Positions 1-64,000 of a stretch of 64,000 nucleotides of DNA are shown in pieces. The notes below the pieces were generated by a model. The model saw nothing but the letters and a program-made list of their open reading frames with translations. It was not told the DNA's origin and searched no databases. The position numbers and the translations under genes are program-made. Position 1 is the first letter of the stretch. Each line of letters opens with the position of its first letter. The DNA comes from Perkinsus olseni (lineage: Eukaryota > Perkinsozoa > Perkinsida > Perkinsidae): positions 1 through 64,000 of the forward strand of contig JABANP010000205.1 of NCBI GenBank assembly GCA_013115135.1. Reading direction: 5' to 3'.

Positions 1-286
1 GGGTCGCACCGCGGCGGCTGACAGAGGGCTTCCTCGAGCTGACGAACATAACGATCAGCGTCCAGCGTCGTTCATGATCCACGACGACGCCTCACTTCAA
101 GATCGATCACAACAACAAGGCGATAGGCATACCATCCGCCGTATTTAGGGTGGAGATTGAGCCCCAAAATCTGAGCAACAGACAGCTGTAACAGCTGAGA
201 CGTTCGCCGAGGAAGGCACCGCTGTTCGACGTTACTCTCCACTGGAGAGTCTCCAGTGAGCTGACTAAGAGTCGGGACGCCATTAT

Positions 287-500
287 TTGGCCAAGTCCTG
301 CACCGTACCGCGGGATGTTCCTTCCCACCTTATCGTATGCCGAGCCCCACAAGTCAGGATCGCGTACGTCATGCATAGTTTCTCTGACCTCAGCCTCCCA
401 TTCGGTGAGCTCAGGGCCGTCCTTCAAATATTCTGGAGCCAAGTGCATATCGAGACCAATGGCATGACCGATCGATTGGACCTACAATATTCCGAACGTC
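287..500 (-). CDS. Unrecognised protein, internal exon
   Basis: The minus strand is open here and reads as protein-like sequence containing GLDMHLAPEYL, LTEWEAEVRETM and GRNIPRYGAGLG, with balanced charged and hydrophobic residues. The other frames here are low-complexity or stop-rich. I do not recognise the family. The exon probably ends near 287-300, and the rest of the gene would lie left of the window. Exon edges are approximate because no partner exon was found. Confidence 0.35.
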
Positions 501-658
501 CTGCCGGACACCGAGTACCGGTTATCGGGGATATCGCTAGATGGTGCGAGAGCGACACCTGCGTGGCGATGTCTTACGACCTTCCCAGAGTCCCGGCGGA
601 CCATAACGTTCAGCCACGTCAGATTAAAAAGGCGATAATATCGCCGCGATACACACAC

Positions 659-730
659 GATCTCGATGGGACTCGAACCCACAATCTTTGGTTCCGAAGA
701 CCAACGCCTTATCCATTAGGCCACGAGACC
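659..730 (-). tRNA. tRNA-Arg(UCG), array copy 1
   Basis: Full cloverleaf on the minus strand: acceptor GGTCTCG with CGAGATC, anticodon stem TTGGT/ACCAA, loop CTTCGGA giving anticodon UCG, T-loop TTCGAGT. A G.U pair replaces one T-stem pair relative to the array consensus. It is the last unit in the direction of transcription. Confidence 0.88.
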
Positions 731-820
731 ACAGGGACCTCACGATGTCTTACGACCTTCCCAGAGTCCCACCAGACCATAACATTCAACTACGACAGAT
801 TGAAAAAACAATTTACGAAC

Positions 821-892
821 GATCTCGGTGGGGCTCGAACCCACAATCTTTGGTTCCGAAGACCAACGCCTTATCCATTAGGCCACGAGACC
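821..892 (-). tRNA. tRNA-Arg(UCG), array copy 2
   Basis: Same cloverleaf as the array consensus with one T-loop change (TTCGAGC). Just downstream in the sense direction is a run of six T, a normal RNA polymerase III stop, so the unit carries its own terminator. Confidence 0.9.
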
Positions 893-982
893 ACAGGGAC
901 CTCATGATGTGCTACGACCTTCCCAGAGTCCCACCAGACCATAACATTCAACTACGACAGATTGAAAAAACAATTTATGAAC

Positions 983-1054
983 GATCTCGGTGGGACTCGA
1001 ACCCACAATCTTTGGTTCCGAAGACCAACGCCTTATCCATTAGGCCACGAGACC
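983..1054 (-). tRNA. tRNA-Arg(UCG), array copy 3
   Basis: Consensus copy: all four stems pair, the anticodon loop is CTTCGGA (UCG), and a T6 terminator follows about 10 nt after the 3' end. Confidence 0.92.
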
Positions 1055-1143
1055 ACAGGGACCACACGATGTCTTACGACCTTCCCAGAGTCCCACCAGA
1101 CCATAACATTCAACTACGACAGATTGAAAAACAATTTATGAAC

Positions 1144-1215
1144 GATCTCGGAGGGACTCGAGCCCACAATCTTTGGTTTCGAAGACCAACGCCTTATCCA
1201 TTAGGCCACGAGACC
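1144..1215 (-). tRNA. tRNA-Arg(UCG), array copy 4 (diverged)
   Basis: Anticodon UCG is kept, but the loop is CTTCGAA and the first T of the T-loop is changed (CTCGAGT), which weakens the internal B box. One T-stem pair also changes. It may be less active than its neighbours. Confidence 0.75.
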
Positions 1216-1305
1216 ACAGGGACCTCACGATGTCTTACGACCTTGCCAGAGTCCCACCAGACCATAACATTCAACTACGACAGATTGAAAAAACAATTCA
1301 TGAAC

Positions 1306-1377
1306 GATCTCGGTGGAACTCGAACCCACAATCTTTGGTTCCGAAGACCAACGCCTTATCCATTAGGCCACGAGACC
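1306..1377 (-). tRNA. tRNA-Arg(UCG), array copy 5
   Basis: Consensus cloverleaf with one G.U pair at the top of the T stem; anticodon UCG and internal promoter boxes are intact. Confidence 0.9.
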
Positions 1378-1467
1378 ACAGGGACCTCACGATGTCTTAC
1401 GACCTTCCCAGAGTCCCACCAGACCATAACATTTAAGTACGACAGATTGAAAAAAGAATTTATGAAC

Positions 1468-1539
1468 GATCTCGGCGGGACTCGAACCCACAATCTTTGG
1501 TTCCGAAGACCAACGCCTTATCCATTAGGCCACGAGACC
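1468..1539 (-). tRNA. tRNA-Arg(UCG), array copy 6
   Basis: Consensus cloverleaf with one U.G pair in the T stem; anticodon UCG. The spacer differs slightly (A5G instead of A6 on the plus strand), shortening the terminator. Confidence 0.88.
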
Positions 1540-1629
1540 ACAGGGACCTCACGATGTCTTACGACCTTCCCAGAGTCCCACCAGACCATAACATTTAAGT
1601 ACGACAGATTGAAAAAACAATTTATGAAC

Positions 1630-1701
1630 GATCTCGGTGGGACTCGCACCCACAATCTTTGGTTCCGAAGACCAACGCCTTATCCATTAGGCCACGAGAC
1701 C
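1630..1701 (-). tRNA. tRNA-Arg(UCG), array copy 7, T-loop damaged
   Basis: Anticodon and stems are intact, but the T-loop reads TGCGAGT, so the universal T-psi-C is lost and the B box is broken. This is the right-hand end unit of the array. A 12-bp stub of another unit (ggccacgagacc) remains at about 1,791-1,802. Confidence 0.65.
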
Positions 1702-1879
1702 ACACAAACCAAACGATGTCGCAGGACCTCGCCAGAGAACCCGCAGGGGATAGACTGAACTACGACATACCAAATGGATATTCTTTGAACGGCCACGAGA
1801 CCGAGAAACCCAATGCGAAATTGACGACGCCATCACCCCTCAAGAAGCAGGACCTACATGGAGGAAGGGGGGCTTATCC

Positions 1880-2769
1880 ACATTCATAACTCGGATGAAA
1901 GACTCATCGCGCCCGATTTCTTCCACCAGTAACCTGCCGAGGATCGGAGTCAAAAACCATCGAGAGCTCAGTCTTGGACTAACAGAGCCGCAGAAGACTG
2001 CACCTCCTACAATTCGATATTACGGTCTCAACATCGTCCCAACGTCATCGCTAGCCTCAGCCACAAAGTCGAACTTCCGCTGCGCCTCCCCGCCGCCTTC
2101 GATATTCTTCCGGTAAGTCCCCAAAACCGCACCTGCCCCCACAGCTCAATGCCCCCTGCAGCCCAGGAGACATCCAAAACGAAAGACTTTCCCAAGCACA
2201 GCTCCTCCGTTAATTCCGTTCCCTCGACAGCTTTTATTATAGATCGCACTCAACCAGATTTTTACTTGCACCAGCGCGGACCAAAAAAATGCGTAATAAA
2301 GTTGTACCAAAATAGCACTTTAATGACGCAGGAATTGTCAGATCGAATCAACTCACCCGAGCCGTTGGGCATTCGTTACAAACGGGAACCCTCGACCTCA
2401 CTTCTGAAGAAGTCCTTGTTTGACAAGCAAACCACACCCAGTCGGTTCCGTCCCGAAACCTCGATCAACTGAGGCATGTCCGCCGCGACTTCTAGTCGAA
2501 AATCATTATACCTGCGAGTGCCAAGCTTCGACCTCCGAAGCTAACCTATTCCACGTCGAACCTTATCCACCCGACCAACTAATAAGAAGGATATCTAATA
2601 TTCCGTATCCTACTATGGTGAGCTGCTATAACCAGGCTCATCCATTCGCTTTGAGCCCATCCTACCAGTCCACCACAAAAGGGGTCGCCTCCATGCCAAC
2701 CCCGGCCAACACCTCCTCGCACCTCCGCAGGATTCTCTCCACCATTGCTGGACTCAAGGTCAGCGACAT
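1880..2769 (-). CDS. Unrecognised multi-exon protein
   Basis: The clearest exon starts with an ATG at 2,769 and reads MSLTLSPAMVERILRRC followed by GVGMEATPFVVDW, then meets a GT donor. It is a helical, gene-like reading. Further exon-like stretches in sense order are one containing EAQRKFDFVAEASDDVG near 2,030-2,130 and one containing LLVEEIGRDESF near 1,890-1,960. I do not recognise the protein. An open stretch at about 3,085-3,170 (MAGPVAREVAAAAVDFAQDI) may be an upstream exon of the same gene, which would move the start. Joins are not established. Confidence 0.4.
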
Positions 2770-3548
2770 CACGAAAAAATCAAATAAAACATGTCAAAAG
2801 CGAGTTGACAATTCGACCGACGGCAGACTGTTTGCCAACCTCCCCATGGAAGCTATGAATAAGTGAAAGATATCAATTGTAATATTTCTTCAAAAATATC
2901 GAGGTTAAACGATTCATTCGGCGAAAAGAGTTCAAAGATGCTTTTTATCAACATCAGGATAACACTACCACCCTCATCAATGCGCCCCTCAAAAAAGACA
3001 CAAAATTAACAGAAAACAAAATCGAAAAATCCAAAAATTGAGTAAACAAAATCTACAGAACAAATGGGCAAGAATAAGCTCATTCCTAATCAGCCTGCCT
3101 TCCGAGAATGTCCTGTGCAAAATCAACAGCAGCAGCAGCGACCTCCCTCGCAACGGGCCCCGCCATTGGTGCGACCAGTCGGACAGCCCCACCCGATTAA
3201 CAAATACTCAACTCAACAGACTGGAAAATGTGATCATGAATTACCGATGGATGGGAAATCTGAGAAAAATCATGTGCAAGAACGATGACCAATTTTCCAC
3301 TCTACGAACTAGCTCATGCTTGCAGCTCACAGAAAAAAAGATTCAACTTGAGCTGAGATGCTGCTCCTGCATAATTTCGGAAAAGTTAGGTAACATCATT
3401 ATCTAAACCCTCCACCGGGTATCGAAAATTCACACGCCGAGCCTGGCCTAACCAACAGGCTGATCCACCAGAAAGAGAACCCATCGCCAGCGTTGGATTT
3501 CATACTCACGCTCACCCAAGGCCCGTCACACACTACCGCCATTATCCC

Positions 3549-5089
3549 TCATCGCACGATATTGGCCTGGGGCGGAGGCTGCATCTCGCCAGGCACTCTG
3601 TCGACTTGCCCGGTGAGGGGGTTGGTGCCCAGCGGACGACGGAAGAGAAGAATGTGAGGCTCCGGCCTGCCAGACAACAACAACAACAACAGCAGAGCTC
3701 AGTAGACTCAACTACGAATCACTCCGCTCGGCTATACTGAATACCAGTGCATGAGAAGTGAAGTCAGTCTTGACTGGAATGGAATGCAAGAAGTAATAAA
3801 TAGTAATAAGAGTAACGTTATAGTGTAATAGCATTCCCTCCGATAAACCCATCCTCTTCAAGCTACTATAACAATCCTAGCAAGCGACGACAGTCGCCAC
3901 CCTGTATCCAGCCTCCCCTCGGCCAAATCCGTATCGAGCCAGGGCCGACCTATGATTCTCATAGTGCATCCAACCACGACTCTGCTGCACTCCCAACCCC
4001 CTCCACTCCGACTCAGTCAGCAACCTAGGTTCCGCTGTGGGCCTGAAAGGTAACGATCGAACCACAGCAGACAGTCCAGCCAAGGGCGTCAATCAAATCC
4101 GTGTAACCGCAACTTGAGGATGACAATTCTGAGAATTATGATTCCGGAGAGAGAATCATCATAGAAGAGTGACAAAATTACATTTTTTCTCCAAAATCGC
4201 GAAGACATGCACGGTTTTGACTAACAGTTTCCATATCGCGGGTAAAACTCCAGTGAACAGAGAACTTCCGCCCTCCCTCAAATTCGCCGAGCTCCTGTAT
4301 AATACAACCCTCGGTAGAACTAACATACCCTTCCAAATTCATTCTGCTTCAGCAAGACACTATGTCAAGATAATCATTCACAAATTGATGATGATTTTCC
4401 CAATCACGGCTGTACCGATACCAAGAGAGTCTCCATCGCAATGAACTCTAGTCCAACACCCAACCACACGGCGCTCCATCAAACGCCCCCGTCCAATACC
4501 GCCTTTCGCAGTACTCGCGAGAAACTCACAAAATATAAGAGGATAGACTGGCCACTACAATCTCCTACCAGATAGTACCAAATCATTCCCTAAACGTGCC
4601 CTAAGCCCTTCCCCAGTCGGTCTATCACCTTCCTCTCATCTGCGCCTCCGCCTGAAATATTCTGAACATATCCTTGGCGATACGCTTGGGTAGAATAACG
4701 TGACGATACTCGTACTTATCGTCAGCGTACCTGATACCATCCCTTCACCAGATCGCAGCACGGATGGACTTCTCTGTAGACTATCAGCAACAGTAAAAAT
4801 CCTCACCAGACTTCCTCGAAATTCTGAGAAAATATTTGGAAAATTTTCAGAAAATTTTTTGGGCACCCCTGCTTTTCTGTATATTCCTTCCCGATTAATA
4901 AAACCGACAAAGCTAAATATCTTATTTGATACTGTAACCTTGACCGCCATCCGCAGGGTCCAACATAAGATTCTCACACCCCGTCCGACCCGCCAGCCTT
5001 AAACACCAGCCACCTCGGCACACAGGATACAGAACCAAAAAAACACACCCAGAATACTTTGAAAACACGAACAGAGCAGTTTCAACCAT
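3549..5089 (-). CDS. CKS1: Cyclin-dependent kinase regulatory subunit CKS1
   Basis: CKS1 binds cyclin-dependent kinases and phosphorylated substrates to control the cell cycle. Four exons join in frame: 5,089-5,049, 4,730-4,629, 4,042-3,950 and 3,666-3,549, total 354 nt, 117 residues plus TGA. The protein has the family landmarks in order: [38 protein letters not shown] and [14 protein letters not shown]. These include the CDK-binding and phosphate-binding surface and the HxPEPH hinge of domain-swapped CKS proteins. All introns are GT-AG, in phases that match. The only unusual parts are the N-terminus and the insert [13 protein letters not shown] before the ESEW motif. The length is typical for larger CKS proteins. 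The start ATG at 5,089 was chosen because it opens the exon that supplies KYSG. Identification is secure. Confidence 0.93.
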
Positions 5090-5330
5090 CGCAAAAGATA
5101 CGCTCCGCAGTGCGAAGATTCTCAAAACCAAGCCAGCCAGTAACCCACACTTCCGACTGCGAATCACCATTATTACTCTACGGGTTTCAGTAGGCATTTC
5201 AGGATGGAATTCGACGCATAGACGACGGTCTTGGAAACTCAGGAGAGGCCGCAGTCTATGGTTACCCAAACTTTAACCATCAATAAAGATACGCTTCGCA
5301 CAGTAAAGATTCTCCCATCCGAGCTAGCCA
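5080..5330. repeat. Imperfect direct repeat around the CKS1 start
   Basis: Two segments about 190 bp apart share AAGATACGC followed by GAAGATTCTC or AAAGATTCTC and then an AGCCA-containing stretch (5,096-5,146 and 5,287-5,335). A third relative lies at about 5,879-5,916. It may be an old duplication or copies of a short intron element. Confidence 0.45.
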
Positions 5331-5441
5331 AGAAGCCCCCTCCCCGAATACTCATCACCTCTACCACACCATCATTATTACTTATCGCTGTACTCCACTT
5401 CGTCCGGGTAGTGGGGCATCTTCAAGAATCAACAAAATCAC

Positions 5442-5477
5442 CTGCAGCCGCCCAATTTCGTGGCGCGCGAAATTTAC
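5442..5477 (-). other. Likely 36-nt intron made of a GCGCCACGAAATT element
   Basis: GTAAATTTCGCGCGCCACGA begins the element and it ends GGCTGCAG. Its core is an inverted repeat (AATTTCG / CGAAATT). I could not confirm the flanking exon frames, so the splice call rests on the signals and on membership of the repeated intron family. Confidence 0.5.
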
Positions 5478-5680
5478 CAACGACCAACCCAACACTCAAT
5501 AACAAGGTAAGTAACTAATATTACGTCGCTAGACAGTTTATCATCGGTCATCCTAGCATAGTGCCCCGACTGGTCTCTAACTGGGGGGAATCTTCCAGCA
5601 CGTCGAAATCGATTTCACCGTCCTCGTCTGTTTCCTTCTTATCATCTTTATTCTTCAGCGGACTAAGGAAAGATTCTTTT

Positions 5681-5709
5681 CAAAATTTTCGGCATTCCCG
5701 AAAATTTTG
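5681..5709. repeat. Perfect 12-bp inverted repeat
   Basis: CAAAATTTTCGG and CCGAAAATTTTG flank a 5-nt loop just downstream of the FHA gene's last exon. It could be a hairpin in the 3' region or an element remnant. Confidence 0.7.
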
Positions 5710-5925
5710 CAACTTTCCCGTTCTTTTGGGAAATAAAAATTAAGAAATTCGCAATAGAATACCAAACTTTTGCCAGCTCCTGACGGAAAGCTCGAGAATA
5801 AACCAGTCGAAGCCTTCGCGGTAGCATAAAATCACGAGGCTAATTTCGTTTCACTGGTAACACGGATGCCGGCTGTGAAGATACTCCGAATTCTTCGTTG
5901 TGCGGAAGATTCTCCAATCCACTGC

Positions 5926-8243
5926 TTACCCAGCGCTTAACAGCACATATGATTTCGATGAGTGGGCGAACTTGATCAAATCGCCTTCTCGCAATTCATA
6001 ATACTTAGCCGCCGGCACTCTCTTCTCGTTCACAAACGTACCTACGTAGAGCACCAGACGCTCATCCGTGAGGTCCCGGGTTCAACCCCAGCATCCTACC
6101 ATTTTTCCCGCCTAAATCCAGCAAGTAAGGCTTAGTAACATCACCGACCAGTCTGAACTGAATCACCGCGTGTTGTCGACTGCACGTGGGATGATCAATC
6201 GGAATGAAGCACAATGGCGCTTCGTCGTTGCCTGAAAAAACTCACTAAGCATCCCGAGTCCACAACGTGAGTAATCGATAGAGCTTCACCCAAAATATCA
6301 AACACACGACTTTGCGCAAAACGGCACTTCACGTAATACCGGTGCAACTCCCGTAAATCAAGATTATCTCAGGATTCTTCAACTTCATTAATGCTCCAAA
6401 CAACTCAAAAGATACGCAGCCCGCCAGCAAACCACAGGGAGTTCCCTCACTCGATTGGTCTAATGCAAACTCAACAGGCGGTTGGCATTCTTCCCTCAGA
6501 CCAAATCGATCATCAGGGCGCGCGCTACTGACGACTTCTCCAAATCTACGCAGAGATGCATCAAATCCGACTCTCAAGGCTTGAGGAATATACGATATTC
6601 CCAACTTTCATTTCCCACGCATCATTTCCAGTGGAGATTTTCCGCGTATTCCAGACTAATCCCGGACCAATTTCGTGGCGCGTGACGCAAACCCATAAGC
6701 ACTACAATCAGTCAACCGCCTATCCTTCCCAAATAGATAACAGGACTTCCTATGAATATGAAGTATCTTATCACCATCGCCATTCTGCGCTTCATCTCGA
6801 TTCTCGTACCTAATTTCCCCCAAATCACAACTCTCTCTCATCTCCCCCGTTGTACTACAATCGCCAGGCATCCGTCGGCATGGCCGCGTCCGCCGGTTGC
6901 GAGAACATCAACGCGATTCCGTTCTTGCTGTTCTGTTCCTCCGCCAACAACCCGGACACCTCAAAGTTCGGCTTCTAAAATAGGAAAAATTTTGAGTCAT
7001 GAAGTCTACCACTCCACGAACGCTTCAATACAATACGCCCAAAAATATGCCGTCCAGTATTCGCGGGGGGGGGGTCTCACAATGAAAGAAACTTCAGTGT
7101 TTTCACTAACTATCGTGAATAGCCATTCAGTAATACTCCGGCACATGTAAACTGATATCACGAAAAGGGTGGAGGAAAATGATCGCGCTCAAAAAAGCGA
7201 GATTGATTAGTTCCCACGACGCTCCATAACCGTCACGGTGCGGCACTCCTCAGATAAAAATATGAATGTCGATCCTCCGTAGAACACGAAAATAATAATC
7301 CGATACCGCACCAACTCGAACTCACGATTCTTTCCCTAGTCAGAATCACGAACGACAATAATCAAAAAAACGTATAATACTTCCTGAATTAAGAAAAAGG
7401 ATCCCATACCACACCATTCCCAACTTATAACCTCTTTCTCCTCTTTCTTCTCTTCCTTCTCTTCTGACTTCTCCCTCTTCGTCCCTCTCAACAAATCCTT
7501 CTTCTCCTCAACTTCCTCATCCTTCCACCCACGACCACCTCGTCGATCCGACGACCCGCGATGGCGATGATACTGAATATTCACACAATGGAGCTTTACC
7601 CGCGATATGAAAAACGCCTTTTCGCATCGCGATGTACGCCGCTCCACGTGTTATGACTGGAACTCCAATGCACGAATAGATCTCAACTCAATCAAGCTTT
7701 GATGAATAATTCTACTTCCCGAGTCGAGTCCTCCTGTCTTCTATTTCGCATCGCGATGTACCCCATTTCACGGCTGAAACTCCGAGTCTCTCTCAACTAA
7801 ATCAAGCTTACATGAGAAACTCTACTCCACGCGTACCCTCTCATTACGACAGTTCGATTCCTTTCAAGCGATGCCGTGGATGTCACCATTGCCTCTCACG
7901 TAAAAGAAGATTCCTGACAACACTGCACCCATACTACTACCCATCACACACCGATACGACTTCCAATCGCAACATAACCGTACAGCATATGTCGAATGTT
8001 TCCTATCGATTATCAGTCAACCTCCCCTTTCAGCCTTCCCCGTCAAATCCGTAAACCCCTCCCGTCCAGTACTACATCGCGATCATCATCCTCCCTTCTT
8101 CTCGATCTCCTCTCATCATCACCGTAGCTCCGCGGTTGCCTCTCATAGCTTCTATGACGATGACGGTCCCCACTTCTACTACGACGACGATGATGTCGAT
8201 GCCTCTCTTCGTCGTCTCTCGATCGACTGCGAGACCTTCCCAT
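5926..8243 (-). CDS. RS-rich FHA-domain protein, SNIP1/DAWDLE-like
   Basis: SNIP1/DDL proteins are nuclear and link spliceosome or small-RNA processing factors through an FHA domain that binds phosphothreonine. The N-terminus (8,243-8,050) is an Arg/Ser domain beginning MGRSRSRSRDDEER; further on (about 7,440-7,570) a Lys/Glu-rich stretch follows. Then come the family-specific pre-FHA motif NFEVSGLLAEEQNSKNG (about 6,960-6,890), IHRKSCYLFGKDRRLTD (about 6,760-6,710), IPIDHPTCSRQHAVIQF (about 6,205-6,150) and the FHA end PYLLDLGGKNG joined over a 58-nt intron to TFVNEKRVPAAKYYELREG. The C-terminus is KSYVLLSAG with TAA at 5,928-5,926, although that stop overlaps a possible donor. Exons between these landmarks are not all resolved. 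Family assignment is strong; exact splice map is partial. Confidence 0.85.
6042..6099 (-). other. 58-nt intron carrying a tRNA T-arm-like hairpin
   Basis: The intron runs from GTAGGATG to CTACGTAG, and its removal restores the FHA reading GGKNG-TFVNEKR. Read on the plus strand it contains GTCCCGGGTTCAACCCCAGC, a T-arm with an RNA polymerase III B box, antisense to the gene. Confidence 0.8.
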
Positions 8244-8339
8244 TAGACAAAACAACCCTGAAAATCGTGCATACCCTTCCCTAACAGGCCGGGCAAAAAC
8301 TCGGAACCCCAATATCAAGTCGAAACGTTAAAATCAGTG

Positions 8340-10310
8340 TCACGCGCCTGCCTCTTGGTCTGCTATCGGGTTCGCGTGGATAACGATTTCCTCGATCACC
8401 TGAGACTATTGTTATTGCTATACATAATGCGATTTCGCGCTTTTCGCAGCAGAATGGTGCACCACCGACTAAAATACATCCAAACGCCTCCAAAGACCCC
8501 TTCCCCTCTATTACAATATCCTGAGTTGGCCTGTGCTTCTTTCCCACTGGCACTTGCTCGATTTTCATCAGAGTGTCCATCCCGTCGATCAGCCTGCCAA
8601 ATACCGTGTACCTGAGACGAGCTCTCCTACCAATATTCAGTACTAAACAAAGTAAGAGCCTAAAAGAATTTTCAAGCCGTCTATTTTGTTCGACTTGAAG
8701 TGGAATCCCGTCAAACAAATGAAAGCACAGACAACTTATCTACCGAAAAAAAACCATTCACGTGAATTCCTCAAGTCCCTCTGATCTACGGAGCCCCGTG
8801 GACCGCAAAAAGCAGCTCAATTCGAATTTTCAATCAAGCATATTTGGGTTTTATCCCGTTGCATCAAGTGCTCAGCCGCGAATCCCTTCGCACTCTCTAC
8901 TCGATCGTGGCTCCGTTGACGCTTCTATGCAGATCATTCCTCACCATTTCTCAAGGGCAGCTCAACTCAGTTTAATTCGATGGCGTGACGGCATTGGCGT
9001 ACCGGGGAATACCACTCCTCTCCCAAATCCTCCCACCAATACTACACTCCATTAAGATGCGGTTGCCTCCCAAATGTGATGAAGAACTGCGATCCAATCG
9101 TATCCGGCCCTGACAAATCCACCGCTACCAACAAAGCGTCACGCGCCACAAAAATATCCTTCAGACCACAAAAATAATAGAAATTTTCCGACAAAGAACC
9201 GTCGTAAAATCGAACCCAACGTACCATTATTAGCGAAGCTCAATATTCCTCGTCGGTCGTGCTTAACGGAAGACACGAACTCGTCTGCCTGCTTGCCGCC
9301 TTCCCAATTCTCCCCTCCCTTCCCTGTCCCGGTGGGGTCCCCTCCCTACACAACGATGATGACGTTGCGAAACACCCAGGAATGTCGGCAACAAGTTTTT
9401 CAGAGAAAGCCTCCTATCCGATGAGATCTTGACAAAATAATTCTCGCAAAATTTCCCGCCATCTCATTCTGATTCCGGCGTTTGTTGGTATGAATAACAA
9501 ATGCCGCATTTGCAGACACAATCTGGTAACAATCACCCGTGCGATCGGAAACTCGGAAAAGACCGCTATTTCGGTCAGGAAATTTGGATCACTAACAGGC
9601 TTGATGCAGTAGTTTGGTAGTTACGACTACGATAATCACTCTGTAATGATTACTAACAGGTACGCAAGATGGATACTGGTACCCAATTTCTAACAAATCC
9701 GATCCATACTCGTCAACTCGAATTATCAGTGCTGCCTTGCTCAACATCTTCCCGAGAAATTATCAACACAATCTTCCCGATCACAAACCCTAGATAAACC
9801 CCAGTGTACAGATCTCGACCTTTTGGATACGCAACACGCGTAACCTCAAGATACCCTTCCCTCCCGTTACTACCTGAACCATGAAGCCAGGCATTAGACG
9901 ATGGAATTTGGTACCATCGTAATACCCGGAGGCCGCCAGCGCGAGGAAATTTTTCGATGCATTTGGCACCTGACGAAAATCCAGTACGCGAAGAGAATTC
10001 AACTCGGGAAGAAAGGGAGGGGATTCTCCATGAATTGAGAAAGGAGTGGTATGTACGATGAGCCCAGAACAATGGGAATCCGATACATATAAGATGTGTG
10101 AATTTGAGGTAATTATTATCGGCAAGCTGAAGACGAATGCAACCGGTATCACCTCGAAACGTGAATTGAAAATGGAGTGGTATGCAGGACCCATCCACAA
10201 TTAGCTCACAACGAATTGCGAAAGGAGTGGTAGGTAAATCGCGATATTACCTCTGAACAGAACAACTCAGCCTTCATGTCCCCCAGATTCGTCTTGATAG
10301 TTACTGACAT
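8340..10310 (-). CDS. PPIL3: Peptidyl-prolyl isomerase, PPIL3-type cyclophilin
   Basis: Cyclophilins isomerise prolyl bonds; the PPIL3 type is a short spliceosome-associated form. The gene starts [20 protein letters not shown] at 10,310. It continues with [18 protein letters not shown] and [12 protein letters not shown] (about 9,990-9,870), [16 protein letters not shown] to GILSFANNG (about 9,350-9,230), [20 protein letters not shown] (about 9,110-9,045), [14 protein letters not shown] (about 8,620-8,530), and ends [15 protein letters not shown] with TGA at 8,342-8,340. The active-site Arg of FHR and the SQFFIT strand are present. The tryptophan that binds cyclosporin in CypA is replaced, as is usual for PPIL3. 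The order matches the whole family length of about 160 residues. Exon edges are approximate. Confidence 0.9.
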
Positions 10311-10728
10311 TTCCGAAAGGAGTGGTATCAACTCATCGCAAATCCCCATACACCCAATTCACCCATCGCCACCATCAGCCGAAGCAAAAAACATAAATTT
10401 CCGATCTACTGTGCGCATGTGTCATTATCCTCTGGAGTTTCACCATTGATACGTGAAGTGCCGTTTATCCCGAATGCCACGATTGGATATGTAAACCTTC
10501 TTTTTTCCGTTTCGCGAATGAAGCTCTGAATGCACGGCCCAACCCTCCCAAGCCCTTGCAGACCCTCCACGTCCCCACTGCCCGCCTGCCCCTCCGCGAT
10601 TGAATGCACTAGAACCAAACAAAGCCCTTGACAACAGCACATTGATTTCATATACATGCTCGAAAGGCGGCAAAAAGCAACACAATTTATGAATCAAAAA
10701 TCTCTGCGAAAGCATTTCCCTATTATAA

Positions 10729-13700
10729 TCATCTAAAATGGTCCATGAAATTAGCCATCCCCACAACCCCCGTCCCCGTCGGGTCGAATCTTCTAAGTAC
10801 CGCCGCCTGCTCGGCTAAGCTGGCTTGCAGTCCATTCTTGTCAAGAGCCGACAGCAGCACGGACGTGTCAATCACCCCAGTGCCCAGTGTATCCAGCTCC
10901 GAAAACCCACTGAAAACAGAAAAACCCCCAATTCATTCCGCGCGCGCCCTCTTAATCGATTCCATCTACAATACCGAATCATGATACTTGCCAAGTACTA
11001 GCTTCAACCAAAGATTCCCCGATATTACATCCTTAGCGAGTCCTCATTGACGATGAGTTCTTGAGCCGCCGAGGCCTCCTCGAACAAAGCCGCGAAGAGC
11101 TTCTCAATCGGACCGCTGAATTTCTCCAACAGGCACACATCCGGCAACCTGACCAAGGCGACTGACCTCCCTCCGAGTTCATATTTTCGTGGCGCGCGAG
11201 AAATCCTCACACCAATAACGGGCAGCTCAGACAGGCACGGCGAGTGAAAAGTACATCCGCCAGAAAACAATTCCACCAATCACAATTCTTGTGCGAGGTT
11301 AATGGAGCAAATAGGTTTCATCAATAAGCAACACGACAACACCGTCCCGCCGTTCACTCACCCTTCAGGATTTTCCATACCAAATTTCTCCCTAATCACA
11401 GCGGCCTTCCTCGCCTCCACTGCTGTCGGCAAAACCATCTCCGCAAACTCCGTAAAATTCAAAGTCCCTTCGTTTGGGTTGTAATAATTCAGCACCACAC
11501 GGCAGTCCGCGATGCTCATCTGAGGATCGATAATTTCGTGGCGCAGTGACGATTTCAACACCTACCCCAAAGCCGATGTGGGCCAAAGCCTGTGACAAAT
11601 CTCTGGCATTAACGAAACCTTTTCCGTCAGTGTCGAACTCCGACCAAAGATTCCCAAAGGAACCGTGGAAAGCCGAGGCGAAGTCGTTCCGGGCCTGAAT
11701 CGATCAACACCAACTCTGAGCCAAATTCAACTTAACCGTCAAAAATTCAAATACACCTTCATCATATAAAAAACAGTTTCTTCGAAATCCTTGAATCTTG
11801 CAATCGATCAACACTTCCGTCGATACCCTCAATCGACCATAACCATCTATGGCGGTTAATCGCCAGACAAACCATGTGCGAAGAACAAATCTCATTACTA
11901 TTCACGAATCTTAGGTTGACCCTTGCAGACTGCGGAAAAACCCACAACACAGCACACATCGGACTGAAATTCCCCTATTTCTGCCTAAAAAGATACTACC
12001 CTATCGATCTTGTTATCCCTTCTTCCCAGATCTCTGACGCTTCTCAGGGTGTAAAGCATTTGTGGGGTTGTGAAGTCGCCAGCCTTCTTCCGCACAGACC
12101 GTCTCGAGCTGGTCGTAGTGTCCCCACTGAAGCTGCGAGCTGTGGGCGAGCCGAACGATTTCCTCGATTCCTGAAGCAAGTGTTGAAATATCTTCCGACA
12201 TTTTCCATAATCGCCTCGCTTCAACCTTGGATACCCCTAGCTACTTCGAGACCCCTCCACATGCTCTTCATCTCCACAGATCGCGAGGCCAAGTTGATTC
12301 TTCCACTCCTGTTTGAGGCCGGTGAACTCACACCAGCCACGACGAAATGATCTCTGAACTCAGCATAGGTAACCTGAAAATAGACTTCGTAAGAAGAAAG
12401 AATCCTTCGGTGAAAAGATGCTGTTTCGGGTGTCATTTTCACTCACTCTTTTACTGATTAAATTTTACGGCATTTTTCCACCTGACGACAATATTTGCGG
12501 GCATGACAATATCGGCGGTCGACCCTGCTCGGAATTCCACCGCACCAATATCTTAGGTTGCACCATGCTAGATACAAATTAGGTCGACATTCGTAGCAAC
12601 TAAGCCCCAAGACCCTCCTCCACTAACCTTAGAGTCACCGTCCCTATCCATCCTAGCAATACAGGCTTCACAGTCGGGACACTTCACGCCAGAACGAAGA
12701 AAAGCTTGACGAATAGACGACACATTGAGGAAGCTGAGCAAAGATACGTCCGCAGTAGCTCCTTTTCACTTGTGAGATATTTACTATCAGAAGCACCACT
12801 ACAGCGACAAACTAAAGTTCACGACTGAGAATATACCACCCTCACCCTCGCCATTAACGAAACGGCCCCGGAGTTCTGCATATTGATTTTTGAAGTCACT
12901 TCGAAAAATTGAACCAGAATTGAGCAAGTTGTCACATAAAATGCTTTTTGAAAACTCACTGTAAACGCTCTCCGACAAGTTCAACGAAATCATCTTCCCA
13001 AATCACCAGTTGACTTCCCCCACCTCCAACCTCCCAGAAAAAAAGTCAAAATGGCAAAGCTCGGCCCCCTCAAAATGGTAGGGCACCCTCAAAGCTCATA
13101 AATGCTTACCGAACTCCAAACGCTACTGAGTTTACTAGAGGCGACCCTCTACCGAATTCCGCATCATTTCGAAAATGGATTCATTAACTCCACCATGCTT
13201 ATCCACCACACTGGTTCGCGAACTCCGAGAATTTCTCAGCGGAATCCACCAGCCCCGAACAGTCCGATAGAGAACTCAGCTACGCTTTCCTAAACCACCC
13301 AGAGCCTCACCCCAGATTGAGAAAGGAGTCCAAGTGGTTGAATGCTTCCGAGATAGAGAAATCCGACCTGGCCAGAAGATACTCTTTTCTTGTGTTCAGC
13401 TCGGTCATGTACTCAGCCTGAGATGGAAGGATCTACGGTAACTACTGTGAATGCAAGTTAACATCGCCACACCCGGGTTCGAACCCCAGCGCCACCCTTT
13501 TCAATACAAATTTTACGGGAGACTAATCGCGATCTCCCACTACTCCTCAACGACCATTCCCTCCAAAGGTAGCGCCGAGAGCACAGAAGAGACGTTGCCA
13601 ATATAAGTACGACCAAGAAATTGAAGCCAGTATTGTGACTGTACAAGTCGTCGCATCTCACCCAGGTTCGAATCCCCGCGCCACCTTTTTACACATTTTT

Positions 13701-15237
13701 TCGACTACCGTAGTACAAAATCATCAATAAGAAATCCTCACCTCCTTCGTCAAGATCCTGCTGAAGCATCGGATGGTCTCGTTGCTGGGACAGTCACTTC
13801 CATTTCCCCGACTTAAAGATTTCTCAATAGCCGCCGAGCTTCGCCAAGGTAAAATCAAACGCAGGAAATCCCTGTAATTCAACTGCCCAAGGGCACTGTG
13901 GTCGTAGTGGCCAATGATACCGTTACCTGAACGAAACAGCGCCGAGATGACCCCGAAAATTTTCCGTCATCTCTGTAATTTCCGCCATTTTTGGTACAGC
14001 AAATACATGTTTCATGTGCACCATCATGATTCGGAAATTCCCCCGTCCCAGTTGCGCTTCCTCAAGTTAGAATTTCGAACCCAACGGGTAGGAAAACGGT
14101 ATTTTCGACAGCACTTTTACCACCATTTTTGTCATGAAAAATTCAGAAAGTACACGCTATACAGAGACCACGCGGAGTCGAACACGATAACGACTTTAAA
14201 AATTCCCAATTCCAGTTGATCTCTCCTAAATCTCGTATCCAGCATTGTTGCCACCATTCTCGGTCCAAGAAAAATCCGCAAGACGCAAGACCGTCCCAAG
14301 GCAATCTGCACGACTGTACGATTGTCTCGCCCTTTAAATACTACTTGCACTGATAGGAAAGTAGTCGGCCGGGTCGTTCCTTTGCACGAACTCCCAGAGG
14401 TCGGTAGAGTCTATAGAACCCTTGGCGTCGGTGTCGAGGTGGGCGAACAACTTGTAGGGGTCGAAATCCGGTGATGAACACAGCATCTCGCGAAAGATGT
14501 CGATCTGAGAACGAACCAGGGGTCACTGAAGCGAGCATGACAACGGAAATTTTAGGTGCTCACTAGGTTTCGACACAACCCCTGAACTAATGGTAACAAC
14601 CATAATGAGGCGCTCTTGTCATCCTATATTGAAACAGACTCGCGAGAATTTATAGCAAATTACTATCCGACTATCAACCGCTGCTAAGCGAGGTTCAACC
14701 CGTGGTCGAGGGCCGCCGTATGAATCATTCCTGCTGCTGCTGCTGACACCCCCTGCAACTCGGCGAATGCTCGTAACCATCAGGAGAAGTGACCGTCTCA
14801 AGTAACGATGATTTGCGATCTACTCGTAGCTTCCCTCAAAACACGCTCCCATAGACCCCTGCAGGGATCCTACCGATACTTTCTGAGCAACTTGAAGCAT
14901 TTAGAAATCTGTCAAGTCTCTTCTATCAACTCCATAACCACTACTAGTGGTGGGAGGTACCCCTACCGCTATCTCAGTGCGGAACTACCGCTCCCTCACC
15001 AGAAAAACAAACTACTACTGTCTGAATACCAGTTACCCCTACTACCTGAACCTCTCGATCAGCAACACAGGCCAAGTACTTCATGATCTGTCCAGTAGTC
15101 GGCACCCCCACGCCCCTCCTAGACGGGCTGCCACCTCTCGAGGACGCCATACTCCTGCTGGCTACACGACGAGACGAAGAGGTGTACTGCTGCTGTCTGA
15201 AGGAGCAGCTGTGGGATCGTGAAAGGGATGTCGCCAT
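10729..15237 (-). CDS. Multi-EF-hand calcium-binding protein
   Basis: A many-exon gene of EF-hand type. A probable Arg/Ser-rich start is MATSLSRSHSCSFRQQQ at 15,237. Helix-loop-helix exons follow: IFREMLCSSPDFDPYKLF with LDTDAKGSIDSTDLWEF (14,510-14,345), LNYRDFLRLILPW (about 13,890-13,760), AFNHLDSFLNLG (about 13,420-13,320), ARMDRDGDSK (about 12,670-12,640), VTYAEFRDHFV (about 12,370-12,330), EFDTDGKGFVNARDLSQAL (about 11,660-11,580), LNYYNPNEGTLNFTEFAEM (11,515-11,440), and FSELDTLGTGVIDTSVLL with RRFDPTGTGVV (10,920-10,750). It ends ANFMDHFR with TGA at 10,731-10,729. Several loops have the DxDxxG pattern and others are degenerate. The pattern resembles alveolate EF-hand proteins with repeated DPYxLFxxLD units. 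Whether this is one gene or two adjacent ones is not settled. Confidence 0.75.
11183..11198 (-). repeat. Introner-like element arm in an EF-hand gene intron
   Basis: In the sense direction the intron before the exon LPDVCLLEKFSGPIEKL carries CGCGCGCCACGAAAAT, a member of the GCGCCACGAAATT family. Confidence 0.65.
11520..11567 (-). other. 46-nt intron containing a GCGCCACGAAATT arm
   Basis: GTAGGTGTTG to ATCCTCAG separates the EF-hand exons ending AHIGFG and starting MSIADCRVV. The intron centre reads GTCACTGCGCCACGAAATTA, the reverse of the shared family consensus. Edges are accurate within a base or two. Confidence 0.75.
13455..13700 (+). repeat. Two tRNA 3'-half-like elements inside one intron
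   Basis: Two direct copies about 190 bp apart: CACACCCGGGTTCGAACCCC (about 13,467-13,500) and TCACCCAGGTTCGAATCCCC (about 13,656-13,700). Each is preceded by a similar TGTGA...CAAGT stretch and followed by GCGCCACC and a T run like a Pol III terminator. They lie antisense within an intron of the EF-hand gene. No 5' tRNA half is present, so they are SINE-like or tRNA fragments rather than tRNA genes. Confidence 0.6.
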
Positions 15238-16987
<1,750 letters not shown>

Positions 16988-17662
16988 ATTTCCTACTAGT
17001 ATTTTTCTGAACTGCTGTCTTGTTGTTTCGGCTGAGTGCCAGCTTCATTCAGCATTGGGGTTTTGCGTTACGATGTTATAGACAGCATGGGAGAGCTGCC
17101 AACGCCGCGGATTTTGAAGATATCGACTAGAAGGCGAGCAAGAAGAGGAAGAGCAAGGCGAGTGCTCACTTTGTGTTCGCCAGCCTACCTCATCTCTGGG
17201 CTCATGAGGTGTCACGGTTGTTGTGGTATGATTTCTAATCTTAGGGAGGGGACTGTCATATTGTGAACGAACCGCTCCTGCGTACTTGCTTTGGGAGGAT
17301 ATAACGATGCGAAAGTTACCGCGACTTCAGCGAGGAGGTTTTCTGGTGTTTCTAGTACGGTCGAATGGGCTCGAATAACTCGCGGCCAAGGTGTGAACTC
17401 TATCTCCCTTTGTGATGTCATCACCATCAAACTCATTATCTCCGACCCCAAGGACCAATAGGATGTCCCCGAGAGTTAGACGACAGTTCGGAGTATCGCC
17501 CTTGGTGACAACTAGAAACAACAACAACTTCGGGTAGGGTTCAGTAGCACTCGTCTGTGATTGATCGAGGCTAACGGCATTACCCGGCTTAGGGAGACTC
17601 GACACAGCAAGGGAAGTTGGTCTGTCGTCGTGCAACTCCAGAATCAATTCTGAAGCTCGCAA
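16988..17662. other. Intergenic stretch after GAPDH, no gene assigned
   Basis: It holds the GAPDH 3' region and minus-strand open frames at 17,212-17,662 (for example VIRAHSTVLETPENLLAEV). The frames look moderately protein-like, but I could not join or recognise them, so they are left uncalled. Confidence 0.35.
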
Positions 17663-19778
17663 GTGGCAAACTGTATACTCTCTGATTCATCCACGCTCTC
17701 TCAGAACTTCGACTGGAGACACCACGAGCCTTCCGAGAGTTCGTCGGCCCCAGTCACACGACAACTACCATTCCAGCGTCGGTCTCGAGAAACGGAGAAG
17801 GGAAAATCAGATCCAAAAAGCCACCCTCCGAAGTATGGAACGACTAGGTGAACCAGGCAAGGCTTGCCATCGGGCCACCATGGGTCTTCATCAGACTCGC
17901 CCTCTACACGCTCGTTGGCAGTTGAAGAGCTGCAGCACATCATAGCCAGCTGGTGCTCGCCAGACTCTCCTCCCAGGGACCGAGACGCAGTCCTCAAGAT
18001 TTTACTCAGTAATCGACACATGCCAGATCGTTGCCGAGGAGCTACTCGCGTAACCCGGGAGTGTCTGCTTCAACTCCTGCTCCGGTTCTTCGCTCGCGTA
18101 AAGCATTATCATCAGGAGCATATAGCCCTTCTGGGCTACATAGTTCAACATCACCTTCGAGTGGACCCCACATGTTTCGACAAGGACAGCACGATGCTTG
18201 GTCTGATCGTGTCCACGCTGGCTAGGGCCGTGGCAACACCGTCAACTGAAGACGTAAGTCCGCGTACTGGCGCCGAGGACTAGTACTTATCTCTTACTAG
18301 GCGAGTACATCGTTATGTTGTTCTTAGCTTTTTCACTAACCTCGAAGAACAGAAAACAACGGCTAGCGAACTGCTTTCTGGAACGCTCCCCCTAGGACTG
18401 ATCGTGAGGAGAAGGCTCTCACCTGTATAGCTAAAGTGATGATTTTGAGATGGAGATGCTTCCTGACGCTACCCCAGCGTCGTCACTCGTCGTCGTTTTT
18501 TTGCAAATTCCTTGAAGAACCGGCCGTCGAGGGTATCATCGGCTCAACCAGGGATACGAGATTCAGGCTGTTGCCACGGCATAGAAATGCAACCCGTAAA
18601 AATGCGGTCACTATGCCACATGGAAGAATGCCACCTGCCGTGACGCCACACCGCAGTTCTACCATCGTTCTCCTCTTCCTATTCATACCGTGACTATGGC
18701 CCGCTGATGTGCAATCATCGATGATTGCGGTGAAGGCTGTCCTCGAGTGATGCAGCATCAGGTCATCTCCCAGACCGTCGTGGAGATCTGGCGCGATATA
18801 ACGGCAGCTACTCCAGAACAGAACTGGCCAGTCTATTATAATCTGATCGTCAGCCGTTTGTTCGGACTGGTGAAGGCAGACGATGACGGCAACCGTCAGC
18901 CAAAACTGAATCTCCAAGGACGCCGAGGGTGAGTGACCCTCCGAGGACTTATCCCCCATGCGCTTATCTGTTAGATTGTTCCTAGTCATTGCGCACTTCA
19001 CCAGAGCTCTCGTCGAATCGATAACTAGCAGACCTGTCGAGGAAGCTACTCGCCCGTCCCTACTGGACCTCCATGTCACCCGAACTGTCCAACTCCTAAA
19101 AGAGAGTGAGGGCACGGGCATGAGAACAACCCGAATCGTCGCAATGATTCCGGCGTGCAACGTCGGGGTCCATTCTCGATGAATCCAAGGACACATTCCT
19201 CGGCAGGCAGCGCTGCTGACAGTAACTCGGTGTTGTGCAACTACGGGAATGGCGCCTCCAATGACCACTGCAGCGAGAAGAGGGCCCTGTCAGGCCGCAC
19301 ATCAGTCGAGTTAGAACTGAGCATCTCCGCCGCCGTCGAGCACTTGGCAGCCGGCCACGCTCCCTCCCCTCCGAACCTGACCCTTCTAGCCAACACCTGT
19401 CTATCCGTTATCAACGGAACGCACACCTTGAAGGGCGCTAAGCTGGAGATGGGCAGGCCATTGGCATTCGCTGCCACCGTGTGCCTCGGTCACCTGGCCA
19501 AGTGGGGTAAGCTGACAGTCAGAACGAAGGCGTCCTTCTTCCCTCCCTCAGTGAGTCTGAATATCGTTACGACGAGAGAGGTTCTCGATAGCCTCGACCG
19601 TACCAACTTGGCCTTATACGAGCTAACTCGTTCCAACCCGAGACTGCGGCAGGCCATAGCGTTCGCTAGGCAAGCATGGACACTCGCAGCTGCTGTGGAC
19701 CCTCGAGGGACGGCCAGCATGCATCAGCAACGATTTACTGAGTCACCGAGACGGTCGAAGTCCTACGAGATGGGGTAG
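17663..19778 (+). CDS. Unrecognised helical multi-exon protein
   Basis: A series of plus-strand exons with good splice signals. The first strong one (about 17,864-18,254) reads LAVEELQHIIASWCSPDSP and LLQLLLRFFARVKHYHQEH and ends at donor GTAAGT. The next ones contain LLSGTLPLGLIVRRRL (about 18,345-18,430), VISQTVVEIWRDITAATPEQ (about 18,700-18,928, donor GTGAGT) and FTRALVESITSRPVEEATRP (about 18,990-19,180). The last ends with a TAG at 19,776-19,778. It is rich in Leu, Ala and Arg and looks like a helical-repeat protein, but I recognise no family. The start may be the ATG at 17,663 or one further in. Whether all exons belong to one transcript is inferred from strand and spacing. Confidence 0.5.
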
Positions 19779-20265
19779 GAGGGTTTTGGACAATCGAACA
19801 GTGTCACCGTCCATCGTGCAAAGAATAGCACAACAGCACGGAGCTCGATACGGTGGGGTTTCGGGTTTTCAAGAAAAAATCTTTTTTTCTTTTTCAATCT
19901 TTTGAAAAATCTTTTGAAAAATCTTTTTCAAGAAAATCCTTTTTCTCTCTCTTTTTCTTTTCCCTCTTTTCCGGGCCACCCTTATCCCCCAGCCCTCCTG
20001 CGTGACATACTCAGAACCAGTCCTACTACTGAAATCATCTGCTATCGTCGAGCGGAGGCTTCGTGGTTGTGCGCTTGCACCACTACATTTTAAGGAGCTT
20101 CATGCGCTTTTCCGTGGTTTCTTATGAGCTTGAAGACGAAAGGCGTACTACTCTGACGGAAAATTTCTACTCTTTTTTATCCTTTATGGTAAAATATAAA
20201 ATTCACAGTAAAAATTCTGAGAGCCTCGGGCCGGGAGGTTGAGGTGTCCTGTGCGAGGTTGAAGC
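19779..20265. other. Intergenic, T-rich tract
   Basis: No gene seen. A long C/T-rich tract at about 19,875-19,975 contains repeated AATCTTTTGAAAAATCTTTT units. Confidence 0.6.
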
Positions 20266-21648
20266 TTGGAGGATGTCTTCAACACTTCAGTTAAACTGCG
20301 TAGGTTCTCCCGAAAGGGCAACGAGCAGGCCCTGCAGAAGTCGCTGGCGTCGCCGCATCTGCCTCATACTACCTCGATGCACAGTTCGTATTCGGTTTCC
20401 CATTTACCACCAGACGAGGATCCAGGGGAGAAGACCTCAGCAGCCGATAACGCCGGTGAAGAAGTTCTTATTATCGATGATTCCACTAATAACGTGGAAG
20501 AGAGCGAAGGCGAAGTCACGGGGAACGAGCCGGATGCCCAGGGGCTGCACCCGAGCGAGCTGTCGTGGAAGCTTGGGGAGGGTGACGAGCTCGTAGAAGG
20601 ACAGCCGAGCGGTGATTCAGCCAGATCTATGGAGGAGCAGTTGGAATCGCTGTGTTCTCACCGGAGCGCGTACCCGCCAACTACCGGAATTACGAAAGCG
20701 AGGAACGGCGTCCCGACTATCGACTTGAACGAGAACCTGCTTCCGCAGCCTACGATGCTCTGCCTCGATGAGATAAGCCTCTCACTGAGCAACAGGCCCT
20801 CCAGTTTACCCGAAGGCCTCACCAGCACTCGAGGGTATCAGGTGAAACTCGAGCAGATCCCCTTAGGGGCCAGTGAACTCGTCTACAGCAGTGCTCCTCT
20901 CGTAACATGCGATGAAGCTAGCGAACGTCCGGTGGCGTCTGAGCTGGTAGACAGCACGAGCTCAGGAGACTTGGCTCGGCCACGCGAACCAGAAGACGTG
21001 TCTGGGAGGTGGGAGCGAGAACGATTGATGGCGGTGAGCACCGATGCCTCCGCAGGAGTAGTGGAATTAGTACTTCAGGAGAAGGATCACACCGAGACGA
21101 AGATGTCATCCCGACTGTGGATGACTTCTGAAAGCTCGAGTGCCGGAGTCTCTCCTGATGAAGTGCTACGACAAGTGCGAAGGAGGTCTGCTGACTTCCT
21201 CTCGGAACGGCAAGGATTCGTGGATGAGGAATCTACCATAGCCTTGCGGCTCCTGGCTCATGGGCATTACACAAAGAGTTTCGACGTAAGGCTTCCCTCC
21301 CTACTCGGCCGGGTGTGATGCCATGCTTCCCCCGGGTGGTGGCATCAGGCCATATTCCGGCATGGGGATGAACAGACTCTAACGGATGTGTTGGACCGCT
21401 TCCGCCAGTCAACTGAGAGAAGGGCGCTGTGGACGCTTCTAGAGCCAGGCCATCGGAGGTGATTATCGGATCGAAGGGCCGGGAAAAGCGACGACTCCTC
21501 GCCTCGAAGCTGTGGAGCTCGGATTGAACGACTGCTGATCAGGTATCTTGCACACCTCTTAAATCAGATCGTAGATGATCGAGGACGTTCCGGCCTAGCA
21601 GCTCACGCAATTGACTGGTTAGAGCAGCTTCCAGAGCCCCAGGAGTGA
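20266..21648 (+). CDS. Unrecognised protein, copy 1 of a duplicated gene
   Basis: A long first exon (20,266 to about 21,315) encodes an acidic, Ser/Glu-rich N-terminal half (EEVLIIDDSTNNVEESEGE) and then LCLDEISLSLSNRPSSLPEG and VSPDEVLRQVRRRSADFL. Downstream open stretches with DEQTLTDVLDRFRQSTERR and RYLAHLLNQIVDDRGRSG, ending LEQLPEPQE with a TGA at 21,646-21,648, are probably later exons, because they are conserved in the second copy at 25,734. I recognise no domain. The exon ATG was not verified by a homologue. Repetition of the gene beside tRNA genes raises the option of a mobile-element protein. Confidence 0.45.
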
Positions 21649-22162
21649 CGATGAAGGTCGCATTGCCCGGTTCCGTTTGCCATTCATGGACTACCTGCTA
21701 GCGGATCAGTTTTCCTTGCCAATCACAGCATCTCATCTGCATCAACTTCCAAACCATGGAAATCCGTTTATTCAAATCTTTTTAAGATTCGGATGAGTTT
21801 CTGTGTTCGAAGTCGAATCTCGATATGCTGAACATCGGAGGCTATACGACTTCTTGTGTTCGGATAGGGGCAAACTTCTGATGGACTGACTAGCGTATAG
21901 TCGCTTTGATATGCATATGAGGGAAAGCCTCCGTAGAAAAACTCAGACCTTCCGTAGTAAAAAAATGCCGAGAGCGAGCGAGATTTCTTCCTTAGCAAAA
22001 GCACTTTCTCCTTGAAAAAAGGGTTTTTTATTCTCAGTAGCTGCCTAGCGCAAGCCGCTCTTCAAAAGGACCCCGGTCACCCCATACATAGGTTCTACCG
22101 GGATTTGAACCCAGATCGCCAGATTCAGAGTCTGGAGTGCTAACCGTTACACCATAGAACCA
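20740..22162. repeat. About 1.35-kb duplicated segment, copy A
   Basis: It runs from inside the unrecognised gene (GCAACCTACGATGCTCTGCC-like start) through the tRNA-Gln gene. The second copy is 25,735-27,075. The copies differ by scattered substitutions and small indels, so the duplication is not brand new. Confidence 0.85.
22090..22161 (-). tRNA. tRNA-Gln(CUG), copy 1
   Basis: The minus strand folds as a cloverleaf: acceptor GGTTCTA/TAGAACC, anticodon stem CCAGA/TCTGG, loop CTCTGAA giving CUG, T-arm TGGGTTCAAATCCCG. Confidence 0.92.
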
Positions 22163-22377
22163 CACAATCCTGTTTGGTGGTCCTCATGTTGCCGAATGTG
22201 TGAATGATATATCCTCTGATCACCGACATCCCCTTTTTCTTTGTCGGAAGCAGCTAACCGAAAACAACTAGAGCAAAACAATATCGGACTCGAGTCAAGA
22301 GAAAGGCAGCATGGCATCACCTCAGTATAATTGTATGAGTAAGATACCTCTGTATGACAGAGAAACGTCAACAAAGC

Positions 22378-22490
22378 TTTGAGGCAAGACTCAAAATTTA
22401 TCAGTTTTAAGAACCACGGTAGTCACACTCCGTTGCTCGACATCTTTCAATGCAATGGTCGAGTAGCGTCCACCAGCTTCCGCCGGAAGG
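22378..22490 (-). pseudogene. GH30 glucosylceramidase 3'-end remnant
   Basis: About 110 bp match the last coding exon and stop of GH30 copies 1 and 2 (sense end ...TTAAAACTGATAAATTTTGA). The match ends abruptly at about 22,480, and no upstream GH30 exon is nearby. Together with the adjacent tRNA-Gln, the stretch 22,090-22,480 parallels 27,762-28,245, so it arrived as part of a tRNA-Gln + GH30-end duplication. Confidence 0.75.
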
Positions 22491-22504
22491 TTCGCGGAAG
22501 GCTT

Positions 22505-22925
22505 CCGCACGTTTCGCGTTACGGAGTGGCGCAGCGCGATTCGAGGCCTATTGGCACTAGACGTTTTCCTCGGCACATAGCGGCAACTTTTTCATACACT
22601 CCTCCCCCTTCCAATGTTGAACCACCTTCGATGACATCTCGCGGAGGCCTGGCTGCGATAACGTTCAACATTGTATGGGGGGACGGGGGGCGAGCTAGCA
22701 CCAGGAGACAAGTACATAAATATTGCCGTTTCCGGCCCTCCCCGGGCTATACTCTTCTTTCAGCTTGGTCGTTTAGCTCAGTCGGTTAGAGCATCGTGCT
22801 AATAACGCGAGGGTCGCAGGTTCGAGCCCTGCATCGACCATTGACTTGTTGCCCTAACTGAGGCAGCCTTCGAAGCTTCAACCAGTGGTATCAGTTGCGC
22901 GCCGGAAGACTCTCATTCCTCCAGT
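22505..22925. repeat. tRNA-Ile repeat unit, copy 1 of 3
   Basis: A segment of about 420 bp around tRNA-Ile recurs at 24,140-24,560 and, truncated, at 25,313-25,597. The copies differ at few positions. Confidence 0.88.
22767..22840 (+). tRNA. tRNA-Ile(AAU), copy 1
   Basis: Acceptor GGTCGTT paired with the 3' end before CATCGACCA, anticodon stem TCGTG/CGCGA, loop CTAATAA giving AAU, T-loop TTCGAGC. Standard cytosolic tRNA-Ile features. Confidence 0.93.
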
Positions 22926-23394
22926 CACTGACTATCGAGCCCTCTCTCGACACTGGGGTGGCAACACTACACTTCCTGAGACTTCATGGGAAACATGAAA
23001 CCCGCGAGCCGCACGCCACCTGAAACCGAGGCCCGAAAGCCTGTGAGCCAAGCGGCGCCGAGTAGAGCGTAGGCGGGGACCGATTGAGTAGGGTATATAC
23101 AAATCCGCCGATAGATAGGGGCAGCTCGCGGGCGTTAGAAATCATCATACAGTACTACTGTGGTCGACAATGGGATTTGCCGGTATGGCTGCCGATAACT
23201 ACTGAGTAGAGTAAATGGGCCGGTGTTAGGTAGTGGTAGCGCAACGGCCAAGTGGGAGGTGGGAGGGTAAAAAAAAATCGTCGCTGGCCGTGACGGGAAA
23301 GGCAATAACAGTATGAAGTAGAGAATGCACGGAAACTGCACGACGCAGCGGAGCGGGGCTCAGTCAGTCCACAAATATGCTAGCATATTTAGGA
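22926..23394. other. Unique spacer inside the tRNA cluster
   Basis: No gene or tRNA seen. It is not part of the neighbouring repeats. Confidence 0.5.
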
Positions 23395-23544
23395 CCTAAC
23401 CTTTAGTCGTTGTTGTCGAGTTAGCTTTGCGCTTGACGGCAAGATACTCCCGATATACCGTTCATCAGCTAGCGGCTATCTCGTTGCAACCGGATCTCTC
23501 CAATCAATCGGGACGACTGGTAGCGAGTACCTACAGTTTGGTGC

Positions 23545-23617
23545 GCGGCTTTGGCGCAGTAGGTAGCGAGCCGGGCTCGTATTCCTGAGGTCGCGAGTAC
23601 GATCCCCGGAGACCGCG
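23545..23617 (+). tRNA. Met-elongator-like tRNA with CGU anticodon, probable pseudogene, copy 1
   Basis: The body resembles elongator tRNA-Met (GGCGCAGTAGGTAGCG and TTCCTGAGGTCGCGAG), but the loop is CTCGTAT, giving CGU (a Thr anticodon) where CAU would be expected. The acceptor has a C-A mismatch, the anticodon stem a C-U mismatch, and the T stem two mismatches. It is therefore probably inactive, or the anticodon has drifted. Confidence 0.5.
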
Positions 23618-23819
23618 GTATATGCCCACAACGAATGAGCTGATCAATTGATCAACTCCTTCAGTAGAAGTATTTAAATATTCTTTTCTATATTTGGTGA
23701 TCAATTGTTCAGTATTCCCCGACTCCCAGGCCTGGCTGTGTTCGTGCTGGGATGGGACATCCAGAGGCACGCGGGCGTGACGCATTCCGCACAATGCGGC
23801 CCGTACACTCCGAGATTCA

Positions 23820-23892
23820 GCCCAGATAGCTCAGTTGGGAGAGCGCCAGACTGAAGATCTGGAGGTCCTCAATTCGATCCTGGGTCTGGGCA
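23820..23892 (+). tRNA. tRNA-Phe(GAA), copy 1
   Basis: Acceptor GCCCAGA/TCTGGGC with A73, D-arm GCTCAGTTGGGAGAGC, anticodon stem CCAGA/TCTGG, loop CTGAAGA, giving GAA. The T-arm reads CCTCAATTCGATCCTGGG. Confidence 0.92.
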
Positions 23893-24404
23893 TACTTGAT
23901 GATGTTTTCGTCATGCCTGTGGAACCGTGCCACCGCTCCATGCTAGTTCTGGGCAAAATCCAGGTGACTACGGGCCTGACACTCCAATCGAGAGAGCAAT
24001 CGAACCCAGGTGCCCTCGATTTGACGCCGGGAGACTTCACCAAAATATGAACATTGGCCGCGAACTAAGTTTGACTGTATCTGTCGCCTGTGGTAGGACG
24101 AGTGACGCAGTATTAGACCGTAACTCCATGCGCGTTTACTTCCGCACGTTTCGCGTTACGGAGTGGCGTAGCGCGATTCGAGGCCTATTGGCACTAGATG
24201 TTCTCCTCGACACATAGCGGCAACTTTTTCATACACTCCTCCCCCCTTCCAATGTTGAACCACCTTCGATGACATCTCGCGGAGGCCTGGCTGCGGTAAC
24301 GTTCAACATTGTATGGGGGGACGGGGGGCGAGCTAGCACCAGGAGACAAGTACATGAATATTGCCGTTTCCGGCCTGCCCCGGGCTATACTCCTCTTTCA
24401 GCTT

Positions 24405-24478
24405 GGTCGTTTAGCTCAGTCGGTTAGAGCATCGTGCTAATAACGCGAGGGTCGCAGGTTCGAGCCCTGCATCGACCA
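24405..24478 (+). tRNA. tRNA-Ile(AAU), copy 2
   Basis: Identical to copy 1 at 22,767. Confidence 0.93.
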
Positions 24479-24714
24479 TTGACTTGTTGCCCTAACTGAG
24501 GCAGCCTTCGAGGCTTCAACCAGTGGTATCAGTTGCGCGCCGGAAGACTCTCATTCCTCCAGTCCTAACCTTTAGTCGTTGTTGTCGAGTTAGCTTTGCG
24601 CTTGACGGCAAGATACTTCCGATATACCGTTCATCAGCTAGCGGCTATCTCGTTGCAACCGGATCTCTCCAATCAATCAGGACGACTGGTAGCGAGTACC
24701 TACAGCTGTGGTGC

Positions 24715-24787
24715 GCGGCTTTGGCGCAGTAGGTAGCGAGCCGGGCTCGTATTCCTGAGGTCGCGAGTACGATCCCCGGAGACCGCG
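24715..24787 (+). tRNA. Met-elongator-like tRNA with CGU anticodon, probable pseudogene, copy 2
   Basis: Identical to the copy 1,170 bp upstream, including its stem mismatches and CGU anticodon. Confidence 0.5.
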
Positions 24788-24989
24788 GTATATGCCCACA
24801 ACGAATGAGCTGATCAATTGATCAACTCCTTCAGTAGAAGTATTTAAATATTCTTTTCTATATTTGGTGATCAATTGTTCAGTATTCCCCGACTCCCAGG
24901 CCTGGCTGTGTTCGTGCTGGGATGGGACATCCAGAGGCACGCGGGCGTGACGCATTCCGCACAATGCGGCCCGTACGCTCCGAGATTGA

Positions 24990-25062
24990 GCCCAGATAGC
25001 TCAGTTGGGAGAGCGCCAGACTGAAGATCTGGAGGTCCTCAATTCGATCCTGGGTCTGGGCA
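24990..25062 (+). tRNA. tRNA-Phe(GAA), copy 2
   Basis: Identical to copy 1 at 23,820. Confidence 0.92.
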
Positions 25063-25574
25063 TACTTGATGATGTTTTCGTCATGCCTGTGGAACCGTGC
25101 CACCGCTCCATGCTAGTTCTGGGCAAAATCCAGGTGACTACGGGCCTGACACTCCAATCGAGAGAGCAATCGAACCCAGGTGCCCTCGATTTGACGCCGG
25201 GAGACTTCACCAAAATATGAACATTGGCCGCGAACTAAGTTTGACTGTATCTGTCGCCTGTGGTAGGACGAGTGACGCAGTATTAGACCGTAACTCCATG
25301 CGCGTTTACTTCCGCACGTTTCGCGTTACGGAGTGGCGTAGCGCGATTCGAGGCCTATTGGCACTAGATGTTCTCCTCGGCACATAGCGGCAACTTTTTC
25401 ATACACTCCTCCCCCCTTCCAATGTTGAACCACCTTCGATGACATCTCGCGGAGGCCTGGCTGCGGTAACGTTCAACATTGTATGGGGGGACGGGGGGCG
25501 AGCTAGCACCAGGAGACAAGTACATAAATATTGCCGTTTCCGGTCCTCCCCGGGCTAAGCTCTTCTTTCAGCTT

Positions 25575-25597
25575 GGTCGTTTACCTCAGTCGGTTAG
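25575..25597 (+). pseudogene. Truncated tRNA-Ile, 5' part only
   Basis: The first 23 nt of tRNA-Ile remain, with one change in the D-stem (TTACCTC for TTAGCTC). The rest is replaced by recombination. Confidence 0.85.
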
Positions 25598-25733
25598 CGG
25601 CTATCCCGTCGCAACCTGATCTCTCCAATCAATCGGGACGACTGGTAGCGAGTACCTTCTCCAACAAATTGGGACATTCGGTAGCGAGTACCTTCTATTG
25701 TGGTGCGCGGCTTTTGCTCGGTAGATAGCGAGT

Positions 25734-26651
25734 ATGCATCCGCAACCTACGATGCTCTGCCTCAATGAGATAAGCCTCTCACTGAGCAACAGGCCCTCCA
25801 GTTTACCCGAAGGCCTCACCAGCACTCGAGGGTATCAGGTGAAACTCGAGCAGATCCCCTTAGGGGCCAGTGAACTCGTCTACAGCAGTGCTCCTCTCGT
25901 AACATGCGATGAAGCTAGCGAACGTCCGGTGGCGTCTGAGCTGGTCCACAGCACGAGCTCGGAAGAGTTGGCTCGGCCACGCGAACCAGAAGACGTGTCT
26001 GGGAGGTGGGAGCGAGAACGATTGATGGCGGTGAGCACCGATGCCTCCGCAGGAGTAGTGGAATTAGTACTTCAGGAGAAGGATTACTCCGAGACGAAGA
26101 TGTCATCCCGACTGTGGATGACTTCTGAAGGCTCGAGTGCCGGAGTCTCTCCTGATGAAGTGCTGCGACAAGTGCGAAGGAGGTCTGCTGACTTCCTCTT
26201 TGGAACGGCAAGGGGCTGCCTGGGTGAGGAATCGACCATAGCCTTGCGGCTTCTGGATCATGGGCATTACACAAAGAGTTTCGATGTAAGGCTTCCCTCC
26301 CTACTCGGCCGGGTGTTGTGATGTCATGCTTCCCCGGGTGGTACGTTCAGGTCGTATTCCGGTACGGAGATGAACAGACTCTAACGGATGTGTTGGACCG
26401 CTTCCGATAGTCAGCTGAAAAAAAAAGCGCTGTGGCCTCTCCTGGAGCCAGGCCATTGGAGGTGGGTATTGGATGGAAGGGCCGGGAAAAGCGACGACTC
26501 CTTGCCTCGAAGCTGTGGAGCTCGGATTGAACGACTGCTGATCAGGTATCTTGCACACCTCTTGAATCAGATCGTAGATGATCGAGGACGTTCCGGCTTA
26601 ACAGCTCACGTAATTGACTGGTTAGAGCAGCTTCCCGAGCCCCAAAATTGA
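25734..26651 (+). CDS. Unrecognised protein, copy 2 (5'-truncated)
   Basis: It repeats the C-terminal two thirds of the gene at 20,266: LCLNEISLSLSNRPSSLPEG through SLLGRV, then RYLAHLLNQIVDDRGRSG and the end LEQLPEPQN with stop at 26,649-26,651. The acidic N-terminal half is missing, and the ATG at 25,734 lies at the duplication edge. One local frame change (FLFGTARGCLGEE for FLSERQGFVDEE) comes from compensating indels. Open frames are preserved, but loss of the 5' end makes a pseudogene likely. Confidence 0.45.
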
Positions 26652-27003
26652 CGATGAAGGCTGCATTGCTCGGTTCCATTTGCTATTCATGGACTGACGT
26701 GCTCGCGGATTAGTTTTCCTTGCCAATCACAACATCTTCAAGATGCCGTCTTGTCTGCATTCAACTTCAAAACCATGAAACTCCGTTTATGGTTTATAAC
26801 TAAATGGAATTACTATTTCAAACTTTCCTACGTCCGAATGAGTTTCTGCGTTCGAAGTCGAATCACGATATGCTGAACATCAGATGCTATACAACTTCTC
26901 GTGTTCGGGTAAGGGCAAACCTCTGATGGGCTGACTAGTGTATAGTTGCTTTAATTCAAGCCTGCTGCAAGCATTTCTTCCTATCGGAGCTAGACGTATA
27001 CAT

Positions 27004-27075
27004 AGGTTCTACCGAGATTTGAACCCAGATCGCCAGATTCAGAGTGTGGAGTGCTAACCGTTACACCATAGAACC
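27004..27075 (-). tRNA. tRNA-Gln(CUG), copy 2 (diverged)
   Basis: It differs from the other two copies by one change in the T stem and one that breaks a pair in the anticodon stem (CCACA against TCTGG). The anticodon CUG is unchanged. It is possibly a pseudogene. Confidence 0.7.
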
Positions 27076-27761
27076 ACGATTCCCCGGTGGAATGGTGTCG
27101 ATTTTCAGTGTGACAGTCACTTCGCAGTCAAATTCGTTCGAAGAAAATTTACTGCGTAGAGAAAACGAGCCAGGGTTTTCTTGGAGGGGAAATCGTCGGA
27201 GCGTAGGGTTCCCTAACAACAGTGGGACACACGCGCGAGGGAGACAGAGATACGCGTGCGACACAACGAGTGTACGCGTGCTCTCGTGGTACACGCGATG
27301 ACTTCCGGAGTCTAGGGACACCGTATAGCGTATCGCGAACTCCTTTTTTTTTTCATTAGAGGATCACCCTTGATGCTGGGGGACCTGTTGCGGCGGAAGC
27401 AGAGCCTAAGCTGGAAGCCATGCTAAGCACCCAGCGTCTCTGCTACCACAGCACCAAGTCTGCACTGCTCCCAGCCACGCTGACCTGTACTACAGGTCCT
27501 GTAGTGCTCCATCGAGCTGCCCACGAAAGCAGCAGGAGCGGATCCCGTTACGACTCACACCTCGGTACCCGGATACAGGCTACAGGTTCGTGCTTGGCTG
27601 GTTTCAGTGCCTCTCCCAACCCTAGCGTCTATGGGATTTCCTCATGCATGTAAGGGTCATTTCCGCTGACTACCTTTTTACTGTAATAGGGGAAATCCAA
27701 GCCCTAACTAAATGCCTACCGAAATCCACCATTTTCGAGGGCTCTGATAACACTATACATA
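27076..27761. other. Spacer without a recognised gene
   Basis: Open frames of 77-85 codons exist on both strands, but none looks like a known protein or has convincing splice partners. It contains the short palindromic ACAGGTCCTGT stretch at about 27,493-27,508. Confidence 0.4.
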
Positions 27762-27832
27762 GGTTCTACCGGGATTTGAACCCAGATCGCCAGATTCAGA
27801 GTCTGGAGTGCTAACCGTTACACCATAGAACC
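27761..27832 (-). tRNA. tRNA-Gln(CUG), copy 3
   Basis: Identical to copy 1 over the tRNA body. It is followed on the right by sequence that is also found right of copy 1. Confidence 0.92.
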
Positions 27833-28162
27833 ACGCAGCTCAACTCGCATGGCTTTCATGTTGACAAATGTGTGAATGATATATCCCGCGAGCAACGACA
27901 TCACCTTCACCCTGTAGTCTTCTCACCGCTGGCCCCCTAATTGTCTCGAGCTCGGATAGCCGATCCTAGGGGGTAGTATCAGGCCTCCGTCCATACGAAC
28001 GCTTCCTGTATTTTTTTGCCTGTGGCAACTCCCGAGAGAAACTTTAGCAAAACACTATCGGACTCAGGTCAAGAAAAGGAGAATGGCATCATCTCAATAT
28101 ACTAGCTTAACTAAAAAATCCATGTATGATAGGGAACGTCAACAAAGCTGCAGGACAAAGCC

Positions 28163-30512
28163 TCAAAATTTATCAGTTGTAAGAACCACAGTGGTCACAC
28201 TTCGTTGCTCGACATCTTTCAGCGCAATGGTCGAGTAGCGTCCACCGCCGAGATCTAGTTCGATCAGTAGCTCAGCAACGGTCGCGTTACTCTCATGGCG
28301 ATCATCACATAGGACCTGAACCCAGAACAGTGGAGAGAAGCGCTTCTGGAGGCATCCCTACCACAATGACGATTTCAGTTCTCGACGGGTTTATCGCTGC
28401 CATTGCCTCAATCCCAGCTGGGAATGTACCATCAGCTTGCTGGCCTGGGCTGATGACGTTGAGTGACGTCAAGACGGAGTAACCCGGTTTGAAATATTTA
28501 GTTATTTGCCCAAACGTATAATAAGGCGTGTTCAACTGAATACGATGGGATGGTGAGGCCTCTGGTGAGCATGACACCAATGGATGCGCAACACAACGCT
28601 CGCCTAGAGTGACTCACCGCTATCGTGCCATCCTCTTTATTGACCGTGATGAGGTTTTCGGTCTGAGGAAGAGCTCAGCGAGCACACCACTCAGCGACAA
28701 TCGCTGCGGATGGGACACCAGTCCGGCCAGAGCATCCGTCACTTACCCCAGTCATGACCCAATCCAGGAACACAGTAGATCCTCCATGAAAGAAGTCAAC
28801 TATGGTGCCGTGAGCGTAGTGCATCGCTCGATCCCAGTCCGTCTTGTAATATTCTGCTGTGGTCGGGTCTCCATTAGCTGACAGAAGCCAATACGTCATA
28901 GAAGCAGAAGAGAAAGCAGCTTACTCGCTTCCGTGCTGATAAGAGTATACTTGTCGAGATACTTTTCCTTATAGTCCTTCAACGCCGCGTACTGATCCAT
29001 GGTGTACCAGTGAACTGCGGCGCCGTCCACAAACCTGATGAGAACTTGGTCCGCAGATTCATGACCACGACGAGCCGTACCCAGCTGCAACCTCGTCTTC
29101 AAGGATCAGCTTCGCCACATCTGGAAGGAAGTTCTTGTCGTCGTCATTAAAGAACAGTTTGGTGCTTTTATTAGCCGCCTTCATAGCGGGGCCGAGGTGA
29201 TCCCGAATGAAGGCAAGTTGTGCCTCGGGCTCGAAGATACATGTACCCCAGCTTTGTGTGAAGTAGTTCCTGCAGGAGAATGCTCCTCCTGGCCTCGAAG
29301 GACAGTCGCCTTACTGCGGCTCATTCTGCTGCGTGATGGCCCATATTGGCACTCCAAGCCTCTCGTATGCGTCGACCTGAGTGGAGCTGAAGAGGGTAGC
29401 CAATGATCCCTACCTACACATGTAACAAGATACTTAGCCCACACCTTGTGGTATCTTGGATCTCTCTTGAGGCATGGATCATCACTGCCATCCATACTGT
29501 GGTCGCCGAGTTTCATCCACGATGGAGGAGTCCAAACACTGCCTGAGACAGACAGCAACTCCTCGTGAGCTGGCTCGCCCACGACGCGCGACCTCACCGA
29601 GTATCTTAACGTTCCTCTTCTTTTTGAGTATCTTTTCAATCATATTCATCTTGCCACTCGTTCTATCACCAGTGAGATTATAATCAAAATATTTGAGCTC
29701 GAAATCATCGGAGACATTGTCAAAAACATAACCGTTCGCCGTCGCGTGTATCGGCAATCGTACCACGTTATAATCAAGACCAGCAGGATCGAAGTACCTA
29801 GACAATTGTGGAAGTATTTCCCAAGGATAAGTACCCCAATGCTCACGCATCGACGATGTCGTTTATCTGTGCTTCTCGTAAATTTAGAAAATTTCCCTCA
29901 GTGACTGCTCCTCCGTAGCCGACGATTGGCCACCGACTGACAGAATCTGCCACCAACGGCAACCGTCGGAGAGCTGAGCGCTCCCATCAGACGGTACCGG
30001 TCGCCAGCGTGACTTGCGGGCTCCTCGCACGTCCTGCGGATACTTCAACATCGACATTAGCCCATCTCTTCCCACTAGCTGCTGTGGTGACTCTGAGGTT
30101 GGAATTATAACAGAGGATACCGGACTTAGTTAGACAGCGGCATTTGTTCTCTTCAAGATGGATGGTAATAGCTCATCCCCGACGGCAGCCAAAACAACAG
30201 AAAGACTAGGAATTATCAGGGCAGTAATTCTGCCATGGGTATTCTGGTTGACAGACGGACTACGTATAAACCTCGTGAACAATCTCACTCACTCGTTCCT
30301 TCAAACCGCGGCTTCTCCGCGTAGAAGAAAATCAACGGGACGAGTGTTAGCCCTCGCCAGTCCATCTAGGTTCAAACTCACCCTTTCGCAGTGATATTAG
30401 GAGACCCAGGCTTCCCATTCTCTCCATTTTGCCCGTTCTTCCCGCTACAGCCAGTAAAGACAGAGAGGCCCCAACAACAGAGAAGAACGATGCAGGCGAG
30501 TGGCCCGGTCAT
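28163..30512 (-). CDS. GH30 glucosylceramidase-like hydrolase, copy 1
   Basis: GH30 enzymes of the GBA1 type cleave glucosylceramide in lysosomal or secreted compartments. The start MTGPLACIVLLCCWG at 30,512 is a signal peptide, followed by a short Gly/Lys/Asn linker. Landmarks in order: VGYGGAVTEGNF (about 29,920), YFDYNLTGDR (about 29,670), SVWTPPSWMKLGDHSMDGS (about 29,530-29,475), WAITQQNEPQ with the acid/base Glu (29,340), WGTCIFEPEAQLAFIRDHLG (about 29,250-29,190), GAAVHWYTMDQY (about 29,010) and LISTEAS with the nucleophile Glu (about 28,940). Then come TDWDRAMHYAHGTIVDF, YTFGQITKYFKPGYSVL and EIVIV, which is joined over a 46-nt-type intron to VLCDDRHESNAT, and TGA at 28,165-28,163. 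Both catalytic Glu are present and all landmark exons are open. Confidence 0.88.
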
Positions 30513-31287
30513 TCAGAAGATAAAATTGCACTACCAACGATCGTCACCGGTACAAACCATTAGATTGGTCGAGAAAAGCTTCCCTTATCCTCCCGAAGTC
30601 GATGAGGCCCTTCTCCTATCCCTGCGGGACGATGAACGTCGAACGCCAGGCGAGAAACTGTAAACCAGGTCGTTCTCGAGAGGTATATGCGAGATTCTGT
30701 TTTCAACTACGCGGATAAAGCCATTCGATAGCGTCGAGCTGAGCTGAGTTTGCAAAGTTGAGCGCCTGCACAACAATCTCACCCACGTACGACATGCACG
30801 CATGCGCAAAAGTACTCTGGCGAAAGTACCAGAGGTGCTGGTCATCCCTAAGCGTGACGAAGAATGCACTCGATTGAAGGGACAAAGGAACTCTCGGACA
30901 GTGGAGGTCCTCTACCCTTCTTGAGCCCCTGCCAAAGGCGCACACAAGAGGAAACAAATGTAGCTAGCGACAACATCAACTCCAGCACAGAGAGAATGCC
31001 TTTGCTCGGCAAACTTCACGGAAGTTCTCCGATTCGGAGTGTTCCTAGTGCGGTAGAGACATTAGTAACGTCGCTTTCTCGGCTTACTGCAGGAAACCGC
31101 CCATGCCATACGGTGCCGATGACCAGGGAATCTCTGGCAGGGAGAGGCAGAGATGATCGACGTTGACGGGATGTCCATACACGACAGTCAGAAGACCGTT
31201 CACCGAATCCTCCACGAATTGAAAAGCAATAAACTCAAAACAAAAAAGCAACGAGAAACTAGACAGTGAAGGAACTTGGCGCCAAAG
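30513..31287. other. Intergenic between GH30 copy 1 and SepSecS
   Basis: No firm gene. On the plus strand an exon-like stretch at about 31,120-31,268 reads EMIDVDGMSIHDSQKTVHRI, vaguely like part of a PDZ domain. On the minus strand AHACMSYVGEIVVQALNFA (about 30,740-30,800) also looks protein-like. Neither could be joined to other exons. Confidence 0.35.
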
Positions 31288-34278
31288 TCAGGCTTGCTCT
31301 CTAGAAATGCTTTTTTCTTTCTTTTTCAGGTCCTTCAGAACGTGGTCAAATCTAACTAAGAACTCGTCAAGCTCCTGTTGTTCGCATCCGATGGCGCACG
31401 CGCAGGTCATGTAGCTTTTCGCCTGAGATCAGACAAAACTATTGCCAGTCAAATGCCTCATCATCCGACCACGACCTACCGCAGAGTAATGCTCACTATG
31501 ACTCCCATAGTTACTGAAGACCATGCCGCCGATATTCTTGCTCGGGCCGTTTTCGCACAGGACGACACGAGGACCACTCACACGGCGCGTGAACAGTGCG
31601 CTCCCGATCTGAAAGGCCGGGGAGGTTGCCAACAGCGACGGCATCAACCTTTTTCGAATCCACCTCTGTTGCTGCCGTCCCCGAGTCCAAGTTTAGTGAC
31701 GACAAGTCGATAGCAAGTGATATTCTATTCCATGGTACCTGAGAATTGATAATCTGCGAATCATCTTCGGAAGGCCAAGGGATGCGACAATTTCGACAAC
31801 AGCACTCAGAAGATGTGATGTGATTCCGTGTCACGTATGAAGCGACCTAAAGATACCTCCAAAACTCTGAGGCCCCTCTGAACAGTCCACTGCTGAAGCT
31901 TCGTCTTAAAACTCTTGAACATGTCTCTCCTTTTCTTCAGCACCGCCATCCAACCAGACTTGCCCAAGCTCAACAACGTGATGAAGAGGTCTAAAATCGG
32001 GGACATGCTCGCTCGACCGGGGTATCTGCCAGAGCACTGCATGCGGTCCATTGATATCGCCCACGGTCACTCACCCAGCTCCAACAGCACTGACCAAGTC
32101 GCTTTGACCAATGACTATTGATCCTCCTATGGGGACGAGGAAGTTCTTATCAGTACTTTGCACAACAGCGTCCACCTGACCAGCAGTTCAACTGACCACT
32201 TATACAGAAGTCGCTTACTCTAGCGTCCGAGGCCCTACTGGTCTCCTCGATAAGTGAGCAGCATTTGGTACACTGCAATCCGTAGGCGTTGTTCACAACC
32301 AGAGGGACCTAGATAGTGAGACTCAGCCAAATCAGGACAGCGTAGCAGATTGACGACACCGAAGACTAGTTCTAGTTGGTTGGGGCGACCTCCATAACTG
32401 GGGGGACGCATTCCTACATCGAATTCTTTCGCTATTCTTCCTAAGGCAGGGATATCATCTGGACTCCGAGGGGCAAAGGTGGATGTTGTCCCAACTATAG
32501 CTACCACGGACTCAGCTCCTCCAAGGGAGCGAACCTGAGGGGACATATCGAACGCTGCGCATACCACAAACTCACCTTCTCCCGAATGGCTTCGACATCA
32601 GTAACGAGTCCTTGCTCTGCTGGTAATTCCGACTGCTTCTGATCGACGGTAACAACCTCCAACCCTGCCAACTGCATGGCCTTCAGACAACTTTTCTGAT
32701 CTATTCGGGACCACACCACGTACCTGCAGCGTGACGATAGCAAAGATAGAACGACAGAGCGCTTCCCTCACTTAGCGTTCGGATGTGCCACCCTCTGCCG
32801 TCTCATAACCGCTAGGAGAACCAAAGTAATAGCCATCCCGGTGGCCACTGGGAGGAGGCAGGGTGATCCCTTCGGGACATCATTCACGAGAGATGGAATG
32901 CCTGACAGCAAATATCACTTCTTATGAGCGCACAAGTGAAAGTGGAAGAAGTAGCAGCAGCAGCAGCAGCGAGAAAGCACGAGGTGAGATTGGTGTGGTA
33001 TCGGGCGTGCCTCTCATTCACTCCTAGCGAACGAGCAAGACACTTAACGAGGAACTAATATACTGGAAGCAGAGCAATCGCCCACTGGTTGGACGGAAGA
33101 GTTCAAGATTGCGACCCCCTCTGCTCACCTGCAAGTCGTATGGCATCGGCAACCAAGTAGCGAGTTAGGCGGAGAATCAAACTGCTGCCTGCAGCTTTGG
33201 GCTGCACAGCCGCGATATCCTAAAGACGTTCGAATGAGTGGGTGAGGTCTGAGTTGCTATTCTGGAGTAAGCAATCGTCCCTCAAGGCTTACCCCACTGC
33301 GACCTATACCGTGCATGAGACCGAAGTTGCGCTCATAAACCAAGTTGGAAGCGTACCGACCTTCGCGCTCTCCGACTCCGATGTTCCCTGAGATCAATCA
33401 CGCGACGCATCAGTGAACACTCTGTGTCTCGCCAAGTGTCACTTCCACACGGATAGCTCAGGGGCCTTAGACATATACGATGGTGAGTGGGGTACCTCTA
33501 AAGTTGTTGGTGTCCCACGAGGATATGTTGAGCAGGAAGGATTTGATCTCCTGGTCCGTCCAAGGCTCGGGAGGAAGCCTCCGCTGTGACAACAAGGAAG
33601 ACACCAGACGGGCTTCCGAGTTCACTGAATCGCGGGCCTGCAAAAACGAGACGTGTAGCTCCCGTGCTGGTGGAAAAGCTTCACCAACACTGCGTGAGCA
33701 GCGATGATGATTTGATGAGGGGGTTCAGTAGAGAGCATACAACTTTTTCTGTTCTTCAACGCCATCGTAATGCAATCACACCTTGTCATGTGGTCGTCTC
33801 GACGTCACAACATCACTACGAGTCCAGCGTCGCAGGAAAGTCAATGAGTTTTCAACAAAGTGAAGGAACCATCAACCATGCCTCAGGTGTTGGACTACTG
33901 CTAAACACGCGTATCCTGTTACAGGAATCCTGTGGCGCCGCTATTCAAAGGTTCTCTTCACTTTACATCGTGCGACTAAATCATCGTCATGACGCTGTTA
34001 AGCGTAGTGTGGTGGACCTTCACTGTTGTCTCGTTCCTGTCATCGGAGCCACAGTAAAAGTGTCACCTCCTGGCGGGTCATCGAGGATGGGAACAGCATT
34101 TTAGTGAATCCATATGACGGACTACCCGAATAATGAGCAAAACGCTCAGACATCAAAAAACTTGTGGAAGAAATCGTTCCGTGAACGCTTACTGTGGCGC
34201 ATGCGTACTCACCTGACGACAATAACTCGACGGTATAATATCATCACAGAGCGTGAAGTGACTAGGGTCCGTGTTCAT
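31288..34278 (-). CDS. SEPSECS: O-phosphoseryl-tRNA(Sec) selenium transferase (SepSecS)
   Basis: SepSecS is the PLP enzyme that turns phosphoseryl-tRNA(Sec) into selenocysteinyl-tRNA(Sec), the last step of selenocysteine synthesis in eukaryotes and archaea. About a dozen exons follow the family order: start MNTDPSHF to IIPSSYCRQ (34,278-34,228), [10 protein letters not shown] (about 33,490), [19 protein letters not shown] with [10 protein letters not shown] (about 33,370-33,290), [19 protein letters not shown] (about 33,205-33,145), [13 protein letters not shown] (about 32,830), [17 protein letters not shown] (about 32,710), [12 protein letters not shown] (about 32,480), [13 protein letters not shown] (about 32,300), [14 protein letters not shown] with the PLP-binding Lys (about 32,130), [20 protein letters not shown] (about 32,030), [12 protein letters not shown] (about 31,580). 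It ends SISREQA with TGA at 31,290-31,288. All known functional motifs are present, so the gene appears intact. Confidence 0.95.
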
Positions 34279-34626
34279 CGTTGCGCAAGGGGAAACAAAA
34301 ACTACAACATTCCTTTAGCTTCGTCCACGACCTCCTCAGAGATAAACAACGAACACGAATGACGATGATGATGGAGCGATTGAGCCGTCAAATTCCCAAC
34401 TTGGACAAAACACTACCGGAGGTGGGTCAAGAGCAGAACCGTCGCTGTTTGACATACAAGAACGCGTGGCGTGGGGGTTGGTGAATTGTCCAAGCTGCCA
34501 CTAGAGGAGGATTAATCAACAAGAAAGTTGGAATAGACTTGCAGCGAGAGAGAATCTTCGGTGCATCACATGAAGTCCCATGGACTCTAGGGCGAGAGTA
34601 ATACGCAAGAATTGGAGGACAAAGCC

Positions 34627-37600
34627 TCAAAATTTATCAGTCGTGAGAACCACAGTAGTCACACTTCGTTGTTCGACATCTTTCAGCGCAATGGTCGAGT
34701 AGCGTCCACCGCCGAGGTCTAGTTCGATAAGTAGCTCAGCAACGGTCGCGTTACTCTCATGGCGATCATCACATAGGACCTGAACCCAGAACAGTGGAGA
34801 GAAGCGCTCCTGGAACATTCCTACCACAATGACGATTTCAGTTCTCGACGGGTTTATCGCTGCCATTGCCTCAATCCCAGCTGGGAATGTACCATCAGCT
34901 TGCTGGCCTGGGCTGATGACGTTGAGTGACGTCAAGACGGAGTAACCCGGTTTGAAATATTTAGTTATTTGCCCAAACGTATAATAAGGCGTGTTCAACT
35001 GAATACGATGGGATGGTGAGGCCTCTGGTGAGCATGACACCAATGGATGCGCAACACAACGCTAGACTAGATTGACTCACCCTTATTGTGCCGTTGTCAA
35101 GGATTGTTACGAGGTCTCTATCCTGAACAGGCGAAATATCCAAGAAAACTACCCATCACCATGGTCGACCGGATCCACATGAAACACTTTCACGAGCAAA
35201 CCAAGGCAATCGATCGCGGTGAGAAACTCCATCGTACACAAACCCGACGACTCACCCCAGCCATGCTCCAATCCATGAACACAGTGGACCCTCCATGAAC
35301 AAAGTCAACTATCGTGCCGTGAACATAATGCATCGCTCGATCCCAGTCTGTGATGTACTCCAGCTGTACTGATGGATCCGAGTTGGCTGAGAAGTTTGTC
35401 ATCACCACTGTCTGCATAACGCAATTGAACTGTGCCTCCACTATCGTCATTATACTAGCGTCTCATTATCAACTATTGTCCTCGTCTCACTATCAACTAT
35501 TGTCCTCGTCTCATTATCAACTATTGTCCTCGTCTCATTATCAACTATTGTCCTCGTCTCATTATCAACTATTGTCCTCGTCTCATTATCAACTATTGTC
35601 CTCGTCTCATTATCAACTATTGTCCTCGTCTCATTGTTGCCTCCAATTCTTTCAACTACTCGGCACAATCAACCGGTTTTACCTCGCTCACTACCAGCCC
35701 ATGCCAACTATGCTCCGTACTACTACCACTACGAGATAGTGAATATCGCATACAGGATCGAAAGGTTAACTCACTCGCTTCGGTGCTGATGAGAAGATAC
35801 TGGTCGAGATACTTTTCCTTATAGTCCTTCAACGCCGCGTACTGGTCGAATGTATACCAGTGGACTGCGGCGCCGTCCACAAACCTGACAGAGGGCCTCG
35901 GCGCCCATCGTTAATGCACCGCCGCTCTGAGACTACTCAGCAGCAACTTCATCCTCGAGGATCAGCTTCGCCACGTCTCGGGAGGAAGGTTTTAACATCA
36001 TCATTGAAGAACAGTTTGGTGCTTCTATTAGCTGCCTTCATAGCGGGGCCGAGGTGATCCCGAATGAAGGCAAGTTGGGCCTCGGGCTCAAAGACACAAG
36101 TCGCCCAGCTTTTCGTAAAGTAGTTCCTGGAGGAGAATGCTTCTCCTGGCCTCGAAGGACAGTCGCCCTACTGCGGCTCATTCTGCTGCGTGATGGCCCA
36201 TATTGGCACTCCAAGCCTCTCGTAAGCCTCGACCTGAGTGGAGCTGAAGAAGGTAGCCAATGATCGCTACCTACCCATGTAACAAGATACTTAGCCCACA
36301 CCTTGTGGTATCTTAGATCCCTCTTGAGGCATGGATTCGGACTGCCATTCATACTGTGGTCGCCGAGTTTCATCCACGACGGCGGTGACCAAGCACTGCC
36401 TAGCACAGACAGCAACTCGTCACAGGTTGGCTGGCCCACCACACCCAACCTTACCAAGTATCTTAACGTCCTTCTTCTTTTTGAGTATCTCCTCTAACAT
36501 CTCCATCTTCCCGTTCTCCCTATCACCAGTGAGGTTATAATCAAAGTGCTCGAGCTCGAAATCATCGGGAACTTCCGCAAAGACATAACCATCAACCGTC
36601 GCATGTATCGGCACCCGTAACATGTTGTAATCAAGACCGGCAGGATCGAAGTATCTGGTAGGCGTACGTCTCATTGGCTCGGATACCAGACGGACCCCGT
36701 TAGGGTAGGGGAGAACACCCAAAGCCTACCAGATCAGGTACCCAGGCTAGCGTAAGGGACAGCCATACGAGGAATCATGGAATGGGAGAGTCAATTGTGA
36801 GTCATGCCCTCACAAAGCCTCTCCATTGACGGTGGGCGTCAACAAGCAGCAAGACGTCATCGAAGTGTGGTCTACTACTACTCACACTCAGTACCACCGT
36901 CCCCATTCCTCAGAGAGCGCTACTTACACATCAGCAACTTTCTTTATATTTTCTCCTCGCACATTCAGATACGAGAACACTTGCTCCGGTATCGCCCCTC
37001 CGAAACCAATGATCGGCCATGGGTTCACTGAATCTGCCCAGACGTCTGCACTGTCTACGAAACACAATCGAGCTGTGCTCATACTAGCTTCGCGTCACAA
37101 CTACTCCACTTTCTATCTGTCCTATCTCGTTCACTATGAGCCCAATCAAGTTATGTTGTGTTCTACAACTACACCTACTTCAACGAGACAGTGTACGTCA
37201 AATTCTCTAATCCTCACGAAAGTCGACAGCCGCTCAGCACTGTAGCACTCAGCTCAGCTCACACCGTTCCGCTGTAGAGCGGTGGAAGCTGAAGGCTTCA
37301 AATATGGTCAGATCGAACAAGCGTACCCGTCGCCAACGTGACTTGTGGGCTCCTCGCACGTCCTGCGGATACTTCAACATCGACATTTGCCCATCTCTTC
37401 CCACTAGCTGCTGTGGTGACTCTGAGGACCTCAGAGTGAGGTTGGAATCATAACAAAGGATACCGGACTTAGTTAGGCAGCGACATTTGTTCTCATCAAG
37501 ATGGATGGTATCAACCGATCCCCAACGGTAGTCCGAACAACAGGAGGACTACAAGTTCCCTGCAACTCTTCGCTCTTCCGGGAATTTCTCGGTAGGAAAC

Positions 37601-37927
37601 ACTGCTCAGAGAGGAACGACCGTGGTTCCTCCCCCGTCTTTGCTATAATGCTGAACGCCTCCCATACTCAGTACCATCAGGCTTAGAACTCGCGGCATGA
37701 GGATAAGTCCCCACTCAGTTGCTATTCCCAATCGCGGCTCCACCCGATAAGGAGCCCGCAGCTTCTACTATCTCCATCCTAGCCCAAACTCACCCTTTCG
37801 CAGTGATACTAGGGGACCCCGGCCTTCCATCTTCCCCGTCCTCCCCATCCTTCCCGTGACCACAGCCAGTGAAGACTAGAAGGCCCCAACGACCGAGGAG
37901 AACGATGTAGACCAGCAACCCGGTCAT
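34627..37927 (-). CDS. GH30 glucosylceramidase-like hydrolase, copy 2, probable frameshift
   Basis: Same architecture as copy 1: signal peptide MTGLLVYIVLLGRWGLLVF at 37,927, SGKRWANVDVEVSAGRARG (about 37,390), YFDPAGLDYNMLRVPIHATV (about 36,640), SAWSPPSWMKLGDHSMNGS (about 36,390), QQNEPQ acid/base (about 36,180), HWYTFDQYAALKDYKEKYL and LISTEAS nucleophile (about 35,800), TDWDRAMHYVHGTIVDF (about 35,350), 3' end nearly identical to copy 1, TGA at 34,629-34,627. In the exon that reads FLPDVAKLILEDEV in the sisters, copy 2 has one extra base (about 35,977-35,981), so the frame breaks unless this is a sequencing error or an altered splice. An intron between the nucleophile and TDWDRAM exons holds a 24-bp minisatellite. 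I see it as a recent pseudogene or a nearly intact gene. Confidence 0.75.
35461..35640. repeat. 24-bp minisatellite, seven full copies
   Basis: The unit is TCTCATTATCAACTATTGTC plus CTCG. Copies start every 24 bp from 35,461 to 35,605, then a partial unit follows. One copy has TCTCAC in place of TCTCAT. It lies in an intron of GH30 copy 2. The unit length is a multiple of three, which makes both strands open, but the neighbouring exons place it outside the coding sequence. Confidence 0.95.
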
Positions 37928-38525
37928 TGGACGATTAAAATTGATACACCTTGGATCGAAACAAAGAGGTGACATCGATACATGAATCAACAGAGTGTCC
38001 GACTATGTCAAGCGAATTCAGCAGAGTACGGTAGCAAGGCTGAGGCTGGCGTCATGTACGCGTTTACCGGAGACACCAGCACACAATCCCTGCTCTTAAG
38101 CTTGATGTTTGGCTAGCTGTTCAACTTGGCTTTTTTTCTTGTATTGAAATTGCTGAATAACTATCTATCGTTGTGTTGACTATGGCTCCTAAGACCAAGG
38201 CCAATCAGTCACCCATCCAGGAGGGGGAAGTTAGAACACAACTCAGCACTGAAGGTGATGCGCAGGAGAGCCGAAGCTCCATTCGTGTAGTAAATAAAAT
38301 CGATGAGGACAAAAAAATATAACACCGAGAGCCGGTAGTTACCGCTGTACCTCCCGAGCCAGTAGTCCCAGCTTGAATGTGCCATGCTGATGGCCAACCA
38401 TGGGTACCATGCCGATGCTCTCAAGACAAAGTTCGACAAAAAGACACTCAAACATGCAAGTGCCAAGCGATAAGCGACATAAAGTCTCAGCTCCAAAAAG
38501 GTCAAGTGTAGCATTACGGTTTGAG
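37928..38525. other. Intergenic between GH30 copies 2 and 3
   Basis: It should contain the promoter of copy 2 and the 3' region of copy 3. No other gene was recognised. Confidence 0.5.
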
Positions 38526-41500
38526 TCAAAACTTCCCTGTGACGACGACTGTAGATACGCTACGGTTTTCCACGTCATCAAGGGTCACGGTGACGTGCTG
38601 GCCGTTTCCCAGCTGAACGTCAATTTCGAAAGTCGAGTCCGTTGCCTCGCTCTCTTCATCTCTCACAACCTAACATAGCCTAAGATGAGCTCAAATCCAG
38701 CAGCTTCGAGAATCGGAGAGATTAGGCCCACCCAGTATCCTCACAAGAATAACAACTTCAGTCCTCTCAGGATTGATGGTGGCCATTGCCTCCAATCCCG
38801 CTGGGTGTACACCATCAGGAGCTTTTCCGGGATTCGGTACTTCCACCGAGGAGAGAACGTAGGAGCCTTTTTTCATATACCGAGTAACTTGGCCGAAAGT
38901 GTAGTAGGTTTCTCGTGCCTGGTCGAACACGCCATCTTAGCGTCTAACGCGCACCTCTGTACTCACTCCGAAAGTTCCGTTATCCAGAACATACACATTT
39001 TCATTGCCACCAGCACCCTGAAGGAAGAGGTCTATAAAATCCGCTGCTTCAAGTTCGGATCACATTACCCCGAGCATGCTGTAGTCGACGAAGGCTCTCG
39101 AGCCGCCATGCACGAAGTCCACAATCACACTGTGAGGGAATCTAAGGGCACGTTCCCAAGGCGTGTTGAAGTCGGGCTCGATGGTCGTAGCTGACCAGAC
39201 CGAGAGTAAACAAAGGAGCGGTACTATTGCCATTTACCAGCCTCAGTAGTCATCAACGAGTACTTGCTCAGATACTTTTCCTTGTACTCTTGTAAGGCCT
39301 GGTACTGGTCATGCAAGTACCAGTGTATCCCAGCACCATGGACGTACCTGAGGAGCATACTACAAGGAGCGGTTCTAAACACGATGGTGGGGTGGGTGAT
39401 AGAAAGATTTCACAGAGCGAGCATTGGTGGCAGTGGGCTGGCTCGGAGGCACGGGATCTCCTGCAGACTTAATATGGCCGAAACAATGGTAGAAGCCAAG
39501 CAGCAGTAGTACGGCCGGTAGTGGTGCAAGTATATAACAGTGGGAATCAGTAGTACTTTATGCAGTCCGGTTAGTAAAAAGTTCGAAGACTATCGGCTAG
39601 GTTTTGCTATTGTGGTTGGAGGCATCCCGAAGAACACTCTTCCCAATGGTGTCCACGGCGATAGCTCATTCGACGTGTATAGCAAAAAGTGAGCTGAGAA
39701 ACTTTCCCGTTAGAATCTACATTCCCCTCCGTAAATTGGAGCGACGCATATCGCCGCTATCATCCTCTCGGGATTATCCCCAAGGATTCTTAGCCGTACT
39801 GGCGTCTCAAATTTACGGAGAGGCATTAATGTGGGCGGAAAATTTCCTCAGCGAAGAATTTTCCCTTAATCACGTTGAATGACCAATCGCCGTTGACACC
39901 ACCGGAAAGACCAATGAATTCGCTACCGGTCGATGTCCACTAAGGCGCCGTGGGCCATAACTGCACCGACACAATTGTCCCCGTACAATTCTCCCGCTGC
40001 ACGACGACTCAGTAATTTTTTTTAAGATTTAGAGAACAGAAAGCCGCCTCACTCCCAACAAGCTAGAAGAGCGGCAGGCCATACCCAGCTGCAACCTCGT
40101 CTTCGAGGATCAGCTTCGCCACATCTGGGAGGAAGTTCTTGTCGTCGTCATTGAAGAACAGTTTGGTGCTTTTATTAGCGGCCTTCATAGCGGGGCCGAG
40201 GTGATCCCGAATGAAGGCAAGTTGGGCCTCGGGCTCGAAGACACAAGTCGCCCAGTTCTGTGTGAAGTAGTTCCTGCAGGAGAATGCTCCTCCTGGACTC
40301 AAAGGACCGAAGTCGCCCTACTGCGGCTCATTCTGCTGCGTGATGGCCCATATTGGCACTCCAAGCCTCTCGTATGCGTCGACCTGAGTGGAGCTGAACA
40401 GGGTAGCCAATGATCGCTACCTACCCATGTAACAAGATACTTAGCCCACACCTCGTGGTATCTTGGATCCCTCTTGAGGCATGGATTCGGACTGCCATTC
40501 ATACTGTGATTGCCGAGTTTCATCCACGACGGCGGCGACCATGCACTGCCTGAGACAGAAGCGCTCTCATAACGAGTACTGCCTCCCAGCTATACCTCAC
40601 CTATTATCGTGAGATCCGGCACCATTTCCTGAACTTTCTTAACGGTCTGGAACTTGTAATTCTCGCGATCTCCCGTGACATTATAATCGAAGTGCTCTAA
40701 ATTGAAGTCGCCCGGCACATCAGCGAACGTATAATCATCAAAAGTCGTATGAATACAAAGCCGCAGGAAATTGTATCTGGCTCCGTCATCACCGAAGTAC
40801 CTGCGGATGAGTAATCATGAAAGACGATGCGTCATTCACATTGCTCTAGAGTAAGTCTTCGATAAGTCTTCGAGACAAAGCAGCGGAGCTTGCGCAACGT
40901 ACAAAGTGTATTTCGGTTAGCCCAACTGTCAACTACCCAACTTTAAGAAAACGTGCTGAATCACTTGAACGCCGACGATTAGCAATATGAATGCGACGTC
41001 GACCCAACGCTTCAAGCGCTTACACTGTCGCGTCCACCCAGTCACACACGGATGCCTACTGTCTCCATAGCGAGATATAGCCTAGCGACGATCCCCAATG
41101 TCATTATTCTTCTTCTAAGCAACAGTCATCTTTCCCTTTATCATTGTGCCCTGTGCGCTCGTGTGTTGTTACACTCTGCAGGGACAGCGACAATACGTAA
41201 ATGTAAATCTCATCGCTTTTCTGTGATAGAGTCCAATCGAATGCTCCTGCACTTACATGTCAAAAAAGGGTTGCCGCTGCTCCTCACTAAGACTCAAGTT
41301 TCCCATAGTCCACCCGGGCATTTCAGGGACGCTACCACCGAAGCCTATAATCGGCCAATCGTCCACTGCATCTGTGAACACAAAACTGTCGACACCTTCG
41401 TAACAGCTGAGCCACTCACCGGTTTTAACCTTCACCTTAGGCGAGCCAGCCGCCCCTCCCGAGACGCGCGCTGCCATTGGAGACCATTTCTTTCCGGTCG

Positions 41501-41722
41501 GCGTGGTAGTGAACCTGAGACATTTCTCACCAGGTGACAGAACCGTCAAGTGGCGATGGCTTCAACTCACCCTTGAGCTCGCATGTCACCGGGCGAGGAG
41601 GTGGGATTTTCTGGTGCCTTAGTAGTGTTCTTCGAAGAGCTACTGCATCCCGAGAGAAGCAGTAATAGGCAGACGCTAGTCAGGGCAGCTGCAAGGTGAA
41701 CGATGACAGATCGCAGCGTCAT
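38526..41722 (-). CDS. GH30 glucosylceramidase-like hydrolase, copy 3
   Basis: The start MTLRSVIVHLAAAL at 41,722 opens a signal peptide (LTSVCLLLLLSGC) and a Ser/Thr/Pro linker. Landmarks: SGGAAGSPKVKVKTGEW, WPIIGFGGSVPEMPGW (about 41,350-41,300), FDLEHFDYNVTG-type strand (about 40,700), SPPSWMKLGNHSMNGS (about 40,500), WAITQQNEPQ (about 40,330), AFIRDHLGPAMKAANKSTK (about 40,200), HGAGIHWYLHDQYQALQEY and LMTTEAGKW with the nucleophile Glu (about 39,330-39,240), YTFGQVTRYMKKGSYVLSSV (about 38,900), EVVILV, then the last exon VRDEESEATDSTFEIDVQLG and TGKF with TGA at 38,528-38,526. It is the most diverged of the three, with a longer N-terminal part. All exons are open. Confidence 0.86.
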
Positions 41723-42962
41723 AGATACTATAAAATCACCAAGATGCTCTGTAAGGTTCGAGAAAGTCCGGCAACTGTGCTGATCTCGGGCCAACCGGTC
41801 TACAGCGAACAACTAGCGCCAATTCCAGACACTAAATTTATCATCATCAGGGGTCAAGCTAAGATTCTCTTTTTGCACGCGTGCGCAAAGGAGCCAGTAT
41901 ACCTTAGACAAGCAGAGGTGAGGTCCAGCCCGTTCAGTGAAGTCCCATCATCACGCACATCACTACCGGCCTTCTCGTTCTACAAAGCGCGTTAGCGACA
42001 AACACAGGTTGCGAGAATCCCTCACCTGGCCGCTGAGACCACCTCTGAACGGAGAGAGCATTATCCGGTCTCGAGCCACCACCACAAACACTAAGGCCTC
42101 GACACTCGGCGATCCAAGGCTGATAAATCTACTCGGGCGCAGAATGCCATCAAAAGGAGTTCGACTCGTACCGTGAGCGTGACCGCACACCGGGTGATCT
42201 GACGATTTCAATTTGGAAATTTCAAATAAGTAACCAGCCCGCCTCTCAAGCCGCACGCGTGCGCATGGACCAACCAGTGACGCCGAATGAGACCCGAACG
42301 CGTACACGAGACTTCGGATACCTACACTGTTGTATTCTTCTTACTCGTACGTGTAACACAAGGCCAAAGGGAGCTTGTGAGATGGATCTTATGAAAGAGC
42401 TATTGCCCAGACTACTCTGCACGCATAAACATAGACGGAGCGTGACACTACACTCTGAATTACAATTTTACACTGACGTTGCTAGAATGTTGTATTAATG
42501 ACGCCTGGAATTTCGAACCAGACTGTTGTAGCCTTCTCACTCATACGTGGAACACCGGGACCTTGTGAGAACGATCTTATGAGAGCCGATGCCCAGACCA
42601 CGATGCCTGCATAAACACAGAAGGAGCGTAACACAGATTCCACCCTGTATCATTTTGAGGCTGGTCAAAGGTCCCTTGACTAAAGTTGGACAGAATCTCA
42701 TAATTCCACTGTCCATATCCCTCTGGCGTTCCCACTTATTAGAGAATCTTTATTATGATTATCCGGTACCTTCACTTCGCCACGCCGACCTCTCTGACGC
42801 ATACCATTCAGCACATTCCCGGCGGGCAGCTTCATCCGTGCCAAAGCAACGGGAAGCTCGACACCTGACTACTACCAGACTCCACTAAAAACTCAACCTC
42901 AACATTGCCGCATGAAAACTGATAGAACCGGTAGAGAACAAGAAGGACTTCAATCGACTTGC
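41723..42962. other. Spacer with an imperfect duplication
   Basis: No gene recognised. Segments at about 42,325-42,480 and 42,520-42,640 share ACTGTTGTA, TCTTATGA, ATGCCCAGAC/TTGCCCAGAC, GCATAAACA and GGAGCGT in the same order, an old direct duplication with an offset near 190-195 bp. Confidence 0.55.
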
Positions 42963-44474
42963 TCAAAGTCTGAAAACCGCAGTAGTATCATGGGTCAACG
43001 GCGCGAACATCTCCGGTTCTTTCGCCACAAAGTTCTTAACGTAAATTGGCTCACCGAATCGGTGACTACACAACTTTAGAAAATCATTCGTATGGAAGGT
43101 CCATGGTCCCCAAAGATTCGCCTCGTAGCCGTTGGGATTGATGCCCTCACTGAAAATAAAGTACTTAGGCTGCAACCGACGGATTTTATCAAAAAACTCG
43201 TCGTAGTCCGCCGGCGGGACGTGATTAAGGCATTGCTTGCAGAGGACGATGTCGAGCGCTGGGTTACCAGGGAAGGACGTAGTCGTAACCCTCGACGAGT
43301 TGGACCTACGAGAAAAAGGCAGGGAATGGTACTCGTCGCCGAGCTGCAACGTCAACAACGGTGAAGCAACAGCAATAGAGATGGGACGTCGCTCTTTCGT
43401 GAAGTAGCCCTCAGCATCAATTTCGGAGTCAATTTTTTACACGTAAAATGTGCAAAAAGCGGGAGTGGTTTTGAAATTAATTTCACTGAAGTTTCAGAAC
43501 TCCTCTATTGAGCACCACCTTTGTGTCACCACCGGTAAGCAAGCGTTGAGGAATTGCAAGAATTCAAGATCGTGTCTCTAGTCGCGTCATTGTAACCTCT
43601 GCCGACGCTATCTGAGATAGCCTATCTCAAGGATCTCAGCCAAATCAAATGAGTCGAAAAAAGCAACACCATGAAACCCTTAGGCTCTCGACATTCTCCC
43701 GTCACGGAAGTCCCGTACCCATGATGTAACAAAAATAAATATCACGGAACTCTCAGTTTAAACCAATCGTCTCAAATTCAACCGCAATCAAGACTGTCGA
43801 ATGACCATCGTTGAAAGTCTAGGATAAACTGTCTATCAGAAGGTATCTTCCTCCACTTTTTTCTCCTGATTCAAGCTATGAATGACCAGCTGCAATTTTT
43901 CTGCGTCAAAGAGTAGCATATCTTTCACATGCGGTAACGTGTACTGTAGGAGAGCAGCAGAGTCCTACATGAAAATCGTGATTTGCCTTGGCGATGGCGA
44001 CGCTCTTCTCGTTTAGATCAACGCCGTACAGGAAATCCGAGTTAGCTCCTTCCAGTCTGAGAACGTCGAGGATACTTCCCAGTGCCGCAACCGATCTCGA
44101 GTATCTTGACACAGCGAGCAAGACGGGAGTCAACCTTCCTCATCGAACGCAAGGATAACCGCAGGATACTCCGCTGAGGAACCGTACACGGAAGAAACTA
44201 CGCCAAACAAGCTCACCTTTGCTTCTTTCAGTGCCTTCCCACCCAGGTCCCTCAAAGCCTCCTCGATCGCCGGCATGATAACGTCTCTCACAGGCAACCC
44301 CATCATCTCCATGTGCTCGGCATCAGCATCTAATCACGGGAAATATCAGCAGGGGGAAGTAGCAGGCGATGCATCACCCTTGGCAAAGACGGCGGAGTGC
44401 TCAGCATAATCATCTCCAAACTCATTGGTCCACGATGCAGCTTTACCCTGACAATCCGCCCTGCTATCTGCCAT
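42963..44474 (-). CDS. S-adenosylmethionine-dependent methyltransferase
   Basis: A class I methyltransferase of unknown substrate. Start MADSRADCQGKAASWTNEFG at 44,474, then EHMEMMGLPVRDVIMPAIEE (about 44,320-44,250), the SAM-binding motif I ILEIGCGTG (about 44,100-44,075), FLYGVDLNEKSVAIAKANHD with the acidic residue that holds the ribose (about 44,030-43,965), then LDIVLCKQCLNHVPPADYDE (motif IV region, about 43,255-43,195), KYFIFSEGINPNGYEANLWG and the end DTTAVFRL with TGA at 42,965-42,963. The pattern W-x-EFGDDYAEHS before motif I is typical of bacterial-type sugar- or antibiotic-pathway methylases. One odd point: directly after GCGTG the frame shifts by one base (44,075-44,080) before ILDVLRLEG, so the locus may carry a frameshift or an assembly error. 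Confidence 0.72.
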
Positions 44475-44644
44475 TCTGAGAGGAACTAATACAACTGACA
44501 GAGAGCATCGATGCATAATCGACCTGAAAAACCCTCAACAACAGCAGCCTCGCAGCAAGTGTAACTCCAATCACCACGCTGTATGGAGGTTACGATCAGG
44601 TGAATGTATGGTATTATCAATCAGAGCAAAATGATCCGATCGGA

Positions 44645-46110
44645 TCATCGTGCGTCCGTAGGTGTGAGACCATGCGACGGAGTTCTACTAGAACTAGCAG
44701 CGCCACACAACGACGACGCTAGGCTCGGCAACGCTAGCTCTTCAATGGTGTCACCGAAGCTCATCTGGATTCCCCCGTGCCAACGCCGCTGGTCGCCACT
44801 ATCTCTAAGACAGGAAACCTCACCACCGTACGATTGATGAAAGACTAACACAACACATCATTCTCCACCATTCCGAATTGTGCCAGAGTCGACCTAAGAT
44901 ACGCTCATGCATTGGCATGTGGATCATCCCTTCACCCCGAAGGAGAACAACGCTCCGCCTTGCACAACCGAGCTAGCTGCTGCTTCGCTCCGCTCAAACT
45001 CCGCCAAATACGGCTCCAGCACAGCAGCATCACCAACACCCTCCCGCAATGACTCGCCAATATTTCCAGTGAGCGAAACGCGTATCTTTCCATGGCTCAC
45101 GTCCGAGCCGTCCAACGAAGCCTCTCGCGACAGCTGCTCCTTCCACTGCGGAGAACTCTCCGTCCATCCAACCGAACCATCATCACGCAGTCCGCCACCC
45201 CAAGAGTTCACACTGCCTCCCACAGAAGCAGCATCGGCCCGTTGAGGTAGCCCGGGCGTAGCGAAACCCGCGGCGCTGATGCTGCTCTCAGGGGTCGTAT
45301 CTTCAACCTTCATGCCAGCTCGCCCTCTATCCAGTACTTCGACAGACTCCTCGTTCTCCTCACTTCGTTGTGGCTTTTTTCGAGGCTTTCGAGTTTCCGA
45401 CCCCGCGACGTCCGAGCCCACCACATACGATGAAGAGGCCCTACTATCGCTCGCCCTTTCCGATGCCTCATACGCTGAGTCCAGCAGCTGCGACGGGCGC
45501 TCTGATCAACAGACAGAACGACTTCGATAGGCTCAGTCCGAAGGAGAGACAAGAAATTTAATGTTAAGCATTGATCAAACACTGTATGTGATGAGCAAAG
45601 AAGGTGTTCATTCTGTAATGAGCCAGCATCAACCTTGGATATGCCGAAAAATCAGCGGGAAATTCTCGCTCGCCCGGCTAAAAAAGTACTACCAAATTTT
45701 CTCCACTCCGCTTCATGTTTAGCTATTACTCTCTCCAGCGTGCTGGCCCTGACCGAGAAGTATCCAGGGTCGACCCTAGGCTACCTTACCGAGCTGCTGA
45801 CTTCCCAACCGGCAAGTCGCTCGATTGTTCACCTGAAACACAGACCGGAGCCACTTGCCCAATCTTGAACACTTGCATTTCCTCAACGACTTACTAGCAC
45901 TCGCCAGGCGTTCCTCCAAAGTCTTTACCATCCATGCTGGCAATGGCCGGCGGGCGTTGGTGTGGAAGTCTCCATTGGCCAAGACACCGTATTCCACTCG
46001 CCTGAGAAAACCTCCTCATGCGCTTCGCTCCGACGATCAGAAAGGGCACGAATTCTCTCCTTGCCGCGCCTCCGCACGACTGCTTCCACTAGCAACTCGA
46101 AAGCTCTACG
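44645..46110 (-). CDS. Unrecognised protein exons, Ser/Glu-rich
   Basis: The minus strand has a long open stretch at 44,924-45,424 rich in Ser, Glu and Gly (SEENEESVEVLDRGRAGMK, SGSVGGSVNS-like runs). Exon-like pieces follow upstream: LPAWMVKTLEERLASASKSL (about 45,950-45,890) and AFELLVEAVVRRRGKERIR (about 46,100-46,040). They probably belong to one gene whose 5' exons are at 46,515-48,722, but I could not prove the joins. No family recognised. Confidence 0.35.
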
Positions 46111-46514
46111 TCCTCCTCAATTTGCGCGAATTGTGGTATGAGAAACGCTTGAGTTGAACATGATGGCTGATAACGTGAAACGAGCGATCGATATTCTACT
46201 GATAACTCCATGGGAAGTGGAAAAGTCTACGAGTCCACCGTACCTCTTATCCCACATCAAACACGCTTCACAAAGGGCGTCCGTCCTCCACGGCCCTTCG
46301 AAGGCTGTAGACTGATCGCAAAAAACAGCCATTCGGAAGTAGCAGCCCACAAGAACGGCTCCCATAGAGAAAAAGCTGAGTTCGTGAGAATCGAAGAAAG
46401 AACTTCGACGTATCATCAACCCAGACTGTCCAAAAATCTACGACCGGATCCTGATTCTCATCAAGCTAGTTCATCCCAGCTCGCAACCCTCCACTCACTG
46501 CTGTTCCGCTCATA

Positions 46515-48722
46515 CTAGAGCCGCCCTGTCCCTTCCGAGAGTCTTGAGACGCTGCAGGTGGAGGTACTATCGCTGATGCACCGGAAGAACCATTTCGCGC
46601 GCCACGAAATTACCCTAAACTTACATGTCATCGGTATGCGAGTATCCTGACAGTAGGCCTCGATGATCCTCCCAACGGCCTGCCGTATCAAAGCCAGCCT
46701 GTACGGCCGACCGGGCAGCAGCTGCACTTCTTCAGCTGATGTCAACTCGCTATTGGTTATGTCCAGCATGGACCTTTAGGCAGGGGGTAACAACCATTCG
46801 AACGAAAGATATTTTTCCGCACAGCAGAGAATGTGAACTGAGGCAAATGATGCGACATAATTATACCGGTAGAAAATACAACTCCGACGCACGAATAAGA
46901 CCTCCTAGAGTTCCACAAGATTAAGATTCCGCCAGAAATGGTTTTAGCTACAATCGCATTCACAATAGAAAAACAAGGGAAATTGTACCCTTCTTCGCAG
47001 CAGCAGAAGGTTGATACGAAGATTTTGCTCGGAGAAAAAGGAAGACATTTCCAAGCGAACCCTAAGAGCCCAGCCCACTGAATTCACTCGGCGCAGTCGC
47101 GAAGGGTAATTCCAATTGTCATTCCGAAAGTGCGGTGACCACCTCCCTTTAGTACAGATCGTTCCGTCGGTAAGCCACAGCTCGGGCAACATCAGTGCAG
47201 ATTATGTCCACATCATCGCAGGAGACCGTCGGAGAGAGGCAAAACTTCGGATTATTCGCTGAAATGGCACAACGGTCAGGCATCCAGGCTTCCCAGACAG
47301 AGACCCCAGGTTCGATTCCGGCACTGAATCGATATTCAATTTTCGCACAGTACATCCATTCTCATGTACACGCTGCCAACTCAGTAAAGTTCTACCCTGT
47401 AACAGAGTGTTCGTCACATAGCCTCTGCTGCTAAGAAGTTATGGCCTCTAAACCACTTCTCAAATTTGTTTTATTTGATCGGGAAATGGTGTAGTGCGCA
47501 GTCATCACAAGCCTCCATCGTCGATGAAAGACGGTATCCAAAGCGTGTCGCCAAACAGTCCGTCCCCCCACCAGAACAACACCGAAGGCGGAGCTCTCGA
47601 TTTTGAACTACTTCGCAACGAGAAATTCTGACTTTCAGCAGCAGCATACAATCTAGTACCCAAAATTTGACCGCGCGCCACGAAATTCCGACGGTCCCCA
47701 CTTCACCTGGTAAGAACATGAGGACCTCGCACTGCAGCCAGCACTCCCTCGAGAGGCGCAACTTGGCCGACAACTCGCTAGGCGATGTGAGGGAGGTCAG
47801 TACCGTGCCTAGTCCTTCTAGGGCTGATTCACGGCAACAGGAGAACCAAAGGAGCCTGTAGAGATCCACCTGAAAAGAAACTAAAGAAATTAACGGGACG
47901 TCCATTGGGACTTCTCGGGAAAATTCAACCATCGAATTAAGTCAGCCAGGCTTCATTCGCACCGCTGACAACGAGACCAGCTGGACAGTTCTCCGAAAGA
48001 CGACAAATCAGAGAGTAGTAACAACCAAGTGGCGCATGACGAGTAAACGGCAGAGCATTCGGGTGTTGTGTTTTCAATGAGTCGGTCACATCACAAAGTC
48101 GCCAATCAGATGATCTACTGGACAGCCGATGGTCATCTCCCCGAGCCTTCGCTCCCGACCTTCTCCCGATAAAGTCCATTCATCAGGGAAACCCGTCACT
48201 GGTCTCGACAGCGTGCAAGAACTGCAGCTCATTGATAGACTCACAATGGCAACCGAATAGGGCGGTCCACAGCTGCTCCAGCTGACTACTCTTCAGCCCT
48301 GTACCTTTAGGAATGCACGGAAATACCCTCACCAGGGATCGAACCCGGGCCACACCTCTATGGAAGGTAGCGCTCCCGTGAGGCTGCCGTCCTCCACTAA
48401 CAATACTCTTCGCGGAGAGTCTCTCCAGCCACTTTCGAAGTAGGTTCTGCAAGGCCCGCTTATGACGATATAACAGTAGCTGCTCGGCAGATGAGTTCAC
48501 CACCGGAGAGCGATTAGTCATACTCAAAACACCCGCAACATCTCAATAATTACAGTCATGAAAATGCACCTCCCGGGGTTCGAACCGGGGACCTTTTGGT
48601 TCACGACAGTAGACGCCTCCGTACAGGTCTTTCCAACTCCCGGAAGCTCCCTTGGTATAATAAAACGCAACTCCCACTACCCGAACTAAAGGACTGAGGA
48701 AGGCAATAGTTGTTGTCGTCAT
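46515..48722 (-). CDS. Unrecognised multi-exon protein with N-terminal hydrophobic segment
   Basis: The start MTTTTIAFLSPLVRVVGVAF at 48,722 gives a signal peptide or membrane anchor. Two 51-nt introns (48,592-48,542 and 48,355-48,305) join in frame to LLLYRHKRALQNLLRKWLER and GLKSSQLEQLWTALFGCHCE. Later exons: APLGCYYSLICRLSENCPAG (about 48,050-47,960), VDLYRLLWFSCCRESALEGL with LRLSRECWLQCEVLMFLPG (about 47,870-47,710), NNPKFCLSPTVSCDDVDIIC (about 47,258-47,160) and LLPGRPYRLALIRQAVGRII (about 46,730-46,640). The protein is Leu- and Cys-rich and helical, and I recognise no domain. Four of its introns carry either a tRNA-like T-arm or the AATTTCGTGGCGC motif. Confidence 0.45.
46596..46611 (-). 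repeat. AATTTCGTGGCGCGCG element at a donor site
   Basis: In the sense direction it lies 12 nt after a GTAAGTTTAG donor and the intron ends GGTGCATCAG. Member of the inverted-repeat intron family. Confidence 0.7.
47259..47353 (-). other. Likely 95-nt intron made mostly of an antisense tRNA-like sequence
   Basis: The intron ends GTGCCATTTCAG before the exon NNPKFCLSPTVSC. On the plus strand 47,262-47,330 has a box A-like TGGCACAACGG, a CTTCCCA anticodon-like loop and a perfect box B GGTTCGATTCC, like a decayed tRNA-Gly(UCC). The acceptor site coincides with the tRNA 5' region. The donor at 47,353 is inferred. Confidence 0.6.
47672..47687 (-). repeat. AATTTCGTGGCGCGCG element in an intron
   Basis: Sense order: exon end MFLPG, GTGAAGTGGGGACCGTCGG, then the element. 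Same family as 46,596 and 54,562. Confidence 0.7.
48305..48355 (-). other. 51-nt intron with tRNA T-arm hairpin after the donor
   Basis: GTGTGGCCCGGGTTCGATCC begins the intron and TTCCTAAAG ends it. The hairpin CCCGGGTTCGATCCCTGG is a T-arm with a perfect B box in the sense direction. Confidence 0.75.
48542..48592 (-). other. 51-nt intron with tRNA T-arm hairpin at the donor
   Basis: GTCCCCGGTTCGAACCCCGG begins the intron and AATTATTGAG ends it. Removing it joins CREPK to DVAGVLSMTNR in frame. The hairpin starts at the first intron bases. Confidence 0.75.
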
Positions 48723-48824
48723 TGTTAAAACACAGGAAAATTTCGAGATATTTAAGGACCCCACTCGGCAACCTATTCAAATTACGACGAACTCCTTCGG
48801 CGACGATAATGGAACATCAGCGAC

Positions 48825-51800
48825 TTAGTTAACATCAGCGCTGGCCAGCACCGCAGGATACTTCTGCTCAGCCTCGTGGTAAAGTCGGGTCTCCAAGGGC
48901 TCCTGAAAAAAATACATCATCCATCTTGAGGTATTGAAATCTTTCACAAGATGATCCACTTGTCGACATCGAAGCAAAAAGGACGTGAGTTTCCACTGTC
49001 AAACAACATCGTTATACCGGGGCGAAAATATGGTGAAAAATTTCGACCACGGCAGCTGGGACGAGAAGACGGCCCGTCCCGTCACAACTAGCTTTAGTAA
49101 ATCGAAATACGAAATAATAAGAAACGGCTCCTTCACTCTCATAACAGGTGAGGTCGAGGTACAATAGCGCATCTAGAACTCTATCCCATTCTACGGTATA
49201 ACTCATTATCAATTGGAAAGTAGCATAGAATCCCCGGCAACTGACAAGGACTTACGAAAGGCTTGTAAATAGCCCACTTGAAGTTCTTCGCCTGAGAGCA
49301 CTGAACGCCGCTGAGTGTTGCATCGGACACCTGAACGATGGCAATCCGACAAGGCAACACTCGAGCCCGCAGGGCTTACCGGAGCGAAATCTAAGCAGGT
49401 TCGATCGGGACCTCCTCGAATGAAGCCGGCCTCGTTCAACTCCCAAACTTGGTTGGAATTGCTGCCATCTGTATAACAAGTATACCTGATAAAGCAGGAA
49501 TGACGTTAAATTCGACTCACTTGTCGTCAGAGAAAAAATAAATTTCCATATCTACACCTTTTCCCGAGCAAATAAAATGTTTTTTCGTTTGATTTAAAAG
49601 GGCATGGAAAATCGAATTTCATTTTAAAAAAGTTTTGACACGGGTTAAATCGTATTTGCTCATACTATTAATTTGGGTGACAAAACGAATTTGGTTTGAC
49701 AATTTTTTAATTCCAATGACACTCGCTAAATTGCTATCAAAATGGTTTAAACCGAACGAAAAAACATTTTATTTGCTCGGGAAAAGGTGTAGTGTGGTAA
49801 TGTTGAAGAATACTGCAATTCCTTCACAAATTAATCGTTTACGAGACGGCTACTAACCAAATGAGGAGAAAAAAATTTTCGCTACTATAACGAAAAAAAT
49901 CCGTTAGCAAACCCTGGAGGATTTCGAATGGTCAAAAACGAACATGATTCTGTATAAAGGGAGCGCATTCGCGAAGTAATGCCTCGGAGGCAGTGCCTCA
50001 GACCTAAGGTACCACATACAGAAACGAAAAGTCAAATAAACGATTCATATGATAGAACGTTTCCAGCCCGTATCTTACAACTGGGCCTGCTTTCCTCCAC
50101 CAGCGTCCAAACACAGTCCAGATTCTTGGTTCACTAGGCCCTTGAACTTAGCGTACTCCCACTTCTGCGATGAAGCTTCCTCGTCACATTGCGACACCTG
50201 CCGAACCATCCCAAAAAAATTCAACCTCGTGAGAGCTCCCATTTGCAAATCTCGCCGATGAATACCATTCCCGACTTACCGCAAGCCCAGTCTTCTCGCT
50301 CGCGCCCAGACACCAATTGCCGTCCCGAAGGGAAAAGTATTTCCCATCAGCTGAAAGAAACGAAAACAGTCCGACCTTCGTAGTCCGATCTTCGTAGTCC
50401 ATCCTTCGTAGTATTGACATAACCGTTCGCGCGGAAATTTAGGAAATTTCCCATAGCGTTAGATGATGAACAAGCAAGTTGCTTGAAGCAACCCTTGATC
50501 CTGTTCCCACCGAGAAGCTGTTAAGGTCTCCACGAAAATGGCTAGACAACACACAGACAACAGGGCATGATCATCATCTTCATCAATCTCTCCCCGAGAG
50601 CTCTTAAATGCACGGAGGCACCACGAGAAGCTCCTACGCCTTCGGAAGAAGCCCGATGCAGAGGGAGACCCTCCCTCGTTATCTTTTGCAGTAGGTTCTA
50701 GTCTAGCTGCTAGACGTTGTGGTGATCTCCGAACCGTGTGTGGTTATCTGTATACTGATGGAAGTCACAGTACCACACAGTATCTTCTTCAGCTCACCAC
50801 CCTCCATAGACTCGCCTTTGCACAGGCCTAACATGTTGCCTTATTGCGTTAAAAATCACGGGCCGTAGATCCCAAATCGTCACAAATGAAACCCCCCCAT
50901 GCTGCCTTTGTCTCGGGTGAAACTCCGGTTCATCGTTCTCAACAATAGGCTGTACCCTTCCCTCATTTCACCAGCATCCATGAGCCTCGCGACAGAACGA
51001 GCGGGTTTCTCATAAAAGAGTTCAGAAACTTACTTCTCCTGCCTCCCAAACACAATCTCAGCGCAATACCTATGCCGGCAGACTGCCCAGTCTCTCGCTT
51101 ATTTGCAAGTGCAGGCGCTGCTCTTTGTCGACATTACCATATGGTACGAGAAACAGTTAGTGGCAAGTTGCCACTGGCAACATCTTTCTCGCTCGTATCC
51201 CTGCGCTTAGATCAAAGCGAAGAAGGTGGAGGGCAAAGTCGGCGCGCGGGAGAGAACTGCGCCTCGTCGTCGTTGAACAGTACCGGGAAGCTCAAGACAA
51301 TATGATGCAACTGAGTGTTAAACCGGTTGATCAAGATGTTAACGCTGTGGTGCCTCAGGACTCTGCCAGAATCGGCAAATCCAAACAGCGCGCCCCTGCC
51401 AAACATCTGCCGCGGGCCATCGCCTCTAGCTTCTTGACTGATGTTGTTCAGGCGAAGAGCGCGGACCCTAGGCTAGCGTTCCTAGCTGAGAAGTCAATCC
51501 TCATCTCCAACTTTCATGTGAACTCTCGCCAGAAATGCGGAAGTTTTGCCAGCTGAACGGACAAGTCACAAAACCTCGCAGTAGTGGCAGCCACTAAGTG
51601 GCTCACTGCTAGAGAGGGTGCAACTGCTCTCCCCGACCCGGCTGCAGTTACTGCAGTGCAGTCATTTGCTCATTCTTCGATTGTCAAAAACGGAGCATGC
51701 TTCTCGGGCATTCCGGATGAGAGCAGAAATCGACGGGAGAATTCGCAGTTTCCGAACCCGCAATTTCCCGAATCTTCCGGATATTTGAATCAAAGCTGAA

Positions 51801-52229
51801 TCAGTCCTGTGTATGCTCGTACATCGATCTGTTTCTGGACCTCAGCAGGAAAATGTGACATTTAAAATGTCTAACTGAGTCGCTAGCGGCGTTGAACCCG
51901 TGACTCCGTGCTTTTCGTGCTCCGATTCGTGAGTTTTTTCTTGCTATTTTTCCTACATTTCCACAAAAATGGAAATACATCAAGAATATATCAAGGATTT
52001 TCACACTCCTCAGCTCACCAGTAACAGATTCCTTCTTGAATCTTTGACCGTATTTCGTCACGCCATCTTCTGAGATACAACCTTCCAGAACGACCTGAAA
52101 TAAAGTTGTCCAATACATGCGCAGATGGCTAATGACAATGCGTGAGTTGGCCCGCTACCTACCGGTTGAGTCGTCTTCGCTTCGTTCTTAACCGAAAAGC
52201 ATTTTCCCAAATTAGAGCCGCCAGTGAAC
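48825..52229 (-). CDS. Beta-trefoil (ricin B-type) lectin-domain protein
   Basis: Carbohydrate-binding beta-trefoil repeats, recognised by the QxW and CL patterns, are spread over several exons: FTGGSNLGKCFSVKNEAK (about 52,229-52,160), VVLEGCISEDGVTKYGQRF (about 52,095-52,030), ADGKYFSLRDGNWCLGAS (about 50,350-50,280), SQKWEYAKFKGLVNQESGLC (about 50,175-50,110), NQVWELNEAGFIRGG with TCLDF (about 49,470-49,385), LSGVQCSQAKNFKWAIYKPF (about 49,330-49,257), and the end RLYHEAEQKYPAVLASADVN with TAA at 48,827-48,825. I see no catalytic domain. It may be a separate lectin or the rest of a second GalNAc-transferase-like gene; upstream exons beyond 52,229 were not found. A large gap at 50,380-51,950 is treated as intron. 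Confidence 0.6.
51072..51556 (+). CDS. Possible unrecognised exon(s) inside the lectin gene's large intron
   Basis: Plus-strand open stretches read LPRAIASSFLTDVVQAKSAD and RLAFLAEKSILISNFHV, which look protein-like, on the strand opposite to the lectin gene. No recognised family and no clear splice partners. It might be a nested gene or chance. Confidence 0.22.
51884..51915 (-). repeat. tRNA T-arm-like sequence in the lectin gene
   Basis: Sense strand GTCACGGGTTCAACGCCGC: a B-box-like GGTTCAA with a short stem, in non-coding sequence between lectin exons. Confidence 0.5.
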
Positions 52230-52714
52230 CTGAAATCAAACCGGACGTCAAGGGATTCACCACGCCTAATTGTCCCGCCTACCGTATCGCCCCGCCGTTG
52301 ATCTTGTCTTCAAACTTCCAGGCTTGATTGGTATTGTGGTACTGAAAAAGCTAAAGATAGCCTCCACCCGATTACTGCTGCCTCCACAGTACACCTCCGG
52401 TCCGCGCCTTCTACTATTAACCATTTCGCAGTTCCATGGTACCAGTCAGACCAGACCAGTCATGACCAGGGGAGAAACTTCGAAATAGATTAACCGTTCC
52501 GCGCTTATGTAGACATCGGAATCATGTTCCTCGCGCCCCCCGAAAAGACTTGATAAGTTCTGTATCGATCACTGGCTCTATACTCCAATGAGAAAAAAGT
52601 CAACGAAACCAATAATACTAGCGTTCTGGCAGCGCCAATAGGACACTCTCATGGCCATACTCGATAGTGCCAGTTGTATTGGATCACGTACGCGCAATAT
52701 TTTAACACGCCATT

Positions 52715-55700
52715 TCATCGTTTCCTTGCGAGAAGCTCAACGTAGTTGATGAAAGGTGTATCTCCAAGATCCCTTAGAGAAAAATTCCCGCATTCGAATG
52801 ATACAAAACCGTCAGAAGATAGGTTCACCCCGAGTGAATCACCAATGCTGATCACGAATAAACCTACAGTGGCATCGTAGCAGCTATACAATAGTAGCTG
52901 GCTTCCCGAGGCACTATCAGCACAAAGCGTCTGGCCGCCGAGATCGCGTGCCTCGATCCGAGTCTTCCCATCGAAGTCGACAAGAGAGAACTTCTGCTCT
53001 CCTCCAACCTGATCACGGGAGAGAATTGACATCAAGACTTGCACGCATCAACCTAAGATTTTTTGGTCGCCACAAAAATGTACCTTTCCAGTGTCGCTAT
53101 CAATCTCGCATGGCGACAACTCGAATTTGCCGTTCGCTGCAGTAAGGCATTCTCCACTCTGAACCTCCAATATCCCTCCTGTCTTATCATCAACCTAAGA
53201 TACCACCATCGACCGCACAGCAAAGAAGTGCCCCGATCCAACCTTGAAGATTTGCCTAAAGTTCGGATTCTCGCAATCCTCCAACGTCACGTCAGTGCCC
53301 TTCGGTCGCTGCCCGCCAATGCAACCACTGCGGGTCTTCGCATAAGCCCCAGGAGCAATTTGTCTGAGAAATACAGAAAAAATATCTCAACTAGGATTCG
53401 AACCAGGGATCTCTTACAGTTGATGCGTAGCTTCATCCAGCTTAATCCATTGGCTGGTGAAATCTCCCCATGTACTGCAAACTCCCGTATATAATTGGCC
53501 TCCAATAGAGTCAATCGCTAGGCATTGATCAGTGTTCCAATTTCTAACGAAAAACAACATTCGCCGGGATCGAACCCGTGCCTCGGCCTTACCGGAATGA
53601 CGAGCAACATGTGTTAGTAAGAGTATCCCTATTCGCCCCATGCCACAGCTGGCCAGGCGATTGCTCCGAACAAGGCCTCAGTACTACCTTAGTGCCTGGC
53701 AAACTCCGAAATGACCACGATAACTTCGCACACTCCTTTCAACGACCCGCAGATCATTCCTACCCTCCCATAGAGACCTCAAAAACCAGTTTTCACCTCA
53801 GACGGTCAATGCATGAGAGAAAAAGAACGAAGTCTAATTTTGCTCCCACCGAAAAAGAGCGAAAACTTGCTAACAACCCGCTGCAACCTGGCCGGGATTC
53901 GACCACCATCGAGCAGATAAAATATTTTCATAAAATCTGAAAATCACGAAAATTCTTTCCCACAGAAATACCTCTATCTCGCCCACAGAAAGTTCGCGCT
54001 TCCAACCGCTATCACCTCCCTTGCGCTCAATGCACATGTTGGTCCTCTCATCCTTTATGTGGAATACTTTATCGGGTACCAGACCACCGTCGAAATATAC
54101 CTTCTTAAATCTGAAGGCAACCAGCAAGAATGAATCGTTCCTTCATTGCTACCATTCCGGATAATGGCCGCTATTCGTTTCTGATGATGAAATTTTGATT
54201 CATCATAATCATTCATTTACTGAACAGCTTCGGCGAGAACGATGGTAAATCGATTCAGAATGAAAACATATCTATCATTTCCGCCATCACTGCTTCGCTC
54301 GGCACAAGAGCTACAATTTCCCGCCGTTTTCTGATACCGCACCGAAAAATTGCTCATTTTTCCACCACGAGGAACTCTCGCCATGTTGTGAACTAGCCGC
54401 TACCTCACGCATGGAATGCCATAATCACTATTGTTTGCGATGCTTTTCTAATACACGCTTAGGACCCGAGTTATGATCCTAATCGACGGATACGCTAAGC
54501 ATTAGCACTGTGCTGATAGCACAAAGCCCGTGCCGCGAACAGAAGGGGCCAATTGAATTACCGCACGCCACGAAATTACCTCCGCAAGAACCATCCAAAT
54601 GGCTTGCACTTCAGCCTTTCCTTAACCTCCAAGATATTGCCTGATGAACATAAGATATTCTTCGCTGTGCGCAAAAGATATCTTACTGATATCGGGACGG
54701 TCCTTGTACCGTAGTCCGCCCGGCGCGAATTGTGAGAACTCCGGATACGTCTCGAGTTTCTCAAGCCACTCATCGTACCACGCCATAGCAGCACGGTACC
54801 TGATGCATTCGAATTTCGTGGCGCTCTAAAACAATATAAACCGTCACGCGCCACGAAATTACCTGTTGGTAGTGACCGCTCCTCCCGGTACTGTGTACTT
54901 AGCCCTGGTCTTCGGCCGACTGGACAACCTCCACATGTGCGCTACATAGGAATCCTGCGCATTAACCTGAGAATAAATGAAAACAATGACCATACCAAAA
55001 CTTTCGTAACTAATCTCGTGACGATCCAACACCGAGCTCAGCTATGCAAATGCAAAATGGTTAAAATTGCAGCGAAAGCAAAACCGAAAATCTCAGGAGC
55101 CAGTTAAAGTTCACCCACAGTGCGAAAACACATTCCGCATTTTACATAGCCATTTTGAGAAAAAAAACCACGTTGGATTTTGCGTGAGAATCCAGGGGAG
55201 TAGAGTTTCGCCTTTCCCGTTATTACAATCTCCCCGCCACATAACCATATCCGAAGACTTTGATCGATATTCTCTCCGCCCCAGCCGAGCATATTCTCAT
55301 CATACCCTCCTGTCTCATCCCACCACTTCTTAGACATCGCAAGCAGGCCACCGGACATGATCGGAACATACCTGATACATTGGCGTTGAGCAAATGCAAG
55401 AGAGCAAGATTACTACATATCATCCGAGGTGAACCACTTGAAATCAGCATCCCAAGTCAAATAGCACTTGGACATGCCGCCTCCTCCGCGATGCTCCTCC
55501 CAAGTGTCGGGATCGAGATCAGTAATGGACGGCACAACAACTCCTGAATATAGAAAGATGCGGTCAAGAAAACGCAGCGTCATGATACGAGAGCAGCAAA
55601 TTCATCTGCAAGATCAGACGTGAATTTGGAGTTTTCCTGCTGATTCTCTTGAGCGACTTTGAATCAGAAACGGAGATTTTCATACTTGGCCTCCCCATCA

Positions 55701-58267
55701 AAAACATAAACATGAACCTCCCCGTTAGATGCGAGGTTCGACATAAGATATGACGTTACAACCATCAGTAATTGCGCGTCCACGAGCAACCGCAATCTCC
55801 CCTTTCAGACCAACGGAAATGATAGAATTATTGAAACCTCCGTTATTACTCTTATAATTGCTCTTTATGAAATCCACGATCGGTTTATCCCATCCTTCAG
55901 CCGGCTTAACATGGCAGTCCAAGAAGATGATGATATCACCAGTGGCAGCCGCAGCACCTGCGTAACAAGCAAGGTTCAACCTAAGATTCTCTCCCTCAGA
56001 CCATCGCAACAGCGTCACATACACAGCCAATACCTTTGCTCTTGGCGTTGATAAGACCAGTAAAGTGCTCATGACGTACCCAAGTGATTTTTAACCTGAA
56101 AAACAACCAGTAAATTACCGAAAAAACAGAAAGTTACCGCAAAAAACAGTAAATTCCGGTAAAAACTACTCCATGCCCCTTACTTTTCTTGTTGTTCGTC
56201 CGTCAAAAGTGTCTTCAGAGGCGGCGTGCTACCGTCATCAACAACAACCTGACACCATCTAGATCCTCCGACGTATCTTCACCATATAGATCAGAAGAAA
56301 ATCCAAAATCGTAACAACATTGCGTGGTTGACTCGCAAATCTTCTCACTGAGTACCGAAGATGCATTCGCATGTCCTGGGAAACTACGTAAAGATTCTCC
56401 AATAGCATCGTTCCTTCCTAGTAGGAAAAACCGCCGCTAGTTTTCAACCCCTCAGTTTCGCCGTTCGGCATTAAATCGGTGAGCCAGAACAGACACTTCA
56501 CCCCTCGCAGTCCTCGCAAAGCGGGATATCCGAGAATCGCAATATCCCACTATTTTCAATTTAGTACTTCGGATAGGGATGCGCACGCTAAACATTTGAC
56601 CACGTGTCGATCGCGGTACGCTCAGCACTGCCCAGCAACCCGAACTCAGATTCGTACGCACTGATTTATGCTACTTCCGCACTTACAACCTCATGCAGGG
56701 AATACGCCGGTGTGAACTCATTAATTGACTGAGCAGTTTTGACCATAAATTCTCCTTCATTCGCGCAGGGCAGAACCTGACATGACACTAGAATAAATCC
56801 GTCTAATTTCGCGGCCCGACACCGACAGAGCGCCGGAGGATGCGAAATTAAGGTCGTTTGCATCAAAGCTTGCTAAGGCGGAATTCCATACCATTTTTAT
56901 ACTTAAGAGATGGAACTAACCCTCATTCGATACCACATTTTGCGAAACTCATCCGGCTCAGAAATACCAGCAAGCAATTACCACTGGTGATCTTGAAGAA
57001 CCAAAATTTCGAGGTTCGTGCGCTTTACCCGTAGTAAGAATGCTTTCGCTTCTCGCATTAATAAGCTCATGCCCAAGCAGTATCAAACCGTGAAAACGCC
57101 ATTCGGATTTTTACCGCGAGACAAGACCGACCTTCATGCGAGCGAATAACTGACGGATGCGAGTACCATTATGGACTCCCCGCCACCTCCCTCATATTAC
57201 CACACTGATCTTAGGTTGAGCCATGAATCCGCCAGGCAAGGCTCCGCCGGGTTGGGCGAAATCTTCAGGACCTGAGTGAGCGTAGATACCACGTTTTTCG
57301 TTACTCATACATTCCACGACCAAAAAATGAACTACATCGGTGTGAAATAAACTGCAAATAAACTACTTCGGAGTACACGGGCCGACATAAGACGCTGCGG
57401 TGGAATCGCTCAACAAACGCATCCGAAAAACTGCCGATTATAACCAGAGCTCATCGAGATAATTTCCATCGCTCGTACCCCGACAGAAACAAGAAAAACT
57501 TCTCAATCTATTCTATAATTTGGCAAATACAATACCATAAATTCCGATATTCACGCGCCGTCCTTATAACGAAGCCAATCGAACCCGACCGACCGATCGA
57601 AGACCCTGGACTACCTTTCTCCTTTTGCTTCGCTGCACCACCAGCCTGGACCTTCTCATCTCCCCTCAGTTTACCACCAGGCGCCATCATGAAGACAGAT
57701 TTCGCTCTGCTGTCCATCTCTGGGGTGACCATACTGTGGACTACCGCGCAAACTAGCACTTGTATCAGATAAAATGCCTGAGCAGAAATGAGATAGTAGT
57801 CGAAAAGGCTTCGAAACTCCCCGAAAACCCTGAAATTTGCGGTGAATTCGGATCAGCGAGCAGTGAAATTTTCGGAAAATTTTCTGAGTTTTCATTATAA
57901 TTTATCATGATGCCGAGGCTTTCGACCATATCCGAAGATCCGATTGTTCCGCTCATGCTTATTTACTTATGTTTCCATACCACCAAGCTCGCCCCAAGTT
58001 CAACGTGAACTTACAATCAATCGCCAGAGGAAAGGGTATCGAGAAACGCTCGAGCTCCTCGCAAACATCAATGCCAAACAAGCCAGCACCGAAAGCCCCA
58101 AGGAAACGCCTGAGAAGACAAGAAGATTTAAAATGGGAAGGAACTGAAGACACCTTACCTAGCGTTATCCAACCCCATCCGAACAGGAGAATGAGCGGTG
58201 GCATGGCGAACAGAGTCGCGCACCGCACCAGCGTCCTCTTCTTCTGCGAGACGTTGCCTTTGGCCAT
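52715..58267 (-). CDS. Polypeptide N-acetylgalactosaminyltransferase with C-terminal lectin domain
   Basis: A GT27 family Golgi enzyme that starts mucin-type O-glycosylation by adding GalNAc to Ser/Thr. Start MAKGNVSQKKRTLVRCATLF at 58,267 with a membrane segment MPPLILLFGWGWITL, a type II anchor. Catalytic landmarks: VVVDDGSTPPLKTLL (about 56,250), LNLACYAGAAAATGD, IIIFLDCHVKPAEGW with the metal-binding DxH (about 55,930-55,885), VVVPSITDLDPDTWEEH (about 55,540), SGGLLAMSKKWWDETGGYDE and MLGWGGENIDQSLRIWLCGG (about 55,358-55,235), DSYVAHMWRLSSRPKTRAKY (about 54,955-54,895), AWYDEWLEKLETYPEFSQF, and VKERLKCKPFGWFLR (about 54,625-54,585). The lectin half has DERTNMCIERKGG, NTDQCLAIDSIGGQLYTGVC, SQWIKLDEATHQ, VTLEDCENPNFRQIFK, GECLTAANGKFELSPC and TLCADSASGSQLLLYSC, ending VELLARKR with TGA at 52,717-52,715. 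Catalytic residues are intact. Many introns, several with repeated elements. Confidence 0.9.
53364..53417 (-). other. 54-nt intron with tRNA T-arm hairpin
   Basis: GTAAGAGATCCCTGGTTCGA begins it and CTGTATTTCTCAG ends it. It joins DEATHQ to QIAPGAYAK in the lectin domain, in frame. T-arm with B box GGTTCGAATCC, sense direction. Confidence 0.82.
53544..53592 (-). other. 49-nt intron with tRNA T-arm hairpin
   Basis: GTAAGGCCGAGGCACGGGTT begins it and TTTTCGTTAG ends it, before the exon NWNTDQCLAID. The hairpin CGGGTTCGATCCCGGC is a near-perfect T-arm, sense direction. Confidence 0.78.
53881..53971 (-). other. 91-nt intron ending in a tRNA T-arm-like sequence
   Basis: GTATTTCTGTGGG begins it and GGTTGCAG ends it; GGTCGAATCCCGGCCAGG lies just before the acceptor. 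Here the tRNA-like part is at the 3' end rather than at the donor. Confidence 0.65.
54562..54577 (-). repeat. AATTTCGTGGCGTGCG element at a donor site
   Basis: The donor after KPFGWFLR reads GTAATTTCGTGGCGTGCGG, so the element supplies the 5' splice site itself. Confidence 0.75.
54607..54653 (-). other. 46-nt intron with a TAAGATAT inverted repeat
   Basis: The intron begins GTAAGATATCTTTTGCGC and ends ATATCTTATGTTCATCAG; its removal joins RPDIS to NILEVKERLKC, the expected GalNAc-transferase sequence. TAAGATAT and ATATCTTA form terminal inverted repeats. Ends given to within about 15 bases (donor near 54,690, acceptor near 54,645 by alternative counting). Confidence 0.5.
54800..54862 (-). 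other. 63-nt intron with full terminal inverted repeats
   Basis: It begins GTAATTTCGTGGCGCGTGAC and ends ATTCGAATGCATCAG. Arms AATTTCGTGGCGC (54,860-54,848 in sense order) and GCGCCACGAAATT (54,824-54,812) are exact inverse copies. Removal joins TTNR to YRAAMAWYDEW in frame. This is the clearest introner-like intron in the window. Confidence 0.9.
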
Positions 58268-59040
58268 GACGAGGGGAAAGCAGTACAAACAGCTAGAGTC
58301 AACCTCGGATACTGTTCACTGCTGGGCTGCCTAGCCTAGGCACAATTCGCAAGATGGACAGTCTGTCCACCATGGACAGTCATTGTCAATCGCAATCGAT
58401 CAATTTTACGTTAGAGAAGGAAAAAGTATGAATACGCAGATTGGTTTGATTCTCATAAGTTGAGAGTTTTGGTTGATTAAGGAGTGTGGGGTATTTGGGC
58501 CTGATACTCGGTACACTCAGGTATCGTCCCCATCTCACAACTTCACGTCTCACAACTCAGTCGAGCTTTGACCTTGCCTAATAAATTGACCGCGAAAATA
58601 AAAAGGAAATATGTCAATTGGCCTGAACCTAATGCAATGGCACGTTTGTCCGTGTGAGCGTTTGACAGTCGGATCGCGTGGGGCTATCCCACACTACTCG
58701 CGTTGGGTATGCAGGAGCGAATACAATCAATACTCGAGCCAATCGCAGCAGATTTCCTCACGCTTAGCGTCATCGTCACTTGCCTTGAACGTCTCCATAC
58801 GAGGCGTTTCTGATGATCGGTGCTGGCGTTGAGGAAATGTAAGTTGACAAGAGATAATGATTCTGGCGCTTCTTGCTTTTCTGAGTGTGCGTGCGTGCGA
58901 ATTATCTGTCTTTGGCATACACTTACATGAAGCTGGGGTTCGCACCAGCCAGATTTGCTGAGCACCTTCGAGGAGGTCGCACAGCTATTCAACAAGATGA
59001 AGTTCTTCTTCGTGAGATATGCGCAGAAACCATTTTTGGC
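58268..59040. other. Intergenic upstream of the GalNAc-transferase
   Basis: Probably holds its promoter. The stretch TGGACAGTCTGTCCACCATG near 58,354 has a short inverted repeat. No gene seen. Confidence 0.5.
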
Positions 59041-59049
59041 GGAGAATTC

Positions 59050-59137
59050 CGGGCCTAGGATTCGAACCAAGCGTCTCGCATGCGCTAGCTGTTTCGTTGG
59101 GCTATGCCCGCGAGGGTTCGAATCCCCCAGGTGTCGT
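59050..59137. pseudogene. Two tRNA 3' halves in opposite orientation
   Basis: On the minus strand 59,050-59,088 matches the 3' half of an Ala-type tRNA (GCATGCGAGACGC then TTGGTTCGAATCCTAGGC). Directly beside it on the plus strand, 59,094-59,135 is the 3' half of the Ser-like tRNA found at 59,557 (CGTTGGGCTATGCCCGCGAG). Neither has a 5' half. Confidence 0.65.
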
Positions 59138-59181
59138 GTTTGCATCGTGGGCAGAAGGAACGTCGACAGAATTTGAAGGAA

Positions 59182-59255
59182 TACCCGATGCAGGATTCGA
59201 ACCTACGACCATCTGCTCCGTAGGCAGACATTCTATCCAGCTGAACTAATCGGGC
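59182..59255 (-). tRNA. tRNA-Arg(ACG), copy 1
   Basis: Acceptor GCCCGAT/ATCGGGT (first pair G.U) with A73, anticodon stem TCTGC/GCAGA, loop CTACGGA giving ACG, T-arm GTAGGTTCGAATCCTGC. The G1.U72 pair is unusual. Confidence 0.85.
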
Positions 59256-59556
59256 GATTGAGCTTTGTTTATTAACCCCTTCGGAGCCGAGGAGTGCGTC
59301 TTCGTCGCCGAGTAGCGAGGACTGTTCGAATCTGATCGTTTGTGGGGGTCAGGAAGTCTTGTCTCGTATTGGACTTGGTCCCTTTTTGCATTGCTGTTGC
59401 CTCGTACTCCAATCATCGGCAGGGCGGGACGAGTCGAGTTCGAAGACGCTTGGATGGAAAGCTGCAACCGACCTGCGTTTGCGTGGTACCGTACACAGAA
59501 TCTGTGTAGCGTACCATGGATAAATTGTATAGAGGTTGCTAAGCCGATCTGATTCA

Positions 59557-59638
59557 GACACTTTGGCAGAGTGGTCATGGCGGCGGCCTGGTAAGCCGTT
59601 GGGCTATGCCCGCGAGGGTCCGAATCCCTCAGGTGTCG
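59557..59638 (+). tRNA. Ser-type (class II) tRNA with GGU anticodon, copy 1
   Basis: Long variable arm (GGGCTATGCCC), acceptor GACACTT/AGGTGTC and G73 mark it as serine type. Anticodon stem GCGGC/GCCGT with loop CTGGTAA gives GGU, which reads the Thr codon ACC. The T-loop reads TCCGAAT instead of TTCGAAT, so the B box is damaged. Confidence 0.6.
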
Positions 59639-59683
59639 TGTTTGCATCGTGGGCAGAAGGAACGTCGACAGGATTTGAAGGAA

Positions 59684-59757
59684 TACCCGATGCAGGATTC
59701 GAACCTACGACCATCTGCTCCGTAGGCAGACATTCTATCCAGCTGAACTAATCGGGC
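59684..59757 (-). tRNA. tRNA-Arg(ACG), copy 2
   Basis: Identical to copy 1; lies in the second direct-repeat unit. Confidence 0.85.
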
Positions 59758-60037
59758 GATTGAGCTTTGTTTATTAACCCCTTCGGAGCCGAGGAGTGCG
59801 TCTTCGTCGCCGAGTAGCGAGGACTGTTCGAATCTGATCGTTTGTGGGGGTCAGGAAGTCTTGTCTCGTATTGGACTTGGTCCCTTTTTGCATTGCTGTT
59901 GCCTCGTACTCCAATCATCGGCAGGGCGGGACGAGTCGAGTTCGAAGACGCTTGGATGGAAAGCTGCAACCGACCTGCGTTTGCGTGGTACCTTCACTTC
60001 TAGGGAGGAGGAGTGGGTTGGTTAATATCATTGAGGT

Positions 60038-60111
60038 GTCCGATCAGTTCAACTGGAGAGAATGTCTGCCTACGGAGCCGATGGCCGTAGAGTCGAATCC
60101 TGTATTGGGTA
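60038..60111 (+). pseudogene. tRNA-Arg(ACG) pseudogene
   Basis: Similar to the two tRNA-Arg(ACG) genes but with changes in the D-arm, T-arm (AGAGTCGAATCC) and acceptor. The anticodon loop CTACGGA is kept. Confidence 0.75.
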
Positions 60112-60206
60112 TTCTTCGTGTTGAAGACTTCACCTGATTGTTAACGCTACTTCGCCGAGCGAAGTACCGTTCTATTCCTTTACAGGGGACTTCTATATTA
60201 GGTAGA

Positions 60207-60288
60207 CGACATCTGGGGGATACGAACCCTCGCAGGCATAGCCCAACGGCTTACCAGGCCGCCGCCTTAACCACTCTGCCAAAGTGTC
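60207..60288 (-). tRNA. Ser-type (class II) tRNA with GGU anticodon, copy 2
   Basis: Same class II body and the same loop CTGGTAA (GGU). D-loop GTGGTTAAGGC is the standard serine form, and the T-loop TTCGTAT keeps the TTC. One T-stem pair is mismatched. It is the better-preserved of the two copies. Confidence 0.65.
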
Positions 60289-60558
60289 TGAATCAGATCG
60301 GCTTAGCAACCTCTATACAATTTATCCATGGTACGCTACACAGATTCTGTGTACGGGATACCTCGAGTATCCTCCTGATGAGGACCTCAGCATGCGAGCG
60401 ACGCATCCGTATTACACAGCAGGTTTACCGCGTCTACAGAGCCAGAAATGGATAGGCAGAAACGTCACTGAGGGTTTCCTACCACCAGCGCTGTTTGCGA
60501 TGGGGACAACGGAGAGCAGAAACCACTAGCGTCACATGGGCGCCTGCCGCCACTAGCA

Positions 60559-60589
60559 ACATAAGATACATACAGTAAGTATCTTATGT
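60559..60589. repeat. Perfect 11-bp inverted repeat
   Basis: ACATAAGATAC and GTATCTTATGT flank a 9-nt loop in intergenic DNA. The arms resemble the TAAGATAT repeats of the GalNAc-transferase intron at about 54,650. Confidence 0.8.
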
Positions 60590-61018
60590 CCTTACATGTC
60601 GCCTATGTTGTTATATAGCCTAACTCAGGCTATTTTGGTTCACATTAAAGTTGTATCAGGCGCACTCGATATTAGAATCAGTAGTATCGAGATACCTTAG
60701 TTGTTGACAGTCTCTCTCGGGGTTGGCACAGAAAATAAAAGAGGGGCCCAAAAAAAGGCTCTGCGCCGCAGAGTCTGCGGAATATCTCGTAAATCCTCTT
60801 GATATTGGTGCGGAATTCAGGAGAAAATTCCGAAATTCTGATGATTCAGCTTGGGTCGCTTAAGGCCCAGCGGCTTCCTCCGACTGATCGAATCGATCAG
60901 GTTTCACTCCTCGGTGATGAAGACGCATTTCCCAAGGTCCAAGACGGTCGGAAGAACGCGATTGCGAAGAAGTTCGTGACACGTGGCAGATGATACGTGC
61001 GGATGTGAATATGAACAG
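60590..61018. promoter_or_regulatory. Upstream region of the FAD oxidase
   Basis: Probable promoter and 5' UTR. An open frame at 60,799-60,993 has no recognised function and may be chance. Confidence 0.4.
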
Positions 61019-62677
61019 ATGTGTAGTAAGCAACGAATACTTCTCCCCCTACGTTTGGCATTAGCCTTGCTCATATCCCGATCCGTTTTGGCTGACGTTA
61101 TCGATGCTATTCAGCGCTTGGTGGATGCTCTTCCGTGGCAAGTCCAAACTAAGGATATCCCGCCGCCCTATAACCCGCGATTCGATGCAGCCGGCGGTTA
61201 TGTCCCGGCGGCTATGGTTCACGTATCTTCTGCTGAAGATATAATCATTACTTTGGGGATCTGTTACGAGGAAAATGCACCCGTAGCGCTCAGGAGTACT
61301 GTTGGTCATTCCTACATTGGACAGTCAACGGTCAACGGCGGCATTATTATCAGCTTCTCGGAGTTGAAGGAACTCGAGGTTGTTGAAGAGGATGGCCGAT
61401 ACATTGCCAAGCTTGGTTCTGGTTTGAAACTGCTAGAGGTCTATTCAAGACTTGCTCGACATGATCCTCCCTTGGGTTTCGCTGGTGGCTCTTGCCCATC
61501 TGTTGGTGTTGCCGGTCTGGCCTCTGGTGGTGGTCGTGGCCTATCATCGGCCATGTACGGCTTAAGCGCGGATAGGGTAATCGCTGCTGAGGTTGTCGTC
61601 TACAATCGTGAGGAAGACAAGTTTGAGTTGGTCACCGCTACCGGTTACAATGAGCATTCTGATCTCCTCTTCGCTGTGCGCGGCGGTATGGGTGGCAACT
61701 ATGGAGCATTAGTTTCACTCAGCTACGACACCTTCCCCGTCACCAACGTTGTCGTGATTTCCGGCAAAAACTCAGATGTAGACCCCTCGTTGCAAGCTCG
61801 AAGGATCAAAGTTTTCCAGGATTTCATGCACTCCGACGCTGCTGGCCCAGAAATCTTCGGGATTGGGAAGTTCTTGGGTGGCGGTGACATCCAATACAGT
61901 GCGCAGTGTATTTGCGACGCCCATGGTGATTGCACAACTTGCCATGCTAAACTGGATACTCTAGAAGCTGTCGTTGGGCTGCCGCGCCCTCTACGCATCG
62001 AGCAGGACTTTGGGAAGGCTATGTGGTTCTGGGCAGATTGCACTGGCCACCCTGGAGTGGATTTCTATCCGCCTGAGGGCATTGCCAGCTGCAGCGAGGA
62101 GGAGCTGGAGGAGGCTATGGACAAGTGCCTGGCCTTCGACAGAGGCGTTAACGGCGGTCCAAACAAGGCTAAATCCATCTATTTCCCGAAGGACATGAGC
62201 GTACAGAAGCTCAGAACTCTCGCGGAAGCTGCAGTTGATCCAGTCTGCCATTCTCCCCGCGATTGCGCAATTCTCTTGGACTTCTGTGGCCATGCTATGG
62301 CGAGAGAGCCTGACGACTGTGATCAGACTGCTGGCAAATGTACCTCGTTTGACCACAGGGCGCCCGGGTGGCACATGCAAATACTGGTTTTCTGGGAAAA
62401 AGACAAGGCCACTCCCATTGGAAAGCTCGAGTGGCTGCGGAAGACTTACGACTCTGCCTTCCCTGGTTCTCTCGGTACAGCTTACCAGAACTACATCGAC
62501 TCCGACTTGGCTGATGGACGTAAATGGATTAGTCAGTACTTCCCTAACGTGGATACCTATCCGAGGCTTCAACAAGTTAAATGCCGCTATAACGCGATTG
62601 ATATGTTCAACTTTGAGGCTGTTGACTTGATGACCATTAATATCCATGACAGCATATGCAGGGCAGGAACTGGCTGA
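61019..62677 (+). CDS. Secreted berberine-bridge-type FAD oxidase, intronless
   Basis: FAD-linked oxidase of the BBE/oligosaccharide-oxidase family; these oxidise sugars or alcohols and make hydrogen peroxide, usually outside the cell. The ATG at 61,019 opens a signal peptide (MCSKQRILLPLRLALALLIS, cut near SVLA); the frame also runs 12 codons upstream but without an ATG. The PCMH-type FAD domain has LRSTVGHSYIGQS with the His for 8-alpha attachment, and GGSCPSVGVAGLASGGG with the Cys for 6-S-cysteinyl attachment, so bicovalent FAD is likely. The C-terminal BBE segment reads YQNYIDSDLADG and MFNFEAVDL, close to the family NYxD and FxxxQSI motifs. About 552 residues, complete, TGA at 62,675-62,677. 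Substrate cannot be read from sequence. Many Cys in the middle suggest disulphides. Confidence 0.92.
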   Translation: MCSKQRILLPLRLALALLISRSVLADVIDAIQRLVDALPWQVQTKDIPPPYNPRFDAAGGYVPAAMVHVSSAEDIIITLGICYEENAPVALRSTVGHSYIGQSTVNGGIIISFSELKELEVVEEDGRYIAKLGSGLKLLEVYSRLARHDPPLGFAGGSCPSVGVAGLASGGGRGLSSAMYGLSADRVIAAEVVVYNREEDKFELVTATGYNEHSDLLFAVRGGMGGNYGALVSLSYDTFPVTNVVVISGKNSDVDPSLQARRIKVFQDFMHSDAAGPEIFGIGKFLGGGDIQYSAQCICDAHGDCTTCHAKLDTLEAVVGLPRPLRIEQDFGKAMWFWADCTGHPGVDFYPPEGIASCSEEELEEAMDKCLAFDRGVNGGPNKAKSIYFPKDMSVQKLRTLAEAAVDPVCHSPRDCAILLDFCGHAMAREPDDCDQTAGKCTSFDHRAPGWHMQILVFWEKDKATPIGKLEWLRKTYDSAFPGSLGTAYQNYIDSDLADGRKWISQYFPNVDTYPRLQQVKCRYNAIDMFNFEAVDLMTINIHDSICRAGTG

Positions 62678-62887
62678 AACGGTCCGGTTCCATGCCGATC
62701 AACTTGCCGTAAGCCCCGAACTTCTTTGTTCGCTCGGTTCAATACTAGGCTACCTACACCATTCTTTCTAGCTTGAAGTAAGTTTTCTGACGTTAAGTCA
62801 CTGATCTCGGTCAAGATGCTTTGTTATCCGGGAGTAATGGGTGGTGGGGGCAAGCAAGCGTTAGCGCTCCTTCGTCTAAGCTGCTCA

Positions 62888-63820
62888 GACAGAGCACGGT
62901 ACACTACGCCTGGGTGACCAGTTCACACAGCAAAATTCACGACTTCACACCCGCGAACTCGATGTGTCGCACCGCGAGATTAACGCGAAGTTTGACCAGT
63001 ATCTCTCGGTCACTTCTGATCTACAGAAGCTTTGCAACACATATTGGAGGGCGTGGATCGACAGAGAAGAGCTAGGTGGCACCAACAGGGAAGTAGTAGC
63101 TGCCGCACGCGCCGAGTATTCATGGGGATACTGAACTCGAGCGAGCTGATGATTGCGAAATGAATTAGACATGTACGATGATGATACGAGTGTGGGAAGT
63201 GTTGTATCGCCAGACAAGGTTTCCGGTTTTTTGGAAAAGCATAAAGCAAAGAGTACCATCAACTTGATGGCATCAAGTCCCGAAAATAGATATCCTTGTC
63301 AGCGGATGTGGCTTCTTTGATCATGAGATCGACTCAATCTGCTCGAAGTCCCTCACCAAAATTTAGTGACCAAATTGAACGCCATATTCGGGCCGAATAG
63401 GGGGAACAGCCTATTCCGAATATGCGTTATCCGATTCTTCATCCTACATGACCGACGCCGTCGGTCCGACGGCCATGTCTGGTGACGCCTGGACCTGAGG
63501 TAGGTGTGGAAGCTTGGAGATGGACGGCAAGACGCGAGGGGCACCCGGCTGTGAAGTTCTCAGTGAGAACCCAACTTCGGTTACCCAAAGCGGAGTGAAA
63601 CGGAAACGTTCAATGAGTGGGGTGAACGCTCACCGCTCTCCAGGAGAGCCTCTCCTGCCAACGATATGATGGGACATCGGTTCGAAGGTTCTGAAAGTGA
63701 AGACAGGAGTGGAGAGTCGTGCGCCTCAGACGAAAAGGATGATAAATTTATAAATGGGGTTCGGGCGAGCAAGAATATCGATGAAGCCAAACAAGAGCTT
63801 CAGTCGCGCACTGTACAGTG
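62888..63820 (+). CDS. Unrecognised protein exons, plus strand
   Basis: Three protein-like stretches: TRELDVSHREINAKFDQYLS with CNTYWRAWIDREELGGTNRE (62,888-63,134), DDDTSVGSVVSPDKVSGFLE (about 63,175-63,320), and RFEGSESEDRSGESCASDEK with NIDEAKQELQSRTVQ ending TGA at about 63,819. They lie in different frames, so introns or frameshifts separate them. The acidic, coiled-coil-like style resembles a structural or retroelement Gag-type protein, but I recognise no domain. Confidence 0.35.
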
Positions 63821-64000
63821 AATAGACATTAGATGTGGTCTGCGATGTCGACGAATCAGCCGTGCTGAAATGCTTACCCTCGACTCCCACTGTGTTAGCA
63901 ATGAGATCATTGAAGTAGTGAATCTGACTAATAGTCAGTGACTATGAATGAATCCTCTGTGAGAGCGTGATCTTTGTCAGGCACATAAAGGCGGGTGAGG

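What the first reader, a model, noticed from the sequence alone, without database searches (positions are those of the whole stretch)
48305..53971. Short introns built around a tRNA T-arm (B-box) hairpin
Several short introns carry a T-arm hairpin with a good RNA polymerase III B box, often starting at the donor: 48,305-48,355 (51 nt), 48,542-48,592 (51 nt), 53,364-53,417 (54 nt), 53,544-53,592 (49 nt), 53,881-53,971 (91 nt, hairpin at acceptor). Further cases are 6,042-6,099 (58 nt, antisense), 47,259-47,353 (antisense, near full tRNA), two copies in the 13.4-13.7 kb intron, and 51,884-51,915. Splicing these out restores recognised proteins (FHA, lectin domain). Ten such hairpins in introns is far above what chance B boxes would give. 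I propose that tRNA fragments or tRNA-derived SINEs became introns here (a tRNA-type introner). I know of no described intron family with this design.
Basis: partly seen in the sequence, partly recalled or inferred. Interest (0 to 1): 0.92.

Follow-up and report, generated by a model that had tools for sequence, protein, structure and literature searches.

The report
tRNA-like elements inside short introns
In a marine single-celled parasite of the genus Perkinsus, some of the very short introns are made largely of a worn piece of tRNA-like sequence, which suggests that tRNA-derived mobile elements have been turned into introns.

Summary
The core observation holds and extends beyond the window. 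The host is a Perkinsus species. A 34-nt module, AGGTCCCGGGTTCGATCCCCGG-n5-GCATTTT (variable loop, T arm, acceptor strand, A73, T-run of a tRNA), is dispersed: GGTTCGANNCC occurs 4458 times against 602 reversed; with CATTT at tRNA spacing, 502 against 1. A gene finder blind to the module puts 33 of 85 modules in introns of at most 120 nt: 0.99/kb, against 0.08 in exons and 0.25 in intergenic DNA. Protein homology supports splicing of three reader introns and of 10 of 15 other junctions. Both orientations occur; the T-run side tends to lie at a splice site. Reader errors: 53,881-53,971 is not its own intron, 51,884-51,915 holds no module, 48,305 and 48,542 have no gene support. Stem pairs do not covary, so a sequence rather than a hairpin is kept. 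Best reading: old, mostly 5'-shortened tRNA-derived retroposons that became introns. Insertion itself is not shown: no target-site duplication, no empty allele. Other short repeat families share these introns.

The parts
53364..53417 (-). 54-nt intron of the GalNAc-transferase/ricin-lectin gene, T-arm module sense at 53379-53412
   Evidence: P0001 alignment runs on across it; predicted exactly by the blind gene finder; present in the C599 copy with the core intact
53544..53592 (-). 49-nt intron of the same gene, T-arm module sense at 53551-53584
   Evidence: P0001 exons end at 53592 and resume at 53545; the gene finder has the acceptor right but the donor at 53763; identical in the C599 copy
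6042..6099 (-). 58-nt intron of an FHA gene with the module antisense (6071-6104, the last 5 nt in the exon)
   Evidence: predicted exactly; Pfam FHA match spans the junction; the rest of the intron reads like an anticodon arm (by eye)
13418..13741 (-). predicted long intron with two modules, 13468-13501 and 13657-13690, antisense to the gene
   Evidence: intron not tested by homology
48320..48353 (-). T-arm module, A-box-like sequence 55 nt upstream of the core
   Evidence: score 31.6, labelled intergenic; A box; ARAGORN calls the place tRNA-???
48561..48594 (-). T-arm module with the highest score in the window
   Evidence: score 39.7, labelled intergenic
47301..47334 (+). T-arm module of a nearly complete tRNA-like sequence (A-box-like motif 45 nt upstream of the core)
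   Evidence: score 15.2, labelled intergenic; A box; no tRNA family hit
59043..59076 (-). T-arm module next to tRNA genes
   Evidence: score 20.6, labelled intergenic
59107..59140 (+). T-arm module next to tRNA genes
   Evidence: score 17.9, labelled intergenic
48825..58267 (-). host gene of the two introns: polypeptide N-acetylgalactosaminyltransferase-like protein with ricin-type lectin repeats
   Evidence: P. chesapeaki and P. marinus orthologues, exon map by tblastn; my gene finder splits it in two, 48825-50834 and 52058-58267

Best explanation
The module is the 3' part of old tRNA-derived retroposons (SINE-like, RNA polymerase III type, with B box, discriminator A and T-run) scattered through a Perkinsus genome. 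Copies that landed in genes in either orientation survive where they are spliced out, and they make up most of the intron that removes them. In sense copies the T-run lies in the polypyrimidine stretch and the acceptor AG follows 2-15 nt later in 17 of 25; a donor lies in or upstream of the variable-loop or anticodon region. In antisense copies the T-run end lies within 5 nt of the 5' splice site in 9 of 12. Shown: tRNA-like module, genome-wide dispersal, enrichment in short introns, splicing by homology, nearness of the T-run side to a splice site. Inferred: retroposition, intron creation on insertion, 5' truncation as the reason for the missing tRNA body.
For: Counts: GGTTCGANNCC 4458 against 602 reversed; with N9-CATTT 502 against 1. 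Blind gene finder, strict pattern: 34 in 86.0 kb of introns, 8 in 120.5 kb of exons, 18 in 107.5 kb of intergenic DNA, 12 in tRNA genes; the control patterns with enough hits lean to no intron excess, the strict ones had 1-2 hits each. PWM modules: 33 of 85 in 599 short introns, 15 in longer predicted introns, 10 in exons, 27 intergenic; short intron against exon odds 11.9, P 2e-14, against intergenic 3.9, P 3e-7. In the 114 kb not chosen by B-box hits: 6 in 131 short introns (0.79/kb), 6 in longer ones, 0 in 38.4 kb of exons, 12 in 50.0 kb intergenic (0.24/kb). Homology: gapless alignment at 10 of 15 junctions, five sense and five antisense, plus three in the window. T-run side nearer the splice site in 28 of 37 introns, P 8e-5; the 12 antisense ones alone P 0.006. 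Without gene models: strong acceptor just after the T-run in 31 of 83 against 11-17 elsewhere, GTRRG just 5' in 12 of 83 against 2-5. Module introns have a median of 55 nt against 49 for the others, so a 34-nt module was not simply added to a normal intron. A-box-like motif upstream in 10 of 83 (controls 6, 1 and 4), five of the ten at 44-45 nt, the spacing in a tRNA. Longer antisense introns read on into D-arm-like and anticodon-arm-like letters (by eye).
Against: No direct repeats at splice sites (2.06 against 1.99 permuted, sd 0.08) or around modules (4.49 against 4.48). No presence/absence difference in the six modules with a readable second copy. Few near-identical copies: five DNA queries with 26 modules gave one module with near-identical sites elsewhere, two tandem ones on C79, at the sensitivity of that search. 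No tRNA-model hit at the modules; only three 13-nt matches to the tmRNA model at E 3.4. The core is far better kept (sites with 0, 1, 2 mismatches: 60, 105, 763 against 2, 61, 795 reversed) than the flanks, which plain neutral decay of one family does not give. Without gene models, donor and acceptor signals for the antisense orientation are not enriched beside the modules (donor GTRRG 7 of 83 against 6-10 elsewhere; looser donor 28 against 14-25; acceptor 12 against 8-15). Gene models are mine, without RNA data, and may favour acceptors after a T-run.
Confidence: 0.57

Rival explanations
1. Ordinary tRNA-derived SINE copies inserted into introns that already existed; selection for introns near 50 nt then deleted the old intron body and most of the element.
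For: Modules also occur in intergenic DNA at 0.24-0.26/kb; several other repeat families lie in the same kind of intron; no target-site duplication, as for old insertions.
Against: Module introns are only 6 nt longer at the median; the T-run side lies near a splice site in both orientations; short introns are about four times denser than intergenic DNA.
Confidence: 0.25
2. The B box is kept for function: TFIIIC or polymerase III sites in introns (like extra TFIIIC sites), and the rest of the tRNA has drifted.
For: Core much better conserved than flanks; T-stem pairing not kept.
Against: Variable loop, discriminator A and T-run are also kept at tRNA spacing; the C149 copy of one AP-2 alpha module has two substitutions inside the core; the nearness to splice sites would be unexplained.
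Confidence: 0.11
3. Recent copies of many real tRNA genes or 3' tRNA fragments.
For: The acceptor strand differs from copy to copy, and T-arm subtypes show weak linkage (93 distinct of the first 100 listed of 502: pairs alike at 8 or more of 9 positions 15 against 5.7 shuffled, maximum 13; the list may hold tRNA genes and haplotype copies).
Against: Real tRNA stems would pair; the three outer pairs form in about half of 83 modules, no more than columns predict. No anticodon-loop signal upstream among 118 sites.
Confidence: 0.05
4. Chance B boxes or an artefact of wrong gene models.
For: No transcript data; three reader cases have no gene support.
Against: Genome-wide excess and spacing; homology-supported junctions; acceptor and donor signals without gene models in the sense orientation.
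Confidence: 0.02

Closest known systems
Introners (PMC9860276: term passages and section 7 read)
   Same: A dispersed element family makes up introns in many genes of an aquatic protist; splice sites may come from the element or from the target; family median lengths of 30-654 nt are reported there. That paper also says that some introner families may be RNA-propagated.
   Different: Most families there are called consistent with DNA transposons (49 of 130 with TSD, 72 of 177 with TIR). Here: tRNA module with T-run, no TIR or TSD signal, strongly diverged copies, both orientations. The terms SINE, tRNA and Perkinsus do not occur in its main text.
tRNA-derived SINEs (recalled)
   Same: B box, sometimes an A-box-like motif at tRNA spacing, T-run end, dispersed, 5' part often missing.
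   Different: No body beyond the tRNA region found, no TSD, partner LINE not looked for; many copies reduced to about 34 nt.
Repeated introns of Amoebophrya (PMC7789003: term passages read)
   Same: Parasitic relative of dinoflagellates with repeat-derived introns.
   Different: Those carry inverted and direct repeats and non-canonical splice sites; the gene finder here models GT-AG only, and modules have no flanking repeats.
Extra TFIIIC (ETC) sites (recalled; only a search listing, PMC4226948, seen)
   Same: B boxes outside tRNA genes.
   Different: Here tied to splice sites, variable loop and T-run.

Membership tests
Introner | Similar sequences form introns in many unrelated genes | tested here: met
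   33 of 599 short introns; homology-supported in AP-2 alpha, eIF4E, adenylosuccinate synthase, GTP cyclohydrolase I, a PP5-like phosphatase, phosphonopyruvate decarboxylase, the lectin gene and an FHA gene
Introner | Insertion creates the intron (empty orthologous site or allele) | tested here: inconclusive
   Only six modules in two genes with a readable second copy; present in both
Introner | Density in genes above random expectation | tested here: met
   Short introns against intergenic 3.9-fold, P 3e-7; exons are depleted
Introner | TSD or TIR (many but not all families) | tested here: not met
   not obligatory, as PMC9860276 reports families without them
tRNA-derived SINE | Internal B box and A box at tRNA spacing | tested here: inconclusive
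   B box met by construction; A-box-like motif in 10 of 83, five at 44-45 nt
tRNA-derived SINE | Target-site duplications | tested here: not met
   No flanking direct repeats above shuffled pairs
tRNA-derived SINE | 3' tail shared with a partner LINE | not tested
   No LINE was looked for
Functional tRNA gene | Cloverleaf recognised by the tRNA model | tested here: not met
   No tRNA-family hit at E up to 10 at modules in the window or in seven loci; three 13-nt tmRNA-model matches at E 3.4; ARAGORN calls one module tRNA-???
ETC / TFIIIC site | TFIIIC bound, no polymerase III | not testable with these tools
   No binding data

The most novel reading that the evidence does not exclude
A polymerase III, tRNA-derived class of introner: RNA-mediated, 5'-truncated retroposons whose terminator T-run doubles as the polypyrimidine tract, and which seeded a measurable part of the introns of Perkinsus in both orientations, next to several other equally short introner families.
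Probability: 0.45. Interest if true: 0.85.

Novelty: new variant of a known kind. Interest (0 to 1): 0.72.

Why it matters
How spliceosomal introns arise in bulk is a long-standing question. The introner families in the main source I could read are mostly called DNA-transposon-like, with RNA-propagated ones only suggested. A tRNA-derived family would show that RNA-copied, polymerase III elements can do it too, and that a transcription terminator can be reused as a splice signal. It also makes direct predictions for other Perkinsus genomes (public ones for P. marinus, P. chesapeaki and P. olseni are recalled, not checked here).

Tried and rejected
Hairpin conservation: rejected, no pair covariation. 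Complement of the acceptor strand upstream: none to speak of (4.98 against 4.88, sd 0.07). Target-site duplication and inverted flanks: none. Branch-point motif: no clear one in 488 non-module introns of at most 75 nt. GTRAG within 14 nt 5' of the core genome-wide: 252 of 4458, only about twice my rough chance estimate, and probably including tRNA genes. Recent copies as a sign of activity: one of 26 modules in five queries. Decayed modules in the other introns: at score 0 or more 28 sense and 23 antisense against 10.2 shuffled, of 599; the second half of that script failed. A PWM iterated from palindromic seeds drifted to a palindrome and was dropped, replaced by strand-resolved seeds. Before counts, known tRNA genes were masked; two modules near a locus end were left out where flanks were needed (83 of 85). 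Loci L001-L020 were picked near B-box hits, so densities are inflated there; the unpicked part is given apart.
Full report
Setting. The window is part of contig C119 of an unnamed 61.5-Mb assembly of 968 contigs. The gene at 48.8-58.3 kb is a GalNAc-transferase with ricin-type lectin repeats whose best relatives are from Perkinsus chesapeaki (79% over my imperfect model) and P. marinus (54%).

Check of the observation. ARAGORN and Rfam find real tRNA genes in the window but no tRNA at the reported introns, apart from one ARAGORN tRNA-??? over the 48.3-kb module. Tblastn of the P. chesapeaki protein gives the exon borders at 53,364-53,417 and 53,544-53,592: the protein runs on, and the introns hold GTAAG, the T-arm sequence, a T-rich stretch and CAG or TAG. 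The claimed intron 53,881-53,971 is part of one intron of about 317 nt. The sites at 48.3 and 48.5 kb lie past the end of this gene, and no gene was predicted there. The 6.0-kb intron is predicted exactly, and the FHA domain spans its junction.

Is it more than chance? Genome-wide GGTTCGANNCC occurs 2301+2157 times, the reversed pattern 282+320. Adding CATTT nine bases on, the place of the last acceptor base, discriminator A and T-run, leaves 256+246 against 0+1. So it is not a B box alone but the 3' part of a tRNA. The logo runs from the variable loop (AGGTC) to the T-run; further upstream there is no general conservation.

Introns. As no annotation exists, I trained a gene finder on 314 kb from its own long open frames, without knowledge of the module. 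It settled at 793 introns, the commonest lengths 43-56 nt, donors AG/GTRRG and acceptors YAG. The module occurs in introns of at most 120 nt at 0.99/kb, in exons at 0.08/kb and in intergenic DNA at 0.25/kb (33, 10 and 27 of 85; 15 more in longer predicted introns). In the 114 kb that I had not picked by B-box hits the figures are 0.79, 0 and 0.24. Six conserved proteins were compared with solved homologues; of 15 module junctions inside the queries, 10 are crossed by a gapless stretch of the alignment, four lie outside it, at its edge or in a loose part, and one lies beside a gap.

Anatomy. Of the ten supported junctions five carry the module sense and five antisense; in the window two are sense and one antisense. 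[quoted passage not shown] in 12 antisense introns the T-run end lies a median 0.5 nt from the 5' splice site and the other side 18 nt from the acceptor. So the common 3' end of the element lies near an intron end in both orientations and the 5' side varies. Without gene models, acceptor and donor signals beside the module are enriched for the sense orientation, but not for the antisense one. Some longer introns and some intergenic copies reach an A-box-like motif at the spacing of a tRNA. This looks like retroposons with a fixed 3' end and a variable 5' end, but no target-site duplication remains.

What is conserved. The three outer T-stem pairs are broken in about half the copies with no covariation, so RNA structure is not kept. 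Core mismatches are few (0, 1, 2 mismatches: 60, 105, 763 sites against 2, 61, 795 in reversed sequence), flank mismatches many. Either many source subfamilies shared only the promoter box, for which there is weak linkage evidence, or the box is selected. Between two copies of AP-2 alpha one module has lost its core by two changes, which speaks against strict selection; only six modules could be compared.

Age. The lectin gene has a 93%-identical second copy on C599, and AP-2 alpha has copies on C149 and C767. I call these haplotype-like, but they may be paralogues. The module introns are in the second copies that I could read: two of the lectin gene and four of AP-2 alpha on C149; the C767 sequence held did not cover them in one alignment. 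The elements are therefore mostly old.

Literature. I searched the open library for Perkinsus with introner (one paper, Amoebophrya), tRNA-derived with SINE, intron gain and spliceosomal (one), introner with SINE and tRNA (three), introners with tRNA-derived (none) and Perkinsus with short interspersed (two, which look unrelated from their titles), and in five further searches. I read passages of PMC9860276, PMC7789003 and PMC11453091 and one section of the first. Nothing I saw describes a tRNA-derived introner. Most subscription papers are not held; the 2023 dinoflagellate introner paper cited in PMC11453091 was not read.

Verdict. A real, genome-wide link between tRNA-derived elements and introns that I found nowhere described; introner-like in what it does, not proven by insertion.

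Noticed in passing
L017:6139-6198, 8743-8797, 9153-9210, 9290-9338; L002, L003, L004, L022 introns: A second short intron repeat, CGGAGCGAAG core, in both orientations: 16 in short introns (0.48/kb), 4 in exons, 3 intergenic; the 13-mer GGCGGAGCGAAGC occurs 727 times genome-wide against 0 reversed.
   Followed up: partly
window:11520-11565, 46601, 47677, 54811, 54850; L004:6117-6167; L017:2216-2262: A third repeat, CCACGAAATT core, both orientations: 18 in predicted introns (7 in short ones), 1 exon, 7 intergenic; CGCGCCACGAAATT occurs 1217 times genome-wide against 1 reversed.
   Followed up: partly
L004:6811-6859 and L032; window:55372-55416, 45833-45894: Intron family built of CAATCTTGC / GCAAGATTG repeats; the L004 intron has a 91% match over 43 nt on C141 in what looks by eye like an intron of another gene.
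   Followed up: partly
L017:8026-8074, L003:7991-8039, window:53189 and 53047: Further short motifs concentrated in introns: TCTTAGGTTGA, GACACCTCTA, ATACCAC[TA]CC, CACAGCGAAGA. With the T arm and the families above, 72 of 599 short introns carry at least one.
   Followed up: partly
C120, C149, C767 (L028-L030); C119 and C599 (L026, L027); C451 and C467: Some genes exist in two or three copies mostly 93-97% identical (80-96% for C451 and C467), as in a diverged diploid, hybrid or polyploid assembly; L005, L004 and L017 queries gave no such copy.
   Followed up: partly
L022:2292-2478: A repeat of about 125-187 bp, matched at some 40 listed places, lies in the AP-2 alpha region, and a 73-bp part is absent from the C149 copy: a polymorphic insertion or deletion.
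   Followed up: no
window:657-1702: Seven tandem tRNA-Arg(TCG) genes about 162 bp apart, with a long open frame on the other strand.
   Followed up: no
L033:1388-1560: Two tandem T-arm modules 109 bp apart, each between inverted arms like GAGAGCAA / TTGCTCTC (by eye).
   Followed up: no
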